The notes beneath the pieces are model-generated. The model saw nothing but the letters and a program-made list of their open reading frames with translations, ran no database searches and was not told the DNA's origin. From positions 40,294,797-40,358,796 of the forward strand of contig JASXTE010000004.1 in the NCBI GenBank assembly GCA_030280995.1: a DNA stretch of 64,000 bases. The letters run 5' to 3'. This document shows positions 1 through 64,000 of this stretch, in pieces. The first letter of the stretch is position 1. Every line of letters begins with the position of its first letter. Both the position numbers and the translations under genes were made by a program. This DNA is from Hemileia vastatrix (taxonomy: Eukaryota; Basidiomycota; Pucciniomycetes; Pucciniales; Zaghouaniaceae).

Positions 1-600
1 TAGGAGAAAATTTAGGAGTTGGAAGAGAATTTTGTAGTTTGATTTGGAATTATTAGGTGGATTTAAAATATTAAATAAAGGACTAAACTTTAGAGGCAGG
101 AAATAAGGTTTCAGAAAAGCTGAAGGGGGAAACTGGAAAGATAGGATTAGGATCTTGAGAAGGAGAGGAAGCTTAGGATTGGATTTTTCAGGGGATGAAG
201 CTGTTTTGGCCTTTATATTTTTGAAGAAGGTTGGGACTTCTACAGTCTCTTTTTAGGAATGCTTTAATCAGGTAGAACTTCTGTGCCAGTATAGACATTT
301 TTTCTGGATGGAATAATTGGATGATTACATTTGATTTTATTGAGCCTACATAGATCACAGGCAGTTCTTCAAGGAAGACAAGGGTTTGAGATCAGACAAG
401 GAACCTTGTATTTTTTGCAAGGTTCACATGGGAAAGCTAGATATTTTGAAGACATATTAAGGTCATGTTTATCAAAAGATGAAGTGAAATAGTTTATCAG
501 GAGTGGATTGGAGTAGATGGTTGAAGAGGTTGAAGAGAAGATGAATATGTGATTGATCAAATGTGAAAATTTAAGAATGGGGAAATTCTTCATTTGAAGG
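1..600 (-). pseudogene. Decayed LTR-retrotransposon gag, N-terminal part
   Basis: Read on the minus strand, a 74-residue open stretch (593 to 369) ends in a cysteine cluster of the form C-x2-C-x6-C (CEPCKKYKVPC). Beyond it the frame is broken by stops and shifts down to base 1. The same cluster, followed by a second C-x2-C, is seen in the gag remnant at 20587-20974. The downstream part (about 60-250) also matches that copy, in the stretch with KAKTASS and the FLKPYFLPLKF-like segment. The copies therefore derive from one retroelement family whose gag carries a zinc-binding-like cysteine cluster. The upstream side (601-1663) matches the LTR/leader half at 35400-38432. No intact product is expected. 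The assignment to gag rests on position just after the LTR and on the cysteine cluster, not on a full gag fold. Confidence 0.5.
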
Positions 601-1663
601 AGGATGTGGAAGTCTAGAGATTAGTATGGCACTTAAAATTTTTCAAGGATGATTTGGGATGGATTTTTTAAAGATTGGAAAGGCCAATATAATTTAATAT
701 ATTATTTATTTAAAAATAGGGTGGTTTTATGTTGTTAAAAGGGTTAATTTTACCACTTAAGATGAAATAATTATTTAATGGTCAATAAAAAAAATAATAG
801 TCTCAAACATGCACTGAAATGAGATTCAGGAGTCTCAGGAACCTTTGTAAATTTTCTGGGAATTTTTACTATTTTTCTTCTATTTTTAATAGTTTAATAA
901 AATTTTTTTGATTATTTTTGATTTTTCATAATTTACTTAACCTTGATAATTTTTAATTAGATGAATAAGGATATGTGGACTATGAAAACAAGTTGGAAAT
1001 TTAGAGGAAAAGTATCTCTATCATCTGTGATTTTTCTAGATTTTTTATAAAGTTAAAATATTCTAATTGAGTCTGGAAGTTTGTACAAGCTTTGTACAAA
1101 CTCCAGGATGCTCCAGGTGGGGAAAGTAGGGCACATGAACTAACTATGCATATGCGCCTTTAGACTCAAAATTAGCTTAAAAATATAACTATTATCTAAG
1201 AATAAACCATTAACCACAACAATGAATATCTTAACATTTCATATTTTGTAATACCCTTATAAAATAACACTTTTATATAACACTTCATAAATATTATTCC
1301 ACAACACATAAATATATACTTATAGGGTATCATTTCAAAGGTCTCAACTTCAGGGAACTGATTTTAACATCTGTTCACAAAAACACAAACTTCATATAAA
1401 CATAAATATTCAATAATTTAAATAACTTTTCTAGTACAACTTTACTGTGGTATTTTCTTCATCTTAACTACAAGTACATCAATCCTACCTCTCAAAACAG
1501 TCTAAATAAATTGTTAAACTCGTATTTTTTTTATCAAGTAGAGGTTTAAGTTTAATATATTGAGAAATCTTATTTTACTTAAAGGGACAGTGTTTTCTTC
1601 TGTTTATCCGACTCCCTTGGATTCTGCTTACTTCAAGGTGACTGTAAGAGTCTTTCTACACTG
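601..1663 (-). repeat. LTR and leader of the minus-strand retroelement, copy 1
   Basis: This stretch aligns along its length with 35500-36400 plus 38285-38432. Shared landmarks are the run ATATACTTATAGGGTATCAT (about 1313 and 36203), TTAGACTCAAAATTAG-type text (about 1160 and 36048) and the ATCAAGTAGAGGTT to CAACTCCCTTGGATT segment (about 1534-1615 and 38302-38395). On the minus strand it begins TGTAGAAAGACTC at 1663, a TG start as expected for an LTR, and it leads into the gag start near 593. The exact LTR/leader boundary could not be placed, because both copies diverge gradually and no partner LTR lies in the window. Confidence 0.5.
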
Positions 1664-1936
1664 GAGTTCAATAGGTCAGCTCACTTGGAGATAATTAAAG
1701 TGGACTCTTAATTATTTTCTGTTGATATTTCATTTATGTGAAATTATGTGTTAGATTTTTCTATAAGTTTTTTATCCTTATCAAATTTTTCTATAAATTT
1801 TAAAAAAGGTTCAAGAGGAAAGATAGAATGTATTGTGTTGGATAAAAATTCAAATGGAAATTTGGATAATAGTGATGTTGTTTCTGGAAGTATATTTTCT
1901 GGGCACCATCAAAAGGATAAATTTCAATAAACTTTT

Positions 1937-3028
1937 TGTGGTCTTTCAACATTGGCAGGGGCTTTTGTTGTGTGATTTGGCGTTGTTTATGCATGTCTTT
2001 CTTGACATCTGTTAAGGAATTAGGTATTTTTCTGGTTTTATTCCATAAATATTGGGTTTGCGGGTATATGGGTACTATCATTGGATAGACCCCGGTTTTC
2101 TCTATATTTTATGTCTTGAAGACATTTTTCATATTCTAAGTTTTAAGGGGTCATTTCCTCATTTTTCATTAAAAAAGATAGCTGTCTAATTTTGTTTTTC
2201 ATGTTTTACGGGCTAACCTTAAGTCTTAGGGTTAAGTGCTTAGTACCATTGGATAGAGCTAATTTTTCTCTATATTTCATGTCTCAATGTTGTTATAGTG
2301 AAATTCAGTGTTTTAAAGGTTTTAGTAGTTGTAGTTAGTTTTTCTAAGTAGATTGGGTGTTTTTAGTGGTTCTCTGGCTTCAGGGAGGCCGTGCCGCTTC
2401 AGGCGGCGCCTCCGACGTTGGGCGGCCCACCCGCCTCTGTTTTAGAAGGTTGGGGAGTGCTTCTGGAGGGTTTTTTATGCAATTTGGCAGGTACAGGTGC
2501 CAAATTGGTGGGTGTGCATGGGCTCTTAGAGGGTGGTCTGTGTGTAGATAGTGAATAAGACAGTTTGGGGAAACCTTAATCATCATACAACCATCCAGAG
2601 GTGATATCATTGTTCCTCACTCAGTTTTCACTGTTTTCTGGCCACAATTGGCTGTGTTTGTTGCAAGTGAGTTCTTCATTTAACTTAACTTTGGCAACTG
2701 TTTTCTCTGTTATAGTCTTGCAAGCTATAGCAAGTATTATTGCTGTCTCTGGTGTGGATTTGCAACCTACATCAAGTATCTTTGCTGTCTCTGGTGTGGA
2801 CATTGGTCTACATTTCAGTTCTTTGGTCTGGTAGTCTGTCTGGGGACTACTTTCTTGGCTCATCAAGCAGTCAAGTGTATTGGAAAAGGGGCTTTTGGTA
2901 AACAGGAACCAATTTACTGTAGCAGGTAAATCTCACTTATTTTTCTAAAGGGACAGGGGATTTTCTCTCTGGTTTTTCTCCAACTCCCTTGGTCAAGGCC
3001 TATAGCTAGTACTATAGGATTGTCTACA
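1937..3028. repeat. LTR-like repeat, copy 1 of 2 (1092 bp)
   Basis: The stretch starts TGTGGTC and ends GTCTACA, the inverted TGT/ACA ends of LTRs. It is nearly colinear with 16410-17502 (1093 bp), so both ends are defined by where the two copies stop matching. Inside is an unusual GC- and CpG-rich patch at about 2380-2470. A roughly 40-bp internal duplication follows at about 2725-2805 (two copies of GCTGTCTCTGGTGTGGA). The last 90 bp (GGGACAG ... CAACTCCCTTGG) resemble the ends of the LTR copies at 1663 and 38432, so the families are related. No direct 5-bp target duplication was found at either copy, so calling it a solo LTR is an inference. Confidence 0.5.
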
Positions 3029-3239
3029 TTGTCAAAATCAACAAAAAAATTGGTATAATTAATTCACAAAAAAAACATTTGTGACAATTCTATTTCTATC
3101 CTCCCCAGCAAGAGATTAAACTGCAAAATTTATCTACTGGTGATTTTATGGTGTAAAATTAAGGCTATGATGATGGAAAATTAAGTTAAAAATTATATGG
3201 AAGTGAATGGGATAAAAATTAAAGAATAATTATAATAAT

Positions 3240-6200
3240 TATATTATAAATTATTTTGTTTATGATTCTGATGAAGAAGAAAATTCTGACTATGATCTAT
3301 GTAATGGTGGATCTAGAAGAGATCTTATTTCTCAATTCAAAGTGTATTTCAATGACGAAAAATATAAAAAGGTAGCTAATAATTTAAGACCAATTAATGA
3401 ACCACTTCCAGCTGAATCAAACCCATCTTTGAAGAGGAAAATTTTATAAAGAGTTCCTTATGAAAATCCTTTAGTCAATTATCCACCTGAATTTCTGAAA
3501 AATGAAAAATCAAACTCAAGAGACAGAGTGTTGAAAATTTTGGACCTGAATATTGGTTGTTAGTTGTAGAAAAGGAGATGTTGTTGGATGTGATTATAAA
3601 AAGGGAGAAGGCCATCTCTTTTGTAGAGGAGGAGAGAGGTGTTTTGAAGCATTCTTATGGGGAGCCTTACAAGATTCCTGTTATATTTCAAAAAACATGG
3701 CATCAGAATCTAATTATAATTCTTGAAGCTTTGAAAGATTATTATATTGAAGTAATTAGAGAATGAATTTAAACTGGAATTTATGAAAAGTCTTCATCAA
3801 GTTATTCAATTCCAGTATTCTGTATCAAGAAATCTAACGGCAAGCTCAGGGTAATTCATGATCTTAAGGAACTAAATAGGGTTAAAATAAAAGATACTGG
3901 TATGCTACCTAGTTCAGAAAAGTTTGTTGAAGCATTTTATGGGAAAGTATGTAAAGGGTTAGGAGATTTTATGGGGGATATGATGAGAGATAATTACATC
4001 CTGATTCTAGGCCTCTCACTTATTTTGATACCCCAATTGTATGGTTACAATTAACAACATTACCACAAGGTGCACTAAATTTTGTTGCAGTTTATCAGTC
4101 TCAGGTGGCCTGTATTCTTCAAGATGGAATTCCACAATATTCTGCTATATTTATGGATGATGGTTAAATTAAAGGTCCTTCAACAGATTATGGTAATGAA
4201 TATTTGGAGGAGAATCTAGGGATACAATAACTCATCAGGGAATATGCTTTTGTTCTAAAATGTATATTGTTTAGTATTGAAGAGGCAGGTTTACTTATTT
4301 CTGGCTCAAAGCTCTCTTGTTGTGTACCAATTTTTGAGATTCTTGGTCATGTGGTATGTAGAGAGGGTAGGATTATGTCTAAGAATAAATTCAATTAAAA
4401 TTCTGTCCTGTCCAAGACCCAAAAATACTACTGAAGTGAGAGTAATTTTAGGGGTATTTGTAAATGTTTGAATGTTTATCAACAACTATTCTTCATTGGA
4501 AGCACCATTGAGATGTTTAACTAGGAAGGATGCTGATTAGGAGTGGGATGATGAATGTGAAGAGATGTTTGTGAATTTGAAGAAAGTAGTAGAAGAGGAT
4601 ATTATGCTCCATAAATTAGATTATTTTAAAGGAGCAGGTAGGACTTAGTTGGCTGTTGATTCAAGTTAAATTTCTGCTGGGACAGTCTTGGCTCAGATGA
4701 ATAAAGCTTGTTATATCAGACCAGTCATGTATGAATCTGTTGTCTTTACTGGGGTGGAATCAAGATATTCTCAGCCTAAATTAGAATTTTGTGGTGTGGA
4801 AAAAAATTCTGAAGAAACTTCAAAATGTTTTATGGGGTCAACACTTCATACCACAAGTGTATACAAAATCTTTAATTTAAATGATTAATTCCCCAAGTTT
4901 ACCAAATGCAACCGTGACAAGATGGGTAGCTTTTATTCAACATTTTTCTTTTGAATCAGTTCATAAGCCTGGGAAAACTTTCACTATGCCAGATTGTTTT
5001 CAAGAAGACCACCCACTGAAGAAGATTCCTACTCCGAATAGTTTTATAACAATATATCTGTTATCAAGGCCACCACAAAAGGTGCTGAAGACTTTCCATA
5101 TCTCCCCCATGAGTTTAAACTGGCTGGTTGTATAAATGTGAATAATGATGTGTTTTGGGATGATTTTAGAGAAAACTTATGAAAAAGGTTCATGATAAGT
5201 ATTGTGCTTGTGGAGTTTGATGGTGTAGATAAATTCAGTAAAATATAGGTTGGAGAAGAAATGGTGTATTATGATGAGGATGGTGTAATTTTGTGGGATA
5301 GTAGTAAATTGGTGAATGGTGTATATTTTCGATTACTATACAAGTATTTAAAGAGAGGTTGCTTGATTGTGAAAATTCTGTTAAAAAGAAAATGGACAAA
5401 GAAAAAGTGGGTGATGCTGAAAGGGGTGTTGAAGAGGTTTAGGAAAATTTGGTTAAAGAAAGGTTGGAAGGTTCAGAGGTGGAAGAATAAAAATCTTATG
5501 TGACAAGTAGGCAAATTAAAGCACAAAAAATATTAATGTATTCATTTGAAGGTGATTTTGGTGAAAAGGAAGTGCCCATTTATTTAGTATTGATGGAATT
5601 TCAAGATAAAGTCTGAGGAGAAACAGGATTTAAGTTGAAGATGGTTAAATATTTATTAACTCTAAAAAGGCCAGAGAGTAGTGATGATGATGATAGAGTG
5701 GATATAAAAAGTAAGTTTTGAGGATCTAATTTATCTGGTAGGAGGTTGTTAAAAAGGAGGTTTCCAAATCCTAAATTTTTTGGTATTCAGAGAAAAGGAA
5801 AAAGTTTGTTATGAAATCACTGAGTGAAGAACTTGGGCATAGAGGAGTTTGAGGGTCATATAGGCAAATTTCAAATAAATTTTGGTGGCCTGGAATGAAA
5901 TTGGCTGTTAAAAAGTGGTTTCAGTCATGCAATAAATTTCAAAGAAGAAGATATTTAAGGCCAAAAGAACCTGGACACACAACTGGTGAAAACACTCTTT
6001 TTGGTAGGGTTAGTTTGGGTGCTGTTAATATTAAAGAGGGACAATATAAATATTTAATTGATGCCAGAGATGACTTATCACAATGGGTGGAGGCAGGGAC
6101 TCTTCTTAATTTGAATGCCAAAATGTGAAAGATTTTTTAATATAAGATAGGGTATATAGGTATGGAGTGATGAAGTTGGTAACCATTGATGGAGGTCCTG

Positions 6201-6579
6201 AGTTTGGGGCTGAGTTTGGGGCTGAGTTTGGGGCTGAGTTTGGGGCTGAGTTTGGGGCTGAGTTTAGGGATGCTATATCAAAAGTTGGATCAAAGTTTAG
6301 GGTGGCAACCCCATATTATCTGGAAGCTGAAGGAATGGTATAAAGGGTGCATCAGGTTACCAAGGATTTTTTGGTTAAAATGTGTGGGGTAAGTGCTGAA
6401 AAATGGAGGCACTATTAACCATTGGATTTATTTTCTAACAGAATCACTGCCAAAAGTACAACTGGATATTCAGCTTACAAACTATTATTTGGTCAAAAAG
6501 CAGTTTTAAAAGTTTATTTAAAAACTGAATCATATCTTGGAGTAGATTGGGATACAGTCAAAACTACTTAAGATTTATT
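3240..6579 (+). pseudogene. Decayed Ty3/gypsy pol (RT, RNase H, integrase)
   Basis: Successive plus-strand frames give recognisable pol blocks in the right order, broken by many stops and shifts. They include an RT entry block with KIPVIFQK and, further on, KSNGKLRVIHDL-type text (about 3660-3870). The RT catalytic Asp-Asp follows FM at 4156-4161, and the RNase H primer-grip side reads YESVVFTGVESRYSQPKLEF (about 4730-4800). An HKPGKTFTMPD block (about 4965-4995) closes RNase H. The integrase zinc-finger side (WPGMKL, about 5890) and core (GRVSLGAVNIKEGQYKYLI, about 6004-6060) follow. The core then contains a 12-bp expansion (6200-6271). The frame is cut at 6579 by Harbinger element A and resumes at 13007. 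The element is dead. Confidence 0.8.
6200..6271 (+). repeat. 12-bp in-frame minisatellite inside integrase core
   Basis: Five perfect copies of GAGTTTGGGGCT plus one degenerate copy follow directly after the integrase block reading TIDGGPEF. Each copy adds Glu-Phe-Gly-Ala in the pol frame, so the expansion kept the frame. Confidence 0.9.
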
Positions 6580-6929
6580 AGGGGGTTTCAGTTCTGGTAA
6601 ATATGCACTTAACTTAAGTGCAGATTTCAACCCAAATCAGCACTTAAATTTTGCAAATAAGTCACTTATTTCACAAATGGGTGTCATTTCTGACTTCAAA
6701 TCAGCACTTTTTTCATAATTTTTTTTTCAAAACCACATGTTGGCCACATAATCCCTTCCTTGCCCATAACATCCCTGTCACATGTGACACACTTATCTCC
6801 ATCCTCTCCTCCATCCTCACTGAGATTTGAAACATTTTATTGCAACATTTTAACTAGGCATGTTTTTTCCCTTGTTTTTTCCAACCTCTTTCTTAATCTC
6901 TTTTCTTGTAACATACCAGTTTCATAATT

Positions 6930-8260
6930 CCTCCCCAAAAATACAACACTCAAAAGGCATCTCAAAAAAATTATTCATCACAAAAGTCTTCTTGTAATGC
7001 TAGCCCCTCACCTGAGAAAGCAAAGTCTGGACAGCTAAAAAAGAAGATTATCTTGTCATAATCAACTTCCTCAAAATAAAATTAAATTATGATGCATGTT
7101 TTGGATGTGAGAAGTCCACCTTTATCAAAGGTAAATGGCTTCTTGTTGGTGGAAAATGAAGTAAAGAAAAAAAAGAAAGGGAGAATCAACATCACTCCTA
7201 AGCAAATGAAGGAGAGGTTCAAAAGTTATCAATCAAAATATAAAAAGGCTCATTTTGCTTCCACTTCCACTGGCTTTGGTTTTGATGATGAGGATTTAGA
7301 GATTGAAATTACTACTTTATCTGAAAATCTGAATGTCATTTGTCCTTACTATGAGGAAATGGATATTCTTTTTGGTTCCTGAGTTGATTTCAACCCTTTG
7401 TTTCCACACAATACTACTAAGGATATACCCTCTGGATCCAAACCTTCCTATAATCCTCCTGACACGCCTTTACTTGAAGGAGATCAATCCCCTGAAGCCT
7501 CTCACCATAGTTCAGCCGAAGATGATCCTGACTATCAAGCAGATTAATTAGTTCAGAGCAGATCTGAGTCCTCAGAGCCTGATGTATGTTTACTTTTTCT
7601 TTTTTCTTAAATTATTCTCTAAATTTCTCTTTCTGTCTTTCATTCTTTCTTTTCTAGTATCCTCCTACTCCTACTCAAACTCAAATTCCAAAAAAGATTA
7701 TCAATCCCACAAATGAGAATCACGCTTTGGAAGCTGCTTTAGATGAACTTCCTGAACCCTCTAGCTCAAATTCCAAACTAAAGTGTTGAGCCTCAACATC
7801 AATGAACTTGAATCATCTTTCAAAAGGTGGTAATACTTCATCCAGCTCTTTTGCTTCCCTTGATGATTATTTTGAGAAAAAAGATATAAGTAAGAATAAG
7901 TCACTATGTATCTTATTCAATAACTTATTTTTTCATTTCTCTTTTTGTAGAAAAATCCTATATTGCAAAAAATGCCCTTGACTTTGAGAAGATGAAGTTT
8001 GATCATATGCTAATGAAAGATCAAAGGGACTTAGATTTGGAGGAAATTTTTTTTTGCTTCAATCTAATTTTGAAAAGGCCAGATTTGAGGCAGAGGAGAT
8101 GGAAAGAGTTCATCTTTTCTCAGAGAAATCAAAAGACGCTGAATTTCAAAGAGAAATGGCAAGTCGTGAATTGGAAAAGTAAGAATATTAAAAAAAAAGA
8201 ATTTATTACAGAATGTATAAAAAATGGCCAAAATTATGAGGACATTAAAAAATTACTTGA
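6930..8260 (+). pseudogene. Harbinger ORF2, SANT/Myb-like DNA-binding protein, broken
   Basis: The best-preserved block (7170-7383) reads ITPKQMKERFKSYQSKYKKA, then a TGFGFDDED block, then CPYYEEMDILFGS. This layout matches SANT/Myb-like proteins that accompany PIF/Harbinger transposases. One TGA (7381-7383) interrupts the frame, which continues with a Ser/Pro-rich linker to 7583. Two introns with GT/AG ends can be placed: 7584-7657 and 7890-7950. The last exon (7951 to about 8260) is charged, probably helical, and ends in a FITECIKNGQNYEDIKKLL block. The upstream exon near 6930-7000 matches the small minus-strand exon repeated in element C (33 codons), but its ATG has been lost here. In the family such proteins help the transposase bind element ends. 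This copy is not functional. Confidence 0.6.
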
Positions 8261-8419
8261 CTTTTTTAATTTATTAATTGTTATTTCAGGAAATGTGACA
8301 TTTTTCACATTTAAAGTCTTTTACAAATTTTTTTTGTACATTTTTTGATTATTTTTATGCCTGAATTGTGATTGAGTCACATGCTGAAAAGAAACAGTGT
8401 CTTTACCATCATGTGACTT

Positions 8420-8965
8420 TATTTCAATTTCTGTAGTTCAAGTTTTCAGCTAGACCTCATTAATTTCTTTCAAATTTACTGGTGAAATGCAAAACTTTCA
8501 AGTGAGCAGAAAAGAAACTGCATCTTTTCAGCATGTGAACTGTCTTTTCTCAACACTACATTCTTTTTTTCTTCTTTTTGATTGACCATACAAAATTCTA
8601 ACTCAGGGTTTATCTGTCTATTCTACATCTTTAATTTCTTTCAAATTTACTGATGCAATGGAAAACTCTCAAGTTAGCAGAAAAGACACTGCATCTTTTC
8701 AGCACATGACCTGTTGTTTCTTAACACTACATTCTTTTTTTCTCCTTTTTGATTGACCATACAAGATGCTAACTCAAGGTTTATCTGTCTATTCTACCTC
8801 ATTAATTTCTTTCAAATTTACAGGTGCAATAAAAAACTTTCAAGTGAGCAGAAAGGATGCTGTGTCTTCTCAGCATGTGACCTGTTGTTTCTTCACACTA
8901 CATTCATGTTTTCTCCTTTTTGATTGACCATACAAGATGCTAACTCAAGTTTTATCAGAATATTC
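8420..8965. repeat. 171-bp tandem repeat, about three copies
   Basis: The motif ATTGACCATACAA recurs at 8581, 8752 and 8923, exactly 171 bp apart. The intervening text (AATTTCTTTCAAATTTAC, GCATCTTTTCAGCA) is nearly the same in each unit. It lies between ORF2 and the hairpin cluster of element A and carries no ORF. Confidence 0.85.
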
Positions 8966-9456
8966 TTGATTATTGAACAAGATTTTGGTGAAATAATTGA
9001 AAATGATGCCATGTGACGTTAGTATTACATTTCTTTTACTTAGTTTCACCACAATTTTACTTTCCTGTAGTCCATCTGACATTTTGAACCAGAAAAATGG
9101 AAATAAAGTCATGCAACAGAAAAGATGCTGCCTCTTTTCAGCACGTGACTTCAATCAAATTTCAAGCATAAAAATAATTAAAAAAAAGCAAGAAAAAGAA
9201 ATTTAAATTAAAAAAATACCAAAAAAAAACTACATTCTTGACCACTGCAGCTCTTGAAAAATCTTGAGGGTGGTATCTGGCCCAAAACTAGCACCTTTTT
9301 CTCTCTCTACTAAAGCAATAACACTACCAGGCTTAGATAAAGTCATTTCAAGAGAGAGCACACAGCATCATTTTTTTCTTTGAGAGATAAAGTTTTCAAG
9401 AAAGAATTCTTTTGGCAAGTTGCTTGCAAATGCAAGTGACTTGTGCCAAGTAGTTT

Positions 9457-9669
9457 CCCCAGCAGAAGCTAGTCTGCTGGGGCAACCATGTAATATTTTT
9501 TTCCCCAGAAGACTTGTCTCTGCTGGGGAAAGCTTAAATGGGGCTAAAACTTTTTTTTTCCAAAAATAAAAAGTTGCCCCAGAAGAAGCAAGTCTGCTGG
9601 GGCCAAAAAAAAAAAAATAAAAAAAATTCTAAAAAAAAATGAAGCCCCAGCAGAAGTAAGTCTGCTGGG
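9457..9669. repeat. Cluster of four CCCCAGCAGA / TCTGCTGGGG hairpins
   Basis: Four hairpins of about 26 bp occur at 9457-9482, 9503-9528, 9577-9602 and 9645-9669. The first has a perfect 10-bp stem (CCCCAGCAGA with TCTGCTGGGG) and a 6-base loop; the others carry one to three changes. A half-copy follows at about 9707-9715. They are separated by A/T runs of 20-50 bp. Confidence 0.8.
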
Positions 9670-9845
9670 ACAAAAAAAGCAAAAAAAAAAATTGACTAAA
9701 AAAAAACTGCTGGGACAACAAAAAATTTTTAAAAATGGGGCTTTAACAAAATATGAATGCATAAAAGGTGGGCCTTTTCCAGGAGCTCTGAAGAATCTTT
9801 CCTAAAACACAACTAGGACCAAATTGTTTTGAATTCCTTTTCAAA

Positions 9846-10105
9846 ATTTTCTTAAGATACTCTGCATGATGGTTTAATTATTTGCAGACCTTATGCTATC
9901 ATAAAAAGTTGCTAACAATTTCTTTTCTTTTCTTTTATTTCTTTTTTCTTTTTCTTTTTCTTTTATTTAATTTTTTTTATTTCAGAATTATATTAAACCC
10001 AACCAAAATGAATTTGTATTTATTTTAAATACAAAATTTTGTTGAGATACTGAGCATGTTGGTTCAATTAGTTGTAGACCTTATGCCATCATAAAAATTT
10101 GCTGA
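9846..10105. repeat. Two direct copies of a roughly 180-bp AT-rich unit
   Basis: The blocks at 9846-9915 and 10026-10105 share GAGATACT/AGATACT, GCAT.AT.GTT.AATTA, GCAGACCTTATGC and CATCATAAAAA.TTGCT. In each the block is followed by a TTTTCTTTTCTTTT run. No coding content was seen. Confidence 0.55.
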
Positions 10106-10179
10106 TTTTTTTTTTGGGTTTTTCTTTTCTTTTCTACATAATTGAATTTTTTTTAAATTTCAGAACTATATTATCTAAA

Positions 10180-11355
10180 TGGGTGGACAAAGGTACAATG
10201 GTCAACCAAAAAAAGCTTCTCAAATGCAAATGGCTGGTGAAAGTTTGAAGGATGATGTTGGTTCTGACTTTGAAAAGGTTTAATATAAGGAGTATCCACT
10301 TCTGGAGGGATTTGAAACAAATGAGCCAATACCCTCATCATGTCCTGGATAACACAACACAGGCACCTACTGAATTGCACATGTCTCAGAAAGGCCTTCA
10401 GTTATTCAACCTAAAAATTAAAATATTCATCCTTTTATAGTGAATTAATTCAAACTAAAGGAATTGGCTGAACTTGGTAAACTGGAGGATGCTAAGAAAT
10501 GCTGCAGGTACATGAAACTATTAAGACACTGGTTCAAGACCAATGGTGCTCATCTGGAAGAAGGGGGAGAGGAGAATATGTTTGCTTCTTGAAAATGGTT
10601 AGGGATTCAACATGTATTTGATATAAGTAAGTTAAAAATTTTAAATTTCCAAATTCAAAAAGCTGAATGATGCTTCAGGCCTCTACTGAAATTTGAAAAT
10701 AGATGATGGGGAAGTGAGGGAGTCACTTGGATTTATATTTTCATTTTATTCTTATCAATTTAAAATAATAGCAAAGAAGTACTATGAGGAATCTTTGAAG
10801 ATTGGAGCTGATATAGACCTTCCTTGTTATAATGAGGTGGAGGCTTTTGAGGGAAATCTAACATGGACTTCAGATGGGTTTTCTAACTCTCCCCATAAGG
10901 ATTTGGACAACAGTGAACTTAGTTAAGGTGTCTGGTTTCCAACAACTTTAGATGGAATTTTTGATGAATGCTCTTGGAAAAGCAATAGGCCAAGGCAGAA
11001 TGGAGGTCATTTTGTATTTCCTGAATTGAAATACATGGTTGAGTTCAAAAAGTGTGATAGAATATGGGTTGTTATATGGCCAGCTAATATGCTATACCAT
11101 CAAACAACACCTGTAAAAGAGTTTGGAATTTTTTCAAGGCTTGGGTCATCCATCCAGATAAATAAAAAATTAGCCAATTCTGTTAAAACTTTAAAATTTT
11201 TAATTCCAAATATAGATATTTTGAACTATATTTCTATGAAAGAAAAAGAAAAGTTGGAATTTTTGCATGATAGCTTTCTTTCATTAATTTTAGATGATAA
11301 TACTAAAAAATGGAACAAGTGTATTATTATTACCAAAAATCATGTAAATCATTAG
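10180..11355 (+). pseudogene. Tet-like 2OG-Fe(II) oxygenase remnant inside Harbinger A
   Basis: From 10693 to 11355 one frame is interrupted only by a TAA at 10923-10925. It reads SDGFSNSPHKDLD, then GGHFVFPELKYMVEF, then IWPANMLYHQTTP, then FSRLGSSIQINKKLA. This is the pattern of the fungal Tet-like 2OG-Fe(II) oxygenase family: an H-x-D iron site (His at 10894, Asp at 10900), a distal His at 11098 and an Arg about 13 residues later that would hold 2-oxoglutarate. All four predicted active-site residues are still present. Upstream (10180-10690) the similarity is weaker and the frame shifts. Related enzymes oxidise 5-methylcytosine. Whether this was a passenger of the Harbinger element or arrived separately is open. 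The family call is from motif memory, without alignment. Confidence 0.6.
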
Positions 11356-11535
11356 AAAAGTATATTTAGTAAATGATTTTTAGAAATTATAATGTGATTA
11401 AAAAGTCTAAAGAGAAGAAAAAAGTTTAAGAATAAATCATAGCTAATACTCCCAATGTGCTAGTGTGTTTGGAAGAATTTTCGCCCTTATGCTAGTGGTT
11501 TGAGAAATTTTAGTTTTGGATATAGTTGGAGGTGT

Positions 11536-12701
11536 TTAAATTTCTTCAACTTCATACAACTCTAACCATTGATCTTTGAGGTCAGTGAGTAGGTTATCAA
11601 GTCTGGTGCAACACAGAATCCAGTTGATGACAGCCTTCATTTCAGAACTATTTCTAAGAAGACTTCTTAATTCCCTTAAACTTGAAAAATGACCTTTCAA
11701 GATTCCAATAGAATGTTCAATATGGACTCTTGACTTTGCCAAATGATTTTTGAACTTGGAATTTTGAATGTCCTCTAAAGCTGCTCCACAAAATGCTGGA
11801 AGTACATATTTTCCATTCCCATTAGCTGAATCAGCCAGAAGATACTGATCTTCATCAAAATAAATTTCAGGCTCTTTTGAGATTTGCATTCTTTGAAAGA
11901 TGTAGGAATAATGACATGATCCAGGATAGCCAGCAAAGAAAGATATAAATTTTTTGTTGACATCACAAATAAGCTGAAAAGAAATCAAATATCTATAGAG
12001 AAGATATAGTTTCTTGTGTTAGTATGAAAAAGAATGTAAAGAATTAAAAACAAGCTACCTCATTTTATGGTCAAAGTAATTGTTTCCACCATGAGCAGGT
12101 TTCTGACTAAAAGGAATAGTAGTACCATCAACAAAACCAATAAATCCTGGGAAGCCCTCTGCTTGAATAACCTGAGATAATTCAAGTCACTCTTCTTTTG
12201 TTGGCCAGGAGAGAAGTTGGGATCCCAACAAGTTGATAGCTGTGATGCAACATTTTGTATAAGTGTTAACAGAAACATAGCCTAAATAAAAAACATTTTC
12301 CAAAAGTTTAAGGCAGCTCCATTACCATTGGAACCCAAATGACATAGTGTGATGGCCAATTGAATTGATGGATCACGTTTTGGCTTTTGAGAATTATTAT
12401 GAAAGATGGGTTGATCCTCAACAAGATGAAGCAATTTAAGGAAAAATTCCTGAGAGGTCCTGAAAAGCTATCTAAAAATGGGTACGGATAGGCTTAGAAG
12501 TATTTAGATAGTGTACTTGGGGGTATGAAATAATTGAGGCTTTCTAGGAAGAAGGTGACGTTTCGTGGTCATTTTAGATAAAAAAAGAAAAACTTCTTTA
12601 AGGTCAGAATCAGATTTGCAATCAGAGTCCAAGAGAAGATCAAGAGCTATGACAGTCATTGCTTGATGTAGCTTATCACAATTTGAGAGTGAGGAAGGCA
12701 T
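11536..12701 (-). pseudogene. PIF/Harbinger transposase of element A, inactivated
   Basis: On the minus strand the start region (12701-12504) reads MPSSLSNCDKLHQA and matches the N-terminus of the intact copy in element C. After a stop and shifts, the GFVDGTTI block carrying the first catalytic Asp is still visible (about 12105-12130). The second exon (11988-11536) keeps HIEHSIGILKG with the catalytic Glu. The second catalytic Asp, in the GSFHD block of copy C, is Tyr here (codon at 11918-11920). The stops and this substitution make the enzyme inactive. An intron sits at the same place as in copy C (between about 12060 and 11990). Confidence 0.8.
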
Positions 12702-13006
12702 GACTCTTATATGGTAGAAAAATGAAGATGATGCACGATGTTAAGAGATATGAAGTTTTATGCTGTGGAGTGCCATGTGTGAATGAGAAGTGTTATGCTG
12801 CGGAGTGCTGCGTATGAATGAGATGATGCTGAAAAATCAGTGAGATGTGCAGAATGGTGAAACCAGCACTTTTGGTTGAGAAAGTGCAGATTTGAGTGAA
12901 ATAAGTGACTTATCTCACTTTTTAAATCCACCAGTGTTGGGGTTAGTGTGTTTCATAAATCTGCACTTAGATAAGTGAAAATTTTCCAGAACTGAAACCC
13001 CCTATT

Positions 13007-13350
13007 ATGTGAAAGAATGGTACATCTAAAGACAAAAGAAGAAACTTTAGAAAAGGTATATTCTAGGATGATCAAGATCCAAATTAGTCAGTTAAATATT
13101 GGGATAAGCAGTCAGCTCATAACCTCAGAAAACCTTTGAAAACTGGCAATATGGTTTTGGTTTATAATAGAATTTTGGAAAGTCATTGGGGTAAGATGTT
13201 TGCTGATAGGTGGAATGGAATGTATAAACTCAAGGAGCAGTTTTCTGGAAGCTCATATGTTTTAGAAGAATAGGATGTTTTTGTATTAAAGAAGAGAGTA
13301 GCAGCCCATCAAGTTGAACAGTTCTATCTGAGGAGAATCAGGAGTGCCAA
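13007..13350 (+). pseudogene. Gypsy pol C-terminal part, continuation after element A
   Basis: Different frames give NWQYGFGL/TGNMVLVYN-like text (about 13140-13170), then RWNGMYKLKEQFSGSSYVLEE (13208-13273) and KKRVAAHQVEQFYLR (13292-13340). These correspond to the post-integrase GPY/F-like module of gypsy elements (GDMVLVYN ... WNGPYKL ... YVLEE). The position directly after the Harbinger target triplet shows that it is the far side of the pol interrupted at 6579. Confidence 0.7.
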
Positions 13351-13530
13351 AGCCAGACTCCAAAATGACAATAAACCACCCACTATCATTTATAAGACAG
13401 ACTCCAAAATGAGGATAAACTACCAGCTATCATTTATAGGGTAAACTCTTAAATTAGAATAATCTACCTACTATCATTATGAAGAATTCTTCCAGAATGA
13501 TGGTAAACTATTTACCATTGCTAAGAAGCA
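13346..13530. repeat. About four degenerate 45-bp tandem repeats
   Basis: Units share AGACTCCAAAATGA..ATAAAC and CTATCATTTATA. The first two are close to each other; the third and fourth (about 13441 and 13482) are more diverged. They follow directly after the gypsy C-terminal module and are probably untranslated. Confidence 0.6.
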
Positions 13531-14139
13531 ATTGTTTAATATTTACTGTCAAAATTTCATGGTAAAAATTTATATAGGAATGTAATTGTTTTTGTAAAAG
13601 TTCTCACAGTGGAATCTTCTAAATTTAACATTGGAAAATTTGGGGTTAATTGATGGGCTGGAAATTTGGGGTTAATTTATGGGCTGGCTGCTCTATACAC
13701 AATTACCCCACAACTTTGTTATCATATTTTCTCTGTTTCATATTGAATCTTGGGTTTGTTTTTGTCATATAGCTAGTCCTCTAAGACTATAAACTCAATC
13801 AATATGAGGTCAATTAATTATGCTCCCTCTAAAGATTTATTAGGGGGTGTCAGTTCTGGCAAATTAGCATTTACAAATCAGTACTTAAATTATGAAAAAG
13901 GTCACTTATTTAAAAAATGGGTGTCAGTTATGACCTCAAATCAGCACTTTTTTCCCAATTTCTTTTCACAACCACATGTTGGCCACATCATTGCTTCCTT
14001 TCCCACTGCATCCCTGCCACATGTAACACTCAGACCTCAATCATCATCAATCCTCAGAACACACCCCTCACTGAGATTTGAAACATTTTATTGTGAAATT
14101 TTAACCAGGCTTGTTTTATTCATTCTTTTTTTATGTTTC

Positions 14140-14430
14140 CAATCTCCCCAAATTGGAATTCCACCTTCATCAAAGGTCAATTGCTTTTTGTTGATCAAAA
14201 ATAAAGTAAAAAAAAGGGAGAGTCAACATCACTCCTGAGTAAATGAAGGAGAGGTTCAAAAGTTATCAATCAAAATATAAAAAGGATCATTTTGCTTCCA
14301 GTTCCACTGGTTTTGGTATTGATGATTATGATTTGGAGAATGGAATTACTACTGTTTCCAAAAAGCTCAATGTCATGTATCTTTTCTATGAGGAAATGGA
14401 TATTATTTTTGGTTCCTGATATAATAGTTA
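14140..14430 (+). pseudogene. Harbinger ORF2 fragment of element B
   Basis: The DNA is colinear with 7100-7383 of element A. It shows FLLIKNKVKK, then in a shifted frame an ERFKSYQSKYKK block, a STGFGIDD-like block and YEEMDIIFGS before a TGA near 14420. One frameshift and the altered CPYYEEM block (YLFYEEM) show decay. Nothing of the linker or C-terminal exon is left. Confidence 0.6.
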
Positions 14431-14638
14431 CTTTTAGTCTTATTAAAAATATTTATATCATGAGATTCTGATAACATCATTTTTCCTTACTGGACTCTAA
14501 AATATTTCACTTTTGGAATTTCAGATTGTAAAATAATACTGACACCTGTACAAAAAACCTCATTACCAACATAAATTTACCACCTCACCACCAATTTGCA
14601 TTTCTAAATAAAGTTAAGTCAACAAAATTCTATATCTG

Positions 14639-14800
14639 TTTAAAAAATTTGGAAATATCCTCCCCTGCATTTTATTGAAGCAAGGGGTGGGTATCACCAA
14701 TTTTTTCTAAGTCATCAATTTTCCATGTCAGATTAAAAAATTTGGCAATACCCTCCCCTGCATTTTATTGAAGTAAGGGGTGAAGGTCACCAAAATTTAG
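14639..14800. repeat. Two direct copies of a roughly 90-bp unit
   Basis: AAAAATTTGG.AATA.CCTCC and CCTGCATTTTATTGAAG.AAGGGGTG occur at about 14641-14690 and 14736-14784. Each unit can fold through CCCCT and AGGGG. Confidence 0.7.
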
Positions 14801-15299
14801 AATAATTCCATAAATTGAAAAATAAATAAATAAGATAAGTCAAATTCACTAGCTTTAAAGTAATGAAAATTCCTCAAGCCAAAATGTGGACCAAGTCTAG
14901 AAACTAAGTTTTGGACTTTCCACAGGTATAGAAAAGATGAACCCCATGAAAAAAATTTAATGTTATCATGATTAACTTTTACACAACACAAGGTCATTGG
15001 CTCATTACTTTAGTTTAGTAAGTTGAAATATCAGATTTATTTATTAAAAATTTATGGAAGAATAAAAAATATTTGATGACTTTACAAATTCCCAAACTTT
15101 TTTTATCTACCTAAAGGTTTGTAAATTTATTAATTTTACCTTCTTTTTTTAGCTTTTTCATTTGTTGGACTAACTTTTGACTGATCTGAGAAGAGATGCC
15201 AAAATGAGTGAAGGGTTAGACATATGAAAATGGTAAGAAAAATAAAAAAAACACACCTTGATGTAAGGACAAAATAATAAGTAAAGAAAAAGGTATTTT

Positions 15300-16375
15300 G
15301 AGGAATCTGGAAGGATAAATGCACGATTTAAATGTTATTTTATGCATGATGAAATAAATAAACATGAAATTGTGAAAAAATGCTCAACTTTAAAGGTCAA
15401 TATCTCAGCAACCACTGAACTAAATTATAATTGGCTTTCTGGAAATGAAATATAGGCTTCAGAAGTATCTTCAGCTAACAGGACAGTAGATTTAAATAAA
15501 CCTAACCCTAATGCTGACTCTTATTTTCAAAATTTCACAGAAACCTGAGAGCTGATGATGAAAATTCCAACAAGAGGGAGATAAAAGTCTAGATAATCAT
15601 AGGAATCTGAAAGGATAAATGCATGATTTAAACATTATGATATGAATTATGAAATAAATAAAAGTGAAATTTTGAAAAAAAGGGCTCAAATTTAAAGGTC
15701 AATATCTCAGAAACTACTGAACCAAATTCTAATTTATTTTCTGCAAATGAAAGATAGGCTTCAGAAGTATCTTCAGCTAGAAGAACTGTTGATTCAAATA
15801 AACCTAATTTCAATTCTGACTATGCTTTTCAAAATTGCACAAACACTTGAAAAGTGATGATAAAAGTTCTAAAAAGAGGGAGATAAAATCCTTGATAATC
15901 ATCAGATAAGAGTTTCAGAATCCTTATTCTCTAATTATGAAATATAAAAACATGAAAAAAGATAAGTAAAATTTGGAAAAAAAGGCTCAATTTCAAAGGT
16001 CAAAATCTCAGCAACCAATGAACCTAATTCAAAACCTTTTATGAGAAATGAAAGATAGAATTCAGGAGATTTTTCAGTTAAAGGAAGTGTGATTATAATA
16101 AACCTAACCCTAATTTTTTATTTAAAAAATGAAAGAAAAAAAGTCAAATCGGGAAAAAAAGACTCAACTTTATAGGTCAATATCTCAGCAACCACTGAAC
16201 CGAATTAAAATCTGTTTGTATGAAATAAAAGATAGCCTTCAGGAGAATCTATTTTTGAAAGGAAATTAGATTCAAATTAACCTATCAAGTATTTCCAACT
16301 CTGATTTAAAAAGTTTTACAAAAAATTGAAATGTGATAATAAAAATGACAACATGAGGAGTTATATAAGTCCACT
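15300..16375. repeat. Tandem repeat, period about 301 bp, four copies
   Basis: The motif GGTCAATATCTCAG (or near variants) occurs at 15395, 15697, 15998 and 16175. The first three are 302 and 301 bp apart; the last interval (177 bp) reflects an internal deletion. Shared parts include CTACTGAACC.AATT, GAAAGATAGGCTTCAG and AAACCTAACCCTAAT. The right end is cut by the LTR-like repeat at 16410. Confidence 0.8.
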
Positions 16376-16409
16376 GTTATCCAGGTATGAGTCCTACATA
16401 TATTTACAT

Positions 16410-17502
16410 TGTGGTCTTCCAACATTGGCAGGGGCCTTTGTTGTGTGATTTGGCGCGGTTTGTGCATGTCTTAATTGACATCTGTTAAAGAATTGGGTAT
16501 TTTTCTGGTTTTATTCCGTGGATATTGGGTCTGCAGGTATGTGGGTGCTATCATTGGATAGCCCTGGTTTTTCTCTATATTTTATGTCTTGAAGACATTT
16601 TTCATATTCTGAGTTTTAAGGGGTCATTTCCTCATTTTTCGTTTATAAAAGATTGCTGTTTAATTTTGTTTTTCGTGTTTTACGGGCTAACCTTAAGTCT
16701 TAGGGTTAAGTGCTTAGTACCATTTGATAGAGCTAATTTTTCTCTATATTTCATGGCTCAATGTTGTTATAGTGAAATTCCGTGTTTTAAAGGTTTTAGT
16801 AGTTGTAGTTAGTTTTTCTAAGTAGATTGGGTGTTTTTAGTGGTTTTCTGGCTTCGGGGAGGCCGGGCCGCTTCAGGCGGCATCTCCGACATCAGGCGGC
16901 CCGCCCACCTCTGTTTTAGGAGGTTGGGGAGCGCTCCAGGAGGGTTTTTTATGCAATTTGGCGGGTACAGGTGCCAGATTGGTGGGTGCGCATGGGCTCT
17001 TAGTTAGTGGTCTGTGTGTACATAGTGAATAAGACAGTTTTGGGGAACCTTAATCATCATACAACCATCCGGAGGTGATATAATTGTTCCTCACTCAGTT
17101 TTCACTGTTTTCTGGCCACAATTGGCTGTGTTTGTTGCAAGTGCGTTCTTCATTTAACTTAACTTTGGCAACTGTTTTCTCTGTTATAGTCTTGCAAGCT
17201 ATATCAAGTATTATTGCTGTCTCTGGTGTGGATTTGCAGCCTACATCAAGTATCTTTGCTGTATCTGGTGTGGACATTGTTCTACATTTCAGTTCTTTGG
17301 TCTGGTAGTCTATCTGGGGACTACTTTCTTGGCTCATCAAGCAGTCAAGTGTGTTGAAAAGGGGCTTTAGCAAAACAGGAACCAACTTACTTTAGCAAGT
17401 AAATCTCACTCTATTTTTCTAAAGGGACAGGGGATTTTCTCTCTGGTTTTTCTCCAACTCCCTTGGTCAAGGCCTATAGCTAGTACTATAGGATTGTCTA
17501 CA
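16410..17502. repeat. LTR-like repeat, copy 2 of 2 (1093 bp), inside Harbinger B
   Basis: This is nearly the same length and order as 1937-3028, from TGTGGTCTTCC to GTCTACA, including the GC-rich patch at about 16858-16950. The flanks are unrelated to those of copy 1, which fixes both ends. The 5 bp before (TACAT) and after (ATGTA) are inverted rather than direct repeats, so no normal target duplication is visible. It inserted into the 301-bp repeat array of element B and is therefore younger than that array. Confidence 0.6.
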
Positions 17503-18108
17503 ATGTATGAAAATTTCATATAAAGAATGAAATATTATATAGACATGAAAAAAAGGAGATGAAACTTACCTTAATTGAAAGGTAGGAAAAATAGAGTGAG
17601 AAAGAGTGAAGTTGGGATTTGGGGGTAATTGAATGTGGATCAAGTTAAATGCTTAAAGAATGTGCAATTTATGTGTTTCAATGACACGGAACCAAAAAAA
17701 AGTGAAATAGGATAAAGGGGGAATAATGACCAAGCCAAGGAGGGATGAAGAGTAAGATGATGGAGCTAAAAAAAGAAAGAAAAGAGGGAGAGAAGGAAAA
17801 AGGTTAATTTTACCTTTAAAATAAAAAAAACACTTAAAAAAAATTTAGACACAAAAAACAAAAAAAGACAAAAAAAATTTTTTAATTAGAAAATATATAA
17901 TAGTAAAAATAAAAAAATGACTTACCTGGAAAGATGAGTTGAGAAAAAAATTGACTTCAAATTATTTGAGGGATGAAAGAGGAGAGGAGGAAATTGATAT
18001 AAGTGATGAAAGAAAAAAAAGAATGGCTGAAAAATTATGCAATTGCAGAAAGTATGCAACTTCATGTTGAGATGATGAAGGAAAACAAAGAGACTTGAAA
18101 AAAAGAGA
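17503..18108. other. Purine-rich low-complexity DNA, no gene seen
   Basis: The plus strand is dominated by GAAA, GGAGA and AAAAA runs (for example 17760-17900). No ORF with family signals, no hairpin and no repeat unit longer than a few bases was recognised. It lies between the LTR-like repeat and the transposase remnant of element B. Confidence 0.5.
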
Positions 18109-18420
18109 CTATAACAGAAAATTAAAAATCAAATTCAATATGCAAATAAGAATAAAAATTCTAAATAAACATTCCTGAAAAGTCCTGAAAAACTGTCTAA
18201 AACTGGGTACAGATAGGTTAAGAAGTTTTTTGATGGTGTACTTGAGGCTTTCTTGAAAGAAGGTAAGTTTTCCTGACCATTTTTGATAAAAAAAGAAAAT
18301 CTTCTTGAAGATCAGAATCAGAATTGCAATCAGAGTCCAAGAGGAGATCAAGAGCTATGAGAGTCATTGCTTAATGTAGCTTATTATGATTTGAGAGTGA
18401 GGAAGGAATGACACTTATAT
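18109..18420 (-). pseudogene. Harbinger transposase N-terminal remnant of element B
   Basis: On the minus strand this matches the start of the transposase gene of element C: DNA for MPSSL (about 18402-18388), a SDSDL-like acidic stretch and the TPSFRQLFRTSQECF region. It is out of frame and truncated before the first catalytic Asp. The same DNA read one frame off gives the FYQKWSGKLTFFQESLKY stretch, which is also found as a shadow frame in element C. Confidence 0.6.
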
Positions 18421-18715
18421 GGTATAAAAATGTAAATGATGTACAATGTTTTGAGTTATGAAGTGTTATTCTGTGGAGTGCTATGAATGAATGGGATGAT
18501 ACTAAAAAATAATTGAAATGGGATGTTATGGTGAAATCTGCACTTTTGGTTGAGAAAGTGTGTATTTGAGTGAAATAAGTGACTTATTTTGTTTTGAAAC
18601 CCACCAGTGTTGGGGCTAGTGTGTTTTGGAAATCCACACTTAAATTAGGGTGTATTTGGTCAAATTTAAGTGTCGATTTGTAAGTGCGGATTTGCAAGAA
18701 CTGACACCCCCTATT

Positions 18716-20225
18716 ATAAATATATATATATTATGTGTTATTTTTGATTTTTGATATTTTATTTTTGAATTTTATATTTTTTCAATCTTAAATTTTATTT
18801 AAATTAATTTTTCAGGTATAATGCTCACTGGTGATCTCCAATCATTTTCACAAATTGGAGGGATCCCACCCTGTGATCATTTCTCTATTCTGTTATTTTA
18901 TGTTTTTCAAAATTTTTCAAAAATTCTTTATGTTTAATTTTGAATTTCTTTCTTGTGTATCCCACATCAAGGTACACTTGGATGTGGGTATGATCTCAGG
19001 GGTACGGCTCATCAAATGGCTGAGGGGCATCTTTATATTTTGATTTTCAAATTTTTAAATTTTAGAACATCTTTTAAATTTTTATTTTCATTTAAGAAAA
19101 TCCAATCATTAATTTAAATTATTATTTATTTCTAGAACTTTTATAATATATAAGATTAATTTTTTTTCTATTTGTTATTTTATTTTTATAATTTCATTTA
19201 CTTTTATTATATTTTGAGACTGAAAATGGGATTTACTGATGTTTGACAAATACTGGATTTTACGTAAAAAAATTCTGCTAGTCCTTCAAGATTATAAACT
19301 GAGAAATTACAAAGATATTTTGTTTATATAGGATCATTAGGCCATAGAGACTTAAACTGAAAATTTAAGATTAAAATATCAAGAATTTACAGCTTATTAA
19401 ATCTTGGGTCCCCCATTATCTTAAACTGGAATATTCTAGATTTGGTCTTCCATGACCATAAACTGGCAATTCATTCATTATTCAGACAATTTAAGTAGGG
19501 ATTTACTAAAGGTTTAGTCTACAAAGACTGTAAACTGGCAATTGATTAAATTTTTGGTCTTCCAAGACTTTAAACTGGAAGTTTCAATCTGTTTGGATTA
19601 TCAATCCAATCTTTTTAATTTATAACTGGTTAATCAGTACTCAAACCAAAAAAATCACTCATTAGGAAAACTCATTCATTGATTGATAGGGTGAAGCTGA
19701 ACTTAAGGAAATGAAGATGTCATAAAATGTGAACAAGTTTATTATGGTAAAAGAGGATTAAAGAGTTTAAAGGGTTTTTGAAAGAGATTTTAAAGGTGGA
19801 TATGGTTTACCCTGCACTATGGCAAGTGTAGAGGTGTTGGATAATAGGGTGCAGAATTGGGATGCACTCAAAGGCTGGAAATAAAGGTGCTAAGATAGTC
19901 TGGAAAAATATGAAAATTCTGAAAATTTTAAAGTGTTTTAAAGGGGTGGAAATTTATTTGAATGTTGTGTTTCTAAATCTTTTGAAAGTTGATTAGGTAG
20001 TTGGAATTTTAGTGTGCCTCATGATAGTCTATATTGGAAGAACTTGGAGGACCTTACAGTTGGAATCAAATCAAAGTGTTCATCCCAGTAAGTGTAGAGC
20101 CTACTCTCTCATGCTGTGCCAGAATGGGATTGGTAGAGCGGAGTCTTAAGAGACTCAAATCTTTCTCTCAGTAGTGAAATCATCACAAGGTAATTACAGT
20201 TTATTTCAGTCTATATCAATAAAAG
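18716..20225. other. AT-rich interspersed DNA with degenerate repeats, no gene
   Basis: Base 18716 onward is AT-rich DNA without an ORF. Between 19270 and 19600 a loose motif, (C)TTCCAAGACT.TAAACTGG, recurs about six times at irregular spacing (near 19286, 19343, 19419, 19449, 19533 and 19560). A relative of the first, GCTAGTCCTCTAAGACTATAAACT, lies at 13771 on the other side of element B. Element B therefore probably landed inside one older repeat that began before 13842. The rest (19680-20225) shows nothing recognisable. Confidence 0.4.
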
Positions 20226-20974
20226 TTAGATAGAAAATAGGATCAACCAGACAACCTGTTCAACAGCACTAATGAAACAAATTTTAAAAGAAGAGAAGTA
20301 CAATAAAAAAAAATCTCTTTGAAATATTTCTACATCAGAATAAAAACATTGAATTAGCAATCTTCTTTTCATAATATCTTCAGTATTATTGCCTGGAGTT
20401 TTGTTAAAATAAGTTAAAAATTTTCTCTTCATATCATCCCAAAATTCTAAAAAGAGATATCAATAAAATTTTGGATAATGATTAATATAATCAATTTTTA
20501 CTCAGCCAACATTATTGGTATTGGTGATTTTAATAGCTTAAATTAAAAGTGATGAAGATTTAGTATGTGGGATTAATGAATTTAAATTATGGACAAAACT
20601 TTGGAGCCAGGAAATAAAGTATCAGAAAAGCTGAAAGGAGAAACTGGCATAATGGGATTAGGATCTTGAGAATGGTTTGGTATCTCAGGATCAGGATTAG
20701 TTTTTTGGAGGATGAAGCTGTTTTGGCATTAATGTTTCTGAAAATTTTTTGAATTTTCGCTAATCTCTTTTTGGGTATAGTAGGATCAGGTAAGGCTTCT
20801 GGGCCTGTGTAGAAATTGGTTCTGGAAGGGACTATTGGAAAAATGAATTTAAATTTTTTTAGCCTGCAGATATCACAGGAAGTTCTTCCAGGAAAGCCAG
20901 TATTAGACATAAAACAAGGAACTTCATACCTGGAACACAATTCACAGGGAACAGTGAAATATTTTGAAGAAATG
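20226..20974 (-). pseudogene. Retroelement gag body, half of a split element
   Basis: On the minus strand from 20974 leftward the text reads a CELC-SRYEVPC cluster, then GFPGRTSCDICRLKKFKF, then VPSRTNFYTGPEALPDP, with an open stretch of 117 residues (20940-20587). A further open stretch of 68 residues (20432-20226) contains MKRKFLTYFNKTPGNNTEDI, typical of a gag helical region. The cluster C-x2-C ... C-x2-C suggests zinc binding. The segment stops abruptly at 20974, where a 14.4-kb TIR element begins; the missing N-terminal part lies at 35340 onward. Frameshifts make it nonfunctional. Confidence 0.55.
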
Positions 20975-21559
20975 CACCACGGGAAATCTAGGGGTGAATT
21001 GCTAGCAATCCCCTCTTTTGAAATTTAGAGTTTCCCTTAATTATGCCAGGTTTATGAATACTTTATAAACATAAGTAAATTAGAGTTAGATTTACATTTA
21101 TTCTCAGATTTATTATAGACAGAATATCAACTGATTCCAAATTATGCACAAGTTGATCCTCCAGAACTTGATTTTTGGTCCTCTGTTGAGCACAAATTGA
21201 GCACAAATTGATCTAACCTAACCTTATGCATATATAATAATTCAGGATACTTGCTCTATTAAATTTGATAATAAAATAAAATATTGATGAATTTATATAA
21301 AAAAAATTATTATGTAAGATATTAAATTATAAATTTAGGAATCATAGGAGGGCACTTAATAGAACTTAATTATACTATGTGACACATTAATACTGTATCA
21401 TGCAGTTTGAAACATTTAAAACAAAATGTGTCATGATGGGCAATGAAATTGCTTGGACAGACACTTTCAAAATTAATACTGACCATAATACACAAGTATG
21501 AAACCTTGGCATCTATCCAATAAAAGATTTTACTTCTGATAAATGGATTTTTCTCAGTT

Positions 21560-22550
21560 ACTCCCTGCTAAAAAGTGTCCTTGTGAGGTTTGTCTGACCT
21601 TCAGGGGGGTAATTTGGCCACATCAAACTACTTCTATTTCCATGATTGACCAAAACATCATCCTCATTTCCATCTGAAGAGTTGATCTCATCTGACTGTG
21701 GCTGATCAAAGGGGTCCACCACAAGTTTAGCCAAAATTATGGTGAACACTTTTTTGATGGATAGTGACTAACTGGTGCTTTCCAAAATTGTCCACCTGAA
21801 GTTAGGCTAAACTTCAGGAGGATAAATTTATTATGAATACCAAATTAACTGAAGAATACTTTTGCCCTAGCTACTCTGCATTATAAAAGTGTCCAACTGA
21901 GGTTTAGCCATAATTCAGGTAGACACTTTTGGAAAGGCACAGTCTGATGGGTTTAATATCTATATATGGCAATAAGTATCAGTTTTTTATCAACATGGAA
22001 CTAGAATTAATTTAATATGGCCAAAGTGTCCACCTGAAGTTTGGCCAAAATACAGGTGGAAATTTTTATGAGGATTACTTGATGAAATGAAGAAGACTTG
22101 CAATTACTTTCCATCATAAAATTTTCAAACTTAAGTTTATCAAAAATTGTGGTGACACTTTTTCCAGATCCAGTCATATGGAATCAACTCTCTATATGGC
22201 AATGAGAATCAATTTTTAGTCAATCATGGCATTAGAAGTAATTTGATATGGACAAACTTTCCACCTGATTTTTGGCCAAAAATAAGTAGGAAATGTTTAT
22301 GAGGAATACTAGATTAACTAAAGAAGACTTGCACCCTACTACTGTCCATCATAAAAGTGTCCACCAGAAGAATTCTCAAACTTGTGGTTGACACCTTTGG
22401 CCTGGTCCAGCCATATGGGATCAATTCTGCATATGGAAATGAGGATTTAATTTGGTCAATCATGGTACTAGAAGTAATTTGATATAGACAAAGTGTCCAA
22501 CTAAATATTGGAAAAAAATCAGTTGAAAACTTCATTTAGTTTTTCAAAAA
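21560..22550. repeat. Diverged short satellite monomers (about 234 bp)
   Basis: Copies of the AAGTGTCC...GGACACTTTT half-palindrome, strongly decayed, start at about 21573, 21886, 22120 and 22353. The last two intervals are 234 and 233 bp. Each unit holds two imperfect palindromes about 136 bp apart, the same internal order as in the 607-bp units to the right, but lacks their AT-rich spacer of about 370 bp. Confidence 0.6.
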
Positions 22551-25500
22551 ATCAAATTAAGTACAATTTTATTCCTGATGATGCCCATTTTATCCAACAC
22601 CTCTTCTGAGCCTTGAAAGTAGGCATTTAGCTTGAATTTTTAATTTCATATAAAATCCCTTTTATTCAACCTATTTCTTTTTATCCCTTTTTTTTCTTTT
22701 AGATATCAATTAATTTTGTGTAAAACAAATCATTTTCATAATTTTTTACCTGTATTTAATAAAATTATTAAAGGTTTAACATCACCCTGTAAGCATTTGG
22801 CACATGTTTTTTTGCTATTCTAATAAAAATAATAATATACTAGTGACAAAAAATTGATCAAATGGTAAAATATTAATAAAACAGAAAGATCAAATACCAG
22901 TGGATATGTTTTAAAAAAATACCAGTTGCACTGAAGAAGAGCTGCACCCTAGATACTCACCATCAAAAAAGTGTCCAGCACAAGTTCGGCCGAACTTGTG
23001 CTGGACACTTTTGGTCAGGTGCAGTCATATGAGATCAATTCTCGCTATGGCAATGAAAAAAATTATTTGATAAAAAACTTCACTAGAAGTAGTTTTACAT
23101 AGCCAAATTTTCTACCTAGAGTTCATCCAAACCACAGGTGCACAATTTTTTATCTTTGAAAAAAATTCAATTTAGTACAATTTATCCCTGATGGCTCTCA
23201 TTTGCTTCAACACCTCTACTGGCCTTTGATAGTAGGAATATTACTTGGATTTCTTTTTTCATATTTGATCCCTTTAAATTAATTTTTTATTCCTAATATT
23301 GCTTTTGGATATCAATTAATAATTTTTAAAATAAACTATTTTCATATTTTTATACATTTATTTAATAATATTATAAATGGCATAACATCACCTGGTATGC
23401 ATTTGTCACATGAGTTTTTTCTATACTTATAAAATTAATAATCTAATGGTGACCAAAAATTAATCAAATGATATTTATGAGTGAGGAACAAAGATAAAAT
23501 ACCAGTAGACATGTTTGTAAGAAATACTAGATGAACTGAAGAAAAATTCTACCCTAGCTACTCTCCATCATAAAAGTGTCCAGCACAAGTTTGGCCAAAC
23601 TTGTGCTGGACACTTTTTGTCACATGCAGTCTGATGTGATCAATTCTCTCTATTGCAATGAAAATGAATTTTTCTTCAATAATTGCACTAGAAGTTGTTT
23701 GATATGGCAAAATTTTCATGCTGAAGTTTTGGTAAAGCTCAAGTGGATTTTTTTTTATTTTTACAAAAAAGAAAATTTAGTGCAAGTTTAGCCCTGATTG
23801 TGCTAATTTGATTCAACATCTCTTTTTTCTGTTTATGGCAGGAATTTAACTTGGATTTTAATTTTCATCTTTGATTTCTTTTATTTTACTTTATTCCTCT
23901 CATATTGTTTTTGGATAGAAGTTTATTTTTTGTAAAATAAATCATTTTCATATTTTTTTACCTTTATTTAATAATATTATAAAAGGTGTAACATCACCCA
24001 GTATTCATTTGGCACACAAGTTTTTGCTATACTGATAATATTAATAATATAATGGTGACAAAAAATTAATCAATTGATAAATATGAGTATGGCACAAAGA
24101 TTTAATAACAATGGACATGTTTATAAGAAATTCCAGATGATTTAAAATGACTTGCACCCTGGCTACTCTCCATGATAAAAGTGTCCAGCACAAGTTTGGC
24201 CAAACTTGTGCTGGACACTTTTGGTTGCATGCTGTCAGATGCAATCAATTCTTTTTATGGAAATGAGACTGAATGATCACTCCATCATTGCACTGAAAGT
24301 AGTTTTATATGGACAAATTGTCCCCCGGAAGTTTGTCCAAACCTAAGGTAGACAATTTTTTACTTTGGTAAAAATTAAATTTGATCCATGTTAATCTATG
24401 ATGGTGCCCATTTTTTATGAAGCATCTACTGGCTCATGATAGCAGAAATTATACTTAATATCTTTATTTCATGTTTGATCTCTTTAATTTTAATTTTACC
24501 CTTTTATTTATCCTTTAGCTTTTAAATATCAATTTTATTTTGGTAAAACTGATAACTTTCACATTTTTTTACATTTATTATATAATATTATTAAAGTTGT
24601 AAAATCACACATTGTACATTCAGTACACATGTTTTTTCTATACTAAAAACATTAATAATATAATGGTGACTAAAAAATAATCAAATAATAAATATGGATG
24701 AAACAGAAAGATCAAATACCCATAGACATTTTTAAAATGAAAATAAGATTAACTGAAGAAGACTTACACCCTAGCTACTCTCCATCATAAAAGTGTCCAG
24801 CACAAGTTCAGCTGAGCTTGTGCTGGACACTTTTGGTTGCATGCAGTCAGATGGGATAAATTTACTCAATGGAAGTTAAAATGAATTTTTTCTCAATCAT
24901 TGCACAAGAAGTAGTTTTATACTGCTATACTATCCTCCTGATTTTTTTGAAAACCTCAGGTGGACAATTTTATTAATTTAAAAAAAATGAAAATATATTC
25001 CAAATCTAGAGCTGGTGGTGCAATTTTGGTCTGAAAACTCAATTTTATTTTGATGGCAGAAATTTTATTTGAATGTTTAATTTCATATCTAATCACTTTT
25101 ATTTTACTTTTTTATTCCTCTTTTTGCTTTCAAATATCAATTTATTTATTGTAAAACTAATACTTTTCATATTTTTTTTACTTTTATTTAATAAGATTAT
25201 TAAATATGTAGCATCTCCCAGTATGCATTTGGCTTATAATTTTTTTCAATGCTAATAACATTAATAGTATAATGGTGAAAAACAATGAATCAAATGATAA
25301 ATATGAATGACACAGAAAGATCATATACAAGTGGATTTGTTTATAAGGAATACCTGATGAACTGAAGAAGACCTGAACCCTAGATACTCACCATCATAAA
25401 ATTGTCCAGCATAAGTTTGGCCAAACTTGTGCTGGACACTTTTGGTTGCATGCAGTCAGATGGGATAAATTTACTCTATGGAAATGAAAATGACATTTTG

Positions 25501-28500
25501 CTCAATCATTGCACAATAAGTAGTTTGATATTTCCAAAATTTCCTCCTGATGATTTTTCAAAACCCATCAGGACACTTTCTTTGGTTTAACAAAAAGAAA
25601 ATATAGTCCAAGTTTAGCCCTGGTGGTGCACATTTGATATAACACCTCTACTTGTTATTGATAGTGGGAATTTTCCTTATATTTTTTTTCTTATTTTACC
25701 CTTTAATTTAACTTTTTTATTGCTCATATTGCTTTGGATATCAATTTTCAATTTTTAAAATAAATAATTTTCATACTCTTATACCTTTATTTAATAATAT
25801 ATCATTAAAGGTGGAACACCACCTGGTATGCATTTTTCACACAAGTTATTACTATAGTAATAACGTTAATAATATAATGATGACAAAAAATTAATCAAAT
25901 GGTAAATTTAAATGACACAGAAAGAGCAAATACCAGTGGAAATGTTTATAAGAAATCCCTTTTGAGTTTAAGAAGATTTGCTGTATGCCTACTCTCAATT
26001 ATAAAAGTGTCCAGCACAAGTTTGGCCAGACTTGTGCTGGACACTTTTGGTTGCATGAAGTCATATGAGATAAATTCTCTCTATGGCAATGAAAATGATA
26101 TTTCACTCAATTATTGAAGTAAAGAATGTTTAATATTGTAAAATTGTCCCCTGGAAGTCTGTCCAAACCTCAGGTCAAAATTTGTTAGCTATACATAAAA
26201 GTAAGTTTAGACCAAGTCTTGACCTAGGGGTCCCCAACTGTCCCAACACCACTTCTGGCTCTTGATAGTAAAAATTTTACTTTTATTTTTTATTTTGTAT
26301 TTGATCCCATTTATTTTCATTTTACTTTTCTATTACTCTTTTTAATTTTAAATATCAATTTATTTTTTTAAAAACTAAACATATTCATATTTTTTTAACT
26401 TTATATAATAATATTATTAAAGGTGTAACATCACCAATTTTGCATTTGGCATGCAGGTTTTTGCTATACTAGAAAAATTAATAATATATATGGTGAAAAA
26501 AAATTAATTATAAGATAAATATGAATGATAAAAAAAAGTTAAAAAACCAATATAAATGTGAAAAACAAAAAACTGATGTACTGAGAAACACTTCCACCCT
26601 AGCTACTCTCCATCATAAAAGTGTCCAGCACAAGTTCGGCTGAACTTGTGCTGGACACTTTTGTTCAGGTGCAGTCAGATGGGATCAATTCTCTCTGTGG
26701 AAATTAAATAAAAAAATGCTAAATAATTACATTAGAAGTAGTTTGGTATGGCTGAATTATCCACCTTGAGTTTTTCCAAACCTCAGGTGAAACATTTTGT
26801 ATCTTTAAAAAAAAATTTAATTTTATCAAATTTAGCCCTGATGGCACCCATTTGTTTCAACACCTCTACTGGCTCTTGAAGGCAGGAATTTTCCTTGAAT
26901 TTTTCTATTTCATATTTGATCTCTTTTACTTTACTTTTTTATCACTCATGTTACATTTGGATATTAATTTATAATTTTGGAAAAAAAATCATTTTCATAT
27001 TTTTTTAACATTTTTTAATAATATTATAAAAGGTGTAATATAACATGGCATGCATTTGGTGCACAAGTTTTTTCTATACTAATAAAATTAATAATATTTT
27101 AATGACAAAAAATTAATCAGATAATAAAATATGAATAACACAGAAAGATCAAATACCAGTTGATATGTTTTAAAAAAAACAGTTGCACTGAAGAAGACCT
27201 GCACCCTAGCTACTCTCCATCATAAAAGTGTCCAGCACAAGTTTGGCCGAACTTGTGCTGGAAACTTTTGATCAGGTGCAGTCAGATGGGATCGATTCTC
27301 TCTATGGCAATGAAAAAAATTATTTGATAAGAAAATTCACTAGATTTAGTTTGATATAGCTGAATTATCCACCTAGAGTTCATCCAAACTACAGGTACAA
27401 AATTTTTTATCTTTAAAAAACAGTCAATTTAGTACAATTTATCCCTGATGGCTCTCATTTGCTTCAACATCTCTACTGGCCTTTGATATTAGGAATAATA
27501 CTTGGATTTCTTTTTTCATATCTGATCCCTTTAACTTAATTTTTTATTCCTCATATTGCTTTTGGATATCAATTAATAATTTTGAAAATAAATTATTTTA
27601 ATATTTTTATACATTTATTCAATAATATTATAAAAGGTGTAACATCACTCTGTATGCATTTGGCACACAATTTGTTGCTATAATTATATAATTAGTAATA
27701 TAATTAAGACAAAAAATTAATCAAAAAATATGTATGAGTGAGGCACAAAGATAAAATACCAGTAGACATGTTTGTAAGAAATACCAGATGAACTGAAGAA
27801 AAATTCTAACCCAGCCACTCTCCATCATAGAAGTGTCCAGCAAAAGTTCTGCTGAACTTGTGCTGGACACTTTTGGTCATGTGCAGTCAGATGGGATCAA
27901 TTCTCTGTATGGCAACAAAAATTTTTTTTATCAAATTTAACTAGAAGTAGTTTGGTTTAGCTGAATCATCCACCTGCTGTTCTGCCCAATATCAAGTGTA
28001 TAATTTTTTATCTTTAAAGAAAAGGTCACTTATTACAATTAAGCCCTGATGGCTCCCATTTGCTTTAACACCTCTACTGGCTCTTGATAGTAGGAATTTT
28101 ACTAGTATTTTTTTCATATTTGAACTCTTTGACTTTTATTTTACTCTTTTATTCCTCTTTTTACTTTTAAATTTCTATTTAATTTATGTAAAACTAATCC
28201 TTTCCATATTTATTTAAGTCTATTTTAAAAAATTATTGAAGGTATAACTTCACATGGTATGCATTTGGCACACAAGTTTCTGCTATACTAATAACATTAA
28301 TAATATAATGGTGATAAAATATTAATCGGATGATAAATATGAAAGATACAGACTGATCAAATACCAGTAGACATGTTTATGAGAAATAAAAGATGAAGGA
28401 ACTGAAGAAAATTTCCACCCAAGCTACTCTCCATCATAAAAGTGTCCTGCAAAAGTTTGGCCAAACTTGTGCTGGACACTTTTGGTCACGTGCAGTCAGA

Positions 28501-30165
28501 TGGGATCAATTCTCTCTATGGCAACAAAAAAACATTTTTTTATTAAACTTCACTACAAGTAATTTTGTTTAGCTGAATCATCCACCTGTTGTTCTTCCCA
28601 ACCTCAGGTGTATAATTTTTTATCTTTATAAAAAAAGGTCACTTATTAAAATTTAGCCCTGATGGCTCCCATTTGTTTCAACACTTCTACTGGCTCTTGA
28701 GAGCAAGAATCTTACTAGTATTTTGTTTTTCATAATTGATCTCTTTGAGATTAATTTTACTTTTTTATTTCTCTTTTTTTTAAATATCTATTTAAATTAT
28801 TGTAAAGCTAATCATTTTCATATTTTTTTACTTTTATTTCATAATATTATAAAAGGTGTAACATCACCTGGTATGCATTTGGCACATGAGTTTTTTCTAT
28901 ACTTATAATATTAATAATATAATGGTGACAATAAATTAATCAAATGATATATATGAGTGAGGCACAAAGATCAAGTACCAATGGACATGTTTATAAGAAA
29001 TACCAGATTAACTGAAGAAAAATTCTACCCTAGCTACTCTTCGTCATAAATGTGTCCAGAAAAAGTTCGGCCGAACTTGTGCTGGACACCTTTGGTCACA
29101 TGCAGTCTGGTGTGATTGATTCTCTCTCTATCATTGCACTAGAAGTTGTTTGATATGGCTAAATGGATCCACTGAATTTTTGTTAAACCTCAGATTGGCA
29201 CTTTTTTGTTTTTCAAAAAAGCAATTATAGTCCAAGTTTAGTGCCACTGGTGAGTGTTCACCCCAACATGTCTACTTGCTCTTGATGGCAGTTATTTTAT
29301 TTTATTTTTTTATTTCATATTTGCTTCCTTTAATTTTACCTTTTTATCCCTCATATTGCTTTTGTATATCAATTTATTTTTTGTAAAAAAAATCTTTTTC
29401 ATATTTTTTTACCTTTATTTAATAATATTATAAAAGGTGTAACATCACCCGGTATGCGTTGGGCACACGAGTTTTTGCTATACTTATAATATTAATAACA
29501 TAATGGTGACAAAAAATCAATCAAATGATAAATATGAGTGAGGCACAAAGATCAAATACCAGTGGACATGTTTATAAGAAATACCAGATGAACTGAAGAA
29601 AAATTCCACCCTAGCTATTCTCCATCATAAAAGTGTCCAGCACATGTTTGGCCGAACTTGTGCTGGACACTTTTTGTCACATGCAGTCTGATGTGATCAA
29701 TTCTCTCTATTGCAATGAAAATGAATTTTTCTTCAATAATTGCACTAGAAGTTGTTTTATATGGCAAAATTGTCATGCTGAAGTTTTGGTAAAGCTCAAG
29801 TGGATTTTTTTTTATTTTTACAAAAAAGAAATTATAGTCCAAGTTTAGTGCCACTGGTGGGCGTTCACCCCATCATGTCTACTTGCTCTTGATGGCAGGA
29901 ATTTTACTTTAATTTTTTATTTCATATTTGATCCCTTTAATTTTACCTGTTTATCCCTCATATTGCTTTTGGATATCAATTTATTTTTTGTAAAACAAAT
30001 CATTTTCATATTTTTTTACCTTTATTTAATAATATTATAAAAGGTGTAACACCACCTGGTATGCATTGGGCACACGAGTTTTTGCTATACTTATAATATT
30101 AATAACATAATGGTGACAAAAAATCAATCAAATGATAAATATGAGTGAGGCACAAAGGTCAAATA
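22551..30165. repeat. Satellite array, period about 607 bp, 12 palindrome units
   Basis: Twelve copies of a 38-46-bp palindrome (GTGTCCAGCACAAGTTYGG followed by its complement) start at 22971, 23576, 24181, 24793, 25403, 26007, 26621, 27228, 27833, 28442, 29052 and 29633. The intervals are 581 to 614 bp, mostly 604-612. Between palindromes the order is constant: GTCAGATGGGATCAATTCTC, a second weaker palindrome about 136 bp later, a CCCTGATGG..CCCATTTG block, an AT-rich part, GGTGTAACATCACC, GTATGCATTTGGCACAC, AATATAATGGTGACAAAAA and CTAGCTACTCTCCATCAT. Short ORFs that recur at this period are by-products. The array ends partway through a unit at about 30165. Confidence 0.9.
22967..23012. repeat. 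46-bp perfect palindrome, type copy of the satellite
   Basis: The arms are AAAAGTGTCCAGCACAAGTT, then CGG, and the exact complement, with no unpaired centre. The copies at 23572-23617 and 24177-24222 are also perfect over 46 bp with TTTGG/CCAAA at the centre; the others carry one to four mismatches. Such sequences can extrude as cruciforms. Confidence 0.9.
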
Positions 30166-30474
30166 CCAATTAATCAATAGTTCTTTTTAATATTATAAAT
30201 TTTTTGATTAAATAAAATGGTAATAATGAATTATATTTTTCATCCACAATTCCACTCTAATGATACCCACTGCATAAAAAGGGTTCACTCAGTCTTTTCT
30301 TTACTGCTTGTGCATATATTTTATTGCCCACAGTACTACAATTTTTTGTAGTGATTATCCCACATCTGATTCAGGAATATTTTTGAACAATATAAGTTTT
30401 TTTTACAAAAGACCTTATCATATCCAATATCCCACAAATAATACAACCTGTTTTTGTATTAAAACCCATTAATT
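30166..30474. other. AT-rich spacer between satellite and Harbinger C
   Basis: No ORF, repeat unit or hairpin stands out. The satellite match stops at about 30165 and the ATT triplet before Harbinger C is at 30472-30474. Confidence 0.4.
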
Positions 30475-30782
30475 AGGGGGTGTCAGTTCTGGCAAATCCG
30501 CACTTACAAATCCGCACTTAAATTTGACCAAATCCGCACTTAAATAAGTGCGGATTTCCAAAAAACACTAGCCCCAATACTGGTGGATTTCAAAATGAAA
30601 TAAGTCACTTATTTCACTCAAATCCGCACTTTCTCAACCAAAAGTGCTGATTTCACCATCAAGTCCCATTTCACTGATTTGTCAGCATCATCCCATTCAT
30701 ACGCAGCACTCCGCAGAATAACACTTCATAACTCAAAACATCGTACATCACTTACATCTTCATATCATATCATATAAGAGTC

Positions 30783-32042
30783 ATGCCTTCCTCACTTTTA
30801 AATCGTGATAAATTAAATAAAGCAACGACTTTCATGGCGCTTGAACTGCTCTTGGACTCTGATTCCGATTCTGATCTAGAAGAAGATTTTGTCATTTTAT
30901 CAAAAATGGCCAGGAAACGTTACCTTCTTCCCAGAAAGCCTCAAGTACTTCATACCCCCAAGTACACCATCCAAACACTTCTTAACCTATCTACACCCAG
31001 TTTTAGACAGCTGTTCAGGACTTCTCAGGAATGTTTCCTTAAATTGCTTGAGCTTATTCAGGATCATCCCATATTTCACAATAATTCTCAAAAAGAACAA
31101 CGACATCCTTCAATTCAATTGGCCATCACACTATGTCGTTTGGGTTCAAATGGTAATGGAGCAGCTTTGAAACGTTTAGAAAATGTCTTTGATTTAGGGT
31201 ATGGTTCAGTTAACACTTATACCAAAAGATGTATCACTGCCATCAACTCCTTGGAATCTCAACTTCTCACCTGGCCAACAAAAGAAGAGCGACTTGAATT
31301 ATCTCAGGTTATGCAAGCAGAGGGCTTCACAGGATGTATTGGTTTTGTTGATGGTACTACTATTTGTTTGAGCCAGAAACCTACTCAAGGTGGAAACAAT
31401 TACTTTGACTGTAAAAAGAAGTAGATTATTTTTAACTCCTTTCATTCTCTTTGAAGGTAACACAAACAAATATATCTTCTTTATAGATATTCAATTTATA
31501 TTCAGCTTATATGTGACGTAATAAAAAAATTTATATCATTCTTCGCTGGCTATCCTGGCTCATTTCATGACTCCTATGTCTTCCAAAGAATGCAAAATTC
31601 AAATGAACCTGAAAAATTCTTTGATGAAGCTCAGTATCTTCTTTCAGATTCTGCTTATGTGAATGGAAAGTATGTACTTCCTGCTTTTCAGGGAGCAGCT
31701 TCAGAAGACAGTCAAAATGCCAAATTCAACAATCATTTGGCAAAGTCAAGAGTCCGTATTGAACATTCTATTGGAATCTTGAAAGGCCGTTTTTCTAGTT
31801 TAAGGGAATTAAGAAGTCCTCTTAGAAATAAATCTGAAATGGAGGCGGTGATCAACCGGATTCTGTGTTGCACTATACTTCATAACCTACTTGCTGACCT
31901 CAAAGATCAATGGTTAGAGCTGTATGAAGATGAACAAGTTGATTCACCTCCGACTATATCCAACACTTCTATTTCTCAATCAACTAGTATAAGGGCGAAA
32001 ATCCTTCCAATAACACTCCAACATTTCTCAACGCAATTTTAA
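30783..32042 (+). CDS. PIF/Harbinger DDE transposase, 397 aa, two exons
   Basis: Exons are 30783-31420 and 31487-32042, with a 66-bp intron that starts GTAGAT and ends TATAG; splicing keeps the frame and gives 397 residues. The ATG at 30783 is the first in frame and matches the start in element A. An acidic stretch (residues about 26-35) is followed by a helix-turn-helix-like region (DLGYGSVNTYTKRCITAI, about 138-155). The DDE catalytic fold follows: Asp190 in GFVDGTTI, Asp241 in GSFHDSYVF and Glu305 in RVRIEHSIGILKGRF. All three are present. The enzyme would cut and paste elements with AGGGGGTGTCAG ends, including A and B. No frame damage was seen, so activity is plausible but unproven. Confidence 0.88.
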
Positions 32043-32280
32043 TTTTTTTCTCTTTCTCTTCAAATTATCAATTTGCATGTATTATTCACTGAGAATGGTA
32101 AATTTTTTTGCATATTTTTTTGGTTTTTGAATTTGCTGTTAAAGTCTTATTTTTTTTTCTCTCTGTGTTTTCTTTCATCAACTCAACATGAAATCGCATA
32201 TTTTCAGCAAACGCATATTTTTTCAGTCACTCAAAGGTTGGGAAAGAGTTGGAAGGGAAGATTAAGGGTTCCGAGGCATT

Positions 32281-32496
32281 TTAAATGAAGAAAAGGGTCT
32301 GGGAGAGGTTGAGAGGGGTGAAATGGGGATCAAAAGAGGATGGCATACAATGGGGCTGTGAGGATAGCGAAAGGCATGGGGAGGGAAGACAAGCATGTGT
32401 TGATAGAATTGAAAGGGATGGAGATTGGTGCAAACAGAGTGTGAAAATAGGAGGATGAACTCTGTTCTTCGGGCGAAGAACAGAGTTCACTTCCAT
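32281..32496 (-). other. Pro/Ser/Leu-rich minus-strand ORF shared with 37472-37876
   Basis: This 71-codon frame begins MEVNSVL and is followed by PPIFTLCLHQSP. A near-identical but longer frame (134 codons) starts the same way at 37876 in the 1.9-kb TIR element. The DNA between the two loci is similar over about 345 bp. The composition follows the pyrimidine-rich strand bias, so coding is doubtful; it may be part of a former ORF2 exon. Confidence 0.25.
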
Positions 32497-34093
32497 AAAA
32501 TATTAGCTGAAACATAGTTTTCAATTCTGTAAAAACAGTTGTAAGTAATAGAAAAAGTCACTGATTTTTTTTATATGTAATCCTTGCTTTACGAGGAGAC
32601 TTTTGTGACGAAGCAGATTTTTGAGTTACCCTTTGAGATTTGGAATGTCTGGGAGGCATTATGAAACTGGCACATAACAAGAAAAAAGATTAAAAAGTAG
32701 AAGAAATAAGTAAAAAAGAATGTAAACATGCCTGGTCAAAATATTGAAAATGTTGGAGATTGGTGCAAACAGAATGTGAAAATAGGAGGATGAACTCTGT
32801 TCTTCAGGCGAAGAACAGAGTTCACTTCCATAAAATATTAGCTGAAACATAGTTTTCAATTCTGTAAAAACAGTTGTAAGTAATAGAAAAAGTCACTGAT
32901 TTTTTTTCTATGTAATCCTTGCTTTACGAGGAGACTTTTGTGACGAAGCAGATTTTTGAGTTACCCTTTGAGATTTGGAATGTCTGGGAGGCATTATGAA
33001 ACTGGCACATAACAAGAAAAAAGATTAAAAAGTAGAAGAAATAAGTAAAAAAGAATGTAAACATGCCTGGTCAAAATATTGAAAATGTTGGAGATTGGTG
33101 CAAACAGAATGTGAAAATAGGATGATGAACTCTGTTCTTCGGGCGAAGAACAGAGTTCACTTACATAAAATATTAGCTGAAACATAGTTTTCAATTCTGT
33201 AAAAACAGTTGTAAGTAATAGAAAAAGTCACTGATTTTTTTTATATGTAATCCTTGCTTTACGAGGAGACTTTTGTGACGAAGCAGATTTTTGAGTTACC
33301 CTTTGAGATTTGGAATGTCTGGGAGGCATTATGAAACTGGCACATAACAAGAAAAAAGATTAAAAAGTAGAAGAAATAAGTAAAAAAGAATGTAAACATG
33401 CCTGGTCAAAATATTGAAAATGTTGGAGATTGGTGCAAACAGAATGTGAAAATAGGAGGATGAACTCTGTTCTTCGGGCGAAGAACAGAGTTCACTTCCA
33501 TAAAATATTAGCTGAAACATAGTTTTCAATTCTGTAAAAACAGTTGTAAGTAATAGAAAAAGTCACTGATTTTTTTTCTATGTAATCCTTGCTTTACGAG
33601 GAGACTTTTGTGACGAAGCAGATTTTTGAGTTACCTTTTGAGATTTGGAATGTCTGGGAGGCATTATGAAACTGGCACATAACAAGAAAAAAGATTAAAA
33701 AGTAGAAGAAATAAGTAAAAAAGAATGTAAACATGCCTGGTCAAAATATTGAAAATGTTGGAGATTGGTGCAAACAGAATGTGAAAATAGGAGGATGAAC
33801 TCTGTTCTTCGGGCGAAGAACAGAGTTCACTTCCATAAAATATTAGCTGAAACATAGTTTTCAATTCTGTAAAAACAGTTGTAAGTAATAGAAAAAGTCA
33901 CTGATTTTTTTTCTATGTAATCCTTGCTTTACAAGGAGACTTTTGTGACGAAGCAGATTTTTGAGTTACCTTTTGAGATTTGGAATGTCTGGGAGGCATT
34001 ATGAAACTGGCACATAACAAGAAAAAAGATTGAAAAGTAGAAGAAATAAGTAAAAAAGAATGTAAACATGCCTGGTCAAAATATTGAAAATGT
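32419..34093. repeat. 335-bp tandem array, five copies, in Harbinger C
   Basis: Five full units start at 32419, 32754, 33089, 33424 and 33759, nearly identical to one another. Each contains a near-perfect hairpin with 15-bp arms (GAACTCTGTTCTTCG, centre GG; first at 32457-32488). On the minus strand each holds an ATG followed by a 33-codon frame MPPRHSKSQRVTQKSASSQK... (first copy 32659-32558). In units 2, 4 and 5 an ATA-to-CTA change on the plus strand creates a TAG in that frame. The same exon-like DNA exists once, decayed, in element A (about 6925-7010), just upstream of the SANT/Myb-like exon. The array therefore multiplied the 5' end of ORF2. Confidence 0.9.
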
Positions 34094-34356
34094 CAGGAAG
34101 GGGTGTGTGCCGAGGATTGATGGGTAGGTAGCGAGGAAGGTCAGTGTGTCACATGTGACAGGGATGGGGTAAGAAACAAAGGGATGTTTTGTGGCCAAAA
34201 TGTGGTTGTGAAAAAAAACGGGAAAAAAGTGCTGATTTGAGGTCATAACTGACACCCTTTTTTGAAATAAGTGACTTTTTTGCAAAATTTAAGTGCTGAT
34301 TTGGTTTGAAATCCGCACTTAATTTAAGTGCGGATTTGCCAGAACTGACACCCCCT

Positions 34357-35289
34357 ATTATTAAGAAATCGTTAAAATAATTAGATTAGACCCTGGCACA
34401 GCTAGATCCATACCAACCAACCTAAAGTCTTTTCAATATTGAAAACAATTAAATAAAATTATGATATCATACTAAATTATGGGCACCAACCATAATTCAG
34501 CACTTCTCATTTGCTCTGCTACAAAATGAGTGCATGTAGCATTTTTCTAACGTCGGACTGTTTTTCTTCCTTCCCTCACACCTTTAGTCCAGAATGAAAA
34601 TTTAGTATGAGTTTTGGTCAAGTTGGTTTGCCAGTGTTATCTGTATGCAATATGAATTCATATTGCATATTTCTATTTATGCATAAAATATACTCGTTAA
34701 GCATCATTTTTTTGCATTTTTCAATCATTATGCATATTTATGGATATGGATATGCATATTCATTATACAGATTTATATGCATATTAATATATTTTATTCA
34801 TATACATATATGAACCTTTTTTTTGCATATTCAATATGCAGATTTTAAATGCATATTCAATATGCATATTTTTTATGCATAATCACTATGCATTATTTTT
34901 ATGCATATTTTTATGCGTATTTTTTATGCATATTTATTCTTCATAGTTGTTATGCATACACTTTAGATAGGCATTTCACATCAATTTTTAACATGCAATA
35001 AGTATCCACCATGCAAATTTAAATGCATATGCATCTATATCATACACGCAACATATATTCAAGTTTAATATTTGAATATTAAGGTATGCTAAGTGATGTT
35101 GTTCAACCTTTTTCCAAACCTGAGATTAACTGATGCTCAATGTGGTTCCTAAGCTCTGCTCAAGGAGGGATTGTTCTGGATTCAATCTGTGACAATTTAT
35201 TTTTTCAATGTTTTTTCATCAGATTTAAAAACATATTTCTGACAGTTTCAGGATGGTTTCCCAACAGTTTCCTGACAAATTCCTGATAG
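34357..35289. other. AT-rich right arm of the 14.4-kb element, TATGCATAT-rich
   Basis: No ORF with family signals is present. Between about 34640 and 35060 the self-complementary motif ATGCAT recurs roughly twenty times at irregular spacing. From about 35230 to 35300 three short copies of a TTCCTGACAGTTTC-like motif occur before the right TIR. Confidence 0.6.
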
Positions 35290-35339
35290 TTTCAAATAGA
35301 TGGAACTGCTAGCAGTTCACCCCCAGATTTCCCGTGGTG

Positions 35340-36400
35340 ATGATGATGATGATAATTATGAAAGTTGATTGAGAAGAAACTTTGGTGATGAGGATGAAAT
35401 TGGAAGGTGATGGTTGAAGAGGGTGAAGAGGAGATGAATATGTGATTGATAAATTATGCAAATTTAAGAATGGGGAAATTCTTCATTGGTGGGAGGATGT
35501 GGAAGTCTAAAGTTTAGTATAGCTCTTATAAATACTTTAAATTTATTTTGAAATGCCTATCATGGAGATTTGAAGGGCTATTTTAATTTAAAATAATTTT
35601 ATTATAAAGATAATGGTTGGTTTGATGACAAAAATTTGTCTAATAATTGCTTCAAGTTAAAATCTTTATTTAACAGCCTAGAAATGCAGCTATAAGCTTA
35701 AAAAATACATAGAAATGAACTTCCTGAGTCTCAAGAACTTTTGGAAGTTTTCAGGGAATTTTTATTTTTTTCTCATATTTTTAATTAATTGATTAATATT
35801 TTTGATTATTTTTGATATTTTACTTAACTTTGATCATTTTTAGCTCAGGAAATAGGGTTGTGAAGGCCACCAAAACTTGATGAGGTGTTTTCCAGATTAA
35901 AACCTAGAATCTTTAATTTTTGTTAACTTTTATAAGGTATTCAAGTTCTAATTGAGTCAGGAAGTCCAGACAAACTCTGTACAAAGTCTGGACAGACTCT
36001 GGAAGGGAAAAGGGGCATGTGACTAGACTATGCATTTAAAGTCTATAGACTCAAAATTAGGCATAATGATCAAACAATAATAGAACAGAACAATGAATAA
36101 CCTCCATCATTTTAATATAATATTTTACAATTTGTAATATCCTGATAAATATAAAATTTCTATATATCACGTCATATATTTTACACAAAAACCCTAAATA
36201 TATACTTATAGGGTATCATTAGAAAGGTCTCAACTCCAGGGACCCAATTGGAACATCTTTTTACAAAATTATAAAGTTTTTTAAAGCATATAAATTAAAT
36301 CATTTAAATAACTATTCTCAGTACATTATTGTTGTATTTCTTTATTTTAACTTAAAGAGCACAGATTACAAATCTCAATGCCATTAAAAACAACTGGCCA
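35340..36400 (-). pseudogene. Gag start, leader and part of LTR; second half of split element
   Basis: Colinear with 480-1480 of copy 1, read on the minus strand. It includes the stretch around GAATGGGGAAATTCTTC (35469) that corresponds to the gag start near 593, and LTR landmarks such as ATATACTTATAGGGTATCAT (36203). It begins directly at the ATG triplet next to the 14.4-kb element, so it is the upstream half of the gag remnant ending at 20974. An ATG-repeat run (35340-35355) lies at the junction. It is interrupted at 36401 by a second TIR element. Confidence 0.6.
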
Positions 36401-38284
36401 CACCACGCAATATGGGGGGCGGACTTGCTAGCAAGTCCGCAACCTTGAACCCTAATTCATATCTTTTTGAGCCCACATTGAATTAGTGATGAAACCACCA
36501 AGAAAAAATATTGACATTCTGGTGAACTCAATATGAATACAACTTGAACATTTAATGAAGCATAGGTAATAATACTTTGAACAAATCTTGAGATATGAAG
36601 AATGAGATTTTTTTATAGAAATTTAAATACAGTGCAGATCACACTCAAATTAATCTGAAAAATACATATTTTAAACTAATTAAGCAGTTTCTTTGCAATT
36701 TTAAAAAAAAGAACACCAATGTGTAGATACGGCAAGATACCATCTGACATTATTTTATAAGTTTCTTTGGCCAGAAATACATGGAGAAACTACAATTTGA
36801 AATATGTCAATTTGTTCATGAAAGGTTATTTTGTGCATTTATATTATTTATTGTATCATTTTCAAGAATTGAAAAAATTATATACTTATTTTATGACTAG
36901 ATAATATTGAATATTATAAATCATTAAAATATCTAAAGAAGGTGCAAAAATCTTAAAAATAATGTTACAAAGACTTTACTTAGACATATAATTTTCAAAT
37001 TCAATTGACATATAATATTTCACTATTAAATAAAAAAATTCATACTAATATTTATTAAAATTTATTTCACCTCTTCTTAAAAATTTTCAAAATATTAAAA
37101 TGTAGATTTTTATTAGATTTAAGTAAATGAAGAGAATAACAGTATAGGAGTTGTGGATTTTTAGGATTCAAGGAATTTCTGTGCCCACTCTTTGTAACAT
37201 ATTTTATATATTTTATATTTTTTGTATATTTATTTTGTATTACTATCTTCTTTTATCGTCTTTTTTTACTCCCTCTCAAGAATACCCACTCTTTTCCCTT
37301 TAAAATATTTCTTTATCCTCACCTCATTCTTCTCCCCAACCTTTTAACCCCCTTCATCATCATTTTCAATCCCTATCCACATTTTCCTCTCCCTCTCTAC
37401 GCCTCTCTACCCCTCTCCTCTCCTCTCCTTCCAATTCACTTACCTCCCCATTTCTCCCTAACACTTTATTTTTATATACAGAAATAAGGACTGAGTTGAA
37501 AGAGAGGAAATTGGGGTTCAAGGATTGTGGAGGCGAGGTACAGGGGATGAATGGGGCTAAAAGGGTTGGAAAGGCTGGAGAGAGGGGTGAGGAAGGGTAT
37601 ACAGGGTAGAGAAAAGGTTGGGAAAGAGTTGGGAGGGAAGATTAAGGGTTCCAAGGCCTTTTGAATAAGGAAAAGGGTCTGTGAGAGGTTGAGAGGGGTG
37701 AAATGAGGATCAAAAGAGGATGGCATACAATGGGGCTGGGAGGATAGCAAAAGGCATGGGGAGGTAAGACAAGCATGTGTTGATAGAATTGAAAGGGATG
37801 GAGATTGGTGCAAACAGAGTGTGAAAATAGGAGGATGAACTCTGTTCTTTGGGCAAATAACAGAGTTCACTTCCATAAAATATTAGCTGAAACATAGTTT
37901 TCAATTCTATAAAAACAGTTTTAGGTAATAGAAAAAGTCACTGATTTTTTTTATATGTAATCTGAAAGTTTTTAATAAAATTATTGTATTTAAGAATTTT
38001 GATATTGTCAATCAATTTTTATTGATCAGCTTAATTTAATAAAGTATTATTTTAATAAGTTGCTTCAAAAAATACTTTGCATTGAGTAGACTCATGGAAT
38101 GATTTTTTCTGGCTTCCATTCAGTTATCCTCACACTTTCACTATGTTTTCAATATAGATCCATTATTATTTGTGTGATACTTCAAGTGAAAGTTCAGTAT
38201 TACTTCAGTCTGAGTTCTATCTGATTTCCATCTGAATTCAAGTTGCGGACTTGCTAGCAAGTCCACCCCCCATATTGTGTGGTG
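36401..38284. mobile_element. 1.9-kb TIR element, same family as the 14.4-kb element
   Basis: Ends begin CACCACGCAATATGGGGGG and CACCACACAATATGGGGGG (right end, reverse complement). They match over about 49 bp with two substitutions and one gap. Each end contains the perfect 18-bp palindrome GGACTTGCTAGCAAGTCC. Order and core (CACCACG, G-run, TTGCTAGCAA, TTGAA) match the ends of the 14.4-kb element. Flanking triplets are CCA and TCA, so a 3-bp duplication is possible but imperfect. The LTR of the host retroelement resumes beyond the right end. The interior has a strongly C/T versus G/A asymmetric part (37330-37720) and a segment shared with Harbinger C (about 37616-37962). No transposase was seen. 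Confidence 0.75.
37472..37876 (-). other. 134-codon Pro/Ser/Leu-rich ORF in the 1.9-kb element
   Basis: Begins MEVNSVICPKNRVHPP and continues through repeated PLSLP-like text. The first 70 codons match the ORF at 32281-32496 in Harbinger C. The frame lies on the pyrimidine-rich strand, where stop codons are rare by composition, so an open frame is weak evidence. No domain, signal or membrane segment is convincing. Confidence 0.25.
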
Positions 38285-38432
38285 TCAACAAGTCATATTA
38301 TTATCAAGTAGAGGTTAGAGCTTAGTTAATTGTGAAATATTTATTTACTTAGAGAGACAGGGTTTGCCTAGGTTTATTCAACTCCCTTGGATTATACTTA
38401 CAGAAAGGCAACGGTAAGAGTCTTTATACAAT
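38285..38432 (-). repeat. LTR end of the split retroelement
   Basis: Matches 1520-1663 of copy 1, from ATCAAGTAGAGGTT through CAACTCCCTTGGATTATACTTAC to GTAAGAGTCTTTATACA. On the minus strand it begins TGTATAAAGACTC, the TG end of the LTR. Confidence 0.6.
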
Positions 38433-39385
38433 GTATTTTTGTGTTTCTTAATTTTTTTTCTCTTATCAATTTTGGGTACTTACTTTGTGGAGGGGTTGTA
38501 TGGTAGAGTTTAGGTTAAGTTATGTTACACAGCATGTGATGTATATAGCTTTCCATTACCTGCCCAGCTGTTCCTCATAACTTCTGGAGAGTGGAACAGG
38601 CCAGGCTAACTCACCCATGGGTTTGGGTACTGGCACAATAGGTTAGTTTAGTCTCTAAAGGCATCTACTACCATGTTTTTAAGTTGGGTTGGCATGCATA
38701 ATTTACCAATAATGGATGAAATATTCATTCACTGTTATGTTGTCACCCCTCATTAACTATTCATTTCTGTAAATTTTGGGTAGACATAATTATTTCTATT
38801 TACAGATACTCTCTTCACATCATTAAGCCACCCCCTAGCTGCCATTTTTTTGAATTTGCATCCCAAATTCTGACCAATTACCTACCTCCTTATGGCTTCC
38901 TCATTTTTTTCAAATTTTTATTTTAAGCTACTATACTCACTACTAATCACCATATTTTATCCATTTTCACTTTTTTACACTAGTGGCTACATATTCCAAA
39001 CCTCAACTACTAAATTATGCCAAGTGACCACAAGAAAAGGTGCTCTCTAATAATACAGAGGAATTAATTAACTATTACTCTTCTGTATCAAGTTATTTAT
39101 TAAGCATATTAAATCACATGCAGGAAAAATTAGCACTCAAGGTTTACCTAATGAATGCCAAAGTCCCAGGGTTGAATATTAACTAAATGCAGTGAATAGA
39201 AAAAGATACTGCATAGGGTGGTTGAATATGAAGATTCACTGTGAAATAAATTAAGTAATATAAAATCCTAAACTTATATTGTACTGACATGGAGGTATAT
39301 GCCCTAAGAAATTAATAATATTCCTACTGAAGAGTGGAATTGATCAGGCTAACTTACCCATGAGTTTGGGTACTGACACAATACC
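38433..39385. other. No gene; pair of direct repeats about 745 bp apart
   Basis: A segment of about 60 bp with CAGGCTAACT.ACCCATG and GTTTGGGTACTG.CACAATA occurs at about 38590-38650 and again at 39334-39385. No coding signal was found between them. Confidence 0.5.
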
Positions 39386-40264
39386 TCCTCAGCCCCCCAC
39401 ACATTTTATCCATCTCATGCATCTGTCAAGTTTGTCAGCCATTTCAAAAAAAAAAGCAGACTTGCCTTTGACATGAGAAAAGCTGATTTCTCAATCATTA
39501 ATTTCTTTTTCTGCATGGCTAACACTACACCAAAAGTGATATATACCCAATAGGTATATTCCTGGTTAGGTTAGGTATATTTTAGGCTAGTTGAGTATAC
39601 TTTTTATTTTTTTCCCATAACTTTTTTAATTTTGTGGGAAAAAATTTCTCTCAAAAAAATAAAAAAACTGCATTTTATTCATCTAGAAACAAAAATAAAA
39701 ATATCAACAGAAGTAAGAAGCAGCCTTAAAAACCATATGTCAAACCCAAACTAGGAAAAACAAGTATAAGTAAAATATGTGTAAGAAAAATATTTTAAAC
39801 CATGATTATTTTTATTATTATCTATTCTTCACAAAAAAAAAGTTCTTTTTTTATTCTTTTATAATTAATTTTTTTGTCATTTTTTTCTTTTCTTCCATTT
39901 TTTTTTATTTTTTAACATTTTTTTTACATTTTTTAATCATTTTCCATTTTAACTTTTCCTTCCTCTTTTTTTTCTTTTTTCTTTTTTCTTTTTTCTTTTT
40001 TTGCTTTTTTCATTTTTTTCATTTTTTTCATATTTTTTCATATTTTTTCATATTTTTTTTATTTTTTTTCATTTTTTTTAAATTTTTTAAATTTTTTTAA
40101 TTTAATTTATTTTTTTCATTTTTTTTAAATTTTTAAATTTTTTTCTTTTTTTAATTTATTTTCTTTTTCTTTTATTTTTTTCTATTTTTTTTTCTATTTT
40201 TTTTCTTATTTATTTTTATTTTTTCAGTTTTTTCTTTATTTTTTATTTTTTTATTTTCATTTCT

Positions 40265-40297
<33 letters not shown>

Positions 40298-40946
40298 AAA
40301 TTTTTTCTCTTTTTTTTTTTTTTTTTTTTCTTTTCCTTTTTTTCCTTTTTATTTATTTTTTCATTTTTTTCATTTTCATCTCATTCTTTTTTCATTTTTT
40401 TTGTTTTTTCATTTACTTTCATTTATTATTTTTTTCATTTCTTTCTCTTTTTTTTTTGATCATTTTTATTCATTTATTTTTTATTTAATTCTTTTGTTTT
40501 GTTTGATTTTCCCTTTTATGCAGTTCTTTTCTTTTTTCTTATTTTTTATTATTTACCCTTCTTTCTTCTATCTTTTGTTCTTTCTTTCTTTTTTTCCTTC
40601 TTTCAGATCTTACTTTATTAATTAATTATTTTAATTATTTAAATATTTTTAAATATTTTTTTTGTTTTTTATCTTTCTTTTGATCATTTTTAATTTTATA
40701 AATCAATAAAAAAGAATTATTTTTTTATTTTTCATTTTTTTTCTTCATTTTTTTCCATTTTTTTCAATTTTTTCGTAATAAATATACCCATCTAGGCAAA
40801 AATATACCTAACCCAACCAAAAATATACCTATTGGGTATGCATCAGTTTGGGTGTAGTGTAAGGCGAGGCTGCATTTTTTTGACATGGCCGACAACCTTG
40901 ACAGATGCATAAGATGGGTGGTATGTGGGGGGTGAGGAAGCCAACT
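39386..40946. repeat. Outer inverted repeat pair around the CACTA-like element
   Basis: The left arm (39386-39472) and the reverse complement of the right arm (40861-40946) share CCCCCCACA, ATGCATCTGTCAAG and GTC.GCCAT.TCAAAAAAA over about 85 bp, with roughly 15 differences. In the left arm the CpGs of the right arm appear as TG or CA. The left arm is followed by about 49 bp of extra DNA before the inner element; the right arm touches it directly. Confidence 0.65.
39523..40859. mobile_element. CACTA-like non-autonomous TIR element (1337 bp)
   Basis: Terminal inverted repeats of about 60 bp begin CACTACACC and contain ATACCCAATAGGTATATT and GGTTAGGTATATTTT. The right end is the reverse complement with about nine differences. 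TAA is duplicated at both flanks (39520-39522 and 40860-40862). A CACTA start with a 3-bp duplication fits the CACTA/EnSpm superfamily. The interior (about 39830-40790) is almost only T and C on the plus strand, with T runs up to 30 or more, and encodes nothing credible. Confidence 0.8.
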
Positions 40947-41556
40947 GGCTCAAAAGTGTTTTAGGAATTCGCAAAAAAACCGCAAGATATGACGTGAACA
41001 TCAGTTTGGACGTTTCACATTAAAGTTTGTGAACATACGCCAAACAGCAAAAGGTGGCGCACGGTGTCAGCCGGTGGAACTCCGGAAAGAAGCGGAGAAT
41101 GGCAGACATCGCCACCACAGTTTATATATTTTATCACATAACACAAGAAACGTTTTACTGACGTTTCAGAAAATTCGGGTGACGAAATACAATGCATAGT
41201 TCAATTTGCGCGCCTTGTTGAACTACATAGGTGAAATTGCCTGTGCAACGTCAGCTATTATGTCTGTTGTGTAACTAAGTACATGCCATTAAGTACTTAA
41301 CAAAATGAGGTACCCGTGCCAATTTTGTAATGAAACTTTTCCAGCTGATTTTCATGTCATATCTCATTTTGTTTTAAGGGCCGCGCTTGGGGCTTGCATG
41401 CATATGGTACAGCATAATGCGTTCGATCCACAATTATAATATGTGCGTTTTATGATATAAGGGCTCCCCTAGTATCGAACAATTTTTCTCAACTTTTCTT
41501 CCTGGCGATAAGAACAATTTCATATAAACTAAGAAATTTTAGCTGTATTGTAAACC
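40947..41556 (+). promoter_or_regulatory. Upstream region of the host gene, CpG-containing
   Basis: This is the first stretch from the left where CG dinucleotides are frequent outside a repeat (for example GGCGCACGG, CGGAGAATGG and GGGCCGCGC between 41050 and 41390). There is no repeat copy and no convincing ORF. It precedes the ATG at 41557 and probably holds the promoter; no TATA box could be assigned with confidence. Confidence 0.4.
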
Positions 41557-43713
41557 ATGCTCGTACCATTTAAGGTGCTTATAGCTCTTTGCATCCAAAA
41601 AACACTATTCAGTAGCGCACAACCCACCTCAGAAAAAGGATCAAAAATTTTATTCCACTCCAACACTCTCCGATTAGCTGTACCGATGAGTGCTGATAAT
41701 TTACCAGATAATACAGTTTCTTCATTGGTTTCCCTAAAGCAAAAAATCGCAAATGGTTCAAACTTAGAGCCACTTTCGAATGAAGGATCGTGCTTTAAAA
41801 CTCAAAATATTTATAATATGGTCTGTCTTATGAAGGAATTGCCGACTTTTAAAGACTAATTTTGTTTACATATAATTCAAAAATTGATTTTAGCCTAATA
41901 AAAGACCTAAATTTATCAAAGCCAATGTTACCTATAAAAAATCAAAAATTAGATTGTTTGTAGGTTGTTTCTTTTACCGGTATTTTCTATCAGCAAATTG
42001 GTGGTATTTAATATTAAGGTTGGGTTCAATTTTGGGCTTCGTAGGGAGTGGATGTCGAAATAGGCCCAAACCAACACGATACGCACTCTTCTGGCAATAA
42101 CACAAATCCAATTGAGCAGAGCTTAAGTTACACTCAAACTCAAATTCATTCTGAAAAATCTTCATTGAAAACGTCCGGACAGGTTTCATCAGTTTTACCC
42201 CTAGATATCCTTTCTGATCAAAACATGAGTAAGTCCATCTATAGCATTAAGATGCAACTTTTCTTGATTTATCGAAACAAAAACGGAATTAATTTTCGCT
42301 ATAAGATTTGGAACCCCCCTCATCGTTTGGTATGTCTCAGACCTTTGAAAGCCCAGAAAGATTAGCTGAAACATCGAATCCGCATAATGATGGAAGCGAT
42401 ATAAGTTTCAACATCTTACCCTCAAACATCAAAATAACGAGTCAAACCACCTGGTGAGATTAGTTCATATTCATGTCAATCCATTTATGTTGAAAAAATA
42501 CCCATTTAATGATAACCCAAAAATGATCCTTAGTCAACATCCTGAAGAGCCTCAAGTTCTCTCATTACATCAAAGACATAATGTTGCAATAAAGAGCACT
42601 CAGCCAGTAATTATCATGAAAAACATTCATTTTGAGAGAAGCTTGTGGATGGATTTCGACCAAAAATCGTTGGAGATACGAGAGAAATTGTTAAGAGATG
42701 AGACTAATTTATTTAAGGAATATCTGCAACCTATGTCTGATAATCCCCTGGAGAAAATCTTAAAGGATCATGTAGTATTATTCTATTCCCTCTCTGCAAA
42801 AAAAAGGTTTGGAAGGAGGAAAGAAATTAAGCATCTTAAGTTGGATAAAGGTCCTCTCGAAATCTATAAAATATATCTCAGTGGACTCTCAGATTTTCTC
42901 CAAACCTCAAACAGTAATCTTGAAACTCTCACCATTGTCCAATTGTTAATTTTCAGCAATGTACAAACCATTCAAGCAGCAGTCTGCCGATTGAGAAAAA
43001 ATTTGTCACTTGAAAAAGAGCTTTGTATGAAGCTGTTGATCAAATTTCTTATGCTGGCAAATGAGGGGATCCATGTTTCAATTCTGTATCGATCTTGTTG
43101 GTTTATCGGAGAAGTTTTTGGTTGGCTTGAGAGGAAGAAACGTCTCACACGAGATAATATCACCGAGTATAAACTAAGTATATTGAATGAATTGATGCTA
43201 AGTATTGAACAATGGTTGCAGGAAAGTTCTGCCAGAGAGCTTCATATCATTAGTTCAATACAGACTCGGCTTTATAAATTTAGATCTTCCGAAAACTTGA
43301 TTAAAGAAGGTCATGAAGAGCGTATGTATTTTCTTTGTGTGATCAGTAAAAAGACAAATTTTGTGAGCGAATATCAAGATCCAATATGGTTTTTTCCGAA
43401 TCTATTAAATCGAATAAGGCAAAGAATTGGGCGGGAAAAGTCGAACATCTTGGATTCAGAATGGAACAACTGCAAAAATCCTAACTTTTCAAATCTCTTT
43501 GCCAATCAGATGAGAACTTACTCAAGAATGAAGATCCAAACACCGAAAAAAACATTTAGGGATCTTACCATTGAAACCTTTGGAAGTCCAAAATTTTTAA
43601 GTATAAATTCATTTCACTTCAAACACATGTGTGTCGGTGAAGATCATAGAAACATATTGTCGTTAAAAAAGAAGATGGTATTAACTAAAAACAAAAGAGT
43701 TACAAAAACATGA
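41557..43713 (+). CDS. Host gene, predicted secreted protein of unknown function, four exons
   Basis: I do not recognise the family. Exons that keep one frame are 41557-41820, 42045-42228, 42306-42453 and 42534-43713 (591 residues). The introns of 77 bp (donor GTAAGT, acceptor ATAAG) and 80 bp (donor GTGAGA, acceptor CTTAG) are convincing. The first intron (224 bp, donor GTCTGT) is less so. The start ATG lies in a good context (AACCATG). The first residues (MLVPFKVLIALCIQ, then SSAQ) look like a signal peptide. Residues about 90-200 are polar and low in structure. The last exon (393 codons) is a compact, Leu- and Lys-rich, probably helical region without membrane segments. It is the only stretch in the window with ordinary codon use and no repeat copies. 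A secreted effector-like role is possible but not shown. Confidence 0.7.
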
Positions 43714-43929
43714 ATAGCAGTTTAGAAATTGCAATCCTTCAGAAAATTACTTATATTAGAGGGTCTCAAATGTAGCTAATCAGGCTTTAGAAAATTTCAT
43801 TTTTTTTCAATCAAAAAAAATAACTAATAAACTTTCAATTATGATGTTTTTTACTGTTAGAAATTCATCTTTTGATGACTTAATATGGAGGGGATTCCTA
43901 TCTTTTTATGACTAGAAATGAATTTAAAT
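43714..43929. other. 3' flank of the host gene
   Basis: AT-rich DNA after the TGA at 43711-43713, without an ORF. AATAAAC-like text near 43826 could serve polyadenylation. Confidence 0.3.
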
Positions 43930-44129
43930 AGGGGGTATCAAAGTTAGAAATCTTCCATTTCAAAATTCCTCTTTTTCCCGCCAAATCAACCATGATTATT
44001 TTTTAATACATGGCATATTGTACCCCAAAAACTCCTTTTTACTGAGAATTAATGTCAAGTTTGTGGCTTTCTTTTTGTGTTGCGGAATACCTTTTAAATA
44101 ATTTCTATTTTCTCACTTTGATACCCCCT
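43930..44129. mobile_element. 200-bp MITE with AGGGGGTATCAAAG ends
   Basis: The inverted ends AGGGGGTATCAAAGT.AGAAA and TTTCT.ACTTTGATACCCCCT are complementary over about 20 bp and extend by AAAT/ATTT outside. No coding capacity. The first bases (AGGGGGT) equal those of Harbinger A-C, so it may be mobilised by a related transposase, but a clean direct target duplication is not visible. Confidence 0.6.
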
Positions 44130-45260
44130 ATTTACTCACCATTAATTATTAAGGTAGAAAGTATATATCTATTAAACTTAAGAGGCTTTATTGAAGGATG
44201 ATGTGTTCTTACTGAAGGATTGCTGACTATTCTACATGTTCTTAACGAATTGTTTGATATATACTGAGTATCGATGCATAGATGTGATCGACCAATTAGC
44301 GTGAATGATGATATTAGGGTGTCTCAAATATTGCAAATTTAAATCAATTTTAAGCCATAAAATAGGGGGTTTCAAACCTTATCAAATATGCCACATAAAC
44401 ACACCACAAAAAAGGTGCCAAACTTGCCATCAAAAAATGAAATACACCTGCCCTGGACAGGTGTACTTCAACAGCATATATGTCCCCAAACATGGCTTCT
44501 TTTGGGTCAAAAAAGTCATCAAAAAACTTCACTTCTTCATGATTAGTCAGTATTAGGTACAGAGACACCAACACTAGGTACAAAAAATCTAACCCCTAGA
44601 TTTTTTTCCACCTAATCCTTAAAGGCATATTCATACAAGTGACGTATGTGACTTACCAGCACTTAATCAATCCCATAATCATACACTTACATTTAATATT
44701 CATTACTGTTCACTTTTTTCGCAATGCATTCCACCAGTTTCACAGTTTCATTTGAAAAATGCCACACAAACATGTCATGAAACATGGCTGGTTTGGTACT
44801 TGGGTTCTCAAACATGGGTTCAAATACTTCTTAATTTTGAGCAATTTCTTCAACCACAATTAAGCTCACCAATACCCACCTTCCCCAATCAACTGCTCAT
44901 CATAGCTATTCTCTCCTTCCCACTTTCCAAATCAAATTTTAAATTATTTTGCCATAGTAAGTTTATTACCTTTTAATTCCTTTCTTCATCAATTTTTCCT
45001 GCTGAAATTCTTATTCTCACAGCTTCAAATATCTGATTCTCATACAAATATTCGATAATTTCCTTTAGGTCCTTTACTCAACACTCCTGGATTTGAAGAA
45101 TCCATTTTATATTCTAAAACTAAGCTTGATGAGCCCATGGGAGTAAGCTTAAAGTACTTTTGTTATTATTTTTTCTTTTGTATTGCTAATTTCCTTCCCA
45201 TCTTATGAAAAGAACCAAGGCTCATCAAAATATGAAAAGTAACTGATGCTGAAAGGTAAA
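44130..45260. other. No gene recognised; scattered AGGG..TCAAA ends
   Basis: Fragments resembling MITE ends (TTAGGGTGTCTCAAATATT at 44315, ATAGGGGGTTTCAAACC at 44361) suggest further broken small elements. Short ORFs exist but none shows family signals or is shared with other parts of the window. Confidence 0.35.
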
Positions 45261-45339
45261 GATTTAACACCTTCTGGTAAGAGAGTTAAGAAAAAAAGCT
45301 TTTTCTAGTTTTGGGATATCTGATCCTACATAAAAGCTG

Positions 45340-45720
45340 TTTGTGTCCCAATAGCTTCCAGAAAGGTGTTTCAAAATTTCCCAGAAAAGTGTAAAAAGTT
45401 CCAAAAAGGTTCCCAAAAGTCTCCAGAAAAGTGCCAAAAAATACCTAAAGATCATTTTAAAATGCTTGTAAAACATTTCAAAATTTTTCTGAATGTTTTC
45501 AGACTGTTTTAGTGAAAAAAGACCTAAAATAGCCCCAAAACATCTAAAAATCACTTGAAATTTCTCAGAATACATTTCAAAATCATTTTAGCAAACACAA
45601 GCCCAAAAATAGTCCAAAAAAATCTAAAAACAAGTAAAAATTCTTGTAACCTGTTTTCAAAACATTTCCAAATGATTCTGTAGCAATTTTTCAAAAAAAA
45701 AACATGCCAAAAAACACCAA
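45340..45720. repeat. Degenerate short repeats of a CCAGAAAAGTG.CAAAA type
   Basis: Variants of TTCCAGAAAGGTGTTTCAAAA, CCCAGAAAAGTGTAAAAAG, CCAGAAAAGTGCCAAAAAA and AAAACATTTCAAAAT follow each other at 20-40 bp spacing. No exact period can be given. Confidence 0.4.
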
Positions 45721-45799
45721 AATCACAGGATTTGAGGGAATGTGGTAACTGAAAAAGAAAGGAATATCAATTTTTTGAGACATGGGGGGAGTGATTGAA

Positions 45800-47740
45800 T
45801 AAAAAAATATGTGATATGAATTTGTGGAGGTAGTCACCAGACAACCTACACATAAGGTTGAGGATGCTCCTGAGTATGTGAGATTGGGAAGGAGAGTTGA
45901 AACTACTTCAAGGAACAAAGGAATACCTTGAAGAAGTGACTCAAAGATATGTCCAAGGAAGTTATCCTGCTTTGAGATATTTTTGAGGGGAATATCAATA
46001 TAGAATTAAAGGTGATACTAATATTCTAAGAAATCTCACAAAGGGTTGGAAACTTAATAATTAAGGGAAATGATTTAAGGATTTATGATTGACATAAAAA
46101 TGATTAATAAGAAAAGGAAGGAAAAATAATAGCCTAATATATATTACTATAAATTCAACTACTTTCACAACAATATTATAATTCAATTCTAAGGAATGTC
46201 AACTCAAAACCAACACCATTTATATAGACAAATCCACCTCAAATTGACCTTTTAAGTAAACTTCATTACCATATCACAAACCCTATAAAATTACCATTCA
46301 TTCTTACTCACAGTCCCTTTAACAACCCACATGCACACAATAACCCTTATTTAGAATATCACATCAACCATAGCACTAATAGTGTGTCCATCTGCTTAAA
46401 TTGAAAAGCATAAGCACATCATTGAATTAACATACTAATATAGATTTAGTATTTAGATAGAGTGCAGTTAATTAAGCAGTTCTGGATTGAGAACACAAAG
46501 GAAACACAGTTGTTAAGTTAATGTTGCTTCTACACTTCTTGTATGGATTTAGTTGAGATAATTATGCCCTGGATTATGGACTTAATGAGCTACTTTTTTC
46601 TTGGAGTGTCACATGGTGCATGACAGATGCCCAGGTATAAGATGCAAACTCTGTTGAGCGTAAGAAAACTTCATTAACTTTTATATATTCTGTAACTTCA
46701 CACAACCTATATATCTGTTTTGTTTTATTTAAATTTAAATATCTTTATTTAATTCCTGAAAAACATGATCCCATGCCTACCCCACCTCACCCTTGCACTT
46801 ATAGAGGTGTTTCCCACTTCCAGTTTAAACAGCCATGCACTGCCTATGTGGCTATGGATTTTTTTTTGTGTCAAAAGCTTGGCAACTCAAGGTCCTTGCA
46901 AAAAGGGTGAGTGTTGTCAATGGAAATGAGCAGCCTGTGATGCATTGTGAAAAAATGAGGTAATAGAGGGGTAATTTAAATTGACTAAATTTGGGTCTAT
47001 CGCTAGGGATAGGGAAGTTGTCAAAGATATATGGGATGTGCCCATCAAAGATTACTTGGTAGTTGGTGAAGAAGATTAAGCTTTGAGTTAATGGGATTGG
47101 AAGGATATCACAAGCTGGGTTTCCAAACTTATGTTGGGAAAGCACTGGATGGAAAAGGAGGAGAAGGTTGATGAGTTAATTTAGGATGGGGTGGATCCAG
47201 TAGTTAAGGTAGCTACTACTCTGAAACATCAATGAAGAATTTTCATTGATGACAAGGATGATGATGAGGAAGTGTAGGTGGCTGGTCCAAGTAACACAAC
47301 CTTATTTCTCAGACAAGATCCACAGTTTGAGTTAAGAGTTTTAGATTTAATTTATTTGTTTTAATAGATTAATCATCAATTTTACCTTGTTTTTGAATGT
47401 AGGGATAATTGAGGAGCTGCCTGTCAAAGCAGAAAAAGATACTTCCATCAAACTTTGAATTGAGGACAAAAGACCAATTGAGTCTGGTCCTTCAAGGACT
47501 ATTAATAATAAAAACTCTGTCACTTCCATGTGGGATGAAGAAGAACTCAACCCAGTTTGGTCTAGAAGACCTGTTAAAACTTGTCTAAATAAATTTGTCA
47601 AGAATTTGTGCAACAAGGTCAACAAGATTATTGACACAGTTTTGTATGATGTAGCCAAGGAACTAATGGACATTGGAAAATTTGTTCCAGTTGAAGAGGT
47701 AGAAGTCTTTGAGAAAAGTCAAAAAGAGATTTGATTCAAA
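45800..47740 (+). pseudogene. Retroelement-like coding scraps, unassigned
   Basis: Several frames give short protein-like runs: EDAPEYVRLGRRVETTSRNKG near 45860-45920, EQPVMHCEKMR and KFGSIARDREVVKDIWDVPI near 46930-47050, and an open stretch of 68 codons at 47528-47734 that reads MWDEEELNPVWSRRP. The middle part could be a decayed retropepsin/linker of a gypsy element, judging by its order before the opposed gypsy fragments. No catalytic motif is left. I cannot name the family with confidence. Confidence 0.3.
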
Positions 47741-48600
47741 GGAAAATAAAGGAAAAAAATTAGAAGAGAGAAATGAACAAGGAAAAGAAATAAAAAGAAA
47801 AATTTGTATATAGTTTTCTTGAATATTTTTTAATGATAACTTTAATTTTATTTATGTTGTATTATTTTTAAAAAGAATAGGAAGAATGTTTGTAAAATAA
47901 ATTAATTTAGAAGAAAAAAAATTGAGATAATTTTGAGAAAAAAGATTAGAAAAACGAGAAAAAAAATTGGTTAGATTTATTTTATTTATTTTTATTTTTT
48001 TTAAAATTTATTGTTAATTTTTTAATTTGATTTAAGTCTACATTAATTTTTTAATAGAAAAATAATGAGAAAAAGTCTTTAAAAGAATTTAACAAAAGAG
48101 AAAAAATTTTGAAAAAAAAATTGTTTGAAGATTATTTGAGGTTGAGAGAGAGAACTTTTGTTGAGTTGTTTTTTAAAGCTTTATATGGATTGAGAGCTTT
48201 AAAATAGAAAGAAAATTTAAAGAAGAAAAGAAAACAAAGAAAGGAATACCAAAGATTTAGAATTGAATTAATTTATGTTTAATATTTGTTTTAAAGAAAG
48301 AAGGATAAAAAAGAAAAGAAAAGAATGTAAATTATATTTAAAATATTTAGGAAAAAGAAATTTCGTATTAATTATTTTGTTTTAGATATTTTTTAAATTT
48401 TGGTTTTGGTTTGATTTATTTAAATTTAAATTTAATTTAGATTTTAAGAAAGAAGAAATAAGAAAAAATTAAATTTTAGATTTAGAATAGTAAGATTAGA
48501 TTTAAAAAAGTGAAAAAATATTTTAAAGGTTTAGGTTTATATGGATATTTTAGATGAAAATATTTTAAAGGTTAAGCAGAATTAGAAACTTAAACAGTTG
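47741..48600. other. Purine-rich low-complexity DNA, no gene
   Basis: The plus strand is dominated by GAAAAA, AGAAAG and TTTA runs, with very little C. No ORF, hairpin or clear repeat unit was found. Confidence 0.5.
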
Positions 48601-48609
48601 GTTCCCAGG

Positions 48610-49530
48610 ATGTTTTATTTGAGTCATTGAGGAAATCTTCCCACTACAGGAGGTATTGAAGTTTTCCCTTGCACCCTCTTGAATAAAGAATCTGACTTAT
48701 TTCCTACTATAGATGATCTTCAAACTTTAACAGTTCTAGAGGAGGTTGGTTCTTGCTCAGGTATATTTTTTGAGCTAGTTCCATGAGAGAAACATTAAAA
48801 ACAGGATGAATTGATGGACATTATAATGGTAACCTGAGTCAAAATTCATTTTTAGAGACTTCAGAGTTGATTTCAAATGCTCCCAAGCACTTCTCAGATA
48901 GTTTCTTTGATTTTAAAGCTGTTTGGATATTTTTAGATTTGAGCCATACTTTGTTTCTTGGCTTAAAATGTGGAGCAGATTGTCAATGTTTGTCAGCCTG
49001 TTCTTTGTATATTCCGTTTTAAGTTCAAGGTTAAATTGAAGCTTGCCTTGAAGTCCTGAAATGTTTTGAAGATAAGTTTAAGAAGTTTACTTTGTTCCTA
49101 CTTGAATTGTATTTAATCAAAAATGTTCTCCATAGATTTTTTCAGGGGATATTGCTTTGTCCAAGAATGTGTCAATTTTTTGTAGGTGAATTTGGCCAAT
49201 GGTAAACATGTGGTCCATTCTTTTTGTTGATAATTGAAATACATTCAAAGATATTATATGAGGATTTGATTTACCCTTTTGTTTTTCCCATCTGTTTCAG
49301 GATGATAGGAAATAGAAAGTTTCCTTGTAATATTTAATTGTTGACAAAGTTGAGTCCAAAAAGAAGAAACAAAGAGAGAACCTCTGTCAGAAATAATATC
49401 AAAAGTTAATCCATGTTTAGAAAATACATATTCTAGAAATAATATAGCTAAATCTTCCGCTTTAACAGTAGTATTAGTCTTAATAAAAATATACATTTTA
49501 TACCTCTCAACCTGGTCAATCTCCTTCATT
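48610..49530 (-). pseudogene. Gypsy integrase core and C-terminal fragment
   Basis: The open part (49529-49254) reads KTNTTVKAEDLAILFLEYVF, then FDIISDRGSLFVSSFW, then ISYHPETDGK. This is an integrase core with the second catalytic Asp present. The catalytic Glu, expected three residues after DGK/DGQ, is Lys (KNKRVNQ). Further left (to about 48610) stop-ridden frames show the linker and GPY/F-like end (NVHQFILFLMF, related to PSIHPVFHVS). It runs toward the plus-strand gypsy fragment but belongs to the opposite strand, so the two come from different insertions or a rearrangement. Confidence 0.65.
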
Positions 49531-49739
49531 GAAATATTTCATGAAATTATTAGTGAAATAAATTTCTAATCCCTCTCCTTCAGAAAACTCTAAATATAAA
49601 ATTCCCTCAGTGAAATACTCAGATAAATTTGATTGAGAAAATCCCAAATGATTGCAAAATTCTTTGCAAACTGGCAAATTTTTGTTCCACAATGACCCTT
49701 GAACCTTCAATACAGATCACTCCTAGGTAATTGATGCCT

Positions 49740-51389
49740 CATTATTCTTATATGGAAAAGCATCACAATGGTTAAAACCATATTTGCCCATTCTTTCTTT
49801 GACAGAAACCCATTTTCACATCAATGATTGGGAAAAATTAAATGATAAACTCTTTACTTTATTTGGTGACCCTAATGAAACTGATAACACAGAAATTGAA
49901 TTAAATTTCCTTTTAATGAACAATAATGGTAAAGCTTCTTAGGAAATCTCAAATTTCAGGGCTCTACAAACTCAAATAGGTTGGAATGATGCAGCCCACA
50001 AGTGTCATTTCAAAAAGTGACTTCCTTTGAGGATTCATAACCAGGTAAAGTTTTATGTTCATAAAATGATAAATTTAATGGAACTAATGGATAGGACCCT
50101 CAAAATTGATGGTATTCACCAGGGCTGTCTCCAACAAAGGTGTCATGCCAATAAATCTTATTGTTTGAACTTCAAATATGGCACTTCTTTGAATCATCCT
50201 CAACCCACTCAATCATCATCTCAAACAAAACCCAATCAAAAAGGGTAAAGACAAAGCTCAACCCCAGTAAATATCAGTAAGGTATTGTATCTAAAAGGGG
50301 AATTAAAAGAAGATGAGAAGAAATAAAGAGCAGATAACGGGTTGTGTATGTGATTTGGGGGTAAACACAATTTGGATGAATGTGCTAAGTTAAAGGATAG
50401 AGATGGTGAAATTTTTATGTCAAAAAATTAGTGAATTGTTTACTTGTGTGCAAAGCAAACTATTTTATATATCCCAGCTCACAGAACCTCCATGTCCTAA
50501 GTACTGAGGTTTCCCTTAACCTTTTGAGACTGATTCTTTTTAAAGAGGATATTCCCTTCAGTTGTCTTATTGACTCTGGAGCTTCAATTTTATTTATCAG
50601 TTTATATTTTTCCAAAAAACTTAAGCTGAAGTTTGTAGAAATTGACCAAATTCCAATTTTTCTGGTCAAATCAGAGGAACCCAAATACTGGGTTGGTAAG
50701 AAAGTTTTATGGTTTTTAAATTTCTGAATTTTCCCTCCTTTGAGTGGGAATTGACAGTCTTAGATTCCCCAAGGATGGACAATACCATTCTTGGCCATGA
50801 CTTCTTACAGCATTGGAATTGCAAAATTGATTGGTCACAGGGATTGATCACCCCTTTTTCTAAGTATATTTCTGATTAATCAATTCAAGTCAATGGGGAG
50901 TTAAAAAACCTACCTTACCAAGTCCTGCTAGAGAACAATTCTCTACCAGATTTATTGCAAGCATCTTATCTTTCTTTAAATGAGAACTTGGTTAACCATT
51001 CTAGCTCAACTACTTCACTCAAAGAGGATTTTAATAGACTTGAAGTAATAAAATTTTGCTCTCTAAATACAGGTCTACTTTTGGAAGACTCTTTTAAAGA
51101 TGAAGAGGATGACCAGATTAATATTGAAGCCATGAAACCAAATCTACCTGAATTTTACCAAGAATTCATCAATTTTTTTCAATATGCAAGGCCATCAAAC
51201 TACCACCTCATCAACCATATAACCATCAAATAGATTTAATAGGTTGTGTCTATTCTTTTTCAAAGAAAAATCTCACTTCTTCAAGACTTAATTTCAGAGA
51301 ATGTAGCAAAAGGTTTCATTTATGCCATTAAGTCTCCAACTGGCTCTCCAGTTCTTTTTGTTAAGAAAAAAGATTGAAGTCTTAGGTTA
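49740..51389 (+). pseudogene. Gypsy gag, protease and RT start, truncated
   Basis: Gag-like text (about 49810-50240) is followed by a zinc-knuckle remnant reading GGKHNLDECAKLKDRDGE (about 50357-50410). A retropepsin follows, with DSGAS as the active site (50575-50589) and ILGHDFLQHWNCKIDW near its end (about 50788-50835). After a linker (open at 50955-51233) the RT begins with SPTGSPVLFVKKKD (about 51335-51376). One stop lies in each of several blocks. The RT stops at 51389, where another element's LTR begins. The rest of the pol is not in the window. Confidence 0.75.
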
Positions 51390-52038
51390 TGTTGGCCGGT
51401 CATCTAGAAGGAGAAGAAGAAGAAGAGGAGAAGAGGAAGTAGGAGAAGAGGGAAATAATAGTAAATAATATAAATAAAAGAAATAAAAAGAAAGAAATAA
51501 TAGGGAATGAGTTTTAAAGAAATGTAACAACAACTTTTGTAACTGTGGATAAGGGACTTGAAAGTGGTTTAACAGGGATAATGATCATGTAAGTATTTTT
51601 TATTCTGCTTAAATATAAACTGTAATTACTAACAGACTTAAAGAAACCTTAGATTCATTTATATAATATTTTTATAAGACTTGTAGTGTCAAAAAATAAT
51701 AATAAAGTATTTAAATTTATATAAGTAATGTAAGTGATAGTGGCTAAAGGGGACTTCCAAGGCCTTTTTATAGGCAAGGAGACCTCTGAAGCGCCACAAT
51801 AATGTATATACAATTATTAATAATGTGAAAAAAGAAGACAAAAGAATTTAATTAAAACATAGAAATTACAAGAAAAAAATGAAACAATAAACTAAACCTG
51901 TGAGTAAGTAAATATTTTTCCCACCATAAATTCCCAAAATTATTAATTAATATAATGAGTAACTAAGTAAGTATGAAACATAAGAACTGTGAATAAAAAA
52001 ATCCAAAACAGGTATTACAGTGAGATGTAAAGGGTTTA
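51390..52038 (-). repeat. Older gypsy LTR, 3' part, split by the young element
   Basis: The stretch begins TGTTGGCCGG on the plus strand, right where the plus-strand RT frame is broken, so on the minus strand it ends CCGGCCAACA. It is interrupted at 52038/61762 by the young gypsy (GTTTA duplicated). Together with 61762-62391 it gives a minus-strand LTR of about 1.27 kb that starts TGTCATCC and ends AACA. A GA-rich run (51401-51450) lies near its end. Confidence 0.55.
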
Positions 52039-53538
52039 TGTCAGCCTGTATATCTCCAGGACTGAGTAAAAAGTAACTATAAGTTATGTTAAACACATGA
52101 ACTATACATGGGAATAATAAATGAGAGTACACAAATAGTATACATAAGTAAAATTATGATAATACACAAAAAATGCCATTATAACACCTTATATACACAC
52201 ATATATCCACCTTTTATAGGTCTTATGTACTTAATATTAAGTTGGAGTATGTTAGGGTAATCTTAAGAACCTTAAGTATAAGGCTACATAATTTTTAAGT
52301 ACACTTAAAGCTGTTATATTCATTGTTTTATGCAAAAAACAAGAAATGCGCTTTATTTCACTTAAACGTTGACTATATGCGCTATAAAATTGAGAATATC
52401 AAAATTGCGCTTTGACAGATCAATTGGGCTCATTTAGAACTATTGATTTGGCTATTTAAATTCATAAAAATAACACTTTTCAAATTTGGTGTTTTTTATG
52501 CCAGAAATGGCTTCTGTGTACTGGCCACATACTGCCTGCTTTTTTCCCGTGTGAATAGCTTCATTTTTAGCAAAGTTAGCTTTTTCACACTATAATTACC
52601 CCACATTCTACGCCCACTGTGGGGAAACACACTAAAATAGGCGACAGGCGCTTATTTAGTGTCCTAGCTTAATTAATAATGCATTGACCCTGTTTATATG
52701 CACTAATTTCATTAATAACCTCACTCTTGGCACTTTATTTCATCACCACGCTTAAATTCGCCTAATTTTAGTCAAGGATTTACCCGTGCAAGCGCCTGCC
52801 AAGAACTGCATGTAGTTACCCCACATCTCACGCTCTTTTTTAAGTTTTTGGGTGGTTTCTCAGTCAATTTTGGTTATTTTTGAATGGGAATTTCACGTAG
52901 TATAATGTCAGGATTAGCCCCATTATTTCTACCGTCAATCCCCCTTATTATTAAGCTATTATTAACCTTAAAAAGTCTCCTTTAGTCCTTAATATTATTG
53001 TTTTATACGCATATACTCTCTTTTTGTCTTTTTCTTTAATTTTGATGGATTTCCCTTATTATTTCAGGATTTTGGCGGTTATTACTCTTCTAATTATGTC
53101 ATGGGTCACTGGGAATGTTGATGGGAATGTCTATTAGTTGTTTAGAGGCGTTATTAACTGTGTATTGGGTGGTACATCAAGGGAATCATTGGGGAACTCA
53201 GTGTGTATAAAAGGAGGAGGTTTTTGGGTTGTATTTCTTCATTCTTTATCATTACAATTAACCAATATAACCAAAACAATTACAATACATATCAATTAGT
53301 ACTTTTATAAGACTTTTGAATAGTATCTGAATTTATATAATCTATTTTTCTACCAACTATAAAGATTGTAAGCCATATATAAGAATAGTGAGAATTTTAT
53401 TACTGAGACCTTTATATTTGATTATATTTTACAACTTAGTGGATTAGAACTACAGTATTCATATAGGACCATTAAAATCTTCTAGACAACTGACTATTCA
53501 AGCTAGTTCACGTCCTTGTACTTGACCTTAGCCTGACA
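52039..53538 (+). repeat. 5' LTR of the young gypsy element
   Basis: Begins TGTCAGCCTG and ends TTAGCCTGACA, with TGTCAG/CTGACA as a 6-bp inverted end. It holds the promoter (TATAAAA at 53206). Base composition is less extreme than its surroundings and several CG dinucleotides are retained. In two of the eight differences from the 3' LTR the 5' copy has CG where the 3' copy has CA (52408 region and 52549 region), as expected from decay of methylated cytosine. Confidence 0.95.
53206..53212 (+). promoter_or_regulatory. TATA box of the young gypsy 5' LTR
   Basis: TATAAAA followed by GGAGGAGG sits 327 bp before the LTR end, so transcription would start near 53235-53245. The same box is at 61429-61435 in the 3' LTR. 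Confidence 0.6.
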
Positions 53539-53540
53539 AT

Positions 53541-53556
53541 TGGGGACCTTTCCTCA
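53541..53556 (+). other. Primer-binding-like site
   Basis: TGGGGACC starts 2 bp after the 5' LTR. A TGG start just inside the LTR is the usual site where the CCA end of a tRNA pairs. I could not assign the tRNA. Confidence 0.5.
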
Positions 53557-53721
53557 AGAATTCTGTTATAATCCTGTAAGTGAAATTTTCAAAAGAAGGT
53601 GCACGTAAATAATATCCCTATAGAAATATTTGGATAATTACAACAGGTTGGGGTCACTTATATAGTGATTTCAGAAAAAGAAGCCCTGTTATATTATAAA
53701 ATTGTGATATTGAATCAACAA

Positions 53722-53882
53722 TTTTACCACTAATTTAACTTATAATTGTTATTAGTGGGTCTGTCAATAGACCAATTAAATTTGAGATCTTTGCAGATAA
53801 AATTTTTACCACTAATTTAACATATAATTGTTCTTAGTGGGAGTCTGTCAATAGACCAATTAAATTTGTGATCTTTGCAGAT
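53722..53882 (+). repeat. 80-bp direct duplication in the leader
   Basis: Two near-identical copies contain TTTACCACTAATTTAAC, TCTGTCAATAGACCAATTAA and GATCTTTGCAGATA. Each copy can pair CCACTAAT with ATTAGTGG across about 20 bases. It lies between the primer site and the gag start; a role in RNA dimerisation or packaging would be a guess. Confidence 0.75.
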
Positions 53883-54206
53883 AATAAACCAATTAAACTG
53901 ATTAATTGTTTTCTTTTAACAGGACTCTTAATCTTTTCTTTTATTGGTTTGTAAAATTCATTAAATATTGAGAAAGAATCATACTGACAGTTGTTTTCTT
54001 TTGAATATAAAAATACGGCTACATATTGTAGACCAGTTAAATCAAGTGACCACATAAAAGCATATTTGACTTTTGGCACTTAAATATTCACTTCATACCA
54101 ATAAGTAAGCAATAAAATTGTCTTCAGTGGTATTGATAAATACTGATAAAACTCCTTTTTGAAGTTTTCATATCTAAACTTTCAATTCTTTAAATTCCAC
54201 GTAAAA

Positions 54207-57200
54207 ATGTGTGACAACAATGACATTGTAAGTAATAAGGTAAAACCTTATAACTTAAGACCTAGAGCTGAAAGACCTGTTACAGGACATTCAAATGGAG
54301 GGCCAGGACTCTCCCATAATCAACAACACTCCTTCAATGTCTCTGGAGGAAAGGGAAAAGCTTTTAAAGCAGGTTTCAATAAAGAAAACAAAAAATACTT
54401 TACAAGAACAAGTTCACTCCCTATCCACCCTACTGAACACCTTGACAATAAGAGTCAACAATATAGTGGACCAGATCAACAATCTGGAAAAGAGAGCAGC
54501 TCAAGGTTTCATAGAAGTCAACCAAGCTCTAGTGGACATAAAGACTCAACCACCAACAGTGGCACCCAACAATTCCATAGCAACACCTCCAGCCCAAGAG
54601 GAGGACCAAAAAATTACTGTAAGCAAATGGAAATGGGATTGGTACGCCCAAAACTACAACAATCCTCAACAGCAGGGCTCCAGCAGTCACCCTTACAGGG
54701 GAAAGGCAAGGAGAGGCAGGGGAAGTGGGATAAGACCTTGGTAAGTCATCCAACTTCTTATGATCAATTATATCAACCTGAAAATAAATTACTTATAGGT
54801 AATGAGATTGATAAGGAAATATTGGATATTATTGATAAGGATTTAAAGGATTATTCATTTGAACAGAATATGTTAAACTTGTCTTTACATGAGGACAATG
54901 TAAATAGTTTTATTGATCACCAGAAAAATACTATTAATATAAAAATGGAATCAAATGAATTAAATCTTGACCCTGATAATGAGTCTTCTGAATTGGACAC
55001 GGAAAAAATAGAATATTTTTTAAAAGAGAATCCAATGGAATCAAAAATAATAAGTAAATTATTATTGAGAATTGAAAAATTGGAAGAGTTCTCAAAAGAG
55101 TCAAACATTAATACAGAAAATGTATTATTACAACTAACACAATCATTGAGTACCACAGCCAATAAATTAAAAATTATTGAAAATTCAAATAATGAATTAA
55201 TCAATGAGAATAAAAGATTAAAATCTGAGATTAGAAATTTAGAAAGTAAATTAGAACACTCTCAGAATATTATGGCTACCATAGAGGGACGTGTAAAATT
55301 GTCTTTTTCAAATGTAAATGATACTTTAACTCATGTACCTGTAATAAAAGATAGGTTACAAAGAGTAGAAATTGAAGTAGCTAACATTTTGAAAAATACT
55401 GAAACAATAAAGGATAATACCTCTTATGTAGAAAGAGTACCAGTTTTTATGAAACACTCTGATGATAAACCAATGATGGAACATGAACATAGTGTCATGG
55501 GCTCTGAGAATATAAAATCAGTAAAAGATGAAATAAATGATCATCTTTCTAAAGTAAGTGAATTACTCAATATTCCTCAGGTTAGGGAAGCAAAAACTAG
55601 CCAAAAGAACTGGCCTAAGTTAGATCAGTACCCTTCTTTTGACGGGGATTCAAAATCTGATTGGCAACAATTCATACAAAGAATTGATAACTTAAAATTT
55701 TCATACAAATTACCTGATGAAGAAATTACTTCAAAGTTAATATCTTTATTTACAGATGTGGCCTTATTATGGTTTGAATCTGTATTGAGTGAGGGAATTA
55801 ATTACTCCTGGAATGAATGGAAGGCACTAATTGAAAGGCAATTTGGTGGCCCAAAATTTAGAATCACTCAACAAAGACTGTATGAAAAGGCCAGATATAA
55901 TCCAAATGCTGGAGATAAACCCATGGTCTTCTTAATGAATTTAATAAAAATCATGAAAGCTATGGATCAAAAAATGGATTATGAAGAGTGGAAAGAAAAA
56001 ATAATATACAAATTGCCTATATCAGTTAGAGACATTATTGTTGCTAGAACTGAAACTGTCAGAGACACCTCTGGATTCATTAATATATGCAATGAGATAT
56101 TATTAAACCACAAATATGAAACCAAGTATAGTAATTACAGACAAAGTGTTGAAGTGGTAAAACCTACTACAAGTAAGTTACCAGTGGAAAAGAAAAAACC
56201 TTCAGCTCCCCTTGTCCCTAAGAGACAAGAAAATAACACTTGTTACAAATGTAATGAACCTTGGGTTAAAGGTCACACGTGTAAGAAAAGAATAAATGTT
56301 ATTGAAACCTCACAGAATTCTGAACCTAGTAATCATGAAGATGAGAATGTGGAATCCAGTGAGGATTGCAAGAGTAACATATCTTACAGTGATGATGAAA
56401 ATGAGATATTTGTATTAGAACAGGATATAATGTTCCTGAATGATGCTATACCTCATACAGACACATCTTTGACTTCCATAGAGGAAGCTGAAATAATTAA
56501 AGATGTATCTCATGATACTTACAAAATAACACCTATCAGAGCACCTATTATCATATGTGGAAAAGAAATGAATGCCATTCTTGACACTGGGGCTGCAGGT
56601 AGTGTAGTTTCACTTAATGCATTAATGAAACTTGATAGTAAGTACCAGGAAAAACTAGAACCTGTTCAGACAAAGAACTGGAGGGGTTTTGGTTCAGTAT
56701 TAAATCCAATTGGCAAATACAAAACTGCTGTATTCTTTAAATATAATAATGGATATGTTAGAGCAGTTTGTGAATTTGTAGTAATGGATAATAATAATTG
56801 TAGTGATTGGTTTATTATTGGCAATGATTTATTGACAAAATTTGGCATTAAACTAGATCCTGCAAACAGTTGTTTCACCATAGGGGTGAATGGTAAAAGA
56901 AAATTCAAAATATGTTCTGAAAATTCAGTATATACCATTTCTCCTAGAGAAGAACAACTGCAAGGTGGAAGAACCACCAATGAAGTGGGTGAATTGGAAA
57001 ATGAAATCCAAAAGGCCTCTTTCAGTCCTCAACTCTCAAAAATTGAACAAGAAGATATTTTGAGATTGATTAAATCATATCCTATGGCATTTGCTCATGG
57101 CTCAAATGAACTAGGATTGGTCAAAGACCATGAGATGAAAATCTCTTTAAGCTGTGATTTGGATAATATTCCTGGAAGTTTAAAAAAGAAACCTTACCCA

Positions 57201-60080
57201 GCATCTCCTGCAAAAAGGAAAGATATTGAAGACAATATAAAATTCTTGTTGGAAATGGGTATTGTTGAAAAAGTGGACACAACACCTAAGTATTGTGTCA
57301 TTTCACCAGTATTAATCTCTTATGAAAAAGATAAGGCAAGATTATGCGGTGATTATAGAGCTCTGAATACATATACAGTAGATGATATTTACCCTCTACC
57401 AAGGATAGCTTCTATCCATGCTACCTTACAAGGAGCAAAATATATTTCCTGTCTGGATGGGAACAAGGGTTACCACCAGATTCCTGTGGAAAGAAATTCT
57501 CAAAATTACTTATTAATAACCACACATATGGGTATATATAAGTATGTGAGAATGCCATTTGGCCCAAAGAATGCCCCTTCAGTCTTCCAAAAATTGATGG
57601 ATAGTGTTTTTCATCAGGAAATGGTTGAAGGATGGCTATTGGTCTATATTGATGACATCATAGTGTTTTCAAAAACATATGATGAACATTTAAATCACCT
57701 GAAAAGAGTCTTTCAAAAAATGGATGAAATTAATATGACTATTGCATTAAAGAAATGTAAGTTTGGATTTCAATCCTTGAAAGTACTTGGACATGTTGTA
57801 TCTGGATTACAAATTTGTGTTGACCAGAATAAAGTGGCAGCAATTAAAAACATTGGGATACCTAAAGATGTAAAAGAGGTTCAAAGTTTTTTGGGTATGT
57901 GTGGATATTATAGACAATATATTAAAAATTACCAATCCATTGCAGCCCCTTTAACAACATTAATCAGGAAGAATGAAGCTTTCATTTGGAATAATGAAAG
58001 ACAACACGCCTTTAATAAATTAAAGGAATGTTTAATGTCAGCTCCAATATTGGGACTGCCAGATTTCACCCTACCTTTTATCTTGTACACTGATGCAAGT
58101 TTCATAGGTTTGGGTGCTGCTTTACAGCAAAAACAGATAATAAATGGAAAATTATCTGAAGTAGTTATCTGTTATATATCCAGAACCTTAAGAAAGACAG
58201 AATTAAGGTATGGTGCCACACAGCTAGAATGTTTAGCCGTGGTGTGGGCTTTGGAGAAACTTCATTACTATCTGGAAGACCAGAAGTTTGAACTTATAAC
58301 AGATTGCAGTGCAGTAAAATCATTACTAAACATGAAAACACCTAATAGGCACATGTTTAGATGGCAACTAGCTGTACAAGAGTACAGAGGAAGAATGAAA
58401 ATCACTCATAGAGCAGGAACATTGCATTCAAATGTGGATTTATTATCCAGAAGTCCTTTGCCAAATGATGCTGACAACCCAGCTTATGTACCTGAAAATG
58501 AGGTTATACATATATTTGGGATTTATATAGTGGATTTAGAAGAAGAGTTTATGCAAACTATATTGGAAAATTATTCATCTGATAAAGATTTGTCTAAACT
58601 ATCTACCATTCTTAATGATCCAACAAATGCCTCCATGAGTGCATTAATTAAAACCTTGCCTCCAAAGTATAAAAATGCGTTGGAAAAAGGTAAACTATCA
58701 ATTGAAGATGGATATATATATTACAGGAAAAAGTTAAGCAATGTAATAGTAATACCACCTTCTATGAAAGAGTTAATGTTGAGTACTTGTCATGATGACA
58801 TCTTAGCTGGTCATTTTGACTTTAACAAAACATTAACCAGAGTTAAAAATACAGCCTGGTGGATAAACATGAAAGAGGATGTACAAAAATACATTGAAAC
58901 ATGTGACTCTTGTCAGAAATCTAAAAGATTAACTGGGAAGAGAGCTGGATTGTTACAACAAATAGAGCAGCCAAAAGCTCCATGGGAAATTATAAACATG
59001 GATTTTGTAACTGGCTTGCCATTAGCAGGAAAAGAAAGTTTCAATTCTTGCTGGGTAATAGTGGATAGATTAACAAAAATGTGTAAGTTTATCCCTACCC
59101 ATAAAGAGGTATCTGCTAAAGACTTGGCGTTACTATGGTGGACTCAGATGATGAATACTGCTGGGTTCCCCAAAGCCATAATCTCTGACAGAGATCCTAA
59201 ATTTACTTCAGAGTTCTGGACATCTTTGATGGAAGTATCAGGTTGTCAATTAAAATTGTCTACAGCACACCATCCACAAACTGATGGGCTGGCTGAGAGG
59301 ATGATACAAACTCTAGAAGACATGATCAGAAGATATTGTGCCTTTGGATTAGAATACAAAGACAATGAGAAATTCACACATGACTGGGTAACATTAATTC
59401 CTGGCCTTGAATTTGCTTATAACAGCACAACTCATTCTGTAACAGAGAAGAAACCATTTGAACTCTGGCTGGGATATGTACCAAATACCCCAGTAAATCT
59501 TTTAAATAAACTACCAAGGTTGGATATACACCCTGGCACTAAATCCTTTATTCATATGCAACAAATGTGTAGAAAGCATGCAGAAGAATGCATCCAAAAA
59601 GCATTTGAATATGAAAAGAAAAGGTGGGACAAATCTCATAAAGAATTTGAATTTAAAAAGGGAGATGAAGTCCTCATATCAACACTACATTTTAACTTAC
59701 AAGGTAATGTTAAATTAAAGGATCCCTTTGTAGGACCTTTTGTAGTAAATAAAATGGTTGGGAATAATGCAGTGGAAGTCATATTATATGCTCCATATGA
59801 TAGGAAACATCCAGTTTTCCCTATCTCATTATTGAAACCTTACCATGCAAATGATCCTGACTTATTTCCAAAAAGAAGGGGAAGGCCTAAAAAGCAACCT
59901 GAAGAAATTGTGGAAAAAGCAGAGATTGAAAAAATACTCAAGAAAAGAATCCTTACTAAAGAAAAAGGAACTGAGTATTTACTAAGATTTAAAGGGAAAT
60001 CAAATGAATTTGATAAATGGATACCTGAAAAAGAAATTTCTAATTTATCCACCCTTCTTAAAAAATTTAAACAGAAATAA
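54207..60080 (+). CDS. Gag-pol-chromodomain polyprotein of the young gypsy, 1957 aa
   Basis: The ATG at 54207 (MCDNND) is the first in the frame. Domains in order: a low-complexity N-terminus with KPYNLRPR; a coiled-coil-rich stretch (about 295-390); a retrotransposon gag region (about 465-640) ending in the knuckle CYKCNEPWVKGHTC (about 688-701); retropepsin with DTGAAG (Asp793); RT with YIDDIIVFS (Asp1149, Asp1150). RNase H follows with YTDAS (Asp1296). Integrase has an HHCC finger and a catalytic core with Asp1599, Asp1661 and Glu1697 (D-x61-D-x35-E). A GPY/F-like module and a C-terminal chromodomain (about 1895-1957, with YLLRFKGK and WIPEKEI) close the frame. All catalytic residues are present and the frame is unbroken. 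Residues about 30-180 overlap a second frame that looks coding. Confidence 0.95.
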   Translation: MCDNNDIVSNKVKPYNLRPRAERPVTGHSNGGPGLSHNQQHSFNVSGGKGKAFKAGFNKENKKYFTRTSSLPIHPTEHLDNKSQQYSGPDQQSGKESSSRFHRSQPSSSGHKDSTTNSGTQQFHSNTSSPRGGPKNYCKQMEMGLVRPKLQQSSTAGLQQSPLQGKGKERQGKWDKTLVSHPTSYDQLYQPENKLLIGNEIDKEILDIIDKDLKDYSFEQNMLNLSLHEDNVNSFIDHQKNTINIKMESNELNLDPDNESSELDTEKIEYFLKENPMESKIISKLLLRIEKLEEFSKESNINTENVLLQLTQSLSTTANKLKIIENSNNELINENKRLKSEIRNLESKLEHSQNIMATIEGRVKLSFSNVNDTLTHVPVIKDRLQRVEIEVANILKNTETIKDNTSYVERVPVFMKHSDDKPMMEHEHSVMGSENIKSVKDEINDHLSKVSELLNIPQVREAKTSQKNWPKLDQYPSFDGDSKSDWQQFIQRIDNLKFSYKLPDEEITSKLISLFTDVALLWFESVLSEGINYSWNEWKALIERQFGGPKFRITQQRLYEKARYNPNAGDKPMVFLMNLIKIMKAMDQKMDYEEWKEKIIYKLPISVRDIIVARTETVRDTSGFINICNEILLNHKYETKYSNYRQSVEVVKPTTSKLPVEKKKPSAPLVPKRQENNTCYKCNEPWVKGHTCKKRINVIETSQNSEPSNHEDENVESSEDCKSNISYSDDENEIFVLEQDIMFLNDAIPHTDTSLTSIEEAEIIKDVSHDTYKITPIRAPIIICGKEMNAILDTGAAGSVVSLNALMKLDSKYQEKLEPVQTKNWRGFGSVLNPIGKYKTAVFFKYNNGYVRAVCEFVVMDNNNCSDWFIIGNDLLTKFGIKLDPANSCFTIGVNGKRKFKICSENSVYTISPREEQLQGGRTTNEVGELENEIQKASFSPQLSKIEQEDILRLIKSYPMAFAHGSNELGLVKDHEMKISLSCDLDNIPGSLKKKPYPASPAKRKDIEDNIKFLLEMGIVEKVDTTPKYCVISPVLISYEKDKARLCGDYRALNTYTVDDIYPLPRIASIHATLQGAKYISCLDGNKGYHQIPVERNSQNYLLITTHMGIYKYVRMPFGPKNAPSVFQKLMDSVFHQEMVEGWLLVYIDDIIVFSKTYDEHLNHLKRVFQKMDEINMTIALKKCKFGFQSLKVLGHVVSGLQICVDQNKVAAIKNIGIPKDVKEVQSFLGMCGYYRQYIKNYQSIAAPLTTLIRKNEAFIWNNERQHAFNKLKECLMSAPILGLPDFTLPFILYTDASFIGLGAALQQKQIINGKLSEVVICYISRTLRKTELRYGATQLECLAVVWALEKLHYYLEDQKFELITDCSAVKSLLNMKTPNRHMFRWQLAVQEYRGRMKITHRAGTLHSNVDLLSRSPLPNDADNPAYVPENEVIHIFGIYIVDLEEEFMQTILENYSSDKDLSKLSTILNDPTNASMSALIKTLPPKYKNALEKGKLSIEDGYIYYRKKLSNVIVIPPSMKELMLSTCHDDILAGHFDFNKTLTRVKNTAWWINMKEDVQKYIETCDSCQKSKRLTGKRAGLLQQIEQPKAPWEIINMDFVTGLPLAGKESFNSCWVIVDRLTKMCKFIPTHKEVSAKDLALLWWTQMMNTAGFPKAIISDRDPKFTSEFWTSLMEVSGCQLKLSTAHHPQTDGLAERMIQTLEDMIRRYCAFGLEYKDNEKFTHDWVTLIPGLEFAYNSTTHSVTEKKPFELWLGYVPNTPVNLLNKLPRLDIHPGTKSFIHMQQMCRKHAEECIQKAFEYEKKRWDKSHKEFEFKKGDEVLISTLHFNLQGNVKLKDPFVGPFVVNKMVGNNAVEVILYAPYDRKHPVFPISLLKPYHANDPDLFPKRRGRPKKQPEEIVEKAEIEKILKKRILTKEKGTEYLLRFKGKSNEFDKWIPEKEISNLSTLLKKFKQK
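54295..54744 (+). CDS. Overlapping 149-aa ORF within the gag start, possible accessory protein
   Basis: This lies in the +1 frame relative to the polyprotein, starts with a true ATG and ends with TAA. The product has a helical, heptad-like part (SLEEREKLLKQV, then QEQVHSLSTLLNTLTIRVNN, IVDQINNLEKRAAQGFIEV), a Pro-rich linker and a basic Gly-Arg tail (RGKARRGRGSGIRP), as in nucleic-acid-binding proteins. In the polyprotein frame the same 450 bases give a Ser/Gln/Gly/His-rich low-complexity run unlike the rest of the protein. The stretch is also richer in G and C than its surroundings, as two-frame constraint could cause. How it would be translated (leaky scanning from 54207, or frameshifting) is unknown. 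No family was recognised. Confidence 0.55.
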   Translation: MEGQDSPIINNTPSMSLEEREKLLKQVSIKKTKNTLQEQVHSLSTLLNTLTIRVNNIVDQINNLEKRAAQGFIEVNQALVDIKTQPPTVAPNNSIATPPAQEEDQKITVSKWKWDWYAQNYNNPQQQGSSSHPYRGKARRGRGSGIRPW

Positions 60081-60261
60081 ATTTCTGTTCAACCAGCTGA
60101 GGGGTTAAAAAACCAGTACTCATAATATTTTATTATGTTTTATTTCTTTAAAGTTGAATCTTTAATGCTACAGATTTATTCTGAATACCTGAAAATTACA
60201 AATTAATAAAATAAAATGTATAACTTATCATTTTTTTTATTGTTTTTTTTGGGTGGGCGAG
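60081..60261 (+). other. 3' untranslated part and polypurine tract
   Basis: After the TAA at 60078-60080 lie about 170 bp of AT-rich DNA and a T run, then GGGTGGGCGAG (60251-60261) immediately before the 3' LTR. A purine tract abutting the LTR is where plus-strand priming occurs in this class. Confidence 0.65.
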
Positions 60262-61761
60262 TGTCAGCCTGTATATCTCCAGGACTGAGTAAAAAGTAAC
60301 TATAAGTTATGTTAAACACATGAACTATACATGGGAATAATAAATGAGAGTACACAAATAGTATACATAAGTAAAATTATGATAATACACAAAAAATGCC
60401 ATTATAACACCTTATATACACGCATATATCCACCTTTTATAGGTCTTATGTACTTAATATTAAGTTGGAGTATGTTAGGGTAATCTTAAGAACCTTAAGT
60501 ATAAGGCTACATAATTTTTAAGTACACTTAAAGCTGTTATATTCATTGTTTTATGCAAAAAACAAGAAATGCGCTTTATTTCACTTAAAAGTTGACTATA
60601 TGCGCTATAAAATTGAGAATATCAAAATTGCACTTTGACAGATCAATTGGGCTCATTTAGAACTATTGATTTGGCTATTTAAATGCATAAAAATAACACT
60701 TTTCAAATTTGGTGTTTTTTATGCCAGAAATGGCTTCTGTGTACTGGCCACATACTGCCTGCTTTTTTCCCATGTGAATAGCTTCATTTTTAGCAAAGTT
60801 AGCTTTTTCACACTATAATTACCCCACATTCTACGCCCACTGTGGGGAAACACACTAAAATAGGCGACAGGCGCTTATTTAGTGTCCTAGCTTAATTAAT
60901 AATGCATTGACCCTGTTTATATGCACTAATTTCATTAATAACCTCACTCTTGGCACTTTATTTCATCACCACGCTTAAATTCGCCTAATTTTAGTCAAGG
61001 ATTTACCCGTGCAAGCGCCTGCCAAGAACTGCATGTAGTTACCCCACATCTCACGCTCTTTTTTAAGTTTTTGGGTGGTTTCTCAGTCAATTTTGGTTAT
61101 TTTTGAATGGGAATTTCATGTAGTATAATGTCAGGATTAGCCCCATTATTTCTACCTTCAATCCCCCTTATTATTAAGCTATTATTAACCTTAAAAAGTC
61201 TCCTTTAGTCCTTAATATTATTGTTTTATACGCATATACTCTCTTTTTGTCTTTTTCTTTAATTTTGATGGATTTCCCTTATTATTTCAGGATTTTGGCG
61301 GTTATTACTCTTCTAATTATGTCATGGGTCACTGGGAATGTTGATGGGAATGTCTATTAGTTGTTTAGAGGCGTTATTAACTGTGTATTGGGTGGTACAT
61401 CAAGGGAATCATTGGGGAACTCAGTGTGTATAAAAGGAGGAGGTTTTTGGGTTGTATTTCTTCATTCTTTATCATTACAATTAACCAATATAACCAAACC
61501 AATTACAATACATATCAATTAGTACTTTTATAAGACTTTTGAATAGTATCTGAATTTATATAATCTATTTTTCTACCAACTATAAAGATTGTAAGCCATA
61601 TATAAGAATAGTGAGAATTTTATTACTGAGACCTTTATATTTGATTATATTTTACAACTTAGTGGATTAGAACTACAGTATTCATATAGGACCATTAAAA
61701 TCTTCTAGACAACTGACTATTCAAGCTAGTTCACGTCCTTGTACTTGACCTTAGCCTGACA
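60262..61761 (+). repeat. 3' LTR of the young gypsy element
   Basis: It is 1500 bp, begins TGTCAG and ends CTGACA. It matches the 5' LTR base for base at an offset of 8223 with about eight differences, and is followed by the target copy GTTTA. Confidence 0.95.
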
Positions 61762-62391
61762 GTTTAATTAAAACAAATAAAATTATTTTCACACAAAAAA
61801 ATTCATGTAATCAATTTAACACAATATAAAGAAAATTTAATTAATTGCTTTGACTATTCAATTAATTCAATGGCTAGTTTAAATGAAACAAATAATTAAT
61901 TTAATGTTATTACTAATTAAAGTGAGAATTTAATACCATTTTATTAAATAAGTGTTTTAAATTATTTAATAATTTTTCTGACACAATTAAGGGTCAAAAA
62001 GGGCCCAATGTTTATGGATAATAATATATGACAAGTTTTTATTTAATATATAAATTTTATTAATTAATTTTTAATTACATCATAAGTTAACTTTATCATT
62101 ACCCTTATAATAAATTTTTATAAATAAATAATTATTAATTTATAAATATTAAATACATAAAAATGTGCAATGATTTTATAGAATATAATATATTTTTATG
62201 TGATAAATAATTTACTTTATACTAAAATTAATATAATAATTATTATACTTATTTATAAAATATTTATATAATTTTATTATTCAATAAAATATTTTATTTT
62301 AAATACATAAAATACATAATGTTATTCCCTTTTATGATTCCAATAAAGTATTATAAAAACTTACTGGACTCCTGAGACAGCCTGGATGACA
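61762..62391 (-). repeat. Older gypsy LTR, 5' part (minus strand)
   Basis: On the minus strand it starts TGTCATCCAGG at 62391, preceded by the purine tract AGAGTGAGGGTG (62403-62392). It runs through very AT-rich DNA to the insertion point of the young element, and continues at 52038 down to 51390. Its first 35 bases resemble the start of the young LTR (TGTCAGCC ... CTCCAGGACTGAGTAA versus TGTCATCC ... CAGGAGTCCAGTAA). Confidence 0.6.
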
Positions 62392-62423
62392 CACCCTCAC
62401 TCTAAAAAAACAATAAAAAAAAG

Positions 62424-64000
62424 CTAAGATTTCTTCTTTTTAAACTTTTTTAACAGAGTAAGAAGATTAGAAATTTCCCTTCCAGGTATCCATGCATCAT
62501 GTCCAGATGATTTGTTTTTATATCTCAATAAATATTCAATACCTCTTTCAGAAGTGATAATTCTATCATTGAGAATTTTAACAATTTTTGCAGTTTCTGT
62601 GACTTATTGAGGGTTTTCTTAGGTCTTCCCTTTCTTTTGGGAAATAATTCACTGTTGGAAGTTTAAGGTTTAAGCAAGGAAATGGGGAAAACAGGATGCT
62701 TTCTATCATATAGAGAATACAATACAACTTCTACTGCATCATCTCCAACCATTCTTTCTACAACAAATGATCCCACAAAAGGATCTTTTAATTTTTTGTT
62801 CCCCTGTAGACTAAAATGGAGAGTAGATTTTAACACTTCATCACCCTTGTTAAATGTGTATTTTTTATGGGATTTATTTCATCTTTTCTTTTCATATTCA
62901 TATGCCTTATCAATACATCTTTGAGCATGTTTTCTGCCTAGCTGTTGCATTTGCATAAAAGACTTTACAACAAAATGTAGTTCCAACATTGGTAATTTTT
63001 TATTCAGAATTTGAGCAGGAGTTTTTGGGAAATAACCTAACCAAAGTTCAAAAGGTTTTTTTCAGTGAAAGAATGAACAGTGATATTATAAGCAAATTCA
63101 AGACCTGACAATAGAGTAACCCAGTCATGAGTTGATCTGTCATTGTATTTATATTCTAATCCAAAGGCACAATACCTTCTAATCATATCTTCCAGAGTTT
63201 GAATCATTATTTCAGATAGACCATCAATCTGAGGATGGTGAGCTGTAGATAATTTCAACTCATAGCCACAAATATCCATCAAAGACATCCAAAATTTAGA
63301 TGTAATTTTTGGGTCTCTGTCAGAGATAATGTCTTTTGGAAATCCAACAATATTAAATATATATGACCATCATAAGAAAGCTAATTTATTTGTGGATACA
63401 TCTTTGTGGGTGGGAATAAATTTGCACATTTTGGTGAATCTATCCACTATTACCCAACAAGAGTTATAACTGTCTTTACCTGCTACAGGAAGACCAGTGA
63501 AAAAATACATGTTAATGATTTGCCAAGGAGAATCAGGTTCTTCAATATTTTGCAACAATCTTGCTTATTTACCTGTCAATCATTTATATTTTTGACAAGA
63601 ATCACAAGATTAAACATATAATTCAGTGTCCTCAGACATATTAGCTCACCAAGCAGTGTTTTTAATTCTGATTATGGTTTTCTCAAGATCAAAATGTCCT
63701 GCTAATATGTCATCACGACAAAGTTTTGAGATGGTTTCTTTCATTGAAGGAGGAATAACAATGAAATTTGTAAGTTTTCTCCTGTAATAAATATAACCAT
63801 CTTCAATGGAAAATCTTTCCCTTACTCAAAGCATTTTGGTACTTTGGAGGAAGAGTTTTTTTCAATGCTTGTATAGAAGAATTCTTCGAATCATTCAAGA
63901 TTGTAACAAATTAATTTAAGCCAGAATCTTTATCATATGAATCCAGAATTAATTGAAATAGTTCTTCCTCCATATCAACAATATATATACTATGAATATG
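62424..64000 (-). pseudogene. Decayed relative of the young gypsy: integrase to chromodomain
   Basis: From the window edge leftward the minus strand matches polyprotein residues about 1430 to the end: LPPKYQNAL-type linker text, the HHCC finger, the core (LPVAGKDSYNSCWVIVDRFT, then SDRDPK, then GLSEIMIQTLEDMIRRYCAF), the GPY/F-like module and a chromodomain ending LLKKFKKKKS before TAG at 62426-62424. Stops and frameshifts occur in several blocks. The first catalytic Asp of the core is Tyr (INMYF versus INMDF in the young copy). The element is cut by the right window edge; its 3' LTR is the split one at 51390-52038/61762-62391. Confidence 0.85.

Follow-up and report, generated by a model that had tools for sequence, protein, structure and literature searches.

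Complex retroviruses make accessory proteins through splicing and overlapping reading frames, and of the retrotransposons compared here BARE is a Ty1/copia-type element. In BARE1, spliced and unspliced RNA form separate pools, and splicing is described as favouring a Gag-only RNA (PMC3735527). Cer1, a Ty3/gypsy element of C. elegans, has an accessory protein, CERV, described as a 517-aa product of five exons with globular domains; it is made from spliced RNA, with the first exons in the gag frame and exon 4 in a frame of its own, and it carries a potential leucine zipper and a basic motif resembling a nuclear signal (PMC10309623). In the same account, unspliced Cer1 RNA yields Gag and Pol, and CERV is needed for the export of that unspliced RNA (PMC10309623).

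Small proteins beside gag-pol are also described outside this group. Badnaviruses and tungroviruses encode, 5′ of gag-pol, a small P2 protein with a coiled-coil-like domain that binds nucleic acids, and in RTBV the C-terminal part of P2 is Pro-rich and basic (PMC10885806, PMC5902531). Additional ORFs are reported in plant LTR retrotransposons, where they lie upstream, downstream or antisense of gag-pol (PMC7264820), and in fungal chromoviruses, where a figure legend alone names them (PMC2864245).

The locus described here lies in a 64,000-nt stretch of the Hemileia vastatrix genome (contig JASXTE010000004.1, positions 40,294,797 to 40,358,796); we call this whole stretch the window, and coordinates below are positions within it. 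On its forward strand, at 52039-61761, stands a Ty3/gypsy element whose 5′ LTR (52039..53538, with TGTCAG...CTGACA ends) and 3′ LTR (60262..61761) share 99.4% identity, and which is flanked by a 5-bp target duplication, GTTTA (flanks read by eye). In the unspliced reading, a Gag-Pol polyprotein of 1957 aa begins at the ATG at 54207 on the same strand, and its frame stays open to 60080 (54207..60080). Along it follow RVP (residues 781-883), RVT_1 (1044-1197), RNase H (1286-1393), integrase parts (1516-1690) and a chromodomain (1906-1957); the RT, RNase H, Integrase_H2C2 and Chromo matches are above the Pfam cut-offs, with RVP (19.4 vs 20.7 bits) and rve (29.9 vs 32.6 bits) just under theirs. 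The best solved relative of the polyprotein is the Ty3 Gag-Pol 7q5b (E 4e-124), and residues 1-720 had no homologue outside the source genome at the thresholds used (protein database, 4628 candidates). Domain order, paired LTRs and target duplication together identify a Ty3/gypsy chromodomain element, that is, a chromovirus.

Several further repeats were observed in and around this element. Its 5′ leader holds an 81-bp direct repeat of 94% identity at 53722-53884. Elsewhere in the window there is a satellite-like tandem array at 22539-30232, which repeats every 605-614 bp or so and whose units are about 60-90% identical (families D1-D5), and a 335-bp unit at 32408-34047 in five head-to-tail copies of 97-98% identity, of which a sixth copy, at 37788, has diverged; ORFs at 30732-32042 and 11536-12018 form two inverted copies, and we take them to resemble a Harbinger/PIF-type DDE transposase. 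Two copies of the window's element family, L004 and L005 (G000:C338:55416527-55428491), lie exactly 8223 bp apart; they probably represent a tandem element with a common LTR, because this spacing equals the LTR-to-LTR distance.

Near the start of the polyprotein, at 54295..54744 on the forward strand, lies a second ORF, here called X, which has its own ATG at 54295 and a product of 149 aa in the +1 frame relative to the polyprotein. A first-pass annotation had pointed out this 149-codon ORF within the unbroken 1957-aa frame, along with a low-complexity polyprotein reading over the same interval; both are present as described, and the polyprotein is Ser/Gly/Gln-rich there. In 150-nt windows, G+C is 0.37-0.49 over the overlap and about 0.25 on either side. 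One reading is that chance alone keeps the +1 frame open where the sequence is of low complexity and richer in G+C, and 8.6% of polyprotein-codon permutations do leave X open (0 stops observed, 1.65 expected, p 0.086). Across the window and three copies of a sibling family, the permutation test gives p 0.085-0.19; when codons are drawn from the codon usage of the element, 2.7 stops are expected against none observed (p 0.02). Openness by itself is weak evidence that X is coding, and the case rests instead on its relatives.

The overlap is near-identical at at least 40 places in the 747.6-Mb genome (40 scored of 3410 candidates), and from these we took a window-family set of 30 of the 40 places, the window itself included. 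Part of a sibling element of a second family, B (locus L031), lies in the window on the reverse strand at 62434..64000 and runs on past the window edge; it has a 178-aa ORF in the same place and the same relative frame as X. The genome was searched with this ORF, the best 150 of 16012 candidates being scored (all E < 1e-70), and with the L031 capsid region, the best 150 of 22264 candidates being scored; the latter search brought to light a third family, C, which is young and has frames that stay open for up to 2072 aa. From the capsid search 60 of the 150 places were fetched and 53 used (36 C, 17 B), with L080, L105, L108, L111, L117, L120 and L121 left out as incomplete or unmatched in the overlap. 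A second B set holds 30 copies, 28 of them found by the X search, and two of its copies are also in the 17-copy capsid-found set. The first-pass annotation had proposed comparing the 149-aa product with related elements—homologous X proteins in the same +1 relation are present in both sibling families, B and C, of the source genome.

Not every copy is intact. Over the overlap, both frames are stop-free in all 30 window-family copies, of which 10 have a stop further downstream in the polyprotein (ungapped reading). The X frame is stop-free there in 23 of the 36 C copies and 5 of the 17 B copies, and the polyprotein frame in 30/36 and 5/17, respectively; summed over copies, C has 19 stops in X vs 8 in the polyprotein, and B has 22 vs 18. 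Two X stop sites, in the X codons at offsets 177 and 315, are each common to three B copies, so the spread of some B lineages may have been independent of X or helped in trans.

Comparison between families shows which of the two frames is held by selection on amino acids. Window X and family C X are alike (z 9.4, 0/500 shuffles as high, blastp E 6e-9), and the polyprotein frame over the same interval gives z -0.4 and E 0.017. Between B and C, identity in the overlap is 0.57-0.66 in X and 0.43-0.50 in the polyprotein frame. Set against the C copy L064, every one of the 17 B copies has its greatest divergence at the third positions of X codons (p < 0.005 in each case), with mean differences of 0.243/0.211/0.434 at X positions 1/2/3.

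Variation within families follows the same codons. For these tests, shared variants (those in at least three copies) were compared with singletons over the 36 C and 17 B copies, and two-copy variants were set aside. At X positions 1/2/3, shared variants number 2/5/12 in C and 21/22/41 in B, vs 85/83/85 and 67/64/64 singletons—an excess at X third positions in each family (Fisher p 0.013 in C, 0.015 in B). The two-copy variants, at 15/12/11 (C) and 15/12/15 (B), have no third-position excess and are singleton-like. Stops in X arise from 2/103 shared variants vs 44/448 singletons (p 0.004). Outside X the preference passes to the polyprotein: upstream, its third position holds 24/42 shared variants vs 71/213 singletons (p 0.005), and upstream and downstream together 48/88 vs 124/374 (p 0.0003). 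Taken part by part, this flank preference is clear in B (p 0.010 and 0.019), and C by itself falls short of significance (p 0.15 and 0.69). The window family behaves likewise: the three variants found in the overlap in at least three of the 30 copies all leave the X residue unchanged and alter that of the polyprotein, and downstream the polyprotein third position holds 26/31 shared variants vs 56/127 singletons (counted over 26 copies, four of the 30 being left out for gaps). Within the overlap the polyprotein may leave a trace of its own; among X-nonsynonymous variants, 24/51 shared vs 82/284 singletons are polyprotein-synonymous (p 0.014), but comparison with C gave no significant stretch of similarity in that frame.

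X is the frame with clear amino-acid constraint in the overlap, and the polyprotein reading over it is little more than stop-free passage. As the sign against coding, the first-pass annotation had named neutral substitution or stop codons in the +1 frame of sibling copies; the copies have single-copy stops in either frame, mostly private, and their shared variation follows X codons. The similarity of X over three families, the third-position pattern and the depletion of stops in shared variants in our view refute an ORF left open by chance, to which we attach next to no probability. A constraint on the RNA instead of the protein, such as a packaging or structure signal, would suit a stretch so close to where the genomic RNA begins; however, the variation tracks X codon positions and avoids X stops, unlike a structure signal, and we consider this explanation very improbable. 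No Rfam family reached threshold in 53100-55500.

The strength of X raises the question of whether the polyprotein is read here at all. It may be that X is the sole real product of the interval, Gag-Pol beginning downstream of it and the open polyprotein frame being accidental; the barely conserved polyprotein amino acids over X (z -0.4 between window and C; B-C identity of 0.43-0.50 vs 0.57-0.66 for X) are what such a reading would predict. The distribution of stops speaks against it. With X held fixed, the polyprotein frame of the window has 0 stops vs 6.4 expected (p 0.0002), and the third frame has 13 vs 14.5 expected; over the window and three C copies, 0 polyprotein stops stand against 6.4-7.2 expected, and the third frame is not depleted. 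Shared variants create polyprotein stops in 0/103 cases vs 26/448 among singletons (p 0.004), and the 18 polyprotein stops in the 17 B copies are spread over 15 sites, each found in two copies at most. Simulations run at the observed B-C divergence (0.297) agree: X constraint alone leaves 8.7-9.8 polyprotein stops, with 0/450 runs stop-free; with the polyprotein alone constrained, the pattern over positions comes out wrong (0.195/0.497/0.200) and X acquires 5.6 stops; and X constraint combined with avoidance of polyprotein stops yields 0.211/0.212/0.469, near the observed values. The polyprotein-frame constraint upstream of X likewise argues against a Gag-Pol start downstream, and we judge this reading unlikely. 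The overlap is dual coding, with amino-acid constraint on X and stop avoidance in the polyprotein frame, because X constraint alone would leave about nine polyprotein stops.

Single-sequence modelling gives X a simple architecture. A long helix, presumed to be a coiled coil, spans residues 17-84 (54343..54546, forward strand), with mean pLDDT per ten residues of 77 (11-20), 93-98 (21-80) and 70 (81-90); a short helix at residues 111-121 (54625..54657, forward strand) covers a WKWD motif that is invariant in six aligned X sequences. Beyond the two helices the model is of low confidence (overall mean pLDDT 72.8), and the last 40 residues carry a net charge of +7 in the window and +6 in L064. The first-pass annotation had read coiled-coil heptads and a basic tail from the sequence. 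In the model, X is chiefly a long helix and a tail that is disordered and basic, a design that could allow oligomers to form and RNA to be contacted; nucleic-acid binding is a prediction from the basic tail only.

Searches with X returned weak coiled-coil matches in Pfam, the PDB and viral folds. The best of them, bZIP_1 (E 1.2e-4, one X sequence), in our reading reflects no more than the leucine-zipper pattern and was rejected. No viral fold matched at E 0.001 (best E 3.6), and no homologue was found outside the source genome at the thresholds used, either with X itself (phage records; protein database, 17 candidates) or with the X alignment as query (1723 candidates). The Badnavirus P2 and caulimovirid virion-associated family is absent from the Pfam matches of window X, and from 25 of the 27 Pfam families matching six X sequences.

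How X would be expressed is a separate matter. The 1079 nt before the polyprotein ATG (53128..54206, forward strand) contain no ATG vs 19.4 expected, a result reached in 0/2000 simulated sequences, and family B leaders average 0.71 ATG per 450 nt vs 7.0 expected (28 of 30 copies); the C sequences used reach about 130 nt into the leader. Ribosomes would therefore probably scan to the first AUG, at 54207. From that AUG, a predicted intron offers a direct path into X: exon 1 (54207..54227, forward strand), encoding MCDNNDI and putatively common to the polyprotein and spliced X, would be followed by a 58-nt, phase 0 intron 1 (54228..54285, GTAAGT...TTACAG) and then by exon 2 (54286..54740), the X coding segment DIQMEGQ...RPW, so that removal of the predicted intron fuses the polyprotein leader in frame to X (MCDNNDI-DIQMEGQ... 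in the window).

The sites for this intron, and the in-frame fusion that its removal gives, are present in all three families. Its length is 58 nt in the window, 64 nt in L064 and 55-65 nt in the eight B copies inspected; three B copies (L079, L089, L107) were observed to have it shorter by 9 nt (55 nt), with phase and CAG acceptor kept. Among the 36 C copies the donor is GTAAGT in 27, GTGAGT in five and another sequence in four, and the acceptor is CTGCAG in 28, ATTCAG in five, CTTCAG in one and another in two. In the 17 B copies the donor is GTAGGT throughout, which is not the strongest consensus, and the acceptor is CTTCAG in 14, ATTCAG in one and CTTCAA in two, these last two ending in CAA; the second B set (30 copies, mostly X-found) has GTAGGT in 22 and CTTCAG in 26. 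A branch-like site reads CTAAC in L064, CTGAC in seven of the eight B copies inspected and CTGAA in the window. GTAAGT occurs seven times in the polyprotein ORF, and the whole ORF holds five GTRAGT-YAG pairs of 50-70 nt, of which only intron 1 opens a long other frame, of 152 codons. By eye, introns of the host uL3 gene are about as long as those predicted here; this gene, which lies in the window, has fungal ribosomal proteins as its best PDB matches.

A second predicted intron, also of 58 nt, lies at 54741..54798 on the forward strand (GTAAGT...TTATAG). It has the same length in the window, in C and in seven of the eight B copies inspected; its donor and acceptor are each kept in 36/36 C copies, and in B the donor is GTAAGT or GTGAGT in 15/17 and the acceptor CAG in 16/17. 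Its removal re-creates Trp-stop, leaving the end of X unchanged with or without it. Three other routes were considered and rejected: removal of intron 2 as a way to an X-Gag fusion, given the re-created Trp-stop and the shift of the polyprotein to a stop after 15 codons; exon 1 spliced directly to exon 3, which by reading is in the wrong frame for Gag; and frameshifting from X to the polyprotein at the end of X, where inspection of the window and of L064 by eye revealed no slippery heptamer.

The chief competitor to splicing is that X is real but unspliced, translated from its own ATG at 54295 by leaky scanning, or by reinitiation after MTL*, a three-codon X-frame ORF that separates the two ATGs (54220..54231, forward strand) and lies partly within predicted intron 1. 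The leader is ATG-free, and in the window this is the one short ORF between the two ATGs; RTBV offers a precedent, in which leaky scanning is described together with stretches free of AUG (PMC5902531). Of the C copies 34/36 retain the X ATG, as do 30/30 of the window family. In B it varies: 10 ATG, six ATT and one ATA in the 17 capsid-found copies, and 15 ATG, 13 ATT and two other in the second set of 30, with ATT scattered on the B tree through at least four changes. Among capsid-found B copies, those free of X stops all have ATG (5/5), that is, 0/6 ATT copies are stop-free vs 5/10 ATG copies. That 6/6 capsid-found ATT copies carry X stops weakens the case for splicing and strengthens that for the ATG start.

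Other observations count against initiation at this ATG. In the second, mostly X-found B set, five of the 13 ATT copies are free of X stops, and in three of four ATT copies inspected the X frame offers no alternative ATG downstream of the stop that precedes it. As an argument against own-ATG initiation, ATT at this position is suggestive only. In B and C, ribosomes would have several other ATGs to pass first. The acceptor stands 9 nt before the X ATG, and the X-frame codons between them, D[IV][EQ], are similar among the window, L064 and the majority of B copies; all three families share the intron sites and their phase. Leaky scanning as the sole route loses ground because of the intron, and we regard an unspliced X as a possibility of rather low probability. 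The first-pass annotation's overprinted accessory protein is upheld as a conserved +1 protein at the gag start; its start at an ATG of its own is open to doubt, given a conserved mini-intron whose removal would link the leader to X, and given that some B copies have ATT in place of this ATG. The +1 coding probably begins at the splice acceptor, at 54286, and not at 54295.

The explanation that we favour, and consider likely, is a chromodomain element with an overlapping accessory gene, X, in which both products use the same AUG and splicing decides which is made. Both would start at 54207, the first AUG after the long ATG-free leader. Unspliced genomic RNA would give Gag-Pol by read-through, with 54286-54740 serving as a Ser/Gly/Gln-rich spacer of which only freedom from stops is required. 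Where the host spliceosome takes out the 58-nt intron at 54228-54285, the frame would shift and the leader peptide would be joined to X, giving a product of 159 aa in which a long, presumably coiled-coil helix is followed by a short one bearing WKWD and then by a basic tail. Splicing and the common start are both predicted from the arrangement of sites and frames. X may then act, like CERV, as an oligomeric, basic, RNA-associated factor that aids the unspliced genomic RNA in nuclear export or packaging; this role is a guess by analogy. A bolder and more doubtful proposal is that the chromodomain lineage works like a complex retrovirus, a Rev- or CERV-like X favouring unspliced RNA so that retention vs splicing acts as a self-regulating switch.

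Set beside the described systems, X is nearest to CERV by gene structure as that protein is described, and to badnavirus P2 in protein design; kinship is implied in neither case. With CERV it would share a leader exon in the gag frame and an exon in its own frame, as predicted from sites in three families; in contrast, X is only about 159-205 aa, consists of helix and disorder, and has one frame-shifting mini-intron whose splicing is a prediction. The likeness to P2 lies in the long modelled helix and basic C-terminal part; however, the small ORFs of badnaviruses and tungroviruses are described as preceding the polyprotein ORF and as using leaky scanning instead of splicing, and X has no family match to P2. 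BARE1 differs in that splicing, as reported, yields no new frame, unlike that predicted for X. The additional ORFs of plant and fungal elements resemble X as extra ORFs of LTR retrotransposons with no function assigned; none is described in those accounts as nested in gag with a common start (PMC7264820, PMC2864245). Among the open-licence matches listed, by their titles and abstract openings, none concerned a fungal Ty3/gypsy element with an accessory gene that is overlapping or spliced, which falls short of proof of novelty.

For annotation the locus carries a warning: a gene caller would give the polyprotein only, and the X exon would be taken for a low-complexity spacer. Among Ty3/gypsy elements, Cer1 is the case that we found, in the literature as matched, with a spliced accessory protein. 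If the same holds in fungal chromodomain elements, the strategy would be one that arises repeatedly, here in a compact design with a single frame-switching intron of about 55-65 nt.
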